A stretch of DNA of 64,000 nt from Hexactinellida sp. DTS-2022. Its lineage: Eukaryota; Porifera; Hexactinellida. Position numbers and translations under genes: made by a program. Of the stretch, positions 1 through 64,000 are shown one piece after another (the first letter of the stretch is position 1; the number at the start of each line of letters is the position of its first letter). The stretch covers positions 2,914,001 through 2,978,000 of the forward strand of contig JAPNXP010000011.1 of assembly GCA_028753945.1 (NCBI GenBank), given 5' to 3'. The notes beneath the pieces were generated by a model that had not been told where the DNA came from, did not search any database, and was given only the letters and a program-made list of their open reading frames with translations.

Positions 1-60
1 GTCTAAATACATAGTTTATATAGTATCATCCAAATCTATTTAATTGATTTAGCAGTAGTC

Positions 61-114
61 CTTGACACGAACACAATTCCTAATATACTAAGTAGGAATT
101 GTGTTCGTGTCAAG
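61..114. repeat. Perfect 21-bp inverted repeat
   Basis: Arms 61-81 and 94-114 are exact reverse complements around a 12-nt loop. The downstream bases repeat short taagta-type units. It could be the fused ends of a small transposon or a cruciform-prone site. No coding context. Confidence 0.8.
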
Positions 115-217
115 TAATATACTAAGTATACTAAGTATTAATTAAGTAACACTACTTTATTTGAGATGGGATTTGAGGAACATCAATGATGTGTGTTGGA
201 AATATATTGAATGATAA

Positions 218-395
218 AAAAGTCACGAGTAACAAGTACTCAAGTACAAGTGCAAGTACTTTAGAAAAATGAGGAAAGTAATTAAGTACAAGTACAAGTA
301 CAACGGATAAATGGTGAAAGTACTTAAGTACAAGTACAAGTACTCAAAAAATGTACTTAATTACAGAAGTACTTAAGTAAATTGTACTTGAACCC
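218..395. repeat. AAGTAC-rich degenerate tandem repeat
   Basis: Many copies of aagtac and acaagtac in irregular spacing, ending at gaacccaaccctg, which resembles the inner side of a hAT terminus (reverse complement CAGGGTTGGG). No matching left end is visible, so this is probably the right side of a decayed MITE. Confidence 0.5.
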
Positions 396-1749
396 AACCC
401 TGTGATAAAGTGGTACGCGCTGTGAGAAGTTTGAGAACCATTGTTCTATAGGATAAACAAGTTTGCTGATTACGTAACCACTTTTTTTTAAATTTTTATG
501 TAAATCTTTATTGTCTATTGCAAAGCTGGAGATCGCGTAGTGGTTGAGTTATCCGTCGTGAAACGACCGAGACCTACCGAGATAACTCGTGTGGTATAAT
601 ATCACACGAGTGGTTGGATACATTAATCGATCCCCATATTTATTTTATTGAGAATACACCAAAGATGGTCTGTTAGTTTTTTTATCCAAAAGTTCGAGGA
701 TATAATAACGTCAACCACATTTGTTTAACAATGCGATTCATCGATTTAACAAACTTCCAATTGACTACAATGATCAAAATCTTTCATAATTGAGCTGGGC
801 CCCCTAAATTATTCATTCAGTGAAGTTAAAAGGTGTGATTTCACAGTGCTGGATGATTGCGTCACTTTTATATGCAAAATCTATACATTGGCTTGCGCGT
901 TTGAGGGTGTGATTAGAAGTGGCTCTTCTCCTCCAGAAAGTGCTGAAGTTAAAAGAGTGTACCATCAGCGATCAGATGCTAATTATAGTATAACTTATTA
1001 ATTAATTCAGTTCTTCTGATCTCTACGGAGAAATTCTGAATTAGATTGATGTTAAACAGCAGAATATCAGCATTTTCATAACTTTTCATGCATGAATTCG
1101 TTAAAATTTGTCCTGAGTTGATATTTGAGAGATATAATACGGATTAATATTGATGACCATAACATAGAGGATTTTGAACCTTTACTTCACATAAGAGTTG
1201 GCTGAATGAAGCAGAAAGATGTCGCCACCTAGAACATCTCCGGCTTATAAAATACGAATCTGGTGAACAATTTGGTATAAAAAATGCACATTGGGTGAGA
1301 ATGACAATTTAAGGGAAAAAGCATTATTGTAGCTCATAGCCTATCATGAAGTATTATTGACATTTACGTTATTGATAGTTAGGAACTGAAAGAATCAGTG
1401 AAAATGTTGTATCTACTCTCTTAATAAAGTTCTTAATGATTGAAATTGATTTTATTAAGAATTATGTTTTTGGTTGGTTACAGTCCTTTATTATCCACCA
1501 TTAATATTGATTAAGTATTGTTAATTAAGGAAAAAATAACTTAACACTTTGTACTACCTCAGGAAATTTTATATTGCAACGAATGTAAGTAGGGTAGGCA
1601 TATACTGGGTGAGATTCTCGCAAGTATAAATACTCTTAGCAAACTAGATCGTTTTCTATTCCTCTGCTCATTCAACAATATTTAATTGGTTGTTGTAGAT
1701 TGTTTCCTAGCATATTTAGCCAGTTTGGGTAATTTGATGCTTAACTAGT
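396..1749. other. Non-coding stretch, no gene seen
   Basis: AT-rich sequence with no recognisable coding motif. A small hairpin (arms 585-593 and 603-611) is the only structure noticed. Confidence 0.5.
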
Positions 1750-4603
1750 GCATCCGAACCTGGATGTTGTGGTAATTACCCTGGTGCGCCATACACACCA
1801 GTTTTTAAACTTCCAACTGACCCACCAGAACTACGTCATCATTGACTAAGAGCACTTCGTCGAGTGGACATTGAAAATTTTAAACACGTATATGTTTGCC
1901 AACTTCATTTTCACCCCGAGGACAGTGTCACTGCAGACAAAATTTTGCAAGCTGACGGAAGTGTCACCGAAAAGTTGCGTGAAAGACCAAAACTTCGTCC
2001 AAATGCAGTGCCTTCTCTCTTACCAGGATGCCCTACATATCTTTCGACAGCGTCTCTGGACAGACCCACTCGACTTACACGAGACTCAAAAGAAGAATAA
2101 CAATTTGCAAAAGCTCTCCAACTAAGCCTCGAGCAACAAAAACTGGAGGATTTAAGGTTTAGAGTCCACGATTTCGAAGACCTAATTTCGAAGATATCAT
2201 CGCTTGATTAACCTGATAATTAGATGGTTTGGCATTCTGAGCTCGATACTATTCACATCTATCAGCCCTTACTATCAGGTCTGGCTTTCAGGGTAAAATA
2301 TTGTTTGACAATTAGTAATCACCTTAGTGTCTTGGCATTTCGTGATGATATTGCTTTTCCTCTTGCACTCAACTTCTTATCAGATACCCGACAAGTTGAA
2401 ACTTTTTAACGAAATTACAGTAGTACGTTTACCAGACATCTTATCTAGTAACCTGAACTCATCTGAATATCACATTAAGCAAGCTTCAAATCAAATTACT
2501 TTATCTATTAGTGCATTATACACGCATTTTCCATACTTAATTAATGACGTTGATCCCGAATATTCTTATCTCAACTTCAATTTACTGAATGCCAATTAAA
2601 TAATTTTCTTGTACATAAGAAGAGGAAGAGATATAATGTTATTACCCAAGTTATGGCATTACAAGCTCATCTCATATCTCCAGCGAGCTACATATATTTA
2701 CAATATCTAGGATGTGTATCCTTACCGCATCCATGAACCCTATAGAAACTCTATTCAAACTTTGGTTTACAAAGCGATTTTCTAGCATTTCTTACGCAAG
2801 CAACTTCAGACTTTAGTGATAGATCCCGCAATGTAGTTTTACAAATGGAGGAGATACATGTCAAGTCCACCGTTGCTTATAAGGGAGGAGGAAGAATACT
2901 CGGATATTACATGTTACCTAATGAACCAATTAGAACTCTTCGCTATAATGGTATCAAAGCTTATCCAGAATGTGGTCGCAAATTGTCCGCCTAATTCCAT
3001 GTTCTTCTAACTCTGCTGACGAGATATTTTGCAGTTGTCAAATCTGTTATTTGTCATGTAGAATGTTGTGGTCTGACAGTGCAAGTCATCTGCACTGACA
3101 ACTATCCACTTAACGTTAGTTTTTTTCAAATTATTTTCGACAGATATCAAGACTTTATCTCCTACCGTGATTCGCCCCAATGATCCAGAAATAAAACTCT
3201 TTTAATCTTAGACTTCGTGCACATAATTAAATCAATTAGTAACAATTGGATCAATTAAAAAGATCACGAGCGTTCGTTTGCCTACCCAAATGCGTTAATC
3301 TTCCTAACTAAGATGTTTGAATACTTACAAAAATGAGCAAACTTCGGTCCTCCAACAGGCACATCGTTTAACAGCAAAGGCTTGTTGGCCCACTATTTTA
3401 GAAGGACAAAATGTCAACCTGGCTTTGAAAATATTTATTACACTTACAACTCTTAGCGAACAGACTTTGAATCCCTCTAGACATGCGAATTTCTAGACAT
3501 TATTATAAAGTATGGAAGATATTCAATTTAAATACTACACATAGACACATACGACTTAATGATGAGCTTTCAAGACCTCTTCACGATAATGATGAACGTT
3601 TAAATTTCCTCAGACTCATTATCAACTGGCTTGCACATTGGGGGTCTCGTGAGGATAAATATGAAAATTAATTCCTCATACATTTACTAGCTTTTCCCAT
3701 TCATGTCTAACGCTGATCGAAATCGTAAATCATCTCATCATAACTGTGGTTTTTATTATGTACTCACATCACGATACAGAATGACCCGATTGAACATCAC
3801 TTTGGATTGTACCTTATGATGTTAGGTGCACAATATCATATCACTTTTACTCAAATACTTGAAAGCGAACGGTGTATTAAACTATCAACCATACTGAAGA
3901 TTTTCTCAAAAAAAACGAATCAGATTACGTTAATCTAAAATTTATAATCAAATCCTTTTCTTTACCACTTGATGAACCATCAGATTCATTAAATTTAGAC
4001 ACATATAGCCTAGCAATGGAATCTTTTCCGACCCTCATCCTGGAAATTTCACTACTTCAATCAAATGCCTTTGTAGGAGGTTATGCAGTCCATACATATT
4101 TCAAACAATCTAGTAAGTGCAAAGCTTGTTTGTCCTTGCTGACACACGATAAAGAGCTAGAAATTGTGGATGAAAAGGATACTTACAAATTCATTCAGCT
4201 TATCGACCGAGGTGCTCTCAAATGGCCAACGCATATTGTGATAGAAGCTATTATTATTGTTCTGAAGATCTATATAACAATACAAGGTGATTCTAACTTG
4301 ATGCAGCTGTTTTTGGCAGGACCTTCTAAAAGGGTATTAATCTAACTCACATACATAGAGGATACACAATGTGTCAGCTTGAGAAATACGTGCGGATCCT
4401 GTAATCAACAAGGATGGACTATACCCCGTAAAATCACATCAATTGCAGCAAACTGTATTCTAGCCAATAAAGTCAGGAATGTTAACTCAAAACTCAGAGA
4501 ACTTGCAAATTCAAATAGTGAAAATTGCCAAATTAAAAAATTCAAGTACTATATAGGTTGTGATGCAAGCTTAATGGATGTCATATTTGCAGTACAAATA
4601 TGA
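1750..4603 (+). pseudogene. Decayed THAP/P-element-like transposase (copy 1)
   Basis: A broken transposase of the THAP9/P-element type, which would bind its own DNA ends through the THAP zinc finger and cut and paste with an RNase H-like core. Visible parts in order: THAP remnant GCCGNYPGAPYTPVFKLP near 1762-1815; VYVCQLHFHPED with the finger's C and H near 1888; the AVPSLLPGCP box near 2010; a core piece near 2800-3100 with LQMEEIHVKS, where the first catalytic acidic residue is expected; and the C-terminal segments DRGALKWP (4207) and CGSCNQQGW (4390), which match the end of copy 2 at 36692-37162. Many stops and frameshifts separate them. No initiator Met and no terminal inverted repeats were found, so the ends are approximate. 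Inactive. Confidence 0.8.
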
Positions 4604-5349
4604 ATGTTTACTTCTAATAAATTTCATGCATTTGTGTTTTGATAAGTATTATTCATTAATAATTGAACTATAAATCATGAAAAACCATTTTTTGGACAGT
4701 TACTATAAAACTTGTACTCGAACAGCATTAATTGTACATAAATGAATGATTGCTATTTGGCTCTTCTGACATATATATGGTCCATTTATTTAATTCAGAT
4801 GCATGTCCTTTTATTTATTTCGTAGTTCACGGCATATTCTGCATAATCTCCAAACAGCTTTGGAAGGTGAACATATGATGAACATGATGTAGTTGTGCAA
4901 CAAAACGACTTGATCATGGGTGAAAAAACACGATGGAGCAGTTATTATTATATGCTTTTGAGGTTGGAACAACAAAAGCGCACTATACGTAGTTGCGAAG
5001 ATGACCCAGTTATAGACCTTAAGTCAGGTCAAAATCTTACATCATTTGATTGACGGTTTTCCAACTTAGTGTTCTTGTAACCAGTGTGCTTATATCCGAC
5101 ATCTACTGTATTAGTGTGACAGTTGTTATGTCTACATCACAGCAGGCTAGCCAGCACAGTAGTGCAATTTTATATCCAGGTTCAAGTTCAAGAGCAGTGG
5201 ATGGGACTCTGTCCTGGATAGCTCTTCAGGTGTTGCTGATCTCGATGCACAAGTGAGTGCTTACTTTACAGAATAGCTTGTTGGTTGATCTGATGATCCA
5301 TTGGACTATCCGGAAGGCAAGGTCTGTACCAGTGCTCGACAAATTAGGT
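4604..5349. other. Intergenic, no gene seen
   Basis: AT-rich sequence. The 68-codon open frame near 5050 has no recognisable motif and is not called. Confidence 0.4.
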
Positions 5350-5706
5350 GGTTTGGTCATCATGCGCTAATGAGTTAGCATATTGGTGATCTGGTATTAC
5401 CAACGTGTCAGCATCATTAATGTGCATGTTCTGTTAAATTTTCCCTCTTTGAGGGCGGGAATTATGTGTGATTAAGTGAATTTTCAGGGTTCACGAAATG
5501 TGACAATGACGTCATAACTTGTCAAGGTGGGATAAATTTTTGAGTGGAAACCTCAACTTTTTGGCGGGTGCCAAAAGTTACGCCTATATGCTAACAATCA
5601 AATTTGGTAACCGTCCATTTTCTCCAATCATCTCGGAACATATAAACAAATATATATCTATATATATATACACATACGTATATAAAGGTTTGTGTTTTAA
5701 TAAGTA
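5350..5706 (-). mobile_element. Short non-autonomous Helitron, 3'-truncated copy
   Basis: Read on the minus strand it matches the family copy at 34600-35100: the ends of the conserved block catcatgcgctaatgagtta, then gacgtcataacttg, gcgggtgccaaaagtta and ggtttgtgttttaataa. It lacks the hairpin and CTAG end, which should lie at the low-coordinate side. It abuts the next copy head to tail. Confidence 0.65.
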
Positions 5707-5935
5707 CTAGCGCTCTTCGCTTGCTAGGTCGCTTCGCGGTAGAACACAACCACACACAACAACCGCTTCGCGGTTGGTATGTGTAATTTATATACTTCTT
5801 ACATTGATTATAAAGCGTAAATAGGCCTAAATAGTCAAATTTAACAATGTGAAATTTTAGTGATTACGTCATCATGCGATAATAAGTTAGCATATTGGCA
5901 ATCTGTTGTGACAAACGTGTCCGCACTCTGTACAA
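5707..5935 (-). mobile_element. Short non-autonomous Helitron, 5'-truncated copy
   Basis: The minus-strand 3' end is CTAG (5707-5710) followed by T, the Helitron rule. Just inside lie the cgcttcgcttgctaggtcgc block and the hairpin aaccgcttcgcggttggt. Homology continues to about 5935 and then stops, so the 5' part is missing. Confidence 0.65.
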
Positions 5936-6571
5936 TGGCCACAATTGACTCACACTGGCAAGTAAGTATTTATGTGCACCAATTGGTGTTGTGCGATTGA
6001 GCGAGAGTTCAAATCGCTAATAATGTTGGCAGCGATGAAAGATTAATGCTACTTCTAGAAAATATTGAAAGACTGCATGCTGTTTATCAAATTTAACTCG
6101 CGTGCTATTGGCTACAAAACTTATCAATTAACACCGGTGGATGAAATAGACATAAGCGTTTAGAAATCATTGAATTATAATTTCATTCAAACAAATAGTT
6201 TTATGCCCATTTAGTAGACTTGACCCTATTCTAACTAAATAAAAGTTATCATTAGGAAGTATCTCACAGTCTGGTTAAATGACGATTATGGAGTAATATG
6301 TATTTACTTTATTGGTACGCATACAAGTTGCATTGGTACAGGTATGAAATCGACTAAGTAGGATCCAAAAATATTGTTATTTTTTTTCTAACCCAACTAG
6401 AAATATGTGAAAATGACATCATAATGTACTTGTTTTGAATATTTTTGATATGCGTCTATGTAATAATCAAATATTTATCTCTATATTTTATGCTAATTAG
6501 TAAAATTGATAATGTATATAGGATTGGTAGGTTTGGTAGAGCCATGGCTCTACCAATAATTTACACAGAAT
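5936..6571. other. Intergenic, no gene seen
   Basis: AT-rich sequence without recognised motifs. An 18-base segment near 6003-6020 looks like a tRNA T-arm, but no tRNA body surrounds it. Confidence 0.4.
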
Positions 6572-7001
6572 CAGGGTTGCCAATCCAATCCAATACAATC
6601 GACAATCCAATCCAATCGACCAAATTTGGACAATCGATTATTCGGATGACGATCCAATCGCAATTGACAATCCAAAATATCATCGATTTCTTGGATTGTT
6701 TCTCTGATTTTTTTCTATCGTTTACTCCTCAGTATTATATCAAAAAGAGTTATGTTTCATCATATGTTCAAACTTAAAACATATATTATTGGGTTTAATT
6801 GACGAGCAATTGAGCATTTTATATTTTGGCATTATTTAGAAATTGAAAAAACAAACATACGAAAAAAATCGATGAAAATCATCTATTGCAATCCAATCGA
6901 TAAAAATCGAATCAATCCAATCGACAATCCAATCGATGAAAAATGCAGCAATCGGCAATCGAAAATCTTCTCGATTGGATTGGATTGGATTGGCAACCCT
7001 G
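6572..7001. mobile_element. hAT-type MITE with ATCCA/ATCGA subterminal repeats
   Basis: Left end CAGGGTTGCCAATCCAATCC, right end its inverse ending in ggcaaccctg. Flanks cacagaat (6564-6571) and cgcagaat (7002-7009) form an 8-bp target duplication with one mismatch, typical of hAT. Both halves are full of atccaatcga-like units. A 110-codon open frame inside is repeat-derived. Confidence 0.85.
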
Positions 7002-7071
7002 CGCAGAATCAGTATTTCTATTAAGTATAACCAAATTGTCCCGAAAGATCCTACCTATGATGACTCATAAT

Positions 7072-7216
7072 CAGAGGCGGCGCCAGGATTTTCAGATAGG
7101 GGATCTCTTGGGGGCCAGGATGGATTTCAGGGGGGGGCACACTGTTCAACATTGTTATTCCTGGGGGGGGGCAGCCTCAAAAGAGGGGGGCCATGGCCCC
7201 CCTGGCGCCGCCACTG
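7072..7216. mobile_element. Small hAT-type MITE
   Basis: Ends CAGAGGCGGCGCCAGG and ccctggcgccgccactg are inverted repeats. Both flanks read ctcataat (7064-7071 and 7217-7224), an exact 8-bp target duplication. The G-runs give it a GC content far above its surroundings. Confidence 0.9.
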
Positions 7217-7224
7217 CTCATAAT

Positions 7225-7969
7225 CCATAATACCATTTTTAACTCGAGGCTACGCCCTATGTTTGACACAGCAAAAGCTGCTTTTCTTACGTTAACATTT
7301 TTATGAATATACCTAGGAGGCTAATACAAAATAATTAAGTAACTACGTATTTAGTATGAATTCACATTTATTTCTAACTTTCCACATGTGAATTATTGTA
7401 TATAGTGTCTTGTACGCAGTTTGCAGGGCCTTTATATACCATTGTAGCTTTGAAACGATTTTACCAGTACAGGGTTGCTATTACACAACATACGGACTAA
7501 TTTCAATTGGAGATTTGTACAGATATAGTGATACTTCCGTCGTTAGCTACTTAAGTATCATATGTGTCTTTATTAGAAACAAATTCACTCATTTTGGCAA
7601 ATTTGAATAGCTATTACAGATTACATTATTCAAGCAAAATCAATTATTATTATTTTAAACCATTATTCGTTAACAACTAGGATGAAAATTAGTCAATCAA
7701 GATGAATGTTCAGAATGGGATTTTTTTTTTAAACCGTCCTATTTTTAGACCCACTTTTACTTTAGCTCAAAAATATATTTGAGCGGGCGTATAAATATTT
7801 TAAATCGAAGCTTAGCTAAATAGACAATATTAACACGCAAACTATTCCCCTCGAAATTGTTTGCATTAAATAATCGGGAAGTGGAATACTTACAAAATAG
7901 TCCGAAAAAACTCACAAATAATTAATACATTGTTGGATCGGTCAAAAACTAGCTAAAATCTATCAAATA
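7225..7969. other. Intergenic, no gene seen
   Basis: AT-rich, without recognised protein motifs or terminal repeats. Confidence 0.4.
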
Positions 7970-8135
7970 ATGTATAAGAATACACATAAATGTTTTGGAT
8001 AACCAAAGAATCAAGCATAATAAAATTGAGTAACGTACGCTAACATTAGTTATTTGTGGTTTTTCAGAAATTAAATTTTCCAATTTTATGCATAACTTTG
8101 AGATATTGTGTAAGCATGATATACTTAGCCAGGGA
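7970..8135 (-). repeat. Dispersed repeat shared with 17320-17462
   Basis: The minus strand here matches 17320-17462 on the plus strand: both carry ccaattttatgcataactttgagatatt (in opposite orientation), the attagttatttgtggttt block and a caagca/gcttga segment near a dataaa-like stretch. No coding capacity. Probably an old non-autonomous element. Confidence 0.6.
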
Positions 8136-8208
8136 AATGATATCATATTAAAATTTTTCTACTCTTTCAATATTGTAGAATCGAATGTACCGCATTTAAT
8201 TTAGCATT

Positions 8209-8406
8209 TTGCTCTGTCAAACTTTGACCTATTACCTCATGGTTCCACACTGTGCTGAGTTCACTATGTTTGGCATCGCCGATGCACACTGGCAAAATCT
8301 AACCAGGCTTCTCGCCGATCGTCTCGGTCTGCCAGTATTGCCCAGGGGGATGTATGTCTCTTTTCGACCAAAACAATACGAGCTACCGAAAAACGTATCA
8401 AACTGA
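8209..8406 (+). other. Unrecognised small open frame in a GC-richer island
   Basis: Sixty-five codons, including a segment reading TMFGIADAHWQNLTRLLADR, in a patch with clearly more G and C than its neighbours. The complementary strand is open over almost the same span. I recognise no family. It could be a fragment of an old element or an exon; no splice sites were assigned. Confidence 0.2.
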
Positions 8407-8983
8407 AGCTTTCTGGGCAATCAATCCCGAGAGCCGCTTCAAAACCTTTAACCCTAATCAGCCATATTTGCTTGATCCAATTTTGTATGTTTATAAGGCA
8501 GAGTTTCTTAGTTAATAGTGCAAACCAGATTTAGTTGCTACAAATCGCTACTAGATCGCTTAATCAATTTTCAATTAATGGGACAATAGGACTGAAACAA
8601 ACATGTCCAAATTAACCCGAGTGACTGTATGTAGTTCTGAGATCAAATAACTATAAAGCACCATACTCTTCATATTGGAAAATAATAATATATTTGTATA
8701 GGTAATCATAGCTCTAAAGAAAACCGTTCATATACTCGAATAGTATCCCCCTCGAAAAATCGACCCAGAGTAGCAGATGAAAATATAAAACCGTTTCCCG
8801 GAGTCAACTTCTTTATCTAATATAACTCTGAATACGTATCAACCAAAAATATTCTATAAATTGTAAAAAAATGTGTTATTATTCAAAATTCATAAAAATA
8901 TTAGTAATTTGGAAAATAATCACATAGTATTATTAGACGTTGGGATCTCTAATGTTGGTAATTTTAGCATCTAGCACAACCAC

Positions 8984-9047
8984 ACTAATTAAGACAGCGT
9001 AGTCATTTATCAGAGACTAATTAAGACAGTGTAGTCATTTATCGGAA
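8984..9047 (+). repeat. Two tandem 32-bp repeats
   Basis: Units 8984-9015 and 9016-9047 both begin actaattaagacag and continue gtagtcatttatc, with about three differences. A local duplication. Confidence 0.75.
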
Positions 9048-10926
9048 GTCATATAATTCAAATTGGGGGATCATCTTGCCGTGAGCAATGTGCTGCTTAC
9101 AGGATATTTTTGTTCGCGTAGATACTAAATAAATTCTCTTCTGAATTCATTTTCAAATCTGAATAGAAATTCATTTTATTTGGTATGATTTGTTTTATTT
9201 ATTTATTGGGTTTCTTTATACACTAACTTACCAAAAGTATTTGAACAATAGGAATTAGATTTCAGACTCTAGCTCCTTGTATCTTATTATCGGATGTTAA
9301 ACTACTCTGAAACATTCCAAATAGTATGCATATTTGGGATAATCATTGTGCAAGACTCTCAACATCAGTTTTAAATTCCACTCATTCACATCTACCCCAA
9401 TAACTTTCTTCTATGCAAAAAACACAAGTGTTCCGACATTGTATGGAGCACAGAAGCAGACAAGTTATCGAGTTGACGTTTCAATTGTTTATTCTGTTCT
9501 CGTTGATTATACCCATCAAACTTGCTAAACGTAAATGGGATTATGTATCCTCGACTAATAAATATTTGGTGATGTCCATCAATTATCCATAGAGTGTCTT
9601 TAGTGCAGTGTCAAGGCTTATAGCCGCGGATGATTCTTCATTAGCACGCCAACTGCATTCCTATCTGTCAAAAATGTAATTTCACTATCCATTAGTTTTC
9701 TTACTAGTTTTAGGCTCTGAAATACTTTCAGGCATATATTTTCCCCTTTGTTGAACATTCATTAATACATCAGAAGCATTATTATTGATATGTACACTAT
9801 AACACTGCCCAGCATGCTAGAAAGAACAGTCTCGTTAAAACACAATAGCTATACGTACAATTAAGAGTTACCTAAGGAAATAGCCAAGTTTGAATAAGAA
9901 TTTGTACCAAAGATATACTCAAATGCATATAAAATATGTTAGTTGAAGTTGTAATTACGTACTTGCAAATTGTTTATCTATTAATAATATTACTGTAGTA
10001 TTTATTTATTGTTTCGCAACATGTACGATATTAAATTACAGTGGATTTGCTTTATTACCAACTCCCCTATTTGCAATATTGCTTTATTAGCAACCGCTTT
10101 TCAGATCCCAAGCGTTATAATACAGTTAATTTAGTGGCAAACACGGGTTGCTATTAAGCTTTGCTAATTGTACATTTTCCGCGTTTTCCTTTTGTGAAAT
10201 CAATGCCACTGGCCTAATACCGAAAGTGTCATTAGGATTTTGATTCGAAAATGCACATTCACCTTTGGAATCAGAAATTCTTGTGACGCGAAAGACAAAG
10301 TGTATATAATTCTTCGTAGTTCAAGTGAAAATTTTCACGAAATTGACTGTAAATCGATATGAACCTGATCCATCAAGCCCATCAAATTACCCTCACAGTG
10401 ATCGGAAATTGTACTCATGCAGAAACATGAGCCTCAAGACTACGTTCGACAGTTTGGTGTACAATTTTCTGATAAGAGATGGAAACGCCAATTATATCAT
10501 CATTTTTCGAACAAATTCTATATCATCAGAGAGGATAATGTTTTTGCGATAACTACTCACCTTATCATATGAGGATATAATGATATTTTCGGATTTACTC
10601 GTAGTGCATTATATCGCCTTTTCCCGATTTCTAGTAGATCTAAAAAAAGCTGACTTGTGAGTTGACATTAAAACTGGGTATTTTTTTCGAAAGTACCTTC
10701 GCCAATCCAGGATTTACAAATGTCTGATGTCTTTCTGTCATGAATTTGGTTGCAAATTAGTTGTAAAATTAGATAGCAATCACTTTAGATTATACCTTCT
10801 CATTATCTGCAAATGTGTTAATCAGCTGGAGGATAGGGTTAAGCCGGTGTCGTAAACTTTTGCTTGTGAGTTTTGACAGTAGTTTTCGTATATCACAACA
10901 AATCTCTGCACTGAAAATAATTCCAT
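9048..10926. other. Intergenic, no gene seen
   Basis: AT-rich. Near 10042 the sequence cagtggatttgctttatta resembles the end of a pogo-type MITE, without a clear partner. Open frames at 9346 and 10325 show no recognisable domain. Confidence 0.4.
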
Positions 10927-11410
10927 CAGAGTAACCGCGTACGTTCGTACCGTATTATTTCGTAAGGTACGTCGTACGGTACGCAATAATACGTTGTGAA
11001 CAATTTACAATATATACAATTATTTCTATAATTCGAAAATTAATTAATAAACAATGCTCTAATCTATTATAGTTCGAAATTATGCGATTACAAATAAACA
11101 ATTCGGTACCTAATAATCTGATCGCGCACGCGAAAAACTTTACTTTGGTATCAAACAAATCTGCTAAATAAAACTAATATTACTAATCTGATCAAATAAC
11201 AGTTTCCCAAGTAATTGTTTCCTCCTCATATTCATAGGATGATAATTTATCAAGGAGTCTCAAATTATGGTGGACGGCTAGGTGCTGAAAGATAAGATTC
11301 TATACTATCATTAAGTAAGTACGTACGGAGTGCGTAAGTACGGTACGGAAGGATAATCTGCGTACTAAGTCCGTACCGTACCGTACAGTACGCCGTACGC
11401 GGTTACTCTG
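10927..11410. mobile_element. hAT-type MITE with GTACG-rich ends
   Basis: Terminal inverted repeats CAGAGTAACCGCGTACG and its inverse ending cgcggttactctg. Flanks are aattccat (10919-10926 and 11411-11418), an exact 8-bp duplication. Subterminal regions are packed with gtacgg and ccgtac units on both sides, plausible transposase-binding arrays. Confidence 0.9.
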
Positions 11411-11446
11411 AATTCCATGGTCAGAAATGCGCTTTTTCTGATAGAG

Positions 11447-11742
11447 CATGGCCTACTATATTATACGGCTAGATATGTCAAGTATTTGCCATTTTATTTC
11501 CAGGCCAGTGTTTACTTTCTAATTGCTCGTAATGTATATTTGATTACATTATTGTGGTTAAATCCGATGAGAAATCATTCTCAAAAGTATTTTAGATGTT
11601 TCCAGCGTATTTGAAAACCTAAGTTTAGTTTATTCCATGCTAATAGGTAATTTATTTTACGAGCAATTAGAAAGTAAACACTGGCCTGGAAATAAAATGG
11701 CAAATACTTGACTTATCTAGCCGTATTATATAGTAGGCCATG
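11447..11742. mobile_element. P-type MITE, palindromic, 7-bp target duplication
   Basis: A 296-bp palindromic element. The left arm starts CATGGCCTACTATATTATAC and the right arm is its inverse ending gtaggccatg; the arms match for about 85 bp (through cattttatttccaggccag). Flanks gatagag (11440-11446 and 11743-11749) are identical. The first 30 bp match the left end of the P-like element at 23536, which ties this MITE to that family. No coding capacity. Confidence 0.88.
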
Positions 11743-11749
11743 GATAGAG

Positions 11750-12298
11750 TAAGGAAGTACATGTATAAAATACCAACGATTCCCAACTTTCGAGTTCATT
11801 ATTCTTCCTCGATCAGGTTTAATGTTGGAAAAATTTCGACGGATTGATCATTGATGTGTTCTCTTCATCCGGAAGTTCGTGTTGTTTTATAAATTCTTCA
11901 GTAGCTGCAGTTGCATATCTTATCGATGGGTAATTATTTAAGAATTCAAATGCTTGCTTATTATTCATTCTAGTAAACAACTAAAATGAATGTATATTCA
12001 ATATTTGGAGTATACAACAAATATATTATTCTATTTAATTAATATGTCAAATTCTGCGTCCAGTTCTTCAACCAAATACATGGTCGCCGTCGCACCTTTT
12101 CGCGGGGCTGTAATTTATTTTATTATATAGCCCGTATATAAATGTATAATATAAAAGTTTCAAATTATGTGGCCAATCTATCCACAACAAGTTTCAACAC
12201 TTTATTTTGAGGGGATATGATGTCCGAAATGGTAGTCAGCTCATGAAATACAAAATGTTACGCCAACAAATATTTTAGCAAGTAGTTTAGCTAATTGG
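11750..12298. other. Intergenic, no gene seen
   Basis: AT-rich, no recognised motifs. Confidence 0.4.
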
Positions 12299-12444
12299 CA
12301 GGGGCGTATACTCGGGATGGGGATTGCCCGGATTGGTAGGGCCATTTATGCTAACTTGCATCATACTTAATAGAAGATGATGGCTCTTGACAAATTATTG
12401 GTAGGGCCATGGCCTCACCAACCCTACCGGAGCCTACGCCTATG
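12299..12444. mobile_element. Probable small MITE
   Basis: Ends CAGGGGCGTA and tacgcctatg are imperfect inverted repeats, and ggtagggccatggc lies inside in inverted copies. The flanks share only attgg, so the target duplication is not clear. hAT affiliation is a guess from the ends. Confidence 0.5.
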
Positions 12445-12587
12445 ATTGGTGTCATTCAAGATGTACTATACATCTCATTTATTACTGAAAATTATGAGTC
12501 TATGCGCCTAATACCAAAAGAGATTTATAAAAAATATTGGGTAAATGATTTTAACCACAAATATTGACCATGAATTAATATTTTAAC

Positions 12588-13138
12588 CTGTCATGTTTTT
12601 TTTCAGGGGGGGGCTCGGGATGTCGCCCCCCCCCACTTATTTCGCTTAGGGGGTCGCTTATATCCCAGGGGGGGGGTCGCTCCTCTATCAGTTATCTATA
12701 GAATCTAACATCAAGTTGAAATTTCTAAATTTCCTATCACCTATAATCAGGCTTTCATCCAGGCAAAATTTCCCGCGCGCCTAGATAAAGATTGAGCTCG
12801 CTCACACGCGCCTAAAATGCTCAATTTGTATTACGTCTATGGGAGCATCTCTCGATTTTCGCGCGCCTAGAAAACTTTTCTTTTGAAATCACGCGCCTGG
12901 AGGCGCGTCGCATACGCCTAGATGAAACCCTGCCTATAATAGTATATTTATGAAATTTGAGCAGTATAGACAGATCTTGAACAAAGTTCCTAGACTTTGG
13001 CTTTGGCATGAACCTATGGCATGTACATGGCCCCCCACTTCATTATTGGGGGCCGTTTTCATCAATTTTTTATAATAAATGCTAAATTTGAAAAGGGAGC
13101 GCCCCCCCCCCACTTCTTTTTTTGGCAAAACACCACTG
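12588..13138. mobile_element. hAT-type MITE (poly-G family), carrying a nested MITE
   Basis: Homologous to 30573-30766: both contain cacttatttcgctt, cgcttatatcccaggggggg, a ggccgttttca segment and the end ttggcaaaacaccactg. Flanks attttaac (12580-12587) and attttgac (13139-13146) match in 7 of 8 positions. The extra length compared with its relative is largely explained by the element at 12748-12932. Confidence 0.75.
12748..12932. mobile_element. Nested hAT-type MITE, CGCGCCTAG-rich
   Basis: Ends CAGGCTTTCATCCAGGC and gcctagatgaaaccctg. Flanks cctataat (12740-12747 and 12933-12940) are an exact 8-bp duplication. The interior has several copies of cgcgcctag. It sits inside the element at 12588-13138 and is therefore younger. 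Confidence 0.85.
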
Positions 13139-13168
13139 ATTTTGACGTTAGTCAATAATAGCCTAGGG

Positions 13169-13985
13169 CAGGGGTGGGCAACTTTTTAGACCGCGGGCCA
13201 AAATGGATAAATGTCATAGTGTTGCGGGCCTGAGAGTGAACATTTCTTATTTAACACATTTTTTATTTTATTTCAAGTAGCATTAATGGAGAAATAAACG
13301 ATGATACTGAGGAAATATAAACTAATCTAATCACATATTAGGAAGTATAAATAACTAGTGGGAGTTGTGCAGTTAATCCTGCGTTTTTATTAGCTTATCA
13401 AAATTTGGTTCTCTTGCTGAAGTAGCAATACACATAAGCTGAGAAATGTACTCATCTGTCATTGCTGATCTTGACATATTTTTGATAAACTTCATCATAC
13501 CTGCCAATCGTACAGAGATCCCTGTCCTGTAAAAGAATTTTAAACATTTTGGCCATTCTGTACAGGCGTACAGGGATTTTTAATTACTAATTATGTGTAA
13601 ATATTGCCTAAGATGTCTACAGATATGATAGTAAATTATGCCATGCATTCTGCATTGACTACATAAGGCACAACTTTGTTTCTATATTTATACAAGTGTA
13701 TAATAATTCCCTGGACGAGCGAGCGAAGCGAGCGAGATATTTTTGGGAGGAGATTGAACTGTAATCTCGTTTTCTGCTAGAACTCGCCATTTCAATTTAG
13801 GTTCTGCCTCCTACGTTTTCTAATAATATCTAATAATTGATAGAATTCGTAAATGCAAACTATAGTTACAAAATACTGTATTCAAACTAGGAACATTGAT
13901 GCATTTGTTGAGTATATATAATTGAAAAGAAGCGAATTATCCGCGGGCCACATGAGGCACGCGGGCCACGGTTTGAGCACCCTTG
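13169..13985. mobile_element. Non-autonomous hAT (Charlie-like ends)
   Basis: Left end CAGGGGTGGGCAACTTTTTA with ccgcgggcc just inside; right end ccgcgggcc...gagcacccttg. Flanks gcctaggg and gtctaggg match 7 of 8. The interior shares a block around 13508-13740 with 22718-23200, including the cgtacagggat repeats and the 21-mer CGAGCGAGCGAAGCGAGCGA-G. No transposase frame. Confidence 0.8.
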
Positions 13986-13993
13986 GTCTAGGG

Positions 13994-14333
13994 TATGGTT
14001 GTAACACGAATATATTTCCAATTGATATGCTTTATAGGTTTTCGATAGTGCTAATTATGATTAACTTGTTATTGAATAGATTTGTACAACTTGAAAATCA
14101 GGCCTATTTCCCGTTTCTATTATCCACTGTGAATCTATGTATTAACTTAATTTGAATTAGTTTCAGATAGTTGGAGTAAAATCTACGTTCTTGCTCAGTC
14201 TTTGCTTAGTTTTGAGAAGTTGTCTACCGATTCCGGGACGGCTAGGATGTCCATTAACGGGCTAGGGATCGCGCATTGGGACCAAGTTTGGAGTTCTGGG
14301 GCCCTTCGCCGTGGGAATTTTCAGGGGTCTGTG
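13994..14333. other. Intergenic, no gene seen
   Basis: No recognised coding or repeat structure. Confidence 0.4.
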
Positions 14334-14335
14334 TA

Positions 14336-15396
14336 GTGGGGTCAAAAATTAAGGTTCCGTGACCAACCTCTGGCTAGTTAAGTTTTATGCCTGATTCTGA
14401 TACTTTAGGATATAACTCGCGATTTAAGCTCCCATGCCGCTCTGGAAAGTTTTGGCAAACTTTTTTATAGCGACATATTCAAAGGGCCTCCGGCAATCAT
14501 TTTGAAAAATTAAGGCCCCTCTCTGAACTTTTCATAAATTGAGATTAGAGTATTTTTGAACAGTATGCAAATAAGTAGTAGCTTCACTGAAAATTTCAAC
14601 TCAATCGGGACTATGCTTTTAATGTAATAACCTTTTGAAGATTCCTACGTCATTTGTCACCATGGGAGGTCCCTTCTTTAAACTATTTTTTTAATGGATT
14701 TGAAGCATATCTCATCCTATATACATGCAATAACCTTTTAACTCGCTATGTAGTATGTCTCCATGTAAATCTCGGAAATAGACCTAAATTTACCACTTTG
14801 ACTATACAAAAATTAAAAAATCCAGTCATATGACGTCAAAATTGTGATAATTATATATATAAAGTGGCCGAATAAAACGATTATGGGTCAATTTCTTTGC
14901 TTCGTCACCCCCATGTGAGATCCCAGAATAGTCAAAGTGGTAAATTTAGGTCTATTACCGAGATTTACATGGAGACATACTACATAGCGAGTTAAAAGGC
15001 TATTGCATGTATATAGGATGAGATATGCTTCAAATCCATTATAAAAATAGTTTAAAGAAGGGACCTCCCATGGTGACAAATGACGTAAGAATCTTCAAAA
15101 GGTTATTACATTAAAAGTATAGTCCCGATTGAGTTGAAATTTTCAGTGCAGCTACTACTTATTGCATACTGTTCAAAAATACTCTAATCTCAATTTATGA
15201 AATGTTCAGAGAGGGGCCATAATTTTTCAAAATGATTGCCGGAGGCCCTTTGAATTTCTCGCTATAAAAAAGTTTGCCCAAACTTTCCAGAGCGGCATGG
15301 GAGCTTAAATCGCGAGTTATATCCTAAAGTATCAAAATCAGGCATAAAACTTAACTAGCCAGAGGTTGGTCACGGAACCTTAATTTTTGACCCCAC
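14336..15396. mobile_element. 1.06-kb foldback element with TA flanks
   Basis: Two arms of about 470 bp (14336-14806 and 14928-15396) are near-perfect reverse complements around a spacer of about 120 bp. The ends are GTGGGGTCAAAAATTAAGG and its inverse, flanked by TA on both sides, which fits a Tc1/mariner-like or related TA-inserting MITE. No open frame with known motifs. Transcription would give a long double-stranded hairpin RNA. Confidence 0.85.
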
Positions 15397-15398
15397 TA

Positions 15399-16223
15399 GT
15401 GTAGAAATAGGAAAACTATGTTAGATACTCTAATAAATTATTATTGACATATAGGTTTTCGGTACCTGCAAATTGAATCGCATTATCAAAAATGATCTAT
15501 TTCGTCTCCTAAACGTAGTTCTAGACAGTCATGATAATTATGTCATAAATTATAACAATCAACAAAATTAACAAATTTTTATTGTTCACCCATCATTGTT
15601 GATTATATTTCTTGAACATTTTGTCACTTTTCAGAAACCCTAATTATGCGGTTCAATTCTTTACGTGACCCACGTCGTGGCTTTTCGCACAATTGATACT
15701 TTTTTACATGAATATTACATCACTTAGGTTTAGACCTAGTAGTATCCGGTTTTGGCACTATTATTGACATCTGAGTATGCCAAAAAATGTGTTTCCTCTA
15801 ATTTTCCGACAGCTTCCTGCTAAACTTTAATTCATCAAATTGACACCGAATTGTTTGATGTTATTCGGATCCAAAATGATCGTAATCCTTAAAGTCACTG
15901 AATGGAAGCTTCTGTTATAATGTTTGCGTCTCGAGAAATTCAAGATCTTCTCATTTTTCATGATGCTATATATTCACTGAAGTGGTATATTTATTTGCAA
16001 GATAACTTAGTTAATTGATGCGTCTTTTTTTGGATACGTATTACTTATACTACGTATAAAGTAATTCGTATTATGCGTATACCTTACCCTTTTTCCACCT
16101 AAATGCCCACTGTGTCACCCAGGTCGGTAACTGAGAGGAGCTTGAGACACCTTGGGGTTAATTAATTAACATATTTGAAATCAATTGTGTATTTTATTTA
16201 ACCACTTTCCTTGTCTTTAGTGT
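15399..16223. other. Intergenic, no gene seen
   Basis: AT-rich, no motif recognised. Confidence 0.4.
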
Positions 16224-16225
16224 TA

Positions 16226-16402
16226 CGGTGGAGTCTCCGAATAACGGACTTTGAGGGGATGGATTTTTTCCGTTTTAGAGATATGTCCGCTTCTCGGAGT
16301 CTGGTCATTAACTATTACTGTATAGAAAATTCATTCCGTTCCACGAGTTCCGTTGTAGAGGGGTTGTCCGCTTCTCGGAGTGTCCGTTTCGGGAGACTAC
16401 TG
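16226..16402. mobile_element. Pogo/Tigger-type MITE
   Basis: TA-flanked. Ends cggtggagtctccgaataac and its inverse gggagactactg. The interior has repeated ttgtccgcttctcggagt units. A clear relative lies at 27258-27443. Confidence 0.75.
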
Positions 16403-16496
16403 TATATACTATTGTGCAATGTGTTTCAGATTAATAGTCAAATTCGACAAAAGTTATTTCATTGTTTAGTAATTATGGGCATTTAGCGGTAACTTT

Positions 16497-16868
16497 GGCA
16501 CCCGACCTGACAATAAGTTTTAGATTCCCAGGCAAAATTTCTCGCACCTCGCCAAGTTATGACGTCATTCTCACATTTTGAGAAACGTAAATGTCACATA
16601 ATTCGCATCCTCTAAGAGATAAAATCTGAACATTTAATGGGATAGATACATTTATGTACGGACACGTTGGTCATACCAGTTTACTTATATGTTTACTCAT
16701 TTTTGAATGATGACGTAATCATTAAATCTAGCATTGTTAAATTGACATTGTTAGGTCTATCTACGCTATATAATTCATGCTAGAAGTTTACACCCTACAT
16801 CAACCGCTTCGCTGTTGGCGTGAGGTTGTGTTCTGCCGCTAATGGGCCTAGCAAGCCAAGCGCGCTAG
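16497..16868 (+). mobile_element. Short non-autonomous Helitron, 5'-truncated
   Basis: Plus-strand copy with gcacccgacc, cgccaagttatgacgtcatt, the aaccgcttcgctgttgg hairpin remnant and a terminal CTAG at 16865-16868 followed by T. The 5' end (TCTATACTATTAAAAC in the complete copy) is missing. Confidence 0.7.
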
Positions 16869-17034
16869 TATTTATTAAATAAAGAAAAAATATTGTGTAT
16901 TTTTATAGCTATATTTTGGAATGCAGGTGTACTCTGCCAGCGAATTCTTCTTAATTTTATGTGCAATTTCCTCTACTTCCACTGGCAGTCATAAATAAAT
17001 ACTCAACACAATATCCCACAGAACATATTTGATC

Positions 17035-17110
17035 CGTGACCTTCGTTATATAAGGCCATATTACTATGCACTGATTGATTCAACCATGGATTACTTGAAG
17101 TCTAACATTC
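17035..17110. repeat. Solitary terminus of the CGTGACC family
   Basis: CGTGACCTTCGTTATATAAG followed by an accatggattacttgaag segment resembles the termini of the foldback at 53972-55049 and of the THAP element at 47712. No partner end was found; probably a fragment. Confidence 0.55.
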
Positions 17111-17319
17111 TAATAAGTAATAACACATAATTGTAAAATTCAACTTGAATATTAATAGTTGTTGTTACTTTATTACTTCTGTATATTTTTATTTCATTAT
17201 CATTCAACATACTTACCTTTGTATATCAGCGGTTCCCACAATGTGGAACCAAGAGGTAATAGATTAAATTTTGAGATAGCTAAATGCTAAATTATATGCA
17301 TGCGTTCTATTCTTTAATA

Positions 17320-17462
17320 TTGAAAGCCTAGAAAATGCTTACGCAATATCTCAAAGTTATGCATAAAATTGGAAAATTCTATTTCTAAAAAATTACAAAT
17401 ATCTATTGTTAGAATCCGTTCTCTATTTAATTTTGCTTGATTATTTGGTGATTCAAAACATA
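17320..17462 (+). repeat. Dispersed repeat shared with 7970-8135
   Basis: Inverted relative of the copy at 7970-8135, ending just before the Tigger element's TA. No gene. Confidence 0.6.
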
Positions 17463-17464
17463 TA

Positions 17465-19788
17465 CAGTAAAACCTCCATTAGGGAACACCTCCGATTAAG
17501 GAACAACTCTGCTTAGGGGACACTTTTTTTAAGTCCCGATTTTATCGTATGCTTTAACATTGATACCTACCTCCCATTAAGGAACACCTCCCTACAGTGA
17601 ACAGGGAACACACTTTTGTGTCCCAAATGTCACTTAACCATTCAGATGGACCTCTCATTAAGGAGCATTCGTATTTACCATATTTGTGGTTCTCAGTGTG
17701 ACCGATGTTTGTTTTGTTCTTTTCATGACTAATTATTGAAATGGCAGTATACTACTTATATAAAAATGAAGCCAATTACCCAAGTTACATATGATTTTAA
17801 GAATGGCTTAGTTCATTGATACTTGAATGGAAAAAAAAAAGCCATTTTTGCATTGTTTAGTAAGCATACAAATACCCCTGGCTGTATGAAGATCTTCAGT
17901 GGGTTCAAATCTTTGGCATATCAATCTTCCAAAACAAATTACAGTATCACCAATGTCTTCCACAAAATCCAGAAATAATCTAACATTTTCACAGAAGTTA
18001 GAGATCTTGAAGGAAGGGGAAAAAAGTAGTCAGCGGGCAGTTTCCGCTAAGTTTGGCGTTTCTCTTGGAGTTGTTAACCGCGTGATTAAACGAAAGTTAG
18101 AACTTGAGACATTGGCCGAGAACAACTGCAATCATGCTGCCAAACGCTTAAAGAAATCTATAAACGAAGATCTCAATGAGCAAGTGTGGGAGTGGTTCGT
18201 TGCAGCCCGATCCAAGAACATCCCAGTGTCAGGTCCTATCCTCCAAGAGAAAGCCCTGAATATCGCGACAGAACTCGAACAGACTGACTTCAAGGCTTCA
18301 AATGGCTGGCTTGAAAAGTTTCGTATTCGCTATAACATCAACTTCAAAGTCTTGAGTGGTGACAGCGCAGGTGTTGACCAAGACGTCGTCAAAACCTGGA
18401 AGCAACGCCTTGACTCTCTCATCGACGAATACAGTCCTGACGATATCTTCAACTGTGATGAAACAGGCCTCTTCTACAAAGCATTGCCAACTAAGTCCCT
18501 CGTCCAGAAGGGTGACTCCAGCCATGGGACCAAAATACCAAAGGATAGACTTACTATTCTCCTCTGTTCCAACATGTCAGGGACAGAGAAACTGATTCCG
18601 CTGATGATTGGGAAGAGCAAAAAGACCCGATGCTTCAAGAACATCAAGGATGTCTCAAAGCTGCCTGTGATTTGGAAAAACAACAAGAAAGCTTGGATGA
18701 ACACAACCATGTTCGACGAGTGGCTGAAAGACTTAAACCGCAGCATGGCAAAGGAGAAGAGGAACATCTTGCTATTCGTGGATAATGCTCCCAGCCATCC
18801 GCGGATCAAACTCTCCAATGTTGTGATCAAGTTCTTCCCTGCCAACTGCACATCAGAACTGCAACCCATGGACCAGGGTATTATCAAGAAATTGAAAACC
18901 GGATACAGGAAGCGACTACTCCGTCACGTCATCGCTAAAATTGACTCCTGTGAAACTGGAGATGAACTTGTCAAATCCGTCAACGTCTTAGATGCCATCT
19001 ACTTGGTCGCACAAAGTTGGCAGGATGTGACACAGGAAACTATCCAGAAGTGCTACGCTCGTAGTGGGTTCAATTTCTTCGAGGGATTCGAGGCTTTCGA
19101 TACATCAGAGTCAACAGATCAACTAAACAGTCTTTTGAAAGGCCTTGCAACAATTACCGAGAGAGAGTCCTGTACCACCGAGGAGTATGTGAACATTGAC
19201 AGTGGCAACCAGGTTCATACTTTGGAATCAACGGACTGGGAATCTGAACTTCACTCATGTATCAACGATCAGGACATCACCCTGGATGAGACTTCTCAGG
19301 ACTTACCGGAACCTTCAGTGCCTTCTGACAAGGATGTTATCAGAGCTTTAGAGGTGCTTAAGTTATATGCGTTTCACAATCCTAGTGTGCTAGGTTCAAT
19401 CATCAGTACTGAGAGTGTTGTTCATGGACATATTGTAGAAAAGCGTTGCCACATGTCACAGAAATGTCTCACAGAATTCTTCAAAGTTTCTCCAATTGGA
19501 CTACGTACTTATTACATTTAATAACCAGATTCGTTAAATGTGTACGTACATACTCAATGAGGTGTGTGATGCTGAATATGGTTATTAAAAAAACTAAATT
19601 ATATTATTTGATTAACGTTAATGTTCATTACTCATAGTAGTACATCTTGCACATGTTTATAACCTGCATTATACCTCACAAAGTTTATGATAGGCTCCTA
19701 AAAGGAAGACCTCTTATCAAGGAGCACCTCCATATTAGGAACACTTTTCAGCAGTCCCCAAAGTGTTCCCTAATTGGATGTTTTACTG
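17465..19788 (+). mobile_element. Complete Tigger (pogo-type) DNA transposon
   Basis: 2324 bp flanked by TA (17463-17464 and 19789-19790), the target duplication of this superfamily. Ends CAGTAAAACCTCCATTAGGG and the inverse aattggatgttttactg, with further gggaacac/gtgttccc matches inside both ends. Subterminal repeats of the type cattaaggaacacctcc occur on both sides. It carries one open transposase gene, so it may have moved recently. Confidence 0.92.
17953..19521 (+). CDS. Tigger/pogo-family transposase, open frame
   Basis: The enzyme binds the element's ends and cuts and pastes it into TA sites in the nucleus. The frame is open from 17899; I prefer the second Met at 17953 (522 aa) because the conserved N-terminus SRNNLTFSQKLEILKEGEK follows directly. 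Numbering from 17899: residues about 25-75 form a CENP-B/pogo N-terminal helix-turn-helix; about 90-155 a CENP-B-type second DNA-binding domain (VWEWFVAARSKNIPVSGPIL, ASNGWLEKFRIRYNI); about 170-390 the DDE core with D187 (FNCDETGLF), D295 (LLFVDNAPSHP) and D325 (ELQPMDQGI), giving the D-D-D triad with 30-residue spacing. The tail after 400 is acidic. Length is normal for Tigger. No stop or frameshift, unlike every other transposase here. Confidence 0.95.
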   Translation: MSSTKSRNNLTFSQKLEILKEGEKSSQRAVSAKFGVSLGVVNRVIKRKLELETLAENNCNHAAKRLKKSINEDLNEQVWEWFVAARSKNIPVSGPILQEKALNIATELEQTDFKASNGWLEKFRIRYNINFKVLSGDSAGVDQDVVKTWKQRLDSLIDEYSPDDIFNCDETGLFYKALPTKSLVQKGDSSHGTKIPKDRLTILLCSNMSGTEKLIPLMIGKSKKTRCFKNIKDVSKLPVIWKNNKKAWMNTTMFDEWLKDLNRSMAKEKRNILLFVDNAPSHPRIKLSNVVIKFFPANCTSELQPMDQGIIKKLKTGYRKRLLRHVIAKIDSCETGDELVKSVNVLDAIYLVAQSWQDVTQETIQKCYARSGFNFFEGFEAFDTSESTDQLNSLLKGLATITERESCTTEEYVNIDSGNQVHTLESTDWESELHSCINDQDITLDETSQDLPEPSVPSDKDVIRALEVLKLYAFHNPSVLGSIISTESVVHGHIVEKRCHMSQKCLTEFFKVSPIGLRTYYI

Positions 19789-19790
19789 TA

Positions 19791-20501
19791 TGTGTATTCT
19801 TAAACATTATTTAATAGATTTTAGCTGGTTTTCATTCCGTATAACGCTGTTTTTGTTTTTTTTCTGAATTTTTTTGTGGAGATTTTACTGTGGAAATATT
19901 CCAACCGCCCGATTTTTTCTAGGAGGCAATAACCAGCTGACTAGTTTGCGTTTTAAATTGTCTTTTTTCTAAATTTAGATTTGAATTATTTCTACTCCCG
20001 CCAAAATGCATTTTCGATCTAAAGTGTAAAGTTGGTCAGAATATCGGACGCTTTTTCAATTTCCCAATTTGAACATTCATCTTAGGACAAACAACATTGA
20101 ACTTCATTTTGGTTTACAGAATGTTGTAACGTGCTAATTATCATATTTTCTACTTTCAAATTCTTGAGTGTGACTACATACTATGGTTTCTAAGGTTCTA
20201 AAATGTATGGAATACATATATTTTCATCATTATAGTCCGTTAATCTACTGTTCGTTTAATTATGAATCAAACTGACCACAGTCTTGAGGTTTTATACATG
20301 TAGGTATATATTATTTTTAATACATGTGCTTCATCTTTCCAGTACTTTATTCTACTTTCCGGTTAATTTAATATTTATATAATTCAAAATTTATTAACCA
20401 CTACTATATGTAATTGCAGCTATTCATTTTATTGAATTGTTTACCTACTTGCCTTCTAGTACAAAAGCGAACTACTTTATACTGTGTTGATTCTCCTTTA
20501 G
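19791..20501. other. Non-coding, likely intron before the AP-2 mu exon
   Basis: AT-rich without recognised exons. It ends with the pyrimidine-rich tract ttgattctcctttag, a good splice acceptor at 20500-20501. The preceding AP-2 mu exons were not found in the window and may lie upstream of the Tigger element or be lost. Confidence 0.4.
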
Positions 20502-21097
20502 GTATTGCTATCGATGATTGTCAATTTCATCATTGTGTTAAGCTTTCAAAGTTTGAATCTGACCGTTCTATTAGTTTTATTCCACCTGATGGAGAATTTG
20601 AATTAATGAAATACAGAACAACTAAGGAAATAACTCTACCATTCAGAATAATACCTTTAGTTAGGGAAACTGTTAAAAATCATATGGAAATACGGGTTAT
20701 TATTAAGGCTATGTTTAAAGCCACTTTACAAGCACAAAGTATTGAAGTACGTATACCCATTCCTCCAAACACATCAGATGTAAAATTGACAGCAAATAAA
20801 GGCAAAGCGAAACATAAGAAAGGTGAGGGTTCGATATTGTGGAAATTAAAGAAGATGACTGGTGGAAGAGAATCTCAGTTGAGCGCTGATATAGAGCTAC
20901 TTCCATTTTCTGATAGAAAACTTAAACAGGGTATAAAACCTCCTATTTCTATGAACTTTGAAGTACCTTTCGCATGTTCTGGATTAAAGGTCCGATATCT
21001 TAAGGTATTTGAATCAAAGTTGAACTACTCTGACCATGATGTGGTTAAATGGGTGCGATATATTTCTAAATCAGGCCATTATGAAACAAGATCTTGA
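20502..21097 (+). CDS. AP2M1: AP-2 complex subunit mu, C-terminal exon (partial)
   Basis: Mu subunit of the AP-2 clathrin adaptor, which binds YxxPhi sorting signals and PIP2 at the plasma membrane during endocytosis. The exon encodes about the last 198 residues of the mu-homology domain: [56 protein letters not shown] and [20 protein letters not shown], ending ETRS-stop close to the normal family C-terminus. The start is set at a splice acceptor (ttctcctttag); a phase-1 junction would supply the first base of the codon before IAIDD, which fits the Ser common there. The frame is open with no stop, but substitutions are spread through it and the loop around [13 protein letters not shown] is divergent. 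It could be a divergent paralogue, the true gene's last exon or a young retrocopy; no poly-A tract follows the stop. Confidence 0.8.
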
Positions 21098-21422
21098 CAT
21101 ATTTAACTCCTTTTTTATATTTGCATGTTTGTGACTAATTATTTTTCAACTGTTGTATAAATCTTGATCTTCTAATCCTGAAAACTAAGTACTTCTCTAT
21201 TATTTGTTAATTAACTATATAAATTATCTAAATTACAACTATAGTTCTTAATTAGGCGTGCAAACGTTGGATAAATCCAAAATTAAAAATTTCAGCTGTG
21301 CCGACAGCATGTTCCTTTGGAGCAGGGGTTTATCTAGGTGCCGTCTAGCATCGCTTAGGTGCAAAAATGCTTGCAGTGTGTTTACATTTACCTCCTGGGT
21401 TGGCACTTAATTTGGTGCCAGG
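21098..21422. other. Downstream of AP-2 mu exon, possible 3' UTR
   Basis: AT-rich. No clear AATAAA signal close to the stop. Nothing else recognised. Confidence 0.35.
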
Positions 21423-21975
21423 TCTCTGATCAGTGGCGGCGCTAGCACATCAAAAGAGGGGGTGCAACTGCAGGTGCAGTTGCATTTCAGGGGGTGCAAT
21501 CATTAGTCCAGTTACAACCTGCCAGAATGTTTGAATGATTATTGTGTCATGTTATAACGGTGGTCTTTTATAGAAAGTAGCTATTACTTTGGGTTGATAC
21601 GCAAATCTAATATTCGGAAACTAACAAATTAGCAATAAGTCGAACATACGTAGATCAGTGGCGAATCCAAAGGGAGGGGGGAGGCATATGCCACCCCCAC
21701 TGCCCCCTTCCTCTATTGCCCAACGGCAGGATCTTAGTTTGGCGAGATACCAAAACAACGAATGCGGTAGACTTATTTGACTTTACCTTTAGGAATTTCA
21801 GCAGAAGCTCGTTAATGCAAACACGGTAAATTAGAATTTCGGGATAAGAGGAACAAATAGCTTCACAAAATCAGGTTCCTAGATTTGCTATTCAATGGGT
21901 AATACTCCTGTTATGGAGAACTCTAAAACTGAGATATTAGACATCCAGAAGCTACTTATCTTTAGCTAGTTATTA

Positions 21976-22341
21976 GGGTGTCCCAAAAATTATCTGTACA
22001 ATTTATATTTTTTCAATAGCATGGATTGCTCCATATTCCGGTTGCTGTGAATTCAGTAAATTCAAATCCAAAGTATCGAAGATAACAAATCTCTGATTGT
22101 GAATCTGAAATCTGCATGGTCGAATCACCCAGGTTAGCCTTTTAAAGCAAATTTCTAGGAAAAATTAAATTTTGAAATTGTCAAAAACAGGTGTAAAAAT
22201 ATAATTACGAAGCCATTGCGGGACCCCTAAATCAGTTCATAAATACCTGAAATTTTTTCTACAATAATTTTATGACATATAAAACTTCTTAGGGAGTCCC
22301 CCATAAACATTTCAAAAAATTTCGATTTTTTTAGGACACCC
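21976..22341. mobile_element. Mariner/Tc1-like MITE
   Basis: Ends GGGTGTCCCAAAAATT and its inverse ttttttaggacaccc, flanked by TA at 21974-21975 and 22342-22343. No open frame with known motifs. Nested in the hAT element. Confidence 0.8.
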
Positions 22342-22968
22342 TACTAGTTATGTAATTATTGTATCGTGTTTAGTTGGTAACATCCGCATCACAAGATCCG
22401 TGCCCACCCAGACCTGAAGTTCAGTTTCGCATATGGCACCAATTATATACCTTTAGTATAATTATAGATAGATCTAACTCACTCACTCACTATACATTAT
22501 TGTATTTACATATTTGAGATTAATAAGAGATTAACATGTTGAATTTTAGTTAGGAATTTGAAGATACAGAACCCCTGAAATAGTCACTGCCCACCCCTCA
22601 GATTTGTTTCTCGAACCGCCTATGACTTAGATATCAAAGTACAAAGTGCTAAATTTGACTAGACATTCATGCTAATTCTTATATACGTATTGTTGTGGGC
22701 TAGTTCATAACTGCCAACCGTACAGGGATTCCCTGTAGTACAGGGATTTAACCATTTTGGCTGTTCTGTAAACATACAGGGATATATTCCATTTGTATTG
22801 GGATTTTTAATTTACTAATTATAAGTTAAATGATGCCTAAAACATCTACAGTGATGATAGTATATTCTGAAATGCATTCTACATTGACGACATAAAGGCA
22901 CAACTTGGTTTATACTTTATTTTTCAAGCGTTTAGGGAATCCCTATACAGTATATATTTAATTGAATA

Positions 22969-23115
22969 CAGTTGAAACCGGATTTTTTTTTTAACACATT
23001 CTTTTAACGAAAATTTGTTAAAAAATTTCCGATTGTTAAAAATACCCGATTTTACAACAACAACAATAATTAATTATTTACAAGAAAATGTGTTAAAAAT
23101 ATCCGGTTTCAACTG
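22969..23115. mobile_element. Pogo/Tigger-type MITE
   Basis: TA-flanked. Ends CAGTTGAAACCGGATTTTTT and the inverse atatccggtttcaactg. Internal gttaaaaa and ttaacaca units mirror each other. Confidence 0.85.
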
Positions 23116-23535
23116 TACCTTTTCAAAGTAATAATTTTGATATGTCTTTCGTAATTCCCTGAATAATATTTCCCAGAACGAGCGAGCGTAGCGAGCGAGA
23201 AATCTTTGGGAGATGTACACAGATATTGGCCAATGTACAGGGGAAGATTTGAGCCCTATGAGGGATATGACTCAAATAGGTTGGCAGGTATGCTTGTTAT
23301 GCTATTCAACTTGAATACAATAAATTCTAAACACACCTTGAATTCTCTGAGCACCCCCATTGGGGGTGCTGACAGAGTTTCAGGAGGTGCCGTAGCACCC
23401 CCTTGGCTCCGCCCCTGTCTCTGATAATATTTTTTGGCATTAGTAATTCCGGATAAATCCCTTTTTACCCACATGTTTTACCTCCTTCAAATCTTACCTC
23501 ATCATTGAATTTACCGATTTTGTATTATAGCTAAC

Positions 23536-25444
23536 CATGGCCTACTTAATATACAGCTAGATATGTAACCGAGAAGGCCAGTTTCTAATTTTCATTTTAG
23601 GTTAAACTATGCCTCCTATTGTTGTTATTTGGGTTGTATATGGGGTAATCAACCATTGCGATTTCATTAGAACCACTTTTGAGAATCTCAGATTTGTGGT
23701 TAAGCTGTTTAGGCGCCATTTAATGATGACACCACAAATATACAAAAATATAAAATTCGAGTCTAAAGAACTGCGTGAAAATGAAAATAATTTGCTAATA
23801 TACTTAGAATACATTTTCCGAATATATAATGAGAATGAATATATATAAACCAGCAATTATATACGTTTTATGTACGAAAATAGTAAGTTTTAATTCGGAT
23901 ACTACTTGTATTTTTGGACCTGGTTGTTTAATAATTTTAAATTTTTTTTAGAATGTCGCCATTTTGTGATTAGTAGCCTTTGGGGTATGAAATATATGCC
24001 TATATTATATACAGATAGTACAAAATTTTATAGTCTACTTACTTAATACACAACTTGCAACCGCCGATGTCTCTAAATACGAGATGATCAGCTATTCCAT
24101 TAATTAATTAATTTTAATGTCACAAATAGATTTGTAATCGTTCAGAGATAATAGTTTATAATAGTAAAAAGCTATAAACATTGAATATTAATTTATAACA
24201 ATTACAAAAGCACTTTAACGCTTATTTTCCTTGAACGATTCCACTTGGTCTTTGCGTCTAGTTTCACTAATCTCTCTTGATATTCCTGTAAGGTATAAGT
24301 TAGCAATGATGGAATTTATTCGATTTCGGCATTCAGGATAATTTGATTCACTAGAAAAGGTTGTGTCCAATTGGTTTGATAGCTCTTTAAGTAGACTGCA
24401 TATAAGAAGTTTTAATGGTATCTTGGTTGCAAGCATCTTTGTTTCTAAATATTCAATACAGCTAAACGCGCTTTCTACGTAACTATAAAGGATTGAAAAT
24501 GGTAACTGAAGGCCGCCCCTATTTAATGCGCTGACAAAACAAGTTTATATTGGATCTTTATGAAGAAGCTAGGAACAATCTTGGCATTCGGAATATTTAA
24601 GGAGAGAACGGGTAATGTATCCTGAAAAATACACAACGATATCTTTTGTATCATTTGATAAAACAAGCTGTTCAAAGGGTTAGATTGAATACCAAAAATA
24701 TACTCCTCAATTTGCTGATTGATGTCGTCTTTAGTATGGAGCTGTAATTCAATAAAATCTATTTCGCGTTTAAGCAGCTCCTGGTAAGAAATAATCGATT
24801 CTGAACGGAGAACCTCTGTCAAACTAACAAGGAAACGACCTCCACTCATTTGTCTGTAATGTGAGAAACGTCTTTCCAGAGGATCTGTTAGGATCGATCT
24901 GTTGAACGTCTTTCCAGAGGATCTGTTTGGAATCGAGTTGTCATAACCATCTCTGATCAATGCAGATGACAGTCGATAATAGCACTGAAGGTGTGATCAT
25001 ATCATGAAAGGTTTGCTTGGAAAAACCGAGTGTTACTGACGGCTTCCAAGTTGTAAGCCATTCGTTCATTCCCCGCAGAAACACGATTTTATTCTGACAA
25101 GTATTCAAATCGATCGCAATACCGATCGGGTTAGGGTGATACCGCTCCTTCGCATTTACATAAGCCACCATGCATTCATATGTTCTAGAAATGCTGGTGT
25201 TACAGAATCGTCTCCAATTAGACATTGGCGCTTTGCGTTGTTGTTTTAGAATCAAAAATAGCCAATGCAAGAGAAACTGACTGCTTATTACTTCCAGGAT
25301 GGAGTACTGAGTAGTTAATGTGGTTGATTATGATTATACTTTTTGAAATTTAATATTGTGGTTGGATAAATATTACCATCTTCTCATTCATCCTTGGTCC
25401 ATATTTTATAGGTTACTGTCAGGCCATATATAGAGTAGGCTATG
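23536..25444 (-). mobile_element. P-like element copy 3, apparent chimera of two subfamilies
   Basis: Low-coordinate end CATGGCCTACTTAATATACA, with a subterminal block (23600-23740) shared with the element at 48974-53712. High-coordinate end tatatagagtaggctatg, with about 130 bp of inner sequence (25313-25444) nearly identical to the end of the element at 36328-38942. The flanks agctaac and atttatt do not match, so no target duplication supports a single insertion. Recombination between two elements, or one element deleted into another, would explain it. Confidence 0.65.
24215..25312 (-). pseudogene. P-like transposase, C-terminal half
   Basis: The coding strand is minus. Visible segments are AYVNAKERYHPNPIG, LRGMNEWLTTWKPSVTLGFS, LTDPLERRFSHYRQMSGGRF and a tail INSIIANLYLTGISREISET, all colinear with the copy at 52240-53205. 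The THAP finger and the first two catalytic acidic residues are missing, as is part of the C-terminal region. A 26-bp stretch containing gtctttccagaggatctgtt is duplicated in tandem near 24868-24925 and disturbs the frame. Inactive. Confidence 0.75.
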
Positions 25445-26394
25445 ATTTATTAAGCTGGCGAAAACATAATATAAAAATTTCCAGTTATTAACCATTTCAT
25501 GTCATTGTGGCTAATGTAAAACATTTCTATTTACGTGTATCTTCACATTGTTTAACTCAATTTATAACTACAAATGTTAATATTTACAAACATTCAAGAA
25601 CCGAATTTACTTCGATTATTCTGAAACGAATTCGGTGTATTTCCCGAATGACAGCTGAGGTTGATAATGTCCCGTACCTATGTCAGATGTCCGGGTAAAA
25701 GGTTGTTTGCATGGTGTCCAGCAATGGAACAATTAAGTTATAATAAGTATATTGTTTGGCTATATTTTCCTGTTCCAAACTGGCTCAGCCTGAACCAATT
25801 TGTGATAAAATTGTTCATTTACCAAATTTCTTGCCCTTAATTTAGAGTTTACATTATCTCTATGGGTTGTATATTCTACAGCTAATTCTTTCGTGATAAA
25901 TTTATACCAGTAATCACACTTAAACGGTTTCTCTATGCAATACATGTGATCACATCCTAATTTCCAATTTTCCAGATATAACTAACATCATAATCAAATT
26001 TGAATAATTTGTAAAGGTTCAGTAAAATGAAAACCATGTACCCTCAGCCTCTGAGATGTAGCAAATACGAATTATTCTATTATACGTACAAACTGAATAA
26101 ACCTTAGAAATAGGACTTACAGTCTAGGGATTCCGGGTTATGATGCTATCTAATCTCGGGATTATTAATACAAGATATGTATGATATTTTACAGGATTAA
26201 TATTCAACATAGTCGTTTTAATTATAGGAGTTGAGTGTTTTTGACTGGAAGAAAGTGATGAGGGATATTTTGGAGAATGTCCGCCGGGTCTCTTCCAAAT
26301 ATTCGGAGATTTCCTAGGAACCTGGTGAGAGAGGTGTGTAGTGCTATGTTAGGATCGCTGCACATGTTTGATAGGTGGTGGATATTTAAATATT
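25445..26394. other. Intergenic, no gene seen
   Basis: AT-rich. Small open frames at 25507 and 25760 have no recognisable domain. Confidence 0.4.
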
Positions 26395-27236
26395 CTAGCG
26401 CGCTTCGTGTGCTATGTTGCTTCGCGCCAGAACACAGCCAAATAAACCAATCATACCAACCGCTTTTCGGTTGGTGTGTGGTTTATTATTTCATCCAGAC
26501 ATTTAGGCAAGGTGGGGCAAAGTAGAGTTTTGGAATGTGAGGGGTGGGCGGCTTCAGCTTTGATCAATGTATTTTTTAAACCCCAAGGAGGGGCACTTAG
26601 GATGCAGGGGGGACAAACGTAGCATAATCAATATCTCCGCATCATTAATGTACATGTTCTATTAAAATTTCAGATTTTTATATTAGAGGGCGCGAATTAT
26701 CTGCGATTCATTAAATTTTCATGCTTCTCGAAATGTGAGAATGACGTCATAACTTGATCATGTTTAGAAATCTTTGAGTGGAGAGCTCAACTTGTTGTCG
26801 GGACCCACGGTTACTCCTATATGGCAAAAATCAGATTTGGAAACGGTCGAGTATCTTGAATCGACCCGGAACCAGGGGCGTCAGAAGGGGGGGGGCACGT
26901 GCCCCCCTCAAAAATCTCGGTGCCCCCCCACGGTGCCCTCCTCATCTGTGCATCCCCTCGCCTGTCCAAATAGATGAAATAACAACACCAATGATACACA
27001 TGAGTTCAAATGTCATGATACCACTGCTCTTATCCGAAGTGAAACTATCAAAAAAGACATAAAATCACGTTGGGTTTTATACTACTAAGAATTAGCTTTT
27101 TGTCTGTGCCCCCTCTAACTTCTGATTGCCCCCTCCCCAATTTCACGCTTCCGACGCCCCTGCCCGGAACATACAAGCAAATATATATATATTTGCACAC
27201 ACACACACATAGAGGTTTGTATTTCAATAGTATAGA
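26395..27236 (-). mobile_element. Short non-autonomous Helitron with a nested MITE
   Basis: Minus-strand copy: the 3' end is CTAG at 26395-26398 with cgaagcgcg just inside and the hairpin accaaccgcttttcggttggt; the 5' end TCTATACTATTG is the complement of 27225-27236. Between them the conserved blocks gacgtcataactt and ggttactcctatatgg occur. An AT/CA microsatellite lies at 27182-27209. Removing the nested MITE leaves about 544 bp, near the length of the complete copy at 34600. Confidence 0.8.
26873..27162. mobile_element. hAT-type MITE nested in the Helitron
   Basis: Ends CAGGGGCGTCAGAAGG and cttccgacgcccctg. Flanks cccggaac (26865-26872 and 27163-27170) are an exact 8-bp duplication. G- and C-runs inside mirror each other. 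Confidence 0.9.
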
Positions 27237-27257
27237 TATACTATGTGTAAATAATTA

Positions 27258-27443
27258 CAGTAGAGCCTCTGAACAACGGACACCTTGGGACCGGAACCGT
27301 TTCCGTTATTCAGAGGTTGTCCGCTATTTAGAGGTTGCTTTTCTATTAGACATATGCTAAATAAATAAATCCGTGCCACGACGGTTGTCCGTTATTTAGA
27401 GGTTGTCCGCTATTTGGAGTGTCCGTTATGGGAGGCTCCACTG
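27258..27443. mobile_element. Pogo/Tigger-type MITE
   Basis: TA-flanked. Ends CAGTAGAGCCTCTGAACAAC and its inverse gggaggctccactg. Repeated gaggttgtccgctattt units inside. Relative of 16226-16402. Confidence 0.88.
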
Positions 27444-27445
27444 TA

Positions 27446-28469
27446 GATATATGTCTGCACTAGTCAGGGGTTTATTTAGGATTTTCGTGGCTGACATATT
27501 ATAATGGAGGTAGAAATTTCCCGGCACCCTAGAGGTATTAGCCATATTACCTAGTCAGTATAATTCAATAATGCGGCATTATTTTAAGGAAGTAAAATTG
27601 CTACGGTGTACAAACAGTTGTGTATCCAAGCTTTTTGGACCAGAAAATCTGGCCATACATCCGCAGCCAACGTTGGGTCAAACTCAATGATTTGAATTAT
27701 TTTTATTTAAATATTGCAACATATCGCTTTCGAAATGGTTACCAGATCATTCAGTTCAATCGCTTTTTCCTTCTTCCACTCTATCAACTCTATCAAATCA
27801 TTATTGAACTTTCATCAGATCATTCAATTCAGTTCAATCTATTCAATTTGGATTTAATTAAATAAAAATTTTTCAAATCAATACAAGTCTAGTCAAATAT
27901 TGGGGTGTTTCAGCACTTTTAGGCCGTAGTTCGTATCCCAACTATATACTAAGTGTCTATTATCCGGATTCCAGGTATATCCGGGAAGCTGTGGGTAACT
28001 TCTTTAAAGTCTCTGGACCCCCAGGACTTTTCTGAGACCTGGGCGGGTTACGACGCCTGTGACTGTATTAATCAGTCTAAGGATTATGGCGAGTAACTGG
28101 TTATTTTTTAAAGGTTGAGACCTTGGTGCAACTTGGCAGCCTTGGTGTATCAACTCTGCAGCGGCCGCGGCCGACCCTTAATCGTGGTGTAATTCAACCC
28201 TGCAGAGGCCGCTGCCGACCCGAATCGTGGTGTAACTCCAAAAAACCTTGGTGCAACTTTAACAAGAGGATCGGCCTTTTAACAAACCCTGGGTAGCATC
28301 TATTATTTATTATACTGATCACCGAAATATTACACCTTCAAATCATTTTCAATAGATATGCACCAGTTAATAAAAAAATTATAAAAGCGAGCAAATTTTG
28401 ACCTTCCTTGCGTGTTCTTATTAACTAGGTTCTACTGTAACAATTTGAGTGGACAGACAGAATACTGAT
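27446..28469. other. Intergenic with a GC-rich tandem pair
   Basis: Mostly AT-rich and gene-free. Within it, 28146-28245 contains two imperfect copies of a GC-rich unit (tgcagcggccgcggccgacc and tgcagaggccgctgccgacc, each followed by aatcgtggtgtaa). The rest shows no recognised feature. Confidence 0.5.
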
Positions 28470-29497
28470 ATTCGGTTCGAGCGGTTTCAAGCTGGAAATT
28501 TTTAACTCATATATTTTTATCCATAAAAAGTTACCTCACAATACAAACCCTTATTATGTGGAGTACCACAGGGTTCAGTAATCGGACCAAAGCTCTTCAC
28601 GCTGTATATTGGACCTCTGAGTTTGCTCATAAAAGAACATAAAGTTGATGCGATGATGTACGCTGATGATACACAATTATATGTTAGTTTCAACTCGTCT
28701 ACTAGAGCAGACACACTGATATCCCTTAAATCTTGCATAGCTGACATACGCTCCTGGTTGATAAAAAATAAACTGATGTTAAATTAAAAAAAAACTGAAG
28801 TTCTTCACATAACTTCTCGCTACCTAAAAACTGAGCCACTTCCACCTATTCAGATTGGTCTCTCTATCATTAGTCCAGCCCTTACAGTGCGTGATCTCGG
28901 AGTAGTCTACGATAGCCACTTAGTAATGTCATCTCATGTTGCTAAAGTTAGTTGTGCTGCAAATAATATTGCTTTGAGGACTATTGGGAAATTACGTAGA
29001 TTTCTAGACCGTAAAACTACAGAGCGTCTTGTCCATGCGTTCATTTCTTCACGTATTGACTGTTGTAACAGTTTACTATACGGTTACCAATTTCAGAGAT
29101 TGGTAAACTCCAACGTGTTCAGAATGCGGACTGATACCCTATATTCCAACAAGGACATTAAGATCAAGCACACTCATGCTCCTTGCGATACCTTCTGGAG
29201 CATGTAGTTGCTCAGGGTATGGTGACCGGGATTTTCTATTGCCGCACCCAGAGAATGGAACAAATTGCCTGAATCTTTGAGAAGAGCTCAAAGTGTAGAA
29301 ACTTTTAAGACTCAGCTAAAAACGTATCTTTTCAAAGTATAAACGCTGTTCACGTTTTAACCCAATTCCTGCACATATACTTACTTCTGCACTGTTTCTT
29401 GTACATAGTATATTATTTGAACTGTTTGTATGTATTGTTATTGTAAATCGCCCTGAGGTTGTTTCAACGTGGGGCGTTTACATAAATCAAAATTATT
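28470..29497 (+). mobile_element. CR1-like LINE, 5'-truncated 3' end
   Basis: Remnant of a non-LTR retrotransposon. It begins inside the reverse transcriptase and runs to a 3' end with an attatt-type tail at about 29486-29497, as CR1/L2-type LINEs show. No target duplication was assigned. Most LINE copies are truncated like this by incomplete reverse transcription. Confidence 0.85.
28516..29342 (+). pseudogene. LINE reverse transcriptase, C-terminal part
   Basis: Encodes the palm-to-thumb part of a CR1-type reverse transcriptase. Visible in one frame: GVPQGSVIGPKLFTLYIGPL and the catalytic YADDTQLYVSF box (28657-28690). After a stop near 28785 and a frame change follows VRDLGVVYDSHLVMSSHVAK, IGKLRRFLDRKTTERLVHAF and SRIDCCNSLLYG (28887-29085); after another break AAPREWNKLPESLRRAQS and KTQLKTYLFKV-stop (29240-29342), the usual C-terminus of this clade. 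A segment between NSLLYG and the final block is shortened. At least two frame breaks make it inactive. Confidence 0.88.
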
Positions 29498-29759
29498 ATT
29501 AGTGGTTAATGATTAGTTACTAAAAGTAATAAAGTGAGAATTGTGTGAAGACCGTAAATGTATACTAAAATTATGGTTCGTACCATGACACTAAAAATAT
29601 TGCTTTTCACAGTTACAACTACAAAATTCTGTGCTTTTCCAACGCGCTTTTCTGCACGCGCACCTACCGCCACGATCACTTCTACTCTTGAAGCTACATT
29701 TACTAATTCACTGCATGCCTTTGAAGCCACAGGTAAACTGTTCCATACAGGAACCCATG

Positions 29760-30280
29760 ATTGGGTTTTATCATCAAGACCGGACCGACCGGTCTCATGT
29801 CGGTTTGGGCTGCTTATTTTCGAGTGCGGTCTGGACCAGCTATTTCCAATCCAATATTTTGATCATACGGTATGGACCGGTCCTGACTGTCCAAAAAAAA
29901 TCCTTATTGTCCGGTCCGGACCAGACATGGGGTCAAGCCATTTCAAAAGGGCTTAAGTCCAAGCCCATCCCATATCAGAAGGGCTTAAGCCCGGGCCCTT
30001 TTTCTAAGCCCTTTTTGAAAAAGGGCTTAAGTCCAAGCTCAAGCCCTTAATAAAGGGCTTAAGTCCGGACTTAAGTCCTTTTACTCTATTTATTTAGAAA
30101 TCCATACCTTATTTTAATGAATAAGTGCCTTGAAAAGGGCTTAAGTCCAAGTCCGGACTTAAGCCCTTTTATTAAAGGAGGACTTAAGTCCGGATTTAAG
30201 CCCTCTCAAAAATGGGCTTAAGTCCAAAGGGCTTAAGCCCCTTGGGGCTTGGCCCCATGCCTGGTCCGGACCATGAAATT
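29760..30280. repeat. Palindrome-rich element with AAGGGCTTAAGTCC repeats
   Basis: The sequence gtccggaccagacatggggt near 29921 and its inverse near 30247-30270 enclose a dense series of aagggcttaagtccaag and inverse cttggacttaagccctt units. It ends at about 30280, where the broken gene on the minus strand begins. Probably a MITE-like element; no clean target duplication was found. Confidence 0.6.
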
Positions 30281-31360
30281 TCCGGACTGCTGCATTTCTG
30301 GTTCAGCACCAAGCTTCTGGAGTAGGTATCCGTTGTTCAATTTGCTCACTAGTGCACCATATTCCAGACTGAAATGCAACTCGTTTTGATTGTTGTAGTA
30401 GTGCAGCCCGGATAAGCGGTATTCTCTCCATTGTTTTCTCCTGATAAACCATTTATTTTCTTGCTTCATCCACATACTGCAAATTACTTGCTTTATCATA
30501 AAGTATAAAGTGCAGCGTTCCACCAGCTGGAAATTCTGAACATCGAATTCTACTTTTGTATAAGAGTTGAGCCAGTGATGTTTTTGGGGGGGCTCGGGGG
30601 GGGGACTCCCACTTATTTCGCTTGAGGGGCGCTTATATCCCAGGGGGGGCGCTCCTTCCTATCAGTTATCTATAGTATTCATTATTGGGGCCGTTTTCAC
30701 CTATGTTTTATAAGAAAATGCTTAATTTGAAAAGGCCCCACTTCTTTTTTTGGCAAAACACCACTGGGTTGAGTACCATGTAGGTAAAGGCAACTGTCAC
30801 ATCATGATAACAGTTCGATGCATTCCATGCTGACTTCCTGCCTCTCCCATAGAATGCAGCTGTAGTATCACATCCCGTGAAAACAATGATAAACAGGAAG
30901 GGCCGGAGATTTCTCCCTTCCTAGTTCTTCGTAGATAGCATTGATATTATAGTATATAAAAGTTTTTTCCTGTACCAAAGCTAACCCAAATGTTCACATC
31001 TTTGCTTATGGTAATCAAGAAGTGTAACTTTCCAACAAGGATCACCAATACTACATCCGTGTCAATTGTGCGCACTAGACACTTAGTAATTAGTACAGCT
31101 ATTGAGAAGGGCATTCTGTAAATGGATCAGCAGTTTGGTATCATCTTCCCCATGATCACATCGTGCAATAGAACGATCAAATCCTCGAAGAATATCTGAG
31201 GCACCAGTCGTGATGATTATTTATTTGCCTCCTGGACAATTCACATTGACAATCTTGTTGGAAAGAAATGCAAACAGTTCTTGTTTATTAGTTGGATCAT
31301 GTAAGAAATCAGCCCAATTTCTTGGGAGCTTATTCTTACTTGCAACCTTTCTTCGAATAC
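30281..31360 (-). pseudogene. Broken gene of a repetitive family, function unknown
   Basis: Minus-strand translation gives colinear fragments that I recognise only as a repetitive protein type seen in animal genomes: IRRKVASKNKLPRNWADFLH (near 31345), GASDILRGFDRSIA, VRTIDTDVVLVILVGKLHFL (near 31075), NIWVSFGTGKN, SPALPVYHCFTGCDTTAAFY (near 30890), GRGRKSAWNAWNC, and after the insertion at 30573-30766 the segments LHFILYDKASNLQYVDEARK and RIPLIRAALLQQSKR (near 30430). The TIDTDVV and GCDTT motifs could be metal-binding acidic sites of a nuclease-like fold, but that is a guess. Stops, a frameshift and a MITE insertion break it. I do not know a family name. Confidence 0.55.
30573..30766. mobile_element. 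hAT-type MITE (poly-G family) inside the broken gene
   Basis: Left end CAGTGATGTTTTTGGGGGGG, right end ttggcaaaacaccactg. Flanks agttgagc and ggttgagt share gttgag (6 of 8). Same family as 12588-13138. It splits the reading of the minus-strand pseudogene. Confidence 0.75.
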
Positions 31361-31369
31361 CTTTACCTC

Positions 31370-31510
31370 AAGGTTGAAACCGAATACTAATATATTTGGT
31401 TGAACCGAATATTATTTGCCGAATAGTTGAAATTTGGTTGCCAACCTGATATCAGTATTCGTATTCGGTTACTCAACCGAATATCAGTATTCGTATTCGG
31501 TAGGGCAACT
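31370..31510. repeat. TTCGGTT-rich repeat
   Basis: Repeated gaatattcggtt and cagtattcgtattcggt units in direct and inverted orientation; aaggttgaaacc and ggttgccaacctg may be its ends. A decayed MITE is likely; no target duplication. Confidence 0.45.
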
Positions 31511-32100
31511 ATTCATGAATACTGAATTACTGATATTCCGTTTGAGAGGTTACAGCCTTGCTTTACCACTCTTTTCTCTAGCAGATTCTTTGGTGCTCCT
31601 GGGAACCACCAAATGTAATATAACTTTTAAAGTGATACTTAATCCAATCAGGAAATAAGATATTCGTAATCAGCATGGAATTTCCGTTAATTAGAGGGGT
31701 CACATGACCATATAAGATTTAAAAAGTTTCCTTGACAACGGTGGAATGTTGAACATTCCATTCTCAAAAATGATAGCAACCCTACCGAGTGACCCATCTT
31801 TCGACAGCGCACACTGTTCTGATAACGACTATGCATATAATAACCATATACGAAGTCATTTGACATGAGTTCGTGAATGCGGACTTTTGTCCGAATAATA
31901 TTAAAGTGACCATTTTGAAAATGCATGATGGAGGTCATAATGTATCCGGCGGAAGTGGATCCTACCAAAAATCGAGTGCCCAAGCAATGGTCTGTACGTG
32001 GTAAAAATTTGGTGCTTTGGTCCGGGATGTCCACATCCATTAGCTAATCTGCCCTACTATTAACTTAGCAGCAATTGTTGAAAATCCTCATGATATGTTA
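31511..32100. other. Unassigned stretch with one unrecognised minus-strand frame
   Basis: A 117-codon open frame on the minus strand (31687-32040) has no motif I recognise. It may be chance or a fragment of an old element. Nothing else was seen. Confidence 0.3.
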
Positions 32101-32108
32101 TTATATGT

Positions 32109-32674
32109 CAGTGGTTTCCAACCTTTTTTAACTCGTGAACCCTCTGATACCCGAAAATTTGGTGGTCACCCCCCGAACATACCTAGGTCTGAAGGATTCT
32201 ATTTACAAGGGCATCGATTATATAAAACAGGAGGCGTCAGTATGTAATTATATCACAAGGTTAATTTAAGTATACATTGATTTATAGACGAGCGAGCGAA
32301 GCGAGCGAGAAAAATTTTCTGGGGTGAAGAGGATTTTCAAATATCATTGAGTATTACTAACAATTTATGGCAACAATATTTTGCTGATTTAGGGAGGATA
32401 AAATTATGAGGTGCACCAATATTTGGGGGGGGAATGCCAAAAGGTAGCTTGTGGTAAATAGACCAATACGGACCAAGCCCTCTTTGAAAAAGCGTTGGGT
32501 AACTTATAGAACACAATAGTTATAAATCAATATAGTCGAGACATATAACTTGTAGATTATAGCTATATATTATTTAGAATGAACAATCTTCATTCCACTC
32601 CTTGTCCCGTGCGCCCCCGAGACGTGTCCCTTGCACCCCCAAGGGGTTCATGCACCCCAGGTTGGGAACCACTG
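32109..32674. mobile_element. Non-autonomous hAT (Charlie-like ends)
   Basis: Ends CAGTGGTTTCCAACCTTTTT and the inverse aggttgggaaccactg. Flanks ttatatgt and ttataggt match in 7 of 8. The 21-mer at 32289-32309 also occurs in the hATs at 13169 and 21431. No transposase. Confidence 0.85.
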
Positions 32675-32990
32675 TTATAGGTGAAACCTTGTGACATTAG
32701 TCAACAAACAGCTGTGCTACCACAATCCTCAAAAGAAGCTGCAACCTATCCCACCTCCAAATGTTCCATGGAAACATATAGGGATGGATCTAATATGCGA
32801 TATCCCTGAAACATCAGATGGCTACAAACACATTCTTGTTACTGTGTGTTACCTTTCTAAGTACGTCGTCGCTCGAGTACTCAAAAATAAAACAACTATT
32901 GAGGCTATAGGTCAATTGTAAGATATCTACATCGATCTAGGATTACCCGATATCATTCAACACGACCAAGGGAAGGCATTTACATCTAAG

Positions 32991-33091
32991 GTACTCATGC
33001 TAAATTAATTAGAATTATATACAATAATATAATACATTTAGTAAAGTTCTAGTACCTAACTAACATATTTGTATAATTATCATATTCCTAG
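32991..33091 (+). other. GT-AG intron in the integrase gene
   Basis: Donor ctaag|gtactc and acceptor ttcctag|atattt. Removing the 101 bases joins two parts of the integrase core in the same frame; retained, it introduces stops. This is direct sequence support for splicing. Confidence 0.7.
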
Positions 33092-33254
33092 ATATTTCAG
33101 GAGTTCCATCACAAATTGAATGTTCCAAATCGCAGTATTCGAGCATACCACCCAATGGCGAATGGATTGGTTGAGGCTAATAACAAAATACTGAAAACTT
33201 AATATTTTTAGCATTTTAAATAATTAGTTTCTCGAATTATCTTTAACTATAATA

Positions 33255-33429
33255 CAGTGGATCCGCTTAATTAATCGGGAGACGGATTACTAACGGGTAT
33301 TCTGCTTAATCGGAACAAATATTTAGAACGGATTCTTATCTTTGAATTATCTTCGTTAATTGGGACTCAACATCTTAACTGGGGGGAAAAATACGCTCCC
33401 GAGGTGTCCCAATTAATCAGCTTCCATTG
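33255..33429. mobile_element. Pogo/Tigger-type MITE in the integrase gene
   Basis: Preceded by TA. Ends CAGTGGATCCGCTTAATTAA and the inverse ttaatcagcttccattg. The right TA is not exact. It lies between two coding segments, possibly inside an intron whose sites are no longer clear. Confidence 0.7.
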
Positions 33430-34324
33430 CAATACTAATTATTTCCTTAGTAAGTTGAACAAGATGCACATTCAGTGTGGAAAGGATTGGATCAACTCCT
33501 AAAATCCGCTGTGCTTTGCATGAACTCAACGTTCAAAAAGTCTCATGGCACTACACCATTCAGAATTATGTGGGATAGAGATTCTCGGTATGAAGAACTT
33601 GTCCGATCCGTCAACATGTATCAGTGTCTGCATAGGAGCATGATGATGAAGAAGAAGCTATCTTTTCTCTATGCTACTTTCTTGCTGAAAAAGATGAAGA
33701 AGACATTTTCTCTCCCCCAACTGAACACCCAGATGATTCCATTGCTGCACTGACGGAATTTCGTGATACCACGTACAAACTTGCTTATGAAAATATTATG
33801 ACTGAGCAACTGAAGCAAAAAAGGCAGTATGATAAAAAAAATTACTTAAAATAGGTTTGTTAGCAAGCACTATTTGCTTTTTTGTAATATAGGGCATTTC
33901 TATAGAAAATGTTCCAAAATTTATTCAATTGATTGTAATAATTTGGCATGTTCATTCACCAAGTATCTGAAAAGTAGTTGGGAAAAATAGATACATTCGA
34001 TCAAAGTACAATATTAAATTTAGTTCACTGCTTGGTGTTAACTTGACTTGATTGTAATTATATAGATCTGAGATACACGAGGGTGGTGAAATTATGTATA
34101 CTAACATGCCCAAATTAAAGAAAATGCCTAATTCTAAGCAACAGGAGAATTATATCGGTCCATTTACTGTATCACGGCTAACAGATAGCCATGCCTTTAT
34201 TCCAAACACCAAAGGATTGAAAGAAAATTACGATCGTCTATTTCGACCTAACCAACAACGCGAGAATACCTTGAGTCGAACTACAAGATCACGTAAAAGA
34301 AAGTCTGAAGTTTCTAAGGATTAG

Positions 34325-34599
34325 CCAGCAAGCAAGAAGCCACAAATGATATTTAGATTTAATGTCGGAATGAAATGTGATGACTACTAGTTGAGGTATA
34401 TATTACAAAATATTCATCTCCTTTTAGGACAAACAACAACTGTTTAGATTCTCGAGGCAAGGAATACTTTAAAAACTTGATTGATTCAAGGTATTTAAAA
34501 CACTTACTTGTCGTTTCGTAATCTTTACTGTAAATAATTTTTCAATCGACTTCAAAGCATACTAACAATTCGGTGTTTTTTCACTATTTACGACACCAA
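34325..34599. other. Intergenic, no gene seen
   Basis: AT-rich, no motif. Confidence 0.4.
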
Positions 34600-35100
34600 T
34601 CTATACTATTAAAACACAAGCCTGGGTGGGTGAGTGCTATATTTGTTTGTATGTTACGAGTTGATTGAAGAAAGTGGACGGTTTCCAAATGTGATTTTTG
34701 GCATATAGGGGTAACTTTTGGCACCCGCCAACAAGTTGAGGTTTCCACTCGAACTTTCTCACACCTCGACAAGTTATGACGTCATTGTCACATTTCGAGA
34801 ACCCTGAAAATTCACTTAATCGCACATAATTCGAGCCCTCTAATAGATAAAAATCTGAAAATTTAATAGAACATGTACATTAATGATGCGGACACATTGG
34901 TCACACCAGATCACCAATATGCTTACTCATTATCGCATGATGACGTAATCACTAAAATTTCACATTGTTAAATTTGATAATTTAGGCCTATTTACGCTTT
35001 ATAATCAATATTAGGAGTATATAAACCACACACCAACCGCTTCGCGGTTGGTGTGTGGTTTGTTCTGCCGCGAAGCGACCTAGCAAGCGAAGCGCGCCTA
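34600..35100 (+). mobile_element. Short non-autonomous Helitron, full-length copy
   Basis: The 5' end TCTATACTATTAAAACACAA follows an A; the 3' end runs through a perfect 17-bp hairpin (35024-35040 and 35044-35060, loop ttc) and gcaagcgaagcgcg to CCTA, followed by T. The other copies end in CTAG, so this terminus has one change. 501 bp without coding capacity. It is the best reference for the family copies at 5350, 5707, 16497, 26395 and 43318. Confidence 0.85.
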
Positions 35101-35300
35101 TGAATAATTAAGTAATTGTCTTTTATCTCCCTTAAAGGTAATTCTACGACGAAATGTACAGGGAAATCCGTTTATGACACCACTCCATGAAGAATTGCAC
35201 AATAATCTCCAAAAATATCATGAGCACGTGCCAAACACTCTCATATTCAGTTTACTCAAGATATTACTGAAGAAGCATTGGTAATAATTATAATTGAGAA

Positions 35301-36327
35301 TTAAGTCAGAAGTCGATGTAATGGTTTTCTAGTCATTAAAATTGGTTCAACATCTAACCCAATACTACTGGCAATACTCCTTTGCATAAGGGGAGTCAAA
35401 GTATTTATAAAACAGTTGAGGAAATCAATACCCAAATTATGTTCCGGACCTGTGATAATACCATCAAATATCAAATCAGGCAAAACAGTACTCATGGGAG
35501 ACTGAGTAGATTGGGAATCCAGGAATGGACTGAGGATATTATCACTGAATTCAGTTAGCTTAGGTTTCTTACTGAGTGGCTCAGAATCATCTTGTACAGA
35601 TACCCTTTTCGCATGACTAAAGACCGGGTCTTCGGAATCAGACTGCGAAAGGGGAGAGGATGGAAGAGATACATCCATGGTACATGTATCCTGAGTGGAG
35701 TGCACTACATTATCCAAATGATTCTGGAATACCTCACGATATACTACATTCTTAACCAAGGCTCCGCCGGTTGAGGAGGGAGTGCCGCCACAAACCATAA
35801 TTTTTAAGCCGGCAGGGTTTTGAACTCGGCTCAATGCGACATAAAGTTGGCCATTACTGAAAATAGCATTCGGAGATGGTAGGAATATGCCCACATTTTC
35901 TAAACTCTGTCCTTGCCCTTTGTTAATGGTAATACAAAAGGCAGGACGAATAGGGAACTGCCTCCTTCTGAGCACAAACGGAAAATCTGAGTCAGATGGA
36001 GTCATGGGAATGCGTGGAATAAAAACCCGTTTAGCCTTATGAACACCTGTAGCAATTTCGGCGTCAATAATCCGATTTAGGAATCCTTTTACAGTTAACC
36101 GAGTGCCGTTACACATTCCTTGAGTCGGATCAAGACTACGCAATAAAATAATAGAAGCGTAAACCTTAAGGTACAGTCGATGAGGAGGAAAACCATTTGG
36201 TGTAATAGAATTTAGGAACTCAGTAGGGTACATTGCCGCCTGCTCCTTACCGACCGAGTATGCGCTTAATAAGGTGCTCGCTTCCCCAGGTATCAGGTTC
36301 ATAACGTATTGATTTATAAACTCAGTT
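35301..36327 (-). pseudogene. Helitron PIF1-like helicase, C-terminal part
   Basis: Continuation beyond the inserted element: FINQYVMNLIPGEASTLLSA follows LICPKNDTTE in the same frame once the insert and one target copy are left out. Motif V FCITINKGQGQSLENVGIFL (about 35915-35975) and motif VI GQLYVALSRVQNPAGLK (about 35815-35865) are intact. The tail of about 150 residues is rich in Ser and acidic residues with a basic KKPK cluster and is probably element-specific. This 333-codon part is open to its stop. Confidence 0.9.
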
Positions 36328-38942
36328 CATAGCCTACTCTATATATGGCCTGACAGTAGATGTACCAGGGATGCACAAGAAGATGGGAAATTTTAATTTT
36401 TTAATGTTTTCAATATTGAACTACTAAGTTCTTTATGGGTCTCTAGGTCGTTAACATAAGTCAGCCGTGCTAGCCCGTGATTAGTATTAGCTGTAATGAG
36501 AACGGTGATTGGATTTTCATAATTTAATAGTAATAATAAACACAAACAGTACAATTTCTATATTAATATACAGTAAATAATACACAATTATTTGCTTTCT
36601 TTCCTCTCTCCTCTTTCTCTCTCTGGCTCTAGCAGTGACACACGACACACTTAACTACATAATGGAAATAAGAATAACAGAGTAATACAAATCATGGTAA
36701 ATACAAATAAGTAGACACATAATTAAGAGAATTTCTTAAATTTACGCTTTCTATACTTTTTGAAAGAACCAGCGAGTTATAATTCTTAACTTTGTTAATG
36801 TTTGCAAGAAAGCAATTCGCTGCAGTAAAGACGAGCTTCGATAAGATGTTCCAACTAAACACACCACAGCTAATACAAGTAGACTTCCAAATACTTGGAT
36901 CACGATTATCGCTATCTTCCAAATACAGCAACGTGAGTTCAACTAGTATTTTTCTAGAAGGTCCACTTACAAGCTTCGCCATCAGCTCTTTATTGTTTTC
37001 GATGGCACTAAAGGTCTTCCATATAACAAATATGGAATTTAAAACTGGCTCAGATGGATATTTAAGTCCGCCACGGTCCGTTAGCTGCAGAAGTTTATAC
37101 TGAGAGTCCAAGTCTAAAACAAGGAGAAATTCTTTATCAACTGTTAGCATATGTACAGACATGACACGGTTTTGTTTGTTTCAGGTACTGATGGACAGTA
37201 TAGCTGCAATAAAGGCTAATGATTGAAGCAACTGTGAACCACAATCAATTGTTGATAAATCATTAATCGCATCAAGAAATGGCTCCAAATTGAACTCACC
37301 ATCAGTATTGGAATACTCTATACGGAGAAGAAAATTACTTAACAAATGACTGAATAGATTGAAAGTAACTGTCTTGTTGGTCAGAAAATATGTTTGACTA
37401 TGCTAGAAAGTTCAAGTCGACGCTCGTTTCAAGGATTTGAAGATAGGAGATGTGATAATTAGAACCCGACATCATACGGTATAGACCGAAATGGTGTTCC
37501 AAGGGATCCGTCTGTAGAAAGGAGGACAACAGATATGTAAAGCCACAAGATTGAGTCAAATGGTTGGTAATTTGTGGTAAGGTAATACAAGAATGTATAA
37601 AACTGGTGTATGTTTGTTTACTCAGTTTGCCAAGCATCTAACCAAAACTACATGAGTCAAAAATAGAAATCGCTCGTCATTAAAAGTCAAAGGTCTAGAG
37701 AAATTATCGTTCAAACGTATTCCTTTAAATGGTGTGTTAACGTTGAATAATTTCTAAACAGTAAGAAGGGTATCAACAAACTCCGGAGTATTATTTCTAT
37801 ATTCTGGATAGTTAGCGCAGATATTGTTAATTCGTTAACGACTTTCAAAACCAGTTTTACATTTTGACGCTCTATGCTAGACGGAAAACATGACTCCATA
37901 GTCAAATGAGGAGCTAACTTGGATAAACTTGTTCTTTCTGAATTATATAATTGACATACATACTCAAAGGATGCACAACCGAACTTAAGGGGATAATCAC
38001 AATAACAACTAGAGTTGTATTTTAAAGCAAGTTCCTGCAAAACAGATTCAATTTCTCGGATGTTACTAATTGCAGCAATAGAAACGGATATACTCTGTCT
38101 TAAAATAGGCTGAGGTGGATAAATAAGCATTGATTTCAAAGTACAAATCTACGGAGATATTTTTTCAGCCATTTTAGCGAGAACAAACGTTATGTTGCTT
38201 TCATTACGGAACCACACCAACCAACTATAAGGTAAAGAAATCAAGGTTAACTTATCTTTCAAGTCCTGTGGAGAGTTACAACAAACTTCTCTTTCTCTTG
38301 ACTCTCGGATCTCTAGCTGAGTTGTAGTGTTTGGTTCATCAATTCTTCCTCTTTTGCATCGTATGAGAAGCGATTCCGTTTGTAAGGTTTGGATGAGTAA
38401 TATGCTGGGCAGCCGGGCAGTAAACTTGGTACAGCGCCTTCCTTCAGCTTTGGCTTTGCCCGCGGTACTTCAGTAAAAGTAACATCTCCTCTTGGGACTT
38501 GGAAAGTGTAGTCTATGTCTTCTTTCTGAAAATGGTTGATACATACATAGACCACCTTCAGGTCACCGATATCCTCACGACGAAGAGCGTATGTCCAGGC
38601 ATGATTCAGGGTTGGTGGATTTTGAGGCAAGGAACATGGTCATCTGGGTTGTAGTTGCTCTTGCATCCGGGGACAGAACACGAGTTAGGCATGAATAGAA
38701 GCTAATATGAATAAAATACCAAAGCGAAATTAAAAGGATGAGATTTACGCCAATAGAAGAGTTTGGAATAAAATCTGATCAATAATTGTATATATTTCAA
38801 GAATATTACTAATTAATGTGGTTGATTATGATTATTATTTTTGAAATTAAATATTGTGGTTGGATAAATATTACCATCTTCTCCTTCATCCTTGGTCCAC
38901 ATTTTCTAGGTTACTGTCAGGCCATATATAGAGTAGGCTATG
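36328..38942 (-). mobile_element. P-like element copy 2, inserted in the Helitron helicase
   Basis: 2615 bp with perfect 31-bp terminal inverted repeats (36328-36358 and 38912-38942), beginning CATAGCCTACTCTATATATG. The flanks ctcagtt (36321-36327 and 38943-38949) are an exact 7-bp duplication. TIR length equals that of the Drosophila P element, whose target duplication is 8 bp. Its gene is internally deleted. Confidence 0.93.
36692..38692 (-). pseudogene. THAP/P-like transposase, internally deleted
   Basis: Starts MPNSCSVPGCKSNY at 38692 (THAP finger cysteines), with a frameshift, then VVYVCINHFQKEDIDY (C and H of the C2CH finger) and the box EGAVPSLLPGCPAYY. The N-terminal helical region follows at 37711-38139. 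The catalytic core with DEMYL and VVSDNHSR, present in the copy at 49486, is absent; the sequence resumes at LQTDPLEHHFGLYRMMSGSN (about 37480-37540) and ends with LQLTDRGGLKYPSEP and STCISCGVFSWN (36830-37080). The protein could bind DNA at most; it lacks the core needed for catalysis. Confidence 0.85.
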
Positions 38943-40567
38943 CTCAGTTGTATCATTCTTAGGACAAATCAAACTACGGCGAGAAATATAATCTGGATTA
39001 TTATAGTTAACTTTAATATCGCCGTAAGTAGCAACATTAGAATTAGAAACTGACTCACCTGCTACTACGAATTTGCGGTCTACGTGAATCATATGATTCT
39101 CATCCTCGGGCTCAGTGCCTTCTCCAACTCTCAAAAGGAATTTGGAGAAGTCACTAACTTTGGATGCATCACCTGAAGATAAATTACGGAGTCGCATGTT
39201 TATAGTGAGTTTAAGAACCTTAACATGACTCCAGAGAGGCGATCTGTTCAGACAGGCTGACACAACATCAGCTTCGGTCCCATGTCTGATTACAGGCAGA
39301 ATTTGACGGAAATCACCTCCAAACACAACCGAATTACAACCGAATGGGATATCGCATGAACAGAGATCTCTTAATGTACGGTCGATACACTCTGCAGCAT
39401 GTCTATGTGTCATAGGAGCCTCATCCCAAACAAACAGTCTGGTGCGCTGAATTAACCTAGCTAAGACGCTCTGTTTGGAAATACTGCAGACAGAGATTTC
39501 ATTCAAATGGATTGGGACCTTCATCCTAGAGTGAACAGTCCTACCACCCTGTAGGAGCAGAGCTGCTATACCGGATGAAGCCATGGCTAATGGTATATTA
39601 CCCTGTGAACGGACCGTGGATAACAGCGTGTTATAAAGGAACCTTTTTCCGGTACCTCCAGGTCCATCGATAAAGAATGCATTAGAGTACGAATTAGTAT
39701 CGTTAACAGCTGCAATTATAATGTTATAAATACTCAACTGGTCAGCATTAAGTAGAGGCAAGTTTTGACTCTCTAAATCATTTTGTCGACTAACATTATA
39801 ATCAAGCTCATCCATAATGATACGCGATTCCTCATACGGATTACTCACATTAGTAGGGATCGGCATACCTGGATAATCAGCTAAGGACTTTCCATGTTTC
39901 TGCAGTCGGTACTCAAGATCAAACAATACACTATTTAAGATATGCTCGTCGAGTTCTACATTAGCGAATACAGTTCTGGCACGATACAGGAAGTCCTCAG
40001 CGAAAGAGTGTTTGTACTTATCCCAGAGAGCGAGTGGAATAGATGGCTCAACAAACAGGAGAATAGTCACGAATAGCTGACGCAACTGTGCTGGCATAGA
40101 ACAGGTAGCTGCCTTCGCCAAACACTGATAAGCTTCCTGATCATCCTCCAGCAGACCTCGTCTCAGACATGCCTCCTTATCGGTGTCACAGACGGTGCCA
40201 TCAGGGAGAGTACGGACGTCCTGAAAGCTCGTGCAACCTGTGACATGGTTGAGAGTGTCCTCAGGAAGAAACGTGGTCCCTCCCCTGGATGAGCTGAGTA
40301 CATACGGACTATCATTTTACCATGCCCCTTAACTCTAAGTTTCCATTCACGCTTAGTTTTGTCCCACACAAACTTGTCAGGGAAATCCGTGTAAGTGTTT
40401 TCTAGAGCAATGGGGAATTTCTCATTAGCTACGAACCATGCAGTTAGTGTGGTATGCTTCTGTCTGCTCAGAACATCTCCAATGTCCGCGTCAGCAGAGA
40501 CACCACAGACTGCTCATTCTCAAGATGGAGAGCTAGCCTGATCACGTGGGGAAATTTACCATGAAGG
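38943..40567 (-). pseudogene. Helitron PIF1-like helicase, N-terminal part
   Basis: Minus-strand coding from MYSAHPGEGPRFFLR (about 40280-40320) into an open frame of 411 codons (38886-40121, its last codons belonging to the inserted element). Motifs: Walker A IDGPGGTGKRFLYN (about 39665), RLFVWDEAPMTHRHA (Walker B, about 39425), VVFGGDFRQILPVI (motif III, about 39320) and LKLTINMRLRN (motif IV, about 39205). The Walker A has KR where GKT/GKS is usual, so ATP binding may already be damaged. The frame ends at LICPKNDTTE, where the P-like element is inserted. Confidence 0.9.
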
Positions 40568-41700
40568 TCAAAGGCGAATATACGGTATCAAGCTTCCGTG
40601 GCAGAGACGTAGCGACCTCGCCTTACGCTTAGGTACGCTAGTATTCGCATTTTCGCCTAAACTGAACTCAACAATGGGTCTATCATGACCCTTGTACACA
40701 TATTTGAAGAGATACTTTACGGCAGTAACTGTGATACAAATCTCTAAATTAATGTGTGCATTGTACTTCAACAGCAAATAGGGATTGTATGCGACTACCC
40801 ACCGATTGTCAAGAAGAACCTTCCCTACTCGCACGCTACGGCCATTATCCCTGCGGCGGTAATTAGGGTACCCATCATTTGCAGTGCTGGTCACGGAAGA
40901 AAATTATTTCGGGAATCTCTTAGAGCATTTACCATCACGCATGCAAGCGGCGCTTTTGTTAGACAAACCACATGGACCATGGATCATACAGCGATTCACA
41001 ATGCTATGTAGCCTCGGTTTAAGAACTGGGTCCGGGATCTCAGTACACACTATATTATCATACACAGACGGGTCTCGCGGCTTATCCTCATCGGTAAGTA
41101 TAATTAGAATATGAGCATGCGGTAGGCCCCGCTTTTGGAACTCTATGGTATACACATAGGCAAGGGGTTCACCGAAAATATGTTTTTTTGTTATACCCCT
41201 GAATAATTCACGCAGTTTAAGGTGAAATGCTCGAACTATTAAATCAGGGCGATCGCTCGCTTTCTGATTTAATAGCAGTGCGGACGTAATCTCCTCCCAT
41301 TGAGGATTACAGGTAAATGTAATGAATAAGTCTGGCCTACCATATTTCCTGACTATAGCCATAGCGTCTTGATACAATTCAAACATCTGCCTTGGACTAC
41401 CTGTGTAAGAGGAGGGGAGTATAATACTGCGTCCCAGCTCACCGGCGCCCGTATCGCCTGAGGACAGAGCGTCAGCCAGACCGCTGTAGAGATCACTCCT
41501 GATCTGCCTCTGGTTGAACTTTATGTAGTTAAGTCTCTGCTGCTCTATCTTAGCGTACATATCCACCAGGTACTGATGGAAGTCTCCCGAACACGTGCAG
41601 GTAGCTCAGGCTGCTCCGGACCATCAGTCTGTAGGAGTACTACTCCATCGGAGTGACGCAGCCCTTTCCTCTGCTGTGAGGGAATTTAAACTGCCAGCCA
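40568..41700 (-). pseudogene. Helitron Rep (HUH nuclease) domain
   Basis: Rep nicks and joins single-stranded DNA during rolling-circle transposition. Minus-strand blocks: the linker VDMYAKIEQQRLNYIKFNQR (41520-41572), GRPDLFITFTCNPQWEEI (41305-41355), the HUH motif in GLPHAHILIIL (about 41105-41135) and, after a frame break near 40903, ITVTAVKYLFKYVYKGHDRP (40680-40740), where the catalytic tyrosines of the Rep motif lie. The histidines and tyrosine-bearing motif are kept; the frame breaks at about 41640, 41570, 40900 and 40600 are what inactivate it. The next blocks (AWYRIFAFDLHGKFPHVIRL near 40540) continue towards the helicase. Confidence 0.88.
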
Positions 41701-41707
41701 TCCTCAC

Positions 41708-41804
41708 CTAAGAGAAGCAGTATAAACAGTGCACAGCAATGATAATGTCTATGATTAATAATCTCAATAAATCAGCAGTCTCTAAATAAATCAGCAGTAC
41801 TTAC
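41708..41804 (-). other. GT-AG intron in the Helitron gene
   Basis: On the minus strand the donor is cctcgag|gtaagtac and the acceptor cttctcttag|gtgagg. Splicing joins HYVLLFPR to GEDGWQFKFP, restoring a contiguous family motif across a phase-1 junction. The 97-base segment has stop codons when retained. Confidence 0.7.
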
Positions 41805-42725
41805 CTCGAGGGAATAGGAGCACATAATGCAGGGGATCGTAGGCGCGGTGGGTCACGGTAATGCGCTGCAAGTCCCCACTCCGCGCGTGCAGGACAATGT
41901 CTCTGCTGGCTTCCAGCTCGTTATATCCGTCTCCGGGCATGATAACGGCGATCTCAGGTGCAGTGGGGGCGCTGTACCGACGGGGATCTCAGGCGCCGTC
42001 AGATCTAATCGTCATCCTCACGTCTGCACCTCCATGTTCTCGCATAACGTCTATTCCCTGTCTGAAGAATGAGACATACGGATTGACGTCGTGCAGCATA
42101 GCCTGTAGCCACGGGAGCTCGGGTAGGGACGCCCCACCCAGAGCCTGCTGGCGATACTCCGCTTCAGCCTCAGGGGTACCGTCATGGATGTATATCTGGG
42201 AAAATTCCGGGGCCTGTCCCTCTCTCGGCATGAGCTGTCCAATGTAGTGGTGTACAGTCCCGTGAATACGGATGTGTACACTCCTCTCTTAGCATTGGCG
42301 AGCTGCTTATCCAGGTTAACTCCGAGCGAGGCGAGGGCAAGAGCAGAGTTGTACGCTCAGATGTTATCTCTGAAAGCTCTCCCTCTGGTGTCACCCGCTG
42401 TCAGCAGGTGATCAAGCAGGTCAGGCGGCGTAGCAAAAGAGGGAAGAACAACATTGGCCTGTCCACAGCAGAGTGGAAACTTAGGTAATAATTTGGTGCT
42501 GGTTTGAAGGTTTTTCATTTTCCCAAATTTCGCATCACAAAAAGTGCAGGAAAAAGTCATACTGGCAACTGAAAACTCGGCGCTAAAGTTAGCGGCTACT
42601 TCACAGGCACATTGTGACCGAGCTAAATTCAAAGCAGACTTAGAAATGAGGGAATTAGCATACAATTCAACCATTTCCTGGATACGCTCAGCATGCTGCT
42701 CTGCTGTCTCTCCTGCTCTCAGCAC
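41805..42725 (-). pseudogene. Helitron RepHel, N-terminal zinc-finger and pre-Rep region
   Basis: Segments in order on the minus strand: a possible finger FSCTFCDAKFGKMKNLQTST and PKFPLCCGQANVVLPSF (42480-42600), AFRDNI followed by AYNSALALASLGVNLDKQLA after a stop, the Helitron-like N-domain YHYIGQLMPREGQAPEFSQI (about 42190-42250), DVNPYVSFFRQGIDVMREHG (about 42050) and DLQRITVTHRAYDPLHYVLL (about 41815-41875). The blocks lie in different frames, so at least three indels have occurred. This region is typical of the part preceding Rep in animal Helitrons. Confidence 0.8.
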
Positions 42726-43317
42726 GGTAGCATATTCCCTCTTCTTATCGAGGCGCGCAGCAGTTTCCTCGTCAGTCTGAGAGCTTAAATAGGCAGACTG
42801 GTGTTCCCTCTGATAATCGAGGCGCTTAGCAGTTTACCAATGTATATTTCTTTTTCGGGGAGCATAATAGCACACTCGTTATTAAAGAGAGGTGTTTTTG
42901 CTCCATTTATGACGAATGTATATTTCTTAGTCGGGGAGCATAATAAGCACAGTTGAGATTATAGAGAGGTTCTTTTGTGCAACGTTTATGACTAATGAAT
43001 ATTTCTTAGTCGGGGAGCATAATAAGCACAGTTGAGTTTATAGAGAGGTTCTTTTGCGCACCGTTTATGACTAAGTATATATCTTAGACGGGGGTAAAAT
43101 ATGCACAGATGTTATTATAGAGAGATTCTATTGCGCAATGTTTATGAGTAATATAACACTTAGTTGGGAACATAATATGGACTGTTGTTATTATATACAG
43201 GTACTTTTGCGCACAGTTTTAGACTAAAGTTTATTTCTTATTCGGGGATATAATATGCACACTTGTGATTATAGAAAGGTTCTTTTCCGCACCGTTTATG
43301 AGTAAATATATTACCCA

Positions 43318-43913
43318 CTAGCGCGCTTCGCTTGCTATGTCGCTTCGCGGCAGAACACAACCACACACAAACAGCTTCGCGGTAGGTGTGTGGTTTATAT
43401 ACTCCTAATATTGATTATAAAGCGAAATAGGCCTAAATAGTCGAATTTAACAATGTAAAAATTTTGTGATTACGTCATCATGCGATAATGAGTAAGCATA
43501 TTGGCAATCTGGTGTGACCAACGTGTCCGCATCATTAATGTGAATATTCTCTTAAATTTTCATATTTTTATCTCTTAGAGGGCGCAAATTATGGGCCATT
43601 AAGTGAGTTTTCAGGTTCTCGAAATGTGAGAATGACGTCATAACTTTTCGAGGTGTGAGAAATTTTTAGTGGAAACCTCAAAATGTTGGCGGGTGCCAAA
43701 GGTTACCCCTATATGCCAAAAATCACATTTGGAAACCGTCCACTTTCTTCAATCAACTCGTAACATACAAACAAATATTATATACACCCACGCAGGCTTG
43801 TGTTTTAACACGACGTTTACCACCGATGGGTCACGGAAATGGAACTAAACCACTTTATGCCCATATATGGGCATGTGGGTCACAAGTGGTTATCAGCGGG
43901 TTAATAGTATAGA
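43318..43913 (-). mobile_element. Short non-autonomous Helitron in the satellite
   Basis: Minus-strand copy with 3' CTAG at 43318-43321 followed by T, hairpin region near 43365-43395, and 5' TCTATACTATTAA (complement of 43901-43913) preceded by A. The satellite resumes on both sides as agtaaatatatta and tttgggaacataatctgg, so it inserted without a target duplication, as Helitrons do. A TTAA MITE is nested in its 5' end. Confidence 0.88.
43809..43900. mobile_element. 92-bp TTAA-flanked (piggyBac-like) MITE
   Basis: TTAA at 43805-43808 and 43901-43904. Ends CACGACGTTTACC and gttatcagcggg, inside which an inverted pair (aaccacttt, aagtggtt) and the palindrome tgcccatatatgggca lie. Removing it and one TTAA gives back the standard Helitron 5' end. 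Confidence 0.85.
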
Positions 43914-46355
43914 TTTGGGAACATAATCTGGACTGTTGTTTTTATAGAATTGAACATTTTGCACCGTTTATGAGAAATGTATATTTCATAGACGGGGGCA
44001 TAATAATCTCAGTTGTTATTATAGTGAGGTACCTTTGCGCACCGTTTGTGACAAATGTATATTTCTTAGACGGGCATTATATGCACGGATTTTATTCTAG
44101 ATAGGTGCTTTTTCGCACCGTTTATGACTAAAGTATATTTCTTAGTCGAGGAGCATTATAAGCACAGTTGTGATATAGAGAGGTTCTTTTGCGAACCTTT
44201 TATGAGTAAATATATTCCTTATTTCTGGGAACATAATTTGGACTTCTGGTATTATAGAAAGGCACTATTGTGCACCGTTTATGATAAATGTATATTTCTT
44301 AGTCGGGGAGCATAATAAGCACAGTTGTCATTATAGAGAGGTACCTAAGCGCACCATTTATGAGTAAGTATATTTCTTAGTCGGGGAGCATAATAATCTC
44401 AGTTGTTATTATAGTGAGGTACTATTGCGTACCGTTTTTGACAAATGTATATTTCTTTGTCGGGGACATTATATGCACAGTTGTGATTATAGAGAGGTTC
44501 CTGTGCGCACCGTTTATGAGTGAATATATTACTTATTTTGGATCATAATCTGGACTGTTGTTATTATAGAATTGTACTTTTGTCCACCGTTTATGACAAA
44601 TGTATATTTCTTTGTCGGGGAGCATAATAGGCTCAGTTGTAATAATAGAGAGGTTCTTTTGAGCACCGCTTATGAGTAAATATATTACATATTTGGGAAC
44701 ATAATCTGGATTGTTGTTATTATAGAAAGGTAATTTTGTGCACCGTTTATGACAAATGTATATTTCTTAGTCGGGAAGCATAATAAGCTCAGTTGTTATT
44801 ATAGAGAGGTACTTTTGCGCCCCGTTTATGACAAATGTGTATTTCTTAGTTAGGGGCATATTATGCACAGATGTTATTCCAGATAGATACTTTTTCGCAC
44901 CGTTTGTGACAATGTATATTTCTTAGTCGGGGACATAATATGCACAGTTATGATTATAGAGAGGTGCTTTTGCGCACCGTTCATGAGTAATATTTACTTA
45001 TCTGGGAAACATAATCTGGATTGTTTTTTTATAGAAATGTACTTTTGTCCACCGTTTATGACAAATGTATATTTCTTAGTCGGGGAGCATAATAGGCACA
45101 GTTGTGATAATAGAGAGGTTCTTTTGAGCACCGTTTATGAAAAATCTATATTTCTTAGACAGGGTCATAATATGCACAGATGTTATTCTCGATAGGTGAT
45201 TTTCGCACCGTTTATGACTAAAGTATATTTCTTAGTCGAAGAGCACTTTAAGCACAGTTGTGATTATGGAGAGGTTCTTTTGTGCACCGTTTATGAGTAA
45301 ATATATTACTTATTTTGGAACATAATCTGGACTGTTGTTATTATAGAAATGTGCTTTTGTGCACCGTTTATGACAAATGTATATTTCTTAGTCGGGAAGC
45401 ATAATAAGCTCAGTTGTTATTATAGAGAGGTACTTTTGCGCCCCGTTTATGACAAATGTGTATTTCTTAGTTAGGGGCATATTATGCACAGATGTTATTC
45501 CAGATAGATACTTTTTCGCACCGTTTGTGACAATGTATATTTCTTAGTCGGGGACATAATATGCACAGTTGTGATTATAGAGTGGTTCTTTTGTGCACCG
45601 TTTATGAGTAAATATATTACTTATTTTGGAACATAATCTGGACTGTTGTTATTATAGAAATGTGCTTTTGTGCACCGTTTATGACAAATGTATATTTCTT
45701 AGTTGGGAAGCATAATATGCGCAGTTGTTATTATAGAGAACTACTTTTGCACACCGTTTATGACAAATGTATATTTCTTATACAGGGGCATAATATCCAC
45801 AGATGTTATTATAGAGACGGACTGTTACGCACAGTTTATGAGCAATGTATATATCTTATTCGAGGAGTATAATAAGCACATTAGTGATTATAGAGAGGAT
45901 TCTTTTGCGCACCGTTTATGAGTAAATATATAGCTTACTAGGGAACATAATCTGGACTGTTGTTTTTATAGAGATGTACATTTGTGCACCGTATATGACA
46001 AATGTATATTTCTTAGACGGGGGCATAATAATCTCAGTTGTTATTATAATGAGGTACCATCGCATCGTTTGTGACAAATGTATATTTCTTAGTGGGGGAG
46101 CAAAATAAGCCCAGTTGTTATTATAGATAGGTACCTTTTTTGACTAAAGTATATTTCTTAGTTGGGGAGCATAATAATCTCAGATGTTATTATAGAGACG
46201 GAGTGTTGCGCACAGTTTATGAGCAATGTATATTTCTTATTCGGGAGCATATATGCATAGATGTTATCCTAGATAGATACCTTTTCGCACAATTTAGGAC
46301 TAATGTAATAATCTTAGTCGAGGAGCATAATAAGCACAGTTGTTAATATAGAGAC

Positions 46356-47711
46356 ACCTCTCTATAATAACAACAGTCCATATTTTGTTCACAACTAAGT
46401 AGTGTATTTACTCATAAACGGTGATTAAAAAAGAAACTATCCATAATAACAACTGTGCTTATTATGCTCCCCAACTGATAAATATACATTAGTCATAAAC
46501 GGAGCGCAAGATTACCTCTCTATAATAACAACTGTGTTTACTATGCTCCCCAACTAAGAAATATACATTTGTCATAAACGGAGCGCAAGATTACCTCTCT
46601 ATAATAACAACTGTGTTTACTATGCTCCCCAACTAAGAAATATACATTTGTCATAATTGGTGCGCAAAAGTACCTCTCTATAATAACAACAGTCCTTATT
46701 ATGTTCCCAACTAAGTATATATTTACTCATAAACGGAGGGCAAAAGAACCACTCTATAATCACAACTGTGCATATTATGCTTCCCGACTAAGAAATATAG
46801 AATAGTCATAGACTGTGTCCAAAAGGACCTCTCTATAATTACAACAGTCCATATTATGCTCCCTACTAAGAGGCATATTTACTCAAAATCGGTGATCAAA
46901 ATATCCTCTCTAAAATGACAAATGTGCTTATTTTGTTCCCCGACTAAGTAATATATTTACTCATAATCGGTGCGCAAAAGAAACTCTCTATAATAAGAAC
47001 TGTGCATATTATGCTCACCAAATAAGAAATATCCATTAGTCAAAATTCTGTGCGCAAAAGTACCCCTCTATAATAACAACAGTCCATACTATGTTTCCAA
47101 CCAAGTAATATATTTACTCATTAACGGAGCGCAAAAGAACCTCTCTATAATCACAACTGTGCATATTATGCTTCCCGACTAAGAAATATAGAATTGTCAT
47201 AAACGGAGCGCAAAATAACCTCTCTATAATAACTACTGTGTTTACTATGATCCCCGACTAAGAAAAATACATTTGTCAAAATTGTTGCGCAAAAGTACCT
47301 CTCTATAATAACAACAGTCCAGATTATGTTCCCAACTAAGTAATACATTTACTGATAAACGGTTGCCAAAAGAACCACTCTATAATAACTATTGTGATTA
47401 TTATGCTTCCTGATTAAGAAATATCCATTTGTCATTTACGGTGAGCAAAAGTACCTCTCTATAATAACAGCAGTCCATATTATGTTCCCAACTAAGTAAT
47501 ATATTATTTACTCATAAACAGTGCGCAAAGGTACCTCTCTATAATAACAACTGTGCTTATTATGCTCCCGAATAAGAGATATAAATTAGTCATATTCGGT
47601 GCGCAAGAGGATCTCTCCAGAATAACAACTGTGCATATTATGCTCCCCGACTAAGAAATATACATTAGACATAAACTGTTCGCAGATATATCTCTCTATT
47701 AAAACAACAGT
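46356..47711 (-). repeat. Satellite array, inverted block
   Basis: From 46356 the same monomers run in reverse orientation (acctctctataataacaac, gctccccgactaagaaatat). The junction itself is a short palindrome (tatagagac and acctctctata). About 17 monomers. The orientation persists in the remnants at 48698, 53713 and 55057. Confidence 0.9.
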
Positions 47712-48697
47712 CGTGAACTACGTAATAAAAGGACTGGAATCGACATTAAAAAATTGGACTATGGATGAACTTGAAGTGCATTCGATATTTTCACTAACAC
47801 TGTTTCTTATGAACATTTGATTATATTTTTGCAAATTTTACCCGGATTCCTGCTTAAAAATGTCAAAAATACAATTTTCATTGTAATTGTTTAGTATTAT
47901 TAGCAACCCATAAGCTTTAAAACAAACCTGACTACATGATTCTATTTTTTTCACAAAATTGAAATACAGTCGACTCCGCTTAATAGAGCCATCGGTTAAT
48001 AGATTTCTCCGCTTATTGGGTCTAGTAACCTGGTCCCGAGGTGATTCTTTTAAGCCGAGTCGACTGTATGCCAGAATTTGAATTTTCTAAGCGATTTTGT
48101 TTGTTCTTGGTGCATTTCTCTTCATTAATACTTTTCTCTTTAATTATCTTTAATTTATACCTACAAATATTTATATTAGTTTACTACGTAACTCGTTATG
48201 CCCAATACTTGTTCAGTATTCGGATGCAATTCCATTTCCAGAGGTCATCCCAGTGCTACTATGTTTAAATTGCCGAGCGCCCCGCGCGATTTGAAAGAGA
48301 AATGGATTAGAGCTCTCACTAGGGATATGGCTACTGAACTCCCAGAAGATAAGATATTCATCTGTATTTATCACTTCAGAGAGGAAGACATTATACGGGT
48401 TGACCGGACTGTCCAAGCTGATGGTACCTGAACTGAAACACCACGAATTAGGCCAACTTATCGTATTAACGCAGTACCAGTTATTTTCCAAGGCTGCACG
48501 TCTTATTTACTTCAACTGCTCAGAAAACAAAGCGTCTTAGTCGAGAATCTAAGGAAGAAGAAAACTTCGCTAAAGGTCTTCACGATAGTATCGTTCAAAA
48601 CCAACAAGATCGTTTACAATTCGCTTTGGATAACTTTGATGATCTTAAAATGAAGTTGCCTCGTTTACATCTTAACAAAGACTGGGTCGCGTGGTAC
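47712..48697 (+). mobile_element. THAP element copy 5, 5' fragment in the satellite
   Basis: Starts CGTGAACTACGTAATAAAAG, which resembles the termini of the foldback at 53972-55049 (also the following ttggactatggatgaacttg). It carries a THAP-encoding 5' part and then stops, with satellite resuming near 48698 and no right terminus. A 100-bp MITE lies at 47967-48066. This links the CGTGAC-type termini to a THAP transposase family. Confidence 0.6.
47967..48066. mobile_element. 100-bp pogo/Tigger-type MITE
   Basis: TA on both sides. Ends CAGTCGACTCCGCTTAATAG and the inverse ttaagccgagtcgactg. Confidence 0.88.
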
Positions 48698-48700
48698 ATT
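48198..48700 (+). pseudogene. THAP-domain N-terminus of a P-like transposase
   Basis: MPNTCSVFGCNSISRGHPSA begins a C2CH THAP finger, with ATMFKLPSAPRDLKEKWIRA and FICIYHFREEDI (the C and H pair) following in order at about 48260-48390, that is a complete DNA-binding domain. A stop at 48429 follows VQADGT. In shifted frames come YRINAVPVIFQGC (the AVPx box, about 48460) and DLKMKLPRLHLNKDWVAWYI (about 48640-48700). The rest of the transposase is missing. It could only bind DNA, if expressed. Confidence 0.8.
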
Positions 48701-48973
48701 AGTGATAAAAGTTGAGCAAAAGAAAGTCTCTATAATAACAACAGTCCAGAATATGTTCCCCGCGGTGCCCAAAGTACCTCTCTATAATAACAACTGTGCT
48801 TATTATGCTCCCCAACTAAGAAATATACATTAGTCTTAAACGGAGCGCAAAATTACCTCTCTATGATATCAACTGTGTTTATTATGCTCACCGACTAAGA
48901 AATATACATCAGTCATAAACGGTGCGCAAAAGCACCTCTCAATAATAATAACAGTCCATATTATGTTCCCAAA
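48698..48973 (-). repeat. Satellite remnant between two P-like elements
   Basis: About 3.5 inverted-orientation monomers of both types, ending cccaaa at the left end of the element at 48974. Confidence 0.85.
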
Positions 48974-51002
48974 CATGGCTTACTATATATACGGCTGTGT
49001 ATGTTCCCTCTTGGCCTTCAAACAAGAAGGACAGTTTTAAATTTCATTCAAAGCTAAAGCATTCCTTCTATTGTGGTTTATTGGACTGTATATGGGGTAA
49101 TCAACCATTGCGAGTCCAATGGAACAACTTTTGAGAATCTCAGATTTGTGTTTAAGCTATTTTCGCGCCATTTAATGATGACGTTAGCAATTTGTATATA
49201 TTATAATGTAATATACACACTAGTATAACTGTATTTAATGAAATACCACTTGGTTACAGAGTAAGAACGATAGGAATGTGCAATTGAGTTTATGTATAGC
49301 AGAATACATATATTTACTAATTACTGAATGAATAGTAGGAATGTTATATCAAATGGTCAAATACTTCAAATCAGATGTTCGGTTGCACTTGGATAAATAC
49401 GAAGTATATATACACTATCTAATTCTTTCTCTGTAATTCGTCATAACATCATTCAGTTAGTAATTCTCTATATCGTCAATTCGTCATGCCCAATAAGTGT
49501 TGTGTGACAGGTTGTCGCACAAACTACCAGAATGGTCCTAGCAAACCAGTATTCAAATTTCCAGATGACACAGTATTGTCAAATAAATGGGTTGCATTCC
49601 TAAAAACGGCAAGATTTCTAGTTTTGCAAATACTCTGGAATCTGCATTGATCACTCAGCGTCAAAATAAAGTTGTTCTGAATTACTCGTTAAATCCAATC
49701 CCAACCATCCATCCAAGTCACATCCCGTTGAGCCTAGTCTCAGTTCCAAGTGAATTTAGGAAGCTACAAGCAGTTCGGATATTCCTGCCAGATGAATTAG
49801 AAAGCTTCAATTCTTCCCACGAAATTAGCACTTTTAAAGAGGTAATCAGGTACGTTGAACATTCTGCAGAATATAGAGACCTTCATACAGATATTAGTGA
49901 TGACAGTATTACAGCTTACCGTGTTGTGATCTGTTCGGGAATTGCTACATCCAAGAGTGCATTCACATTGATAGTAATCTTCATGTCAAACTCAGTTATG
50001 AAGGTTGTCCATTCCTCTTCCCGGGTATATAGATCGTGCTAAAGGATCAAGGCTGACTTAACTTGACATGCTCACTAATCTCCCAGTATACTGTAGAAAC
50101 GCAGAATCAAACATTGAAATATATATTATTGGTGAGTTACTAAAGTTAAAATATTACAATCCAAAAGGGAGACCTCCATATTCCGCTACAGTTTTAAGAT
50201 TCGCTCTCATTATGCGATATACTTCTAATTCGGCATATCCATATTTGGAAAAATTTCTTCCCTGACCAAGTTTTTCGCTATTGTATAAGTTAAAGTCACA
50301 TCATATCGATACTTGTAAAGGATTAATATCATTGAGAGAAAATTCTTTATTCAATAATGATGCAGTACTATTGCTCGATGAGATGTATTTACAACAAGAA
50401 GTACAATACGACGGCAGAGATTTACATGGTGTGACTCTAAACTTCAGGTACAAAAGCGTATTATGCTTCATGATTGTCTCTTCAAATCTATCTATCCCGT
50501 ATGTTTTGAGAGCTATTCCATTGATCAAAATCAATAATCAAATCATGCAAGAGGGAATACTTGACTGTATACACTTGTTAAGCAGGGAACAATTTAATGT
50601 CAGAGCAGTAGTTAGTGACAACCATTCCCGAACGTTAGCGCTTATAGGCATCTCAAAGGTATATATCCATGCACATTACATGTTAATGCAATAACCAACC
50701 CTTTCAATCCAGAGAAGCACAATATACCTGATTTATGATACTGTGCATCTTATAAAGAATATTCGGAACAACCTCTTAGCTACCAAATGTTCCCAAATAC
50801 CAGAACTAGAAACTTCTCTTATGGATGTGGCTATTAAAATTACTTCAGGATATATTCATTGGTCAATCTTTCATAGTGTTCATGTGAAAGATTTAGCACT
50901 TGAATGTCATGTGAGAAAAGCTCCTAAATTTCATATCAAGCCTTGCACCCTGGAAATAATAAACAATCTGTCCCCCTTGCTCTGTCTATATTCGATCTGA
51001 CA

Positions 51003-52188
51003 CAGGGTTGGGTTTTGTCCAGTCCCAAACTGGTTTTGGACGGACAGTGGACAAAACCAGGTTTAAACCGGTTTAAACCGGTTTAAACAGGACAAAACTG
51101 AACAAAACTATTTGAAGTATTAAACCTATGTATATTAATATAGTAGAGTACAGGTATCCCTCTTTTTACGCGGTAGATGCGTTCCTTGAAAACCCCGCGT
51201 AAAACGAAATCGCGTAAAAAAAATGGTTCATTCTCATAGTAACACTTATTAAACCAATAGATGCGTTTCCAAATATTATCAACATCGAATAAAATTTTAA
51301 TTACCTAGTGTTTAAACATTCAATAATGCAACATCCGGACCTCTCAGATAGCCAAGGTTTCCGTGTGTATGTTAATCCCATTGGAATTCCCATGGGATTT
51401 CCAATATGGATTGGAATGGAAATTATTTTAACCTATGGGAATCCAGATAGAAACCAACTAGTGAGAATACTCGGGAATTCCCACAGAAAGGGAATTGTGT
51501 TGTGAAGGGAATTAAAATTCACTTCACACCGCAAGCCTACACCTTCGGGTACCTCCCACTCCCGGGTATCTCTAGTGTGAATAGTGAAGGAAATATGTAT
51601 TCATTTGACCAATAATATATTTGGATGAACTTACTATAAGACAAATACATATCCCTAACTATCTACTATCTCTAAATCATCATTTTTTGTTTTTTTGTAA
51701 ATGTAGAATCGCTTTGTTACCACTAAATCTTAAAAATTATAGAAAATATCCAAAAAAAATAGAATTATTTGAATAAAAATCATAAATAAACCGCGTAAAA
51801 CGAGTTTAGGATCGCGTAAAAAAGTTTTGGTCATAAAAAATTGTTCCGCGTAAACGAAAACGCGTAAAAAAAAAGTAAACGAGGTATTACTGTATAATGA
51901 TTCTCTCATTGAAAACTGTATTTACTCAATGGGTTACAAAGCAAATCCAATCTTCACACTGATAACAAGAAAGCCATCTTTATATAGTATATCAATTTAC
52001 CTTTTACATTTTTAATCTTTCATCAGTTTTAAAGATTAAAGATTAATTAACAACTGATATTTTGTTCATTAATTAGGTTTTGTCCAGTTTCGTCCAGTTT
52101 TGTCCACTCATGAGGTTTTGTCCAGGACGGTTTAAACTAGGTTTAAACCACCTGGTTTTAACCACTTGGCCAAAACCTACCAACCCTG
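51003..52188. mobile_element. Non-autonomous hAT nested in P-like copy 4
   Basis: Ends CAGGGTTGGGTTTTGTCCAG and aaaacctaccaaccctg. Flanks atctgaca (50995-51002 and 52189-52196) are an exact 8-bp duplication. Subterminal ttttgtccag and ggtttaaac units recur at both sides. It holds the element at 51151-51892. Confidence 0.93.
51151..51892. mobile_element. TA-flanked element nested in the hAT
   Basis: TA on both sides. Ends CAGGTATCCCTCTTTTTACG and the inverse gtaaacgaggtattactg, with many cgcgtaaaa units near both ends. The middle (about 51350-51580) is GC-richer with repeated gggaattcc/ggaattcccat words and may be a third-level insertion. No transposase. Confidence 0.8.
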
Positions 52189-53712
52189 ATCTGACAACAA
52201 TTACGGCTATCCACCAATATTTTTCCAGAAGATAAAACAACTTCCCCATTTCTAAACTTATTCTATAATTGGTGGCTGATATTAAACGCAAAAGAAAGTT
52301 TCACCCTAATATTGTTGGAAATGCACTAATCGCAAGTGATGGATAGATTGAATTTTTGAAGATGTTCGCGAACTGGCTAAGTGATTGGCGAGAGTCAAAG
52401 AAACTTGGTCTCCAAACAAACGTTTGATGCTCTTATAAGTACAAGTCGGGCTATAGCAGATTTAAGTTCTGAATTAATTCATGAAGGATATATCTACATT
52501 CTCACAGGACTCTTACAAACTGACCCCCTTGAACGAAGATTTTCCCAATATAGGCAGATGTCGGGGGGTAGATTTTTGGTTAGTATGAAGGAAGTATTTC
52601 GTTCTGTGTCTATTTTAAAATTTAAAACATTTCTAACTAAAAATATTGAACTCACTCCAATCTTATCCACCATTACAGAAGAAGAGTAAATCATTCTAGA
52701 AGATTTCAAATAATCACTGATTCATGAAGACTTCGACCACATATCTATCTCTCAAGACGCCATCTATGTGATCACTTTCATTTCAGGATACATCTCTCGT
52801 TCTTTCCTGAAGAGTACTGATTGTGAAGTATGCAGAATAGCTCTCAATAATGATCCTGTATCCAGTGCATACCTAGATGATTACAATAAAGGCGGGCTCA
52901 AATTACCAACTTATTCATTGACCAGCTACACACAATGTGCTTTCTCAGTACTCGAACATCTGGAAGAAAGCATACTTGAAGTAGACGTTCCCACAAAAGT
53001 ATAGGCACAAAATATTCTGAATCACTTATCATCAGAGTGGAATGACTCGTTTGTGTCATGATCACTCAATGGTCGGGCAACAGAAAGTCAACTCCATTAT
53101 ATCGAATTGGTACATGAAGAATCTAGATAGGGATGTGACTGATACTAGGAGAAGGAATCAAGTCAGGGAGTTTAAAAGAATGAAAATGGCAGATAAATAA
53201 CATTAATTCAAATATATAATATTATTGCATAATTACTACTATAGTATGTACCATAATCAATATTGTAAAGTCAATTACAACATCGTGTAATGTTAAAAAT
53301 AAAATATTATGGGTGTTTATGAAAAATATATTCAAAAATTATTAGAAATGAGTAATATGGAAAAGGCTCAATCGTCTACTAGATAGTTGTGATTTAATTC
53401 ACAATTAATGTAGAACTTAGCAGCACCAACTTGCTACTAAATTAAGTTTTCTAATCGACTCTATATCAGCGATAAGTACAAAGTGCTACCACATGCTACG
53501 CCATCATTATATGGCGCCTAAATAGCTTAACCACAAATCTGAGATTCTCAAAAGTGGTTCCATTGGACTTGCAATGGTTGATTACCCCAAATACAATCCA
53601 ATAAACCACAATAGAAGGAATGGTTTTGCTTTGAATGAAATATAAACTTGCCTTCTTTTTTGAAGGCGAAGTCGGGAACATACACAGCCGTGTATATATA
53701 TAGTAAGCAATG

Positions 53713-53971
53713 TCCCAACTAAGTAATATATTTACTCATGAACGGTGGGCAAAAGTACCTCTCTATAATAACAACTGTGCCTATTATGCTCCCGAATAAG
53801 AAATATACATTAGTCATAAACTGTGCGCAAAAGTACCACTCTATAATAACAACAGTCCAGATTATGTTCCCAACTAAGTAATATATTTGCTAATAATCGG
53901 TACGCAAAATATCCTCTCTATAATCACAACTGTACATATTATGCTCCCCGACTAAGAAATATACATTAGTC
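53713..53971 (-). repeat. Satellite remnant
   Basis: About 3.3 inverted-orientation monomers between copy 4 and the foldback. Confidence 0.85.
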
Positions 53972-55049
53972 CGTGACCTACGTTATATAAGGCCTATGCA
54001 CCAACTTTTTGAAACTGGACCATGGATTAAAGGAAGGCTATTGATAAATAGGTTATTTATCGTTATCTAAATAACTAGTAGTGATAGACCTCATAAATGT
54101 TCTATAACTATATAGGAACATGATATCAAGGTATACATAGCACCCTTCAGAATTGAGCTATGTCATCATTTGATTACGTAATCGTTATTTTTGGTGGGTA
54201 TTATCGTGTTTTTATAGCCCGCTTTTAACATAGTTAGACGCGTTATAAATGTTCAAAATTGGAACATGATGATGCCCATAACTAGTTAAATGAAATATAT
54301 TGAAATTATAAATGGAATGTTGACACATTCCTCGGTTGCCAGGGAAATGTATATTTCCTAAAATGAGCCATAACTCAAAAACTATCGATTTTATGTAAAC
54401 TAGGCTAGTATTGATCTATCCGCAATAGGTAACTTCCTATTCATTGATAATACATTTTCTAGGCCTAACTTCAATAATTTTTGAGATAATGAGTGTATTA
54501 CCTCATAAGGAATTAAGTGCTAATTATCTTATTATCTCAAAAATTATTGTAGTTAGGCATATATAATGTATTATCAATGAATAGGAAGTTACCAATTGCG
54601 GATAGATCAGTACTAGCCTAGTTTACATAAAATCGATAGTTTTTGATTTATGGCTCATTTTAGGAAATATACATATCCCTGGCAACCGAGGAATGTGTCA
54701 ACATTCCATTTATAATTTCAATATATTTCATTTAACTAGTTATGGGCATCATCAAGTTCCAATTTTGAACATTTATAACGCGTCTAACTATGTTAAAAGC
54801 GGGCTATAAAAACACGATAATACCCACCAAAAATAACGATTACGTAATCAAATGATGACTTAGCTCAATTCTGAAGGGTGCTATGTATACCTTGATATCA
54901 TGTTCCTATATAGTTATAGAACATTTATGAGGTCTATCACTACTAGTTATTTAGATAACGATAAATAACCTATTTATCAATAGCCTTCCTTTAATCCATG
55001 GTCCAGTTTCAAAAAGTTGGTGCATAGGCCTTATATAACGTAGGTCACG
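53972..55049. mobile_element. 1.08-kb foldback element, 7-bp target duplication
   Basis: Arms of about 520 bp (53972-54494 and 54527-55049) are almost perfect inverses around a loop of about 30 bp. Termini CGTGACCTACGTTATATAAG. Flanks attagtc (53965-53971 and 55050-55056) are identical and are satellite sequence. No coding capacity. Its ends resemble those of the THAP element at 47712, which suggests mobilisation by a P-like transposase. Confidence 0.9.
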
Positions 55050-55308
55050 ATTAGTCATAAACGGGGAGCAAAGAACTATTCTACAATAACAACTGTGCTA
55101 ATCATGCTCACCAACTAAGAAATATACATTCATGATAAACGGAGCTCAAAATTACCTTTCTAAAGTAACAACTGTGTTTATTATGCTAACCAATTAAGAA
55201 ATATACATATGTCATAATCGGTGCGCAAAAGGACCTCTCTATAATAACAACTGTGCTTATTATGCACCCTGACTAAGAAAAATACATTTGTCATAATCGA
55301 TGAATATA
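55050..55308 (-). repeat. Satellite remnant, end of inverted block
   Basis: About three inverted-orientation monomers; orientation turns back to forward at about 55309 (catcgatg|aatatagactg). Confidence 0.85.
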
Positions 55309-57269
55309 GACTGATAGACAGCTACTTTTGCGCACCGTTTATAACTAATGTATATTTCTTAGTTGTGGAGCTAAATAAGCACAGTTGTTATTATAGGGAG
55401 GTTTTTTTGAGCACCGTTTATGACCATTGTATATTTCTTTTTCGGGAGCGTAATAAGTACTGTTGTTATTATAGAGAGGTTCTTTTGCGCACCGATTATG
55501 AGTAATATACTGCTTATTTGGGAACTTAATATGGACTCTTGTCATTATAGAGAGGTTCTTTTGCTCACCGCTAATGACCAATGTATATTTCTTAGTTGTG
55601 GAGGATAAACGCACAGTTTTTATTTTAGAGAGGTACTTTTGGGTACCGTATATGACTGATATATATTTCATAGTAATTTTTTTCTTAGTCGGGTAGCAAA
55701 ATACCCACTATTTTATTCTGGAGAGGTGCTTTTTCGCACCATTTATGACTAATGTATATTTCTTATTCGGGAAGCATAATAAACACAGTTGTGATTATAG
55801 AGAGGTTCTTTTGCTCACATCTATGACTAATGTATATTTCTTAGTCGGGGAACATAACCTGGACAGTTGTTATTGTAGAGAGGTACCTTTGCGCACCGCT
55901 TATGTGTAATGTTTATTTCATAGCAGATGTTCTTCTGCGCAGCGTTTATTACCAATGCATATTTCACTTCGGGGAGCATAATAAGCACTGTTGTTATTAT
56001 AGAGAGGTTCTTTTGGACACCGTTTATGATTTATTTGTATTTCTTGCCGGGGAGCATAATAAGCACAGTTGTTATTATTGAGAGTTACTTTTGCGCACGT
56101 TTTTTTTCTAATGTATATATTCTTAGTAGGGACATAATATGGACTGTTATGAGTATAGACAGCTACTTTTCCGTACCGTTTATAAGTAATACGTATATTA
56201 CTTAGTTGGGAAGATAATATGGACTGTTGATATTATAGAGGGGTATTTTTCTGCACCGGTTATGGCTAATGAATATTATTAGTCGGAGGCAAAATATAGA
56301 CTTGTTATTATAGAGAGGTTTACTTTGCTTCCGGTTATGACTATATATATTCTTACTCGGGGATCATAATTGCACAGTGGTGATTATAGAGAGGTTCTTT
56401 TGCGCACCTTTTATGAGCAAATATATTACTTATTATGGAACGTAATATGGACTATTGTTATTATAGAGAGGTCACCTTTGCGCACCGGTTATTACTAATG
56501 TATATTCTAAGTCGAGGGACATAATAAGCACAGTTGTGATTATATTGAGGTTCTTTTGCGCACCGTATATGTTCAAATATCTTACTTAGTTTGGAACATA
56601 ATATGGACAATTGTTATCATAGAGAGGTCACTTTCCGCACTGTTTATGACTAATGTATATTACTTAGTCTGGGAGCATAATAAGAACAGTTGTGATCAGT
56701 GTTTTTTTTAAGGATTTGCTTAGAGGGCCCTACCAACAATTAGAGGCCCTCACTCTACATTTCATGATATTGCGTACTTAGCACGTTAAAATTAGAGGCC
56801 CATTGAGAAAAATTAGAGGTCCATTTTGGGCCTCTAATTTGCCTTAAAAAAAACACTGGTTGTGATTATAGACAGCTACTTTTGTGTACATTTTATGACT
56901 AATGTAGTATATTACTTAGATTGATAGTATAATAAGCACAGTTGTTATTTTAATGAGGTCCTTTTTGGCACCGTCTATGACTAATGTATATTTCTCAGTT
57001 GGGCAGCATAATAAGCACAGTTGAGATTAAGAGAGGTTCTTTTGCGCACCGTTTATGAGTCAAAATATTTCTTAGTTGGGAACATAATATGGACTGTTGT
57101 TATTTTTGAGGGTTACGTTTGCGCTCCGGTTATGACTAATGTATATTACTTAGTCTGGGAGTATAATATGCACAGTTGTGATTACTCAGAGATTATTTTG
57201 CGTACGGGTTATGAGTCAATATATTACTTAGTTGGGAACATAACATGGACTGTTGTTATTTTAGAATAC
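55309..57269 (+). repeat. Satellite array, forward block 2
   Basis: About 23 monomers in forward orientation, more diverged than block 1, with both A and B types. Interrupted by the MITE at 56697-56858. Confidence 0.9.
56697..56858. mobile_element. hAT-type MITE in the satellite
   Basis: Ends CAGTGTTTTTTTTAAGG and the inverse ccttaaaaaaaacactg. Flanks gttgtgat (56689-56696 and 56859-56866) are an exact 8-bp duplication. Interior repeats attagaggcccat. Confidence 0.92.
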
Positions 57270-57570
57270 TAGTGAACTCGGCCCAAATCGAATTCGGTCT
57301 ATAAGAGAACTCGCCCCATAAGAGAACTGGTCCCATAAGATCACTCCTCCCTTAAAGAACTCGCCTTAATACGACTTCGGCCCATTGGAGAACTCGGTCA
57401 AATACTACTCCACTAATTTGCTATTCATGTGATCAAAGAGATATAAATAAATTGAATACATGTAATTGATCGACACTTCAATGTGGAAATTCAAAACAAT
57501 AGCAACAATATAATGAGTTATATATAAATACGTGTATTTGTAAAACTTGAATCATATTATAATTTTCATA

Positions 57571-59094
57571 ATGGAGAATAGCAATGTTCACAATCTACCA
57601 CAACCTATTGCTGAAAGCACCCGTTTGTCAACCGAGTGGATACACGAGAGCAATGCAAGCGAGGAGTTAACACATACTGCCCTACCTTCGTTCAACATAT
57701 CCGAATCTTTTCAAGATACTTTATCAGACCCTGAGCCAGAACATCCTCAGTTGGTTCCCGAATAAACAGATCAGCCTCTTATTCATTCTCAAGACAAACT
57801 TTCGTTCGAAATTATTGAAAACGGTACACAAAGGTCCAATAAGATTTTAGTTGATAGTAATGGTTATTCATATACCATGAAATCACACAAACACAGTAGA
57901 TCTGGTCGTGTTGTGTGGCGTTGCACTCTCCGAAGGACAACGATAACATGTTCTGCCACCGTTATTCAGATTGGTGAAGTCTTTACTCCCGGTCCTAATT
58001 ATCATATTTACCCTGCTCAACCTGGATTAGATATTAAAGTGAAAATTACAATGAAAGTGCGCCAAATTGCCAAGGTAAACGTTTTTCGTTCTGCTTCTGC
58101 AATTGTGGAAGATGTGATGTCTACTGATTTTCAACTGGAAAGCCATCAATTAGTCGCCCCAAACCTTCAAATCTCATCCGCAGTAGCAATTACCAACGTC
58201 ACAAGAATCGAGCTACTGAATCCAGGACATATTATTTCACTTAGATTTGAATTGGATTCCTCAAGATTTTTTTCAGGGAAACATCAAAGTTCATGGAGCC
58301 CGACATATTTTTTGCATCTTTACCACAACTCAATCTTTTAAATTTTGCGAGACAAAATGGTTGTCGAGCAACTTTGAAAGCAGCATCGCAATAGCGATGC
58401 TGCTTTCAAAGTTGCTCGACAACCATTTTGTCAACTGTTCAGTTTACATTCTTTTCTAGCTGATGATAATGGTTACAAAGTCAAGCAGGTTCCTCTTGCC
58501 TTTGTCATGATGTCACGTCGCCGCAAACGAGACTATAAGGCCATCTTCCAGCATATTAAGGAAATAATGCCAAGCATAATCCCATTCAGGCTGCTAACTG
58601 ATTTTGAAGCAGCCATCTGGAACGGAGCAAGAGAAGCTTTCCCAAACATGATCATTAGTGGGTGTAATTTCCATTGGGGACAAGCTCTATGGAGAAAAGT
58701 TCTGGAACTGGGACTTGCAGTTTCGTATGGTACAGTAGGATCCATTAATGAATATATTAAATTACTATTTGCCTACCTTTATTCCTGAAGAACATATTCT
58801 ACCTTCCTTCATTGAAATCGCAGCATGTGCAACGCCTGACATTCAACCTCTGATTGAATACATGGATCGTACATGGATGACTGGTGCAATGTGGTCTCCT
58901 GCGGATTGGTGCGTTTTCAAAAGAGCTATCCGAACTATTAACGACGTTGAGGGAAGGCACAATCGAATAAATACAAGTGCCCAGCACAGCAATATTTCTT
59001 TTTATATACTTATATCTTTGCTTCATTCAGAAGCTGTTTTCATTCCTATCCAGCAAATACTGGTCCATAAAGACAAACTCAGAAAATATCAGTA
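57571..59094 (+). pseudogene. FLYWCH/MULE transposase, broken
   Basis: Starts MENSNVHNLPQPIAEST. A TAA at 57763 breaks an otherwise continuous first frame to 58341, which holds a FLYWCH-type zinc finger (GYSYTMKSHKHSRSGRVVWR, then CTLRRTTITCSATV and the H in NYHIYP; about 57860-58010). The 39-bp inverted duplication at 58351-58432 disrupts the next part. The DDE core resumes with PLAFVMMSRRRKRDYKAIFQ (58494-58550), RLLTDFEAAIWNGAREAF with a catalytic D, and SGCNFHWGQALWRKVLELGL (58650-58710). After one frameshift near 58760 comes TFIPEEHILPSFIEIA and RTINDVEGRHNRINTSA, where the catalytic E (DVEGRH) lies, ending at 59094. Domain order and length fit animal MULEs. Confidence 0.85.
58351..58432. 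repeat. Perfect 39-bp hairpin inside the MULE gene
   Basis: Arms 58351-58389 and 58394-58432 are exact reverse complements with loop aata. The left arm reads in frame with the preceding coding sequence (RQNGCRATLKAAS), so the right arm appears to be an inverted copy of coding sequence. Confidence 0.92.
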
Positions 59095-59492
59095 AAAGGA
59101 AACACTAACATTCCAAGGGAAGTTATTTTAACTGTGGCGCGATTATAGGAAAGTTAACATAACTACAAGTCAGCTATTGAAAAGCGTATCGCAAATAACA
59201 GCCCCGCAATAAGTTAATTTATTTCAGATAACAGTCCCAGAAAAACTTAATTATTTTCTAATCTTACTATTAAATATAGTTTTACTTAACCAATAAATTA
59301 AGGAATAAATATTTGTTTGAACTGAATTAATTAGCTCTAAACAGCAGTTTTGGGCCGAGTGCTCCCAGGCCGAGTTTTCCTAAATGCCGAGTACTCCTGG
59401 GCCGGGTTTTCCTATAAGCCGAGTTCTCCTGGGCCGAGGGCCCCGGAGCCGAGTGCTACTTGGCCGAATTCTCCTCTCGCCCGAGTTCTCCA

Positions 59493-59764
59493 GGTACCGT
59501 TATTATAGATAGGTCGTTCTGCGCACCGTTTATGACTTATGTATTTTCTTAGTCGGGGAGCTTAATAAGCTCAATTGTTATTTTAGAGACGTTCTTTCTG
59601 CGCACCGTTTATGTGTAAATATATTACTTAGTTGGAAACATAATCTGCACATTTTTTATTACTGAGAGGTTACTTTTGCGCACCATTTTTGACAAATGTA
59701 TATATTCTTAGTAGGAACGTAATATAGACTGTTGTGATTATAAAGAGAAACCTTTGTGCACCGC
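59493..59764 (+). repeat. Satellite between MULE and hAT
   Basis: About 3.4 forward monomers, ending tgcaccgc at the hAT target duplication. Confidence 0.88.
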
Positions 59765-62520
59765 CAGGGAACGACCGGGATCCCGGTTTGAGTCCCGGTC
59801 CCGGTCAATCCCGGCAATTTTTCGAGTCCCGGTCCCGGTCCCGGTCCTGGTAATATTCGTCTTTTCACCGGGAATCCTAACCGGGAATAGGCTATTCAAA
59901 TTTATTAATTGAATGAATGAACCGCGTTATCCTGGACTACTAAAGTATTTATGAAATGGAAGATTATATATATTTTACATTTTTGATAACTATTATGATT
60001 CCTACATAATCAACTAAACATAAACCATGGTGTTTATTCATTTTCATTACTTTCTTCACCGTCACTGGAATCACTATATTCACTATCGATCTGGTTTATG
60101 TTACTTTCCTGGTACATATTTTCCTCTAACATTTCGAGAGTTAAATCATTTGGTTGAATGAATGATTCTGGTGGTTGAGGAATCTGAGTGTCCCATCCAA
60201 TTGCTCGAAGATTGTATTTTAGGAATAGTAATCTTTCTGTGTTTGTAGGGAGCAGCCTGATTTGTCGATTGTTTGTGATTATTCCAGCTATGCTAAATTC
60301 TCTTTCTGAAGTCGACGAGCTTGCTGGTGGACAAAGATATGTTCTCGCTAATAGACTTAATATAGGAAACTGTTTTTCGCTTAACTTCCAAAACATTAGA
60401 GAGTCTCCATCCATAGGTATTCTTTTACATTTGGAGAAATAGTCAGTAAGTTCTTTCTCAGTATCACTTACTCCTGTCTCAAGTACACTTTCTTCATCCT
60501 CACTAAGAACACAGTCTTCCCATGATAATGGTCTAGACTCATTGTCTCTCTCTTGAACTTGATCAACAGTGTTCGAAATAGTAACAGTGGTTTCTATTAT
60601 ATTTCTTGAGTTTAGAACATCATTAGCTACACATTTTAGCCTTCGCTTAGCTCTTTCAGCATTTGCTTTACTTTGGAAGAACAAACCTTTATATCTTGGA
60701 TCTAGTAAGGTTGCAAATGCATGAACATCACTTTTTTCAACATTGACGAAATGTGTTCTAGTATCGCCACCCTCTAAATATTTGTGGATATTTTCTAATA
60801 ATTTAATCTTCAACGTTCCTATCCCAAATTCTTGTACTTGTTCAAGCTCCATTTTCATTCTTTTTGTGATGGGAATGATATCTGAAATTGAAGCTAGGTC
60901 ACCTTCAACTGAGAGAGTAGCTGTAAAAATAGGTTTTAGGAGTTGTATTACTTTCGACATAATATCCCAATCAGTTGGGGTCAGTTTACAATCTGTGGTG
61001 ATTTTAAGTTGAGCATCATCTTCAACAGCTCTAATGACGCGTTTTAGTTCTATAGCCCTTTCAAACATCAAGTAGTCACTATTCCATCTGGTCTCCACAC
61101 AAAGAATCAAACATTTTTAGGAATTCCAAATTCCTGCTGAAACTTTCTTACAATAGCACTTGCTTTTGGTCTGCGGAGTTTTTTTATTAGTTTTTGGAGG
61201 CGTTGTCTCATCAGTTTCACACCACTTTGTTCTAATACCGCATGTTTCACAATAAGATGGAGAATGTGGCACATGCAACCAACTGACTGTTGATTTGCAA
61301 TTTCAGAACCTTTTACCAAATTAGCTGCATTATCTCTAACAAGGCAATGAACATTCTGCAAACACCAGCTTTTTCTGATTCCTGACAAAACCATAGCGAT
61401 ACTTTCTCCGGTATGTGCACTGTCGTAAGGCATACATCGTAGGATTCCTATCTTTCTCTGCCAATCATCATTTATGTAATGTACGGTATAGCTAATAAAT
61501 GATCGCTGACCTTTGTTAGACCAGATGTCTGTTGTTATCGAGTATACTCCGACATCATTTTCGTCGAGAGACTGTTTTATCTTGTATTGCACTTTTCTAT
61601 CCAAGTTGGGAATCAGTTTTTGTCTAATAGTTTTTTCTGATGGAACGGTAAACCTATTATTTAAATGAGAAATTATTTTATGGAACTGAGCATTGTTAAC
61701 TGTTGAATATGGTAATAAACCGTCACACAGCCACTGTACCAATAGCTTTTCACCCAAAAGCTGTTAGGTTTATCTGGATTCCATTTAATGGAGCGCTCAT
61801 TAGTTTCTGATAACGTCAATTGCACTGTAGAGAGTGAGTACACTTCTCTTTTCTTCTCTCTTTCATCTACCTTTGCTAGTTTTGCTGCTTCAGTTACACT
61901 TCGTTCATCTCTGGCACTATCATAGTCTCTTTCGTGGTAATTTTGTAGATGCAGCCAAAGAGCTTTAGTTGAGAAGTCATTTTTCTCAGCTCCATCCTTT
62001 CCTCTACGGACTTTAGTATTTTTGCAGTTGTCAGCCTTACAAATAGCTATAGCTTGATTATTGGTATCCACAGTGAAATATGACCATACACTCGATCTGG
62101 GACGTGGACGTTTACTCATGATAGATAGTTAACAGATGTTTTAGAAAGAGAATCAAGAAGCAAAGCTAACTTACTCTAAGATATAACAGATGTAAATGTG
62201 ATTAATGGAATTCAATACAAATTACACCATAAGATCCACTTATAAATTCATATTAGTATATACCTATTATTAAGAAGCCAACTGCAGATAAAGTGAGGAA
62301 ATATAATAAGATTGGTAGAATCTAATTGAAAAACAAGAAGCTTTTGATTTGGTAGTGATCTTTCAACACTACAATTAGGATGAAATTCTACAATGTGTAT
62401 TGTAACTAGAACTCCATTCATCGCCTCCTAAAAGCAATCCCGGTCCCGGTCCCGGTGAAAAATTATATTCCCGGTCACGGTCCTGGTCCCGGTCAAAATT
62501 TTAGTCCCGGTCGTTCACTG
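59765..62520 (-). mobile_element. Complete hAT element in the satellite
   Basis: 2756 bp. Left end CAGGGAACGACCGGGATCCC, right end tcccggtcgttcactg. Flanks tgcaccgc (59757-59764 and 62521-62528) are an exact 8-bp duplication within satellite. Subterminal arrays of cccggtcccggtc face each other at both ends (59780-59850 and 62437-62512), likely transposase-binding sites. Confidence 0.94.
60034..62119 (-). pseudogene. BED-finger hAT transposase with two frameshifts
   Basis: Three overlapping minus-strand frames together cover a full transposase. Part 1 (62119-61673) has a BED-type finger: SSVWSYFTV, two Cys in CKADNCK, LWLHLQNYH. Part 2 (to 61107) has the RNase H-like start with YSITTDIWSNKGQRSFISYT (first D) and CLVRDNAANLVKGSEIA (second D). 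Part 3 (to 60034) has the end of the core and the dimerisation domain FPILSLLARTYLCPPASSST with SEREFSIAGIITNNRQIRLL, including the catalytic E, then an acidic tail. Frames change in the overlaps 61673-61757 and about 61107-61110, each explained by a small indel. Only those two breaks are seen, so decay is recent. It could also be a ZBED-like domesticated gene, but intact termini and target duplication argue for a transposon. Confidence 0.92.
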
Positions 62521-64000
62521 TGCACCGCTTATGACCAATGTATATTTCTTAGTCGCGGAGCATAATATGGACAGTAGATATTATAGAGAGGTAATTTTGC
62601 GTACCATTTTTGACAAATGAATATTCCTCAGTCGGGGACCATAATAAGCACAGTTGTTATTATAGAGAGGTCATTTTGAGAACCGTCAAAGACAAATGTA
62701 TATTTCTAAGTAGGGGAGCATAATAAGCACAGTTCTTATTACAGTGAAGTTCTTTTGCGCACCGTTTATGAGTCAAATATTTCCTAGTTGGGAACATAAT
62801 ATGGACTGTTGTTATTATAGAGAGGTCGTTCTGCGCACCGTTTATGACTAATGGATATTTCTCAGCGGGGGAGCAAAATAGGCACAATTGTTATTTTAGA
62901 GAGATTCTTTTCCGCACCGTTTATAAGTAAATATTACTTAGTTGGGAACATAATATGGACAGTTGTTACTATAGAGAACTAATTTTGCGTACCATTTATG
63001 ACAAATGTATATTCCTTATTCGGAAGCATAATAAGCAAGGTTCTTATTATAGATAGTTTCATTTGCACACCGTTTATGACCAATGTATATTTCTTTGTCG
63101 CGGAGCATAATATTGACAGTTGATATTATAGAGAGGTCATTTTGGGAACCGTCTTTGACAAATGCATATTTCTTAGTTGGGAGCACAATAAGAACAGTTG
63201 TGATTATAGAGAGTTAATTTTGCGCACTGTTTATGAGTCAAAATATTTCTTTGTTGGGAATATAATAAGCTCAGTTGAAATTATAGAGAGGTTCGCTTGC
63301 TCACAGTTTCTGATTAGTTTCTATTTCTTAGTCGCGGGGCATTTTATGCGAAGTTGATATTATAGAGAGTTTACTTTGCTTATCGATATTGACAATGTAT
63401 ATTTCTTATTTGGGGAGTATAATAAACACATTTGTTATTATAGAGAGTTTACTTTGCTCATCGTTATTGACAAAAGTATATTTTTTAGTCGGGGAGCATA
63501 ATATACGCAGTTGTAATTATGGACAGCCAATTTTGCGTACTGTTTATGACTAATTATATTTCATAGTCGGTAGCATAATAAGCATAGTTGTTATAATGGA
63601 GGATGCTTTTAATCATCGTTTATGAATATTGTATATTTCTTCGTCGGTAGCATAATAAGTATAGTTGGTATTATAGAGAGGGTATTTTGAGCACCGCATA
63701 TGACCAATGTATTTTTGTTAGTCGCGGATGATAATAATCACTGTTGATATTATAGAGATGTCCTTTTGCTCACAGTTTCTGATTAATGTGTATTTCTAAG
63801 TAGGGTAGCATAATAAACACAGTTGTTATTATAGAGAGATGCTTTTGATCACCTTTTTTTAATATTGTATATTTCTTAGTCGCGGAGCATATTAAGCACA
63901 GTTGTTATTATAGAGTTGTTCACTTGCTCACAGAATGTGATTAATGTATATTTCTTAGTCGGGTAGGCTAATATGCGCAGTTCTTATTATTGAGTGTAAG
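62521..64000 (+). repeat. Satellite array, forward block 3, runs off the window
   Basis: About 18-19 forward monomers, mainly type A variants with some B. The array continues beyond the window edge. Confidence 0.9.

Follow-up and report, generated by a model that had tools for sequence, protein, structure and literature searches.

Internally deleted copies of the P element move in trans, and the P system has also given rise to a repressor, KP. The THAP domain is found outside P elements too, Kolobok-type transposons being one example superfamily. Helitrons, which belong to the setting of the present locus, have a 5′ TC end and a 3′ CTRR end with a hairpin. The P element of Drosophila is described as ending in perfect inverted repeats of 31 bp and as having internally deleted copies of 0.5–2.8 kb (PMC7776569), 1360 with a modal target site duplication of 7 bp (274 of 279 sites; PMC3276498), and Galileo with a duplication that is mostly 7 bp (PMC4168063, PMC2775673). 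A search at the level of paper listings found work on Galileo, P, THAP9, and Anopheles P elements, and among these listings none naming the element family described below was seen.

The window, that is, the whole 64-kb stretch of DNA that was analysed, contains a cut-and-paste element in the helicase gene of a Helitron (Table 1). This precise jump is a clean, ordinary nested insertion, of a known kind that would not surprise a transposon specialist. The first-pass annotation had reported a P-like insert with perfect 31-bp inverted repeats and CTCAGTT on both sides, and re-reading of the ends, which begin CATAGCC, confirms this. The range that it gave, 36321–38949, does hold the whole element, but the element proper is shorter, as both target copies lie outside it.

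Table 1. Features of the insert and of the host Helitron (window coordinates)
Feature	Position	Strand	Evidence
Host Helitron helicase, C-terminal part	35301..36320	-	PF21530, E 1.3e-16
Target site duplication, left copy CTCAGTT	36321..36327	.	identical to 38943-38949
Left 31-bp terminal inverted repeat, gene 3′ side	36328..36358	+	100% complementary to 38912-38942
Putative non-autonomous P-superfamily (THAP-type) element, 2615 bp	36328..38942	-	ends, duplication, other copies
Subterminal extension of inverted repeat	36361..36395	+	77% complementary to 38865-38899
C-terminal-domain-like piece (DRGGLKYPS)	36692..37180	-	homologous to window 3881-4345
RNase H C-terminal-like piece, QTDPLEHHFG motif	37401..37637	-	homologous to window 3744-3935, 52381-52686
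GTP-binding-domain-like (GBD-like) piece (SERTSLSKLAPHLTMESCFP)	37711..38148	-	homologous to window 3308-3493
Helix-turn-helix-like (HTH-like) open piece, other frame, downstream of THAP (NSPQDLKDKL...WLVWFRNES)	38149..38469	-	position
THAP domain remnant, frame broken near start	38313..38639	-	PF05485, E 6.3e-7
Right 31-bp terminal inverted repeat, gene 5′ side	38912..38942	-	100% complementary to left repeat
Target site duplication, right copy CTCAGTT	38943..38949	.	identical to 36321-36327
Host Helitron Pif1-type helicase, N-terminal part	38950..40316	-	PF05970, E 3.3e-75
Host Helitron Rep (Helitron_like_N) domain	40904..41605	-	PF14214, E 1.6e-60

The host has both the Rep domain and the Pif1 helicase of a Helitron, on the same strand as the gene remnant of the element. 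When the flanks are joined minus one target copy, the helicase frame is open over the junction (CPKNDTTEFINQYVMN). The continuity of the frame without the insert, claimed earlier, therefore holds across the junction, but it is local only: elsewhere in the same Helitron copy, frame changes or stops break the coding sequence near 40.2–40.6, 40.9, and 41.6 kb. Hence, the insert is not the sole lesion of its host. A sample of 30 Helitron loci, taken from 44 listed matches and including the window copy, contains 28 loci that cover the site and 2 that stop short of it. The site is uninterrupted in 27 of the 28 (L041 by direct reading, the other 26 together) and filled only in the window copy, so that the empty copies that the first-pass annotation proposed to look for do exist. 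Its statement that the insert is younger than the Helitron holds when confined to the window Helitron copy; it does not extend to the two families in general. Substitution counts point in the same direction but do not decide the matter: the Helitron flank has 27/1448 private changes and the insert 29/2609 (Fisher p 0.067). The locus gives an ordered nesting, in which the insert followed the Helitron copy, and the corresponding empty site is clean.

Copies with the same 31-bp ends, for which the first-pass annotation proposed a search, recur around the genome. Among the best 40 of 882 candidate copies found in a first look, the ones that were scored, 24 near full-length rows (window included) have the same or near-same ends, and such a recurrence indicates that the insertion is not due to chance. 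Both terminal repeats are present in 26 of the 28 copies fetched as a family sample, and pairwise identity among these 26 is 93.9–99.9% over aligned bases. A perfect 7-bp duplication flanks 23 of them. Of the three exceptions, L022 has flanks that agree at 6 of 7 bases, L005 has flanks that agree at 5 of 7, and L002 shows no evident duplication; hence, 7 bp is the length of the family. The duplicated sequence is not fixed. The consensus of the 23 sites shows A at −8 (18/23), T at +5 (19/23), and A at +6 and T at +7 (17/23 each), and these standout positions are all outside the 7-bp duplication, in A+T-rich flanks. Within single target sites, a search for palindromes gave nothing above shuffles except at two isolated distances, 9 and 15. 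The main use of the locus is as a reference: it fixes the termini and the length of the duplication for a P-like family of an animal genome.

Assignment of the insert to the P superfamily, as a presumably worn-out relative of the Drosophila P element, is supported by several features of its sequence. It has an N-terminal THAP domain, which Pfam finds above the cut-off in the window copy (Table 1) and in copy L028 (E 1.4e-7), fully complementary 31-bp repeats, and a duplication within the expected 7–8 bp. For the rest of the gene, the homology is with two fuller P-like elements of the window, in regions 1738–4600 and 48973–53713. Both contain TNP-like_RNaseH_N (PF21787), at 50266–50694 above the curated cut-off (E 6.3e-9) and at 2746–2991 below it (0.0014). 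Pieces of the family match region 1738–4600 with E 3e-27 (C-terminal piece) and 6e-21 (THAP piece), and region 48973–53713 with E 5e-13, and the HTH-like stretch of L028 matches window 48470–48712 (E 3e-7). Apart from THAP, the assignment to P thus comes from homology to the window neighbours and from recognisable motifs. We take the 38149–38469 piece to be HTH from its position and the domain order, and the 37711–38148 piece to be a GTP-binding domain from order and a motif; QTDPLEHHFG is presumably the RNase H C-terminal motif. Pfam has no match for the GBD-like and RNase H C-terminal-like pieces, either in the family or in the window relatives. A PDB sequence search with the GBD-like piece, the C-terminal piece, and the RNase H N-terminal piece at 50266–50694 found no P transposase, only weak matches to unrelated proteins (best E 0.014, a designed filament) or none. 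AlphaFold gave a mean pLDDT of 39.5 for the GBD-like piece of L019 together with five other pieces, too low for a usable fold.

Pieces of the window relatives were compared by tblastn with the 26 copies (E < 1e-3). THAP is matched in 26/26 copies (25/26 with a third THAP, from 48192–48428), the RNase H C-terminal and C-terminal pieces in 26/26 each, and GBD in 18/26 and 24/26 for two query pieces. The C-terminal piece of the more distant relative matches 0/26 copies at this threshold (best 0.015). The RNase H N-terminal half and adjoining stretches match 0/26 copies for all six pieces tried, and the complete split RNase H with D, D, and E of an autonomous P element is therefore lacking from these copies. 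The HTH-like and GBD-like anchors are about 180 bp apart (element coordinates of L003), which leaves too little room for the 137 positions of the PF21787 profile. Frame breaks are shared as well: 24/26 copies have the same one-base indel difference downstream of the THAP region, 17/26 a second one-base difference, in THAP, and 3/26, the window copy among them, a deletion in THAP. The longest open piece in any copy has 352 aa. Given the missing half and the shared breaks, the family looks non-autonomous, with transposase supplied in trans. Region 1738–4600 also shifts frame near the break after the GBD-like piece, for which a conserved intron and a frameshift are the candidates.

The element could instead have been autonomous when it landed, the RNase H half and the frames having been lost later, copy by copy. 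Most gene regions are still readable in some copy, and at the two shared one-base breaks the other state is found in 2/26 and 6/26 copies, both of which speak for this history; yet none of the 26 copies matches the RNase H N-terminal half despite the high mutual identity, which makes independent loss of the same segment implausible and this history improbable. That THAP is all that Pfam detects above cut-offs in the family would also suit a THAP-bearing transposon of another superfamily, e.g., Kolobok-type. The 7-bp duplication without fixed sequence, the matches of non-THAP pieces to elements with PF21787, and a repeat length of 31 bp that fits P (PMC7776569) make such an origin very unlikely, and the THAP/P-like assignment of the first-pass annotation is retained. 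As for an assembly chimera or a chance juxtaposition, no sign of one was seen; only one of the 28 site-covering Helitron loci carries the junction, which therefore has no independent repeat, but the perfect duplication, the continuous frame, and the recurrence of these ends, flanked by 7-bp duplications, at 22 further places leave this explanation with a negligible probability.

We thus regard it as highly probable that a P-superfamily element, itself non-autonomous, inserted with a 7-bp stagger into a resident Helitron copy, its family being mobilised in trans. A 7-bp staggered cut would have placed the element in the helicase gene of a Helitron copy that was already there. The family gene retains the THAP, GBD-like, RNase H C-terminal-like, and C-terminal pieces but not the N-terminal half of RNase H, and its frames would already have been broken before much of the amplification. 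With half of the catalytic domain missing and the frames broken, mobilisation in trans is the most likely, through the transposase of another P-like element of the genome, one recognising the same CATAGCC ends. None of the closest 40 of 882 candidates is an autonomous partner sharing these ends; because just these 40 were scored, full-gene copies could have been overlooked. Rather doubtful is the broader proposal that 7-bp lineages of the P superfamily exist outside flies, and that one of them amplified here to dozens of copies in a fixed deletion form keeping the THAP DNA-binding half and the C-terminal half without the RNase H N-terminal half, perhaps after it had first repressed its own partner in the manner of KP.

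Two observations go beyond the first-pass annotation: a duplication of 7 rather than 8 bp, and the absence of half of the catalytic domain in 26 copies. The family resembles the Drosophila P element in its THAP-type gene, its perfect 31-bp repeats, and its non-autonomous, internally deleted copies (PMC7776569). It departs from the Drosophila P derivatives in that the N-terminal half of RNase H is absent from 26/26 copies and in that the frames left over are also broken. Like zebrafish Pdre2/THAP9, it has P-like ends starting with CATA and internally deleted relatives, whereas Pdre2/THAP9 has 13-bp repeats (PMC10983969). A likeness is also seen to the P elements and P-MITEs of Anopheles, which have repeats of 27–31 bp and non-autonomous families that amplified beside coding ones, but the centres of the Anopheles MITEs are unrelated to P and the present family retains most of the gene (PMC1562414). 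The 8-bp duplication of these canonical P elements (D. melanogaster, Anopheles, and Pdre2) is replaced by 7 bp in the family (PMC7776569, PMC10983969, PMC1562414). In this it agrees with 1360 and Galileo, members of the P superfamily in Drosophila (PMC3276498, PMC4168063, PMC2775673). The likeness to Galileo is one of duplication length, since the terminal repeats of Galileo are long and its targets resemble GTANTAC, whereas the family has 31-bp repeats and a target motif mainly outside the duplication. The family hence provides a further context, beside 1360 and Galileo, for what sets 7 versus 8 bp in P-type integration.

The nested insertion is real and precise, and the inserted P-like element is an apparently non-autonomous member of the P superfamily. 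As the first-pass annotation had described, CTCAGTT at 36321–36327 recurs at 38943–38949, the first and last 31 bases of the 2615-bp element form perfect terminal inverted repeats, and the helicase reads through in a single, unbroken frame once the insert and one target copy are removed. Inward of the 31-bp ends, a weaker inverted repeat (77%) reaches about 70–80 bp from the element end.

Copies of the host Helitron lacking the insert, which the annotation had proposed to look for, are present in the genome (112.4 Mb in 18 contigs), of which the window covers positions 2914001–2978000 of contig C3. A search with positions 38950–40400 listed 44 matches; of the 30 loci that were fetched, 27 have an empty site (26 by script, plus L041, whose alignment begins 15 bases away, the site itself being intact). 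L056 and L058 fall short of the insertion site, the window copy is the only one of the 30 with a filled site, and the element is absent from the fetched length of the other 29. Among the 28 fetched element copies (flanks of 200–1500 bp), only the window copy lies inside this helicase; another, L006, adjoins a repeat that is found beside the Helitron too. The empty target reads CTCAGTG or CTCAGTC in 21 of 27 sites, and in 6 of 27 the first base differs too. Because the final T occurs at none of the 27 empty sites and in both window target copies, it most likely predates the insertion.

The insert is younger than its Helitron copy, as had been claimed, and the proof is the nesting itself. The substitution counts fit this order without proving it: private substitutions affect 29/2609 sites in the window element copy versus 27/1448 in the Helitron flank (Fisher p 0.067), with tip lengths of 0.014 and 0.032.

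Above Pfam cut-offs, the inserted family (this element and its genomic copies) has THAP alone, a domain restricted to animals according to a review of P (PMC7776569). Judged by homology, the family is assigned to the P superfamily because of its ties to two window relatives. The downstream pieces of one, at 1738–4600, are homologous to the family. The RNase H C-terminal-like piece of the other, at 48973–53713, matches it with E 5e-13, and this element's long inverted ends (~200 bp, 86%; left CATGGCTTACTATATATA, right CATTGCTTACTATATATA) are similar to CATAGCCTACTCTATATA of the inserted element. The relative at 1738–4600, the closest coding one within the window, is decayed but fuller, with THAP, RNase H N-terminal-like, GTP-binding-domain-like, RNase H C-terminal-like, and C-terminal pieces; the middle of the other (~51.0–52.2 kb) is repeat-rich.

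Features of the window and their domain matches (PF21787, RNase H N-terminal half)
Feature	Position	Strand	Details
P-like element	1738–4600	+	THAP PF05485 E 6.2e-6; PF21787 E 0.0014, below cut-off
Stop-to-stop frame	17890–19521		543 aa, DDE_1 and HTH_Tnp_Tc5 domains, no internal stops
P-like coding pieces, different type	24205–25327	−	TDPLERRFSHYRQMSGG
Lone end of inserted family	25312–25444		133 bp, 94.7%, perfect 31-bp repeat
490-bp repeat	34609–35097, 43321–43808		91% identical, inverted, flanking Helitron coding region
490-bp repeat, partial copies	5348–5925, 16469–16882, 26383–26872		
Pif1-type helicase	flanks of insert		PF05970 E 3.3e-75; PF21530 E 1.3e-16
Helitron Rep domain	beside helicase		PF14214 E 1.6e-60
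Diverged direct-repeat array	42862–45905		period ~78 bp; 31 copies of 38-nt unit, one ~670-bp gap; adjoins Helitron 5′ side
THAP fragment	48192–48712		just upstream of next element
P-like element	48973–53713	+	THAP E 9.4e-6; PF21787 E 6.3e-9

The lone family end adjoins the P-like coding pieces of different type, and the two together are possibly a chimeric or recombined element. The 490-bp repeat, which by eye contains a strong hairpin, may be Helitron-end or nested-element material. The 543-aa frame is a tigger/pogo-like transposase.

Pieces of the two relatives were compared by tblastn (E < 1e-3) with the 26 two-ended copies. THAP matches all 26 (the third THAP, 48192–48428, matches 25), two GTP-binding-domain-like pieces match 18 and 24, and the RNase H C-terminal-like piece of either relative matches all 26, as does the C-terminal piece from 1738–4600; the one from the more distant 52714–53001 matches none of the 26 at this threshold (best E 0.015). 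Six pieces covering the RNase H N-terminal half and adjoining stretches match none of the 26, and the room for this half is ~180 bp (L003 element coordinates), while its profile spans 137 positions. Of the catalytic acids of the P transposase, two (D230 and D303) belong to the first RNase H half and the third to the second. D230 and D303 are named among these acids in PMC7776569.

Of the 26 copies, 24 have one frame-breaking one-base difference in common and 17 share another, while L001, L004, and L027 have the same THAP deletion. The shared frame breaks and the missing half argue that, in most of these lineages, the multiplying form already could not make an intact transposase; the family most likely moved in trans. 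A frame change lies near the same gene place in the relative (3590–3720) and in the family (~1340–1364, L003 coordinates), and may reflect an intron, a frameshift, or coincidence.

The element query gives at least 24 near full-length rows and many fragments (40 of 882 first-look candidates were scored), those rows other than the window copy being 92–95% identical to it. The search for the same ends elsewhere found both in 26 of the 28 fetched, best-scoring copies, and no right end in L021 and L023; pairwise identity over aligned bases is 93.9–99.9%. A perfect 7-bp duplication flanks 23 of the 26 two-ended copies, so that this is the family's usual length; L022 differs by one base and L005 by two, and L002 has no evident duplication. 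This length is shared with 1360, for which 274 of 279 sites are reported (PMC3276498), and with Galileo (PMC4168063, PMC2775673), whereas 8 bp are described for P (PMC7776569), Pdre2 (PMC10983969), and Anopheles P elements (PMC1562414).
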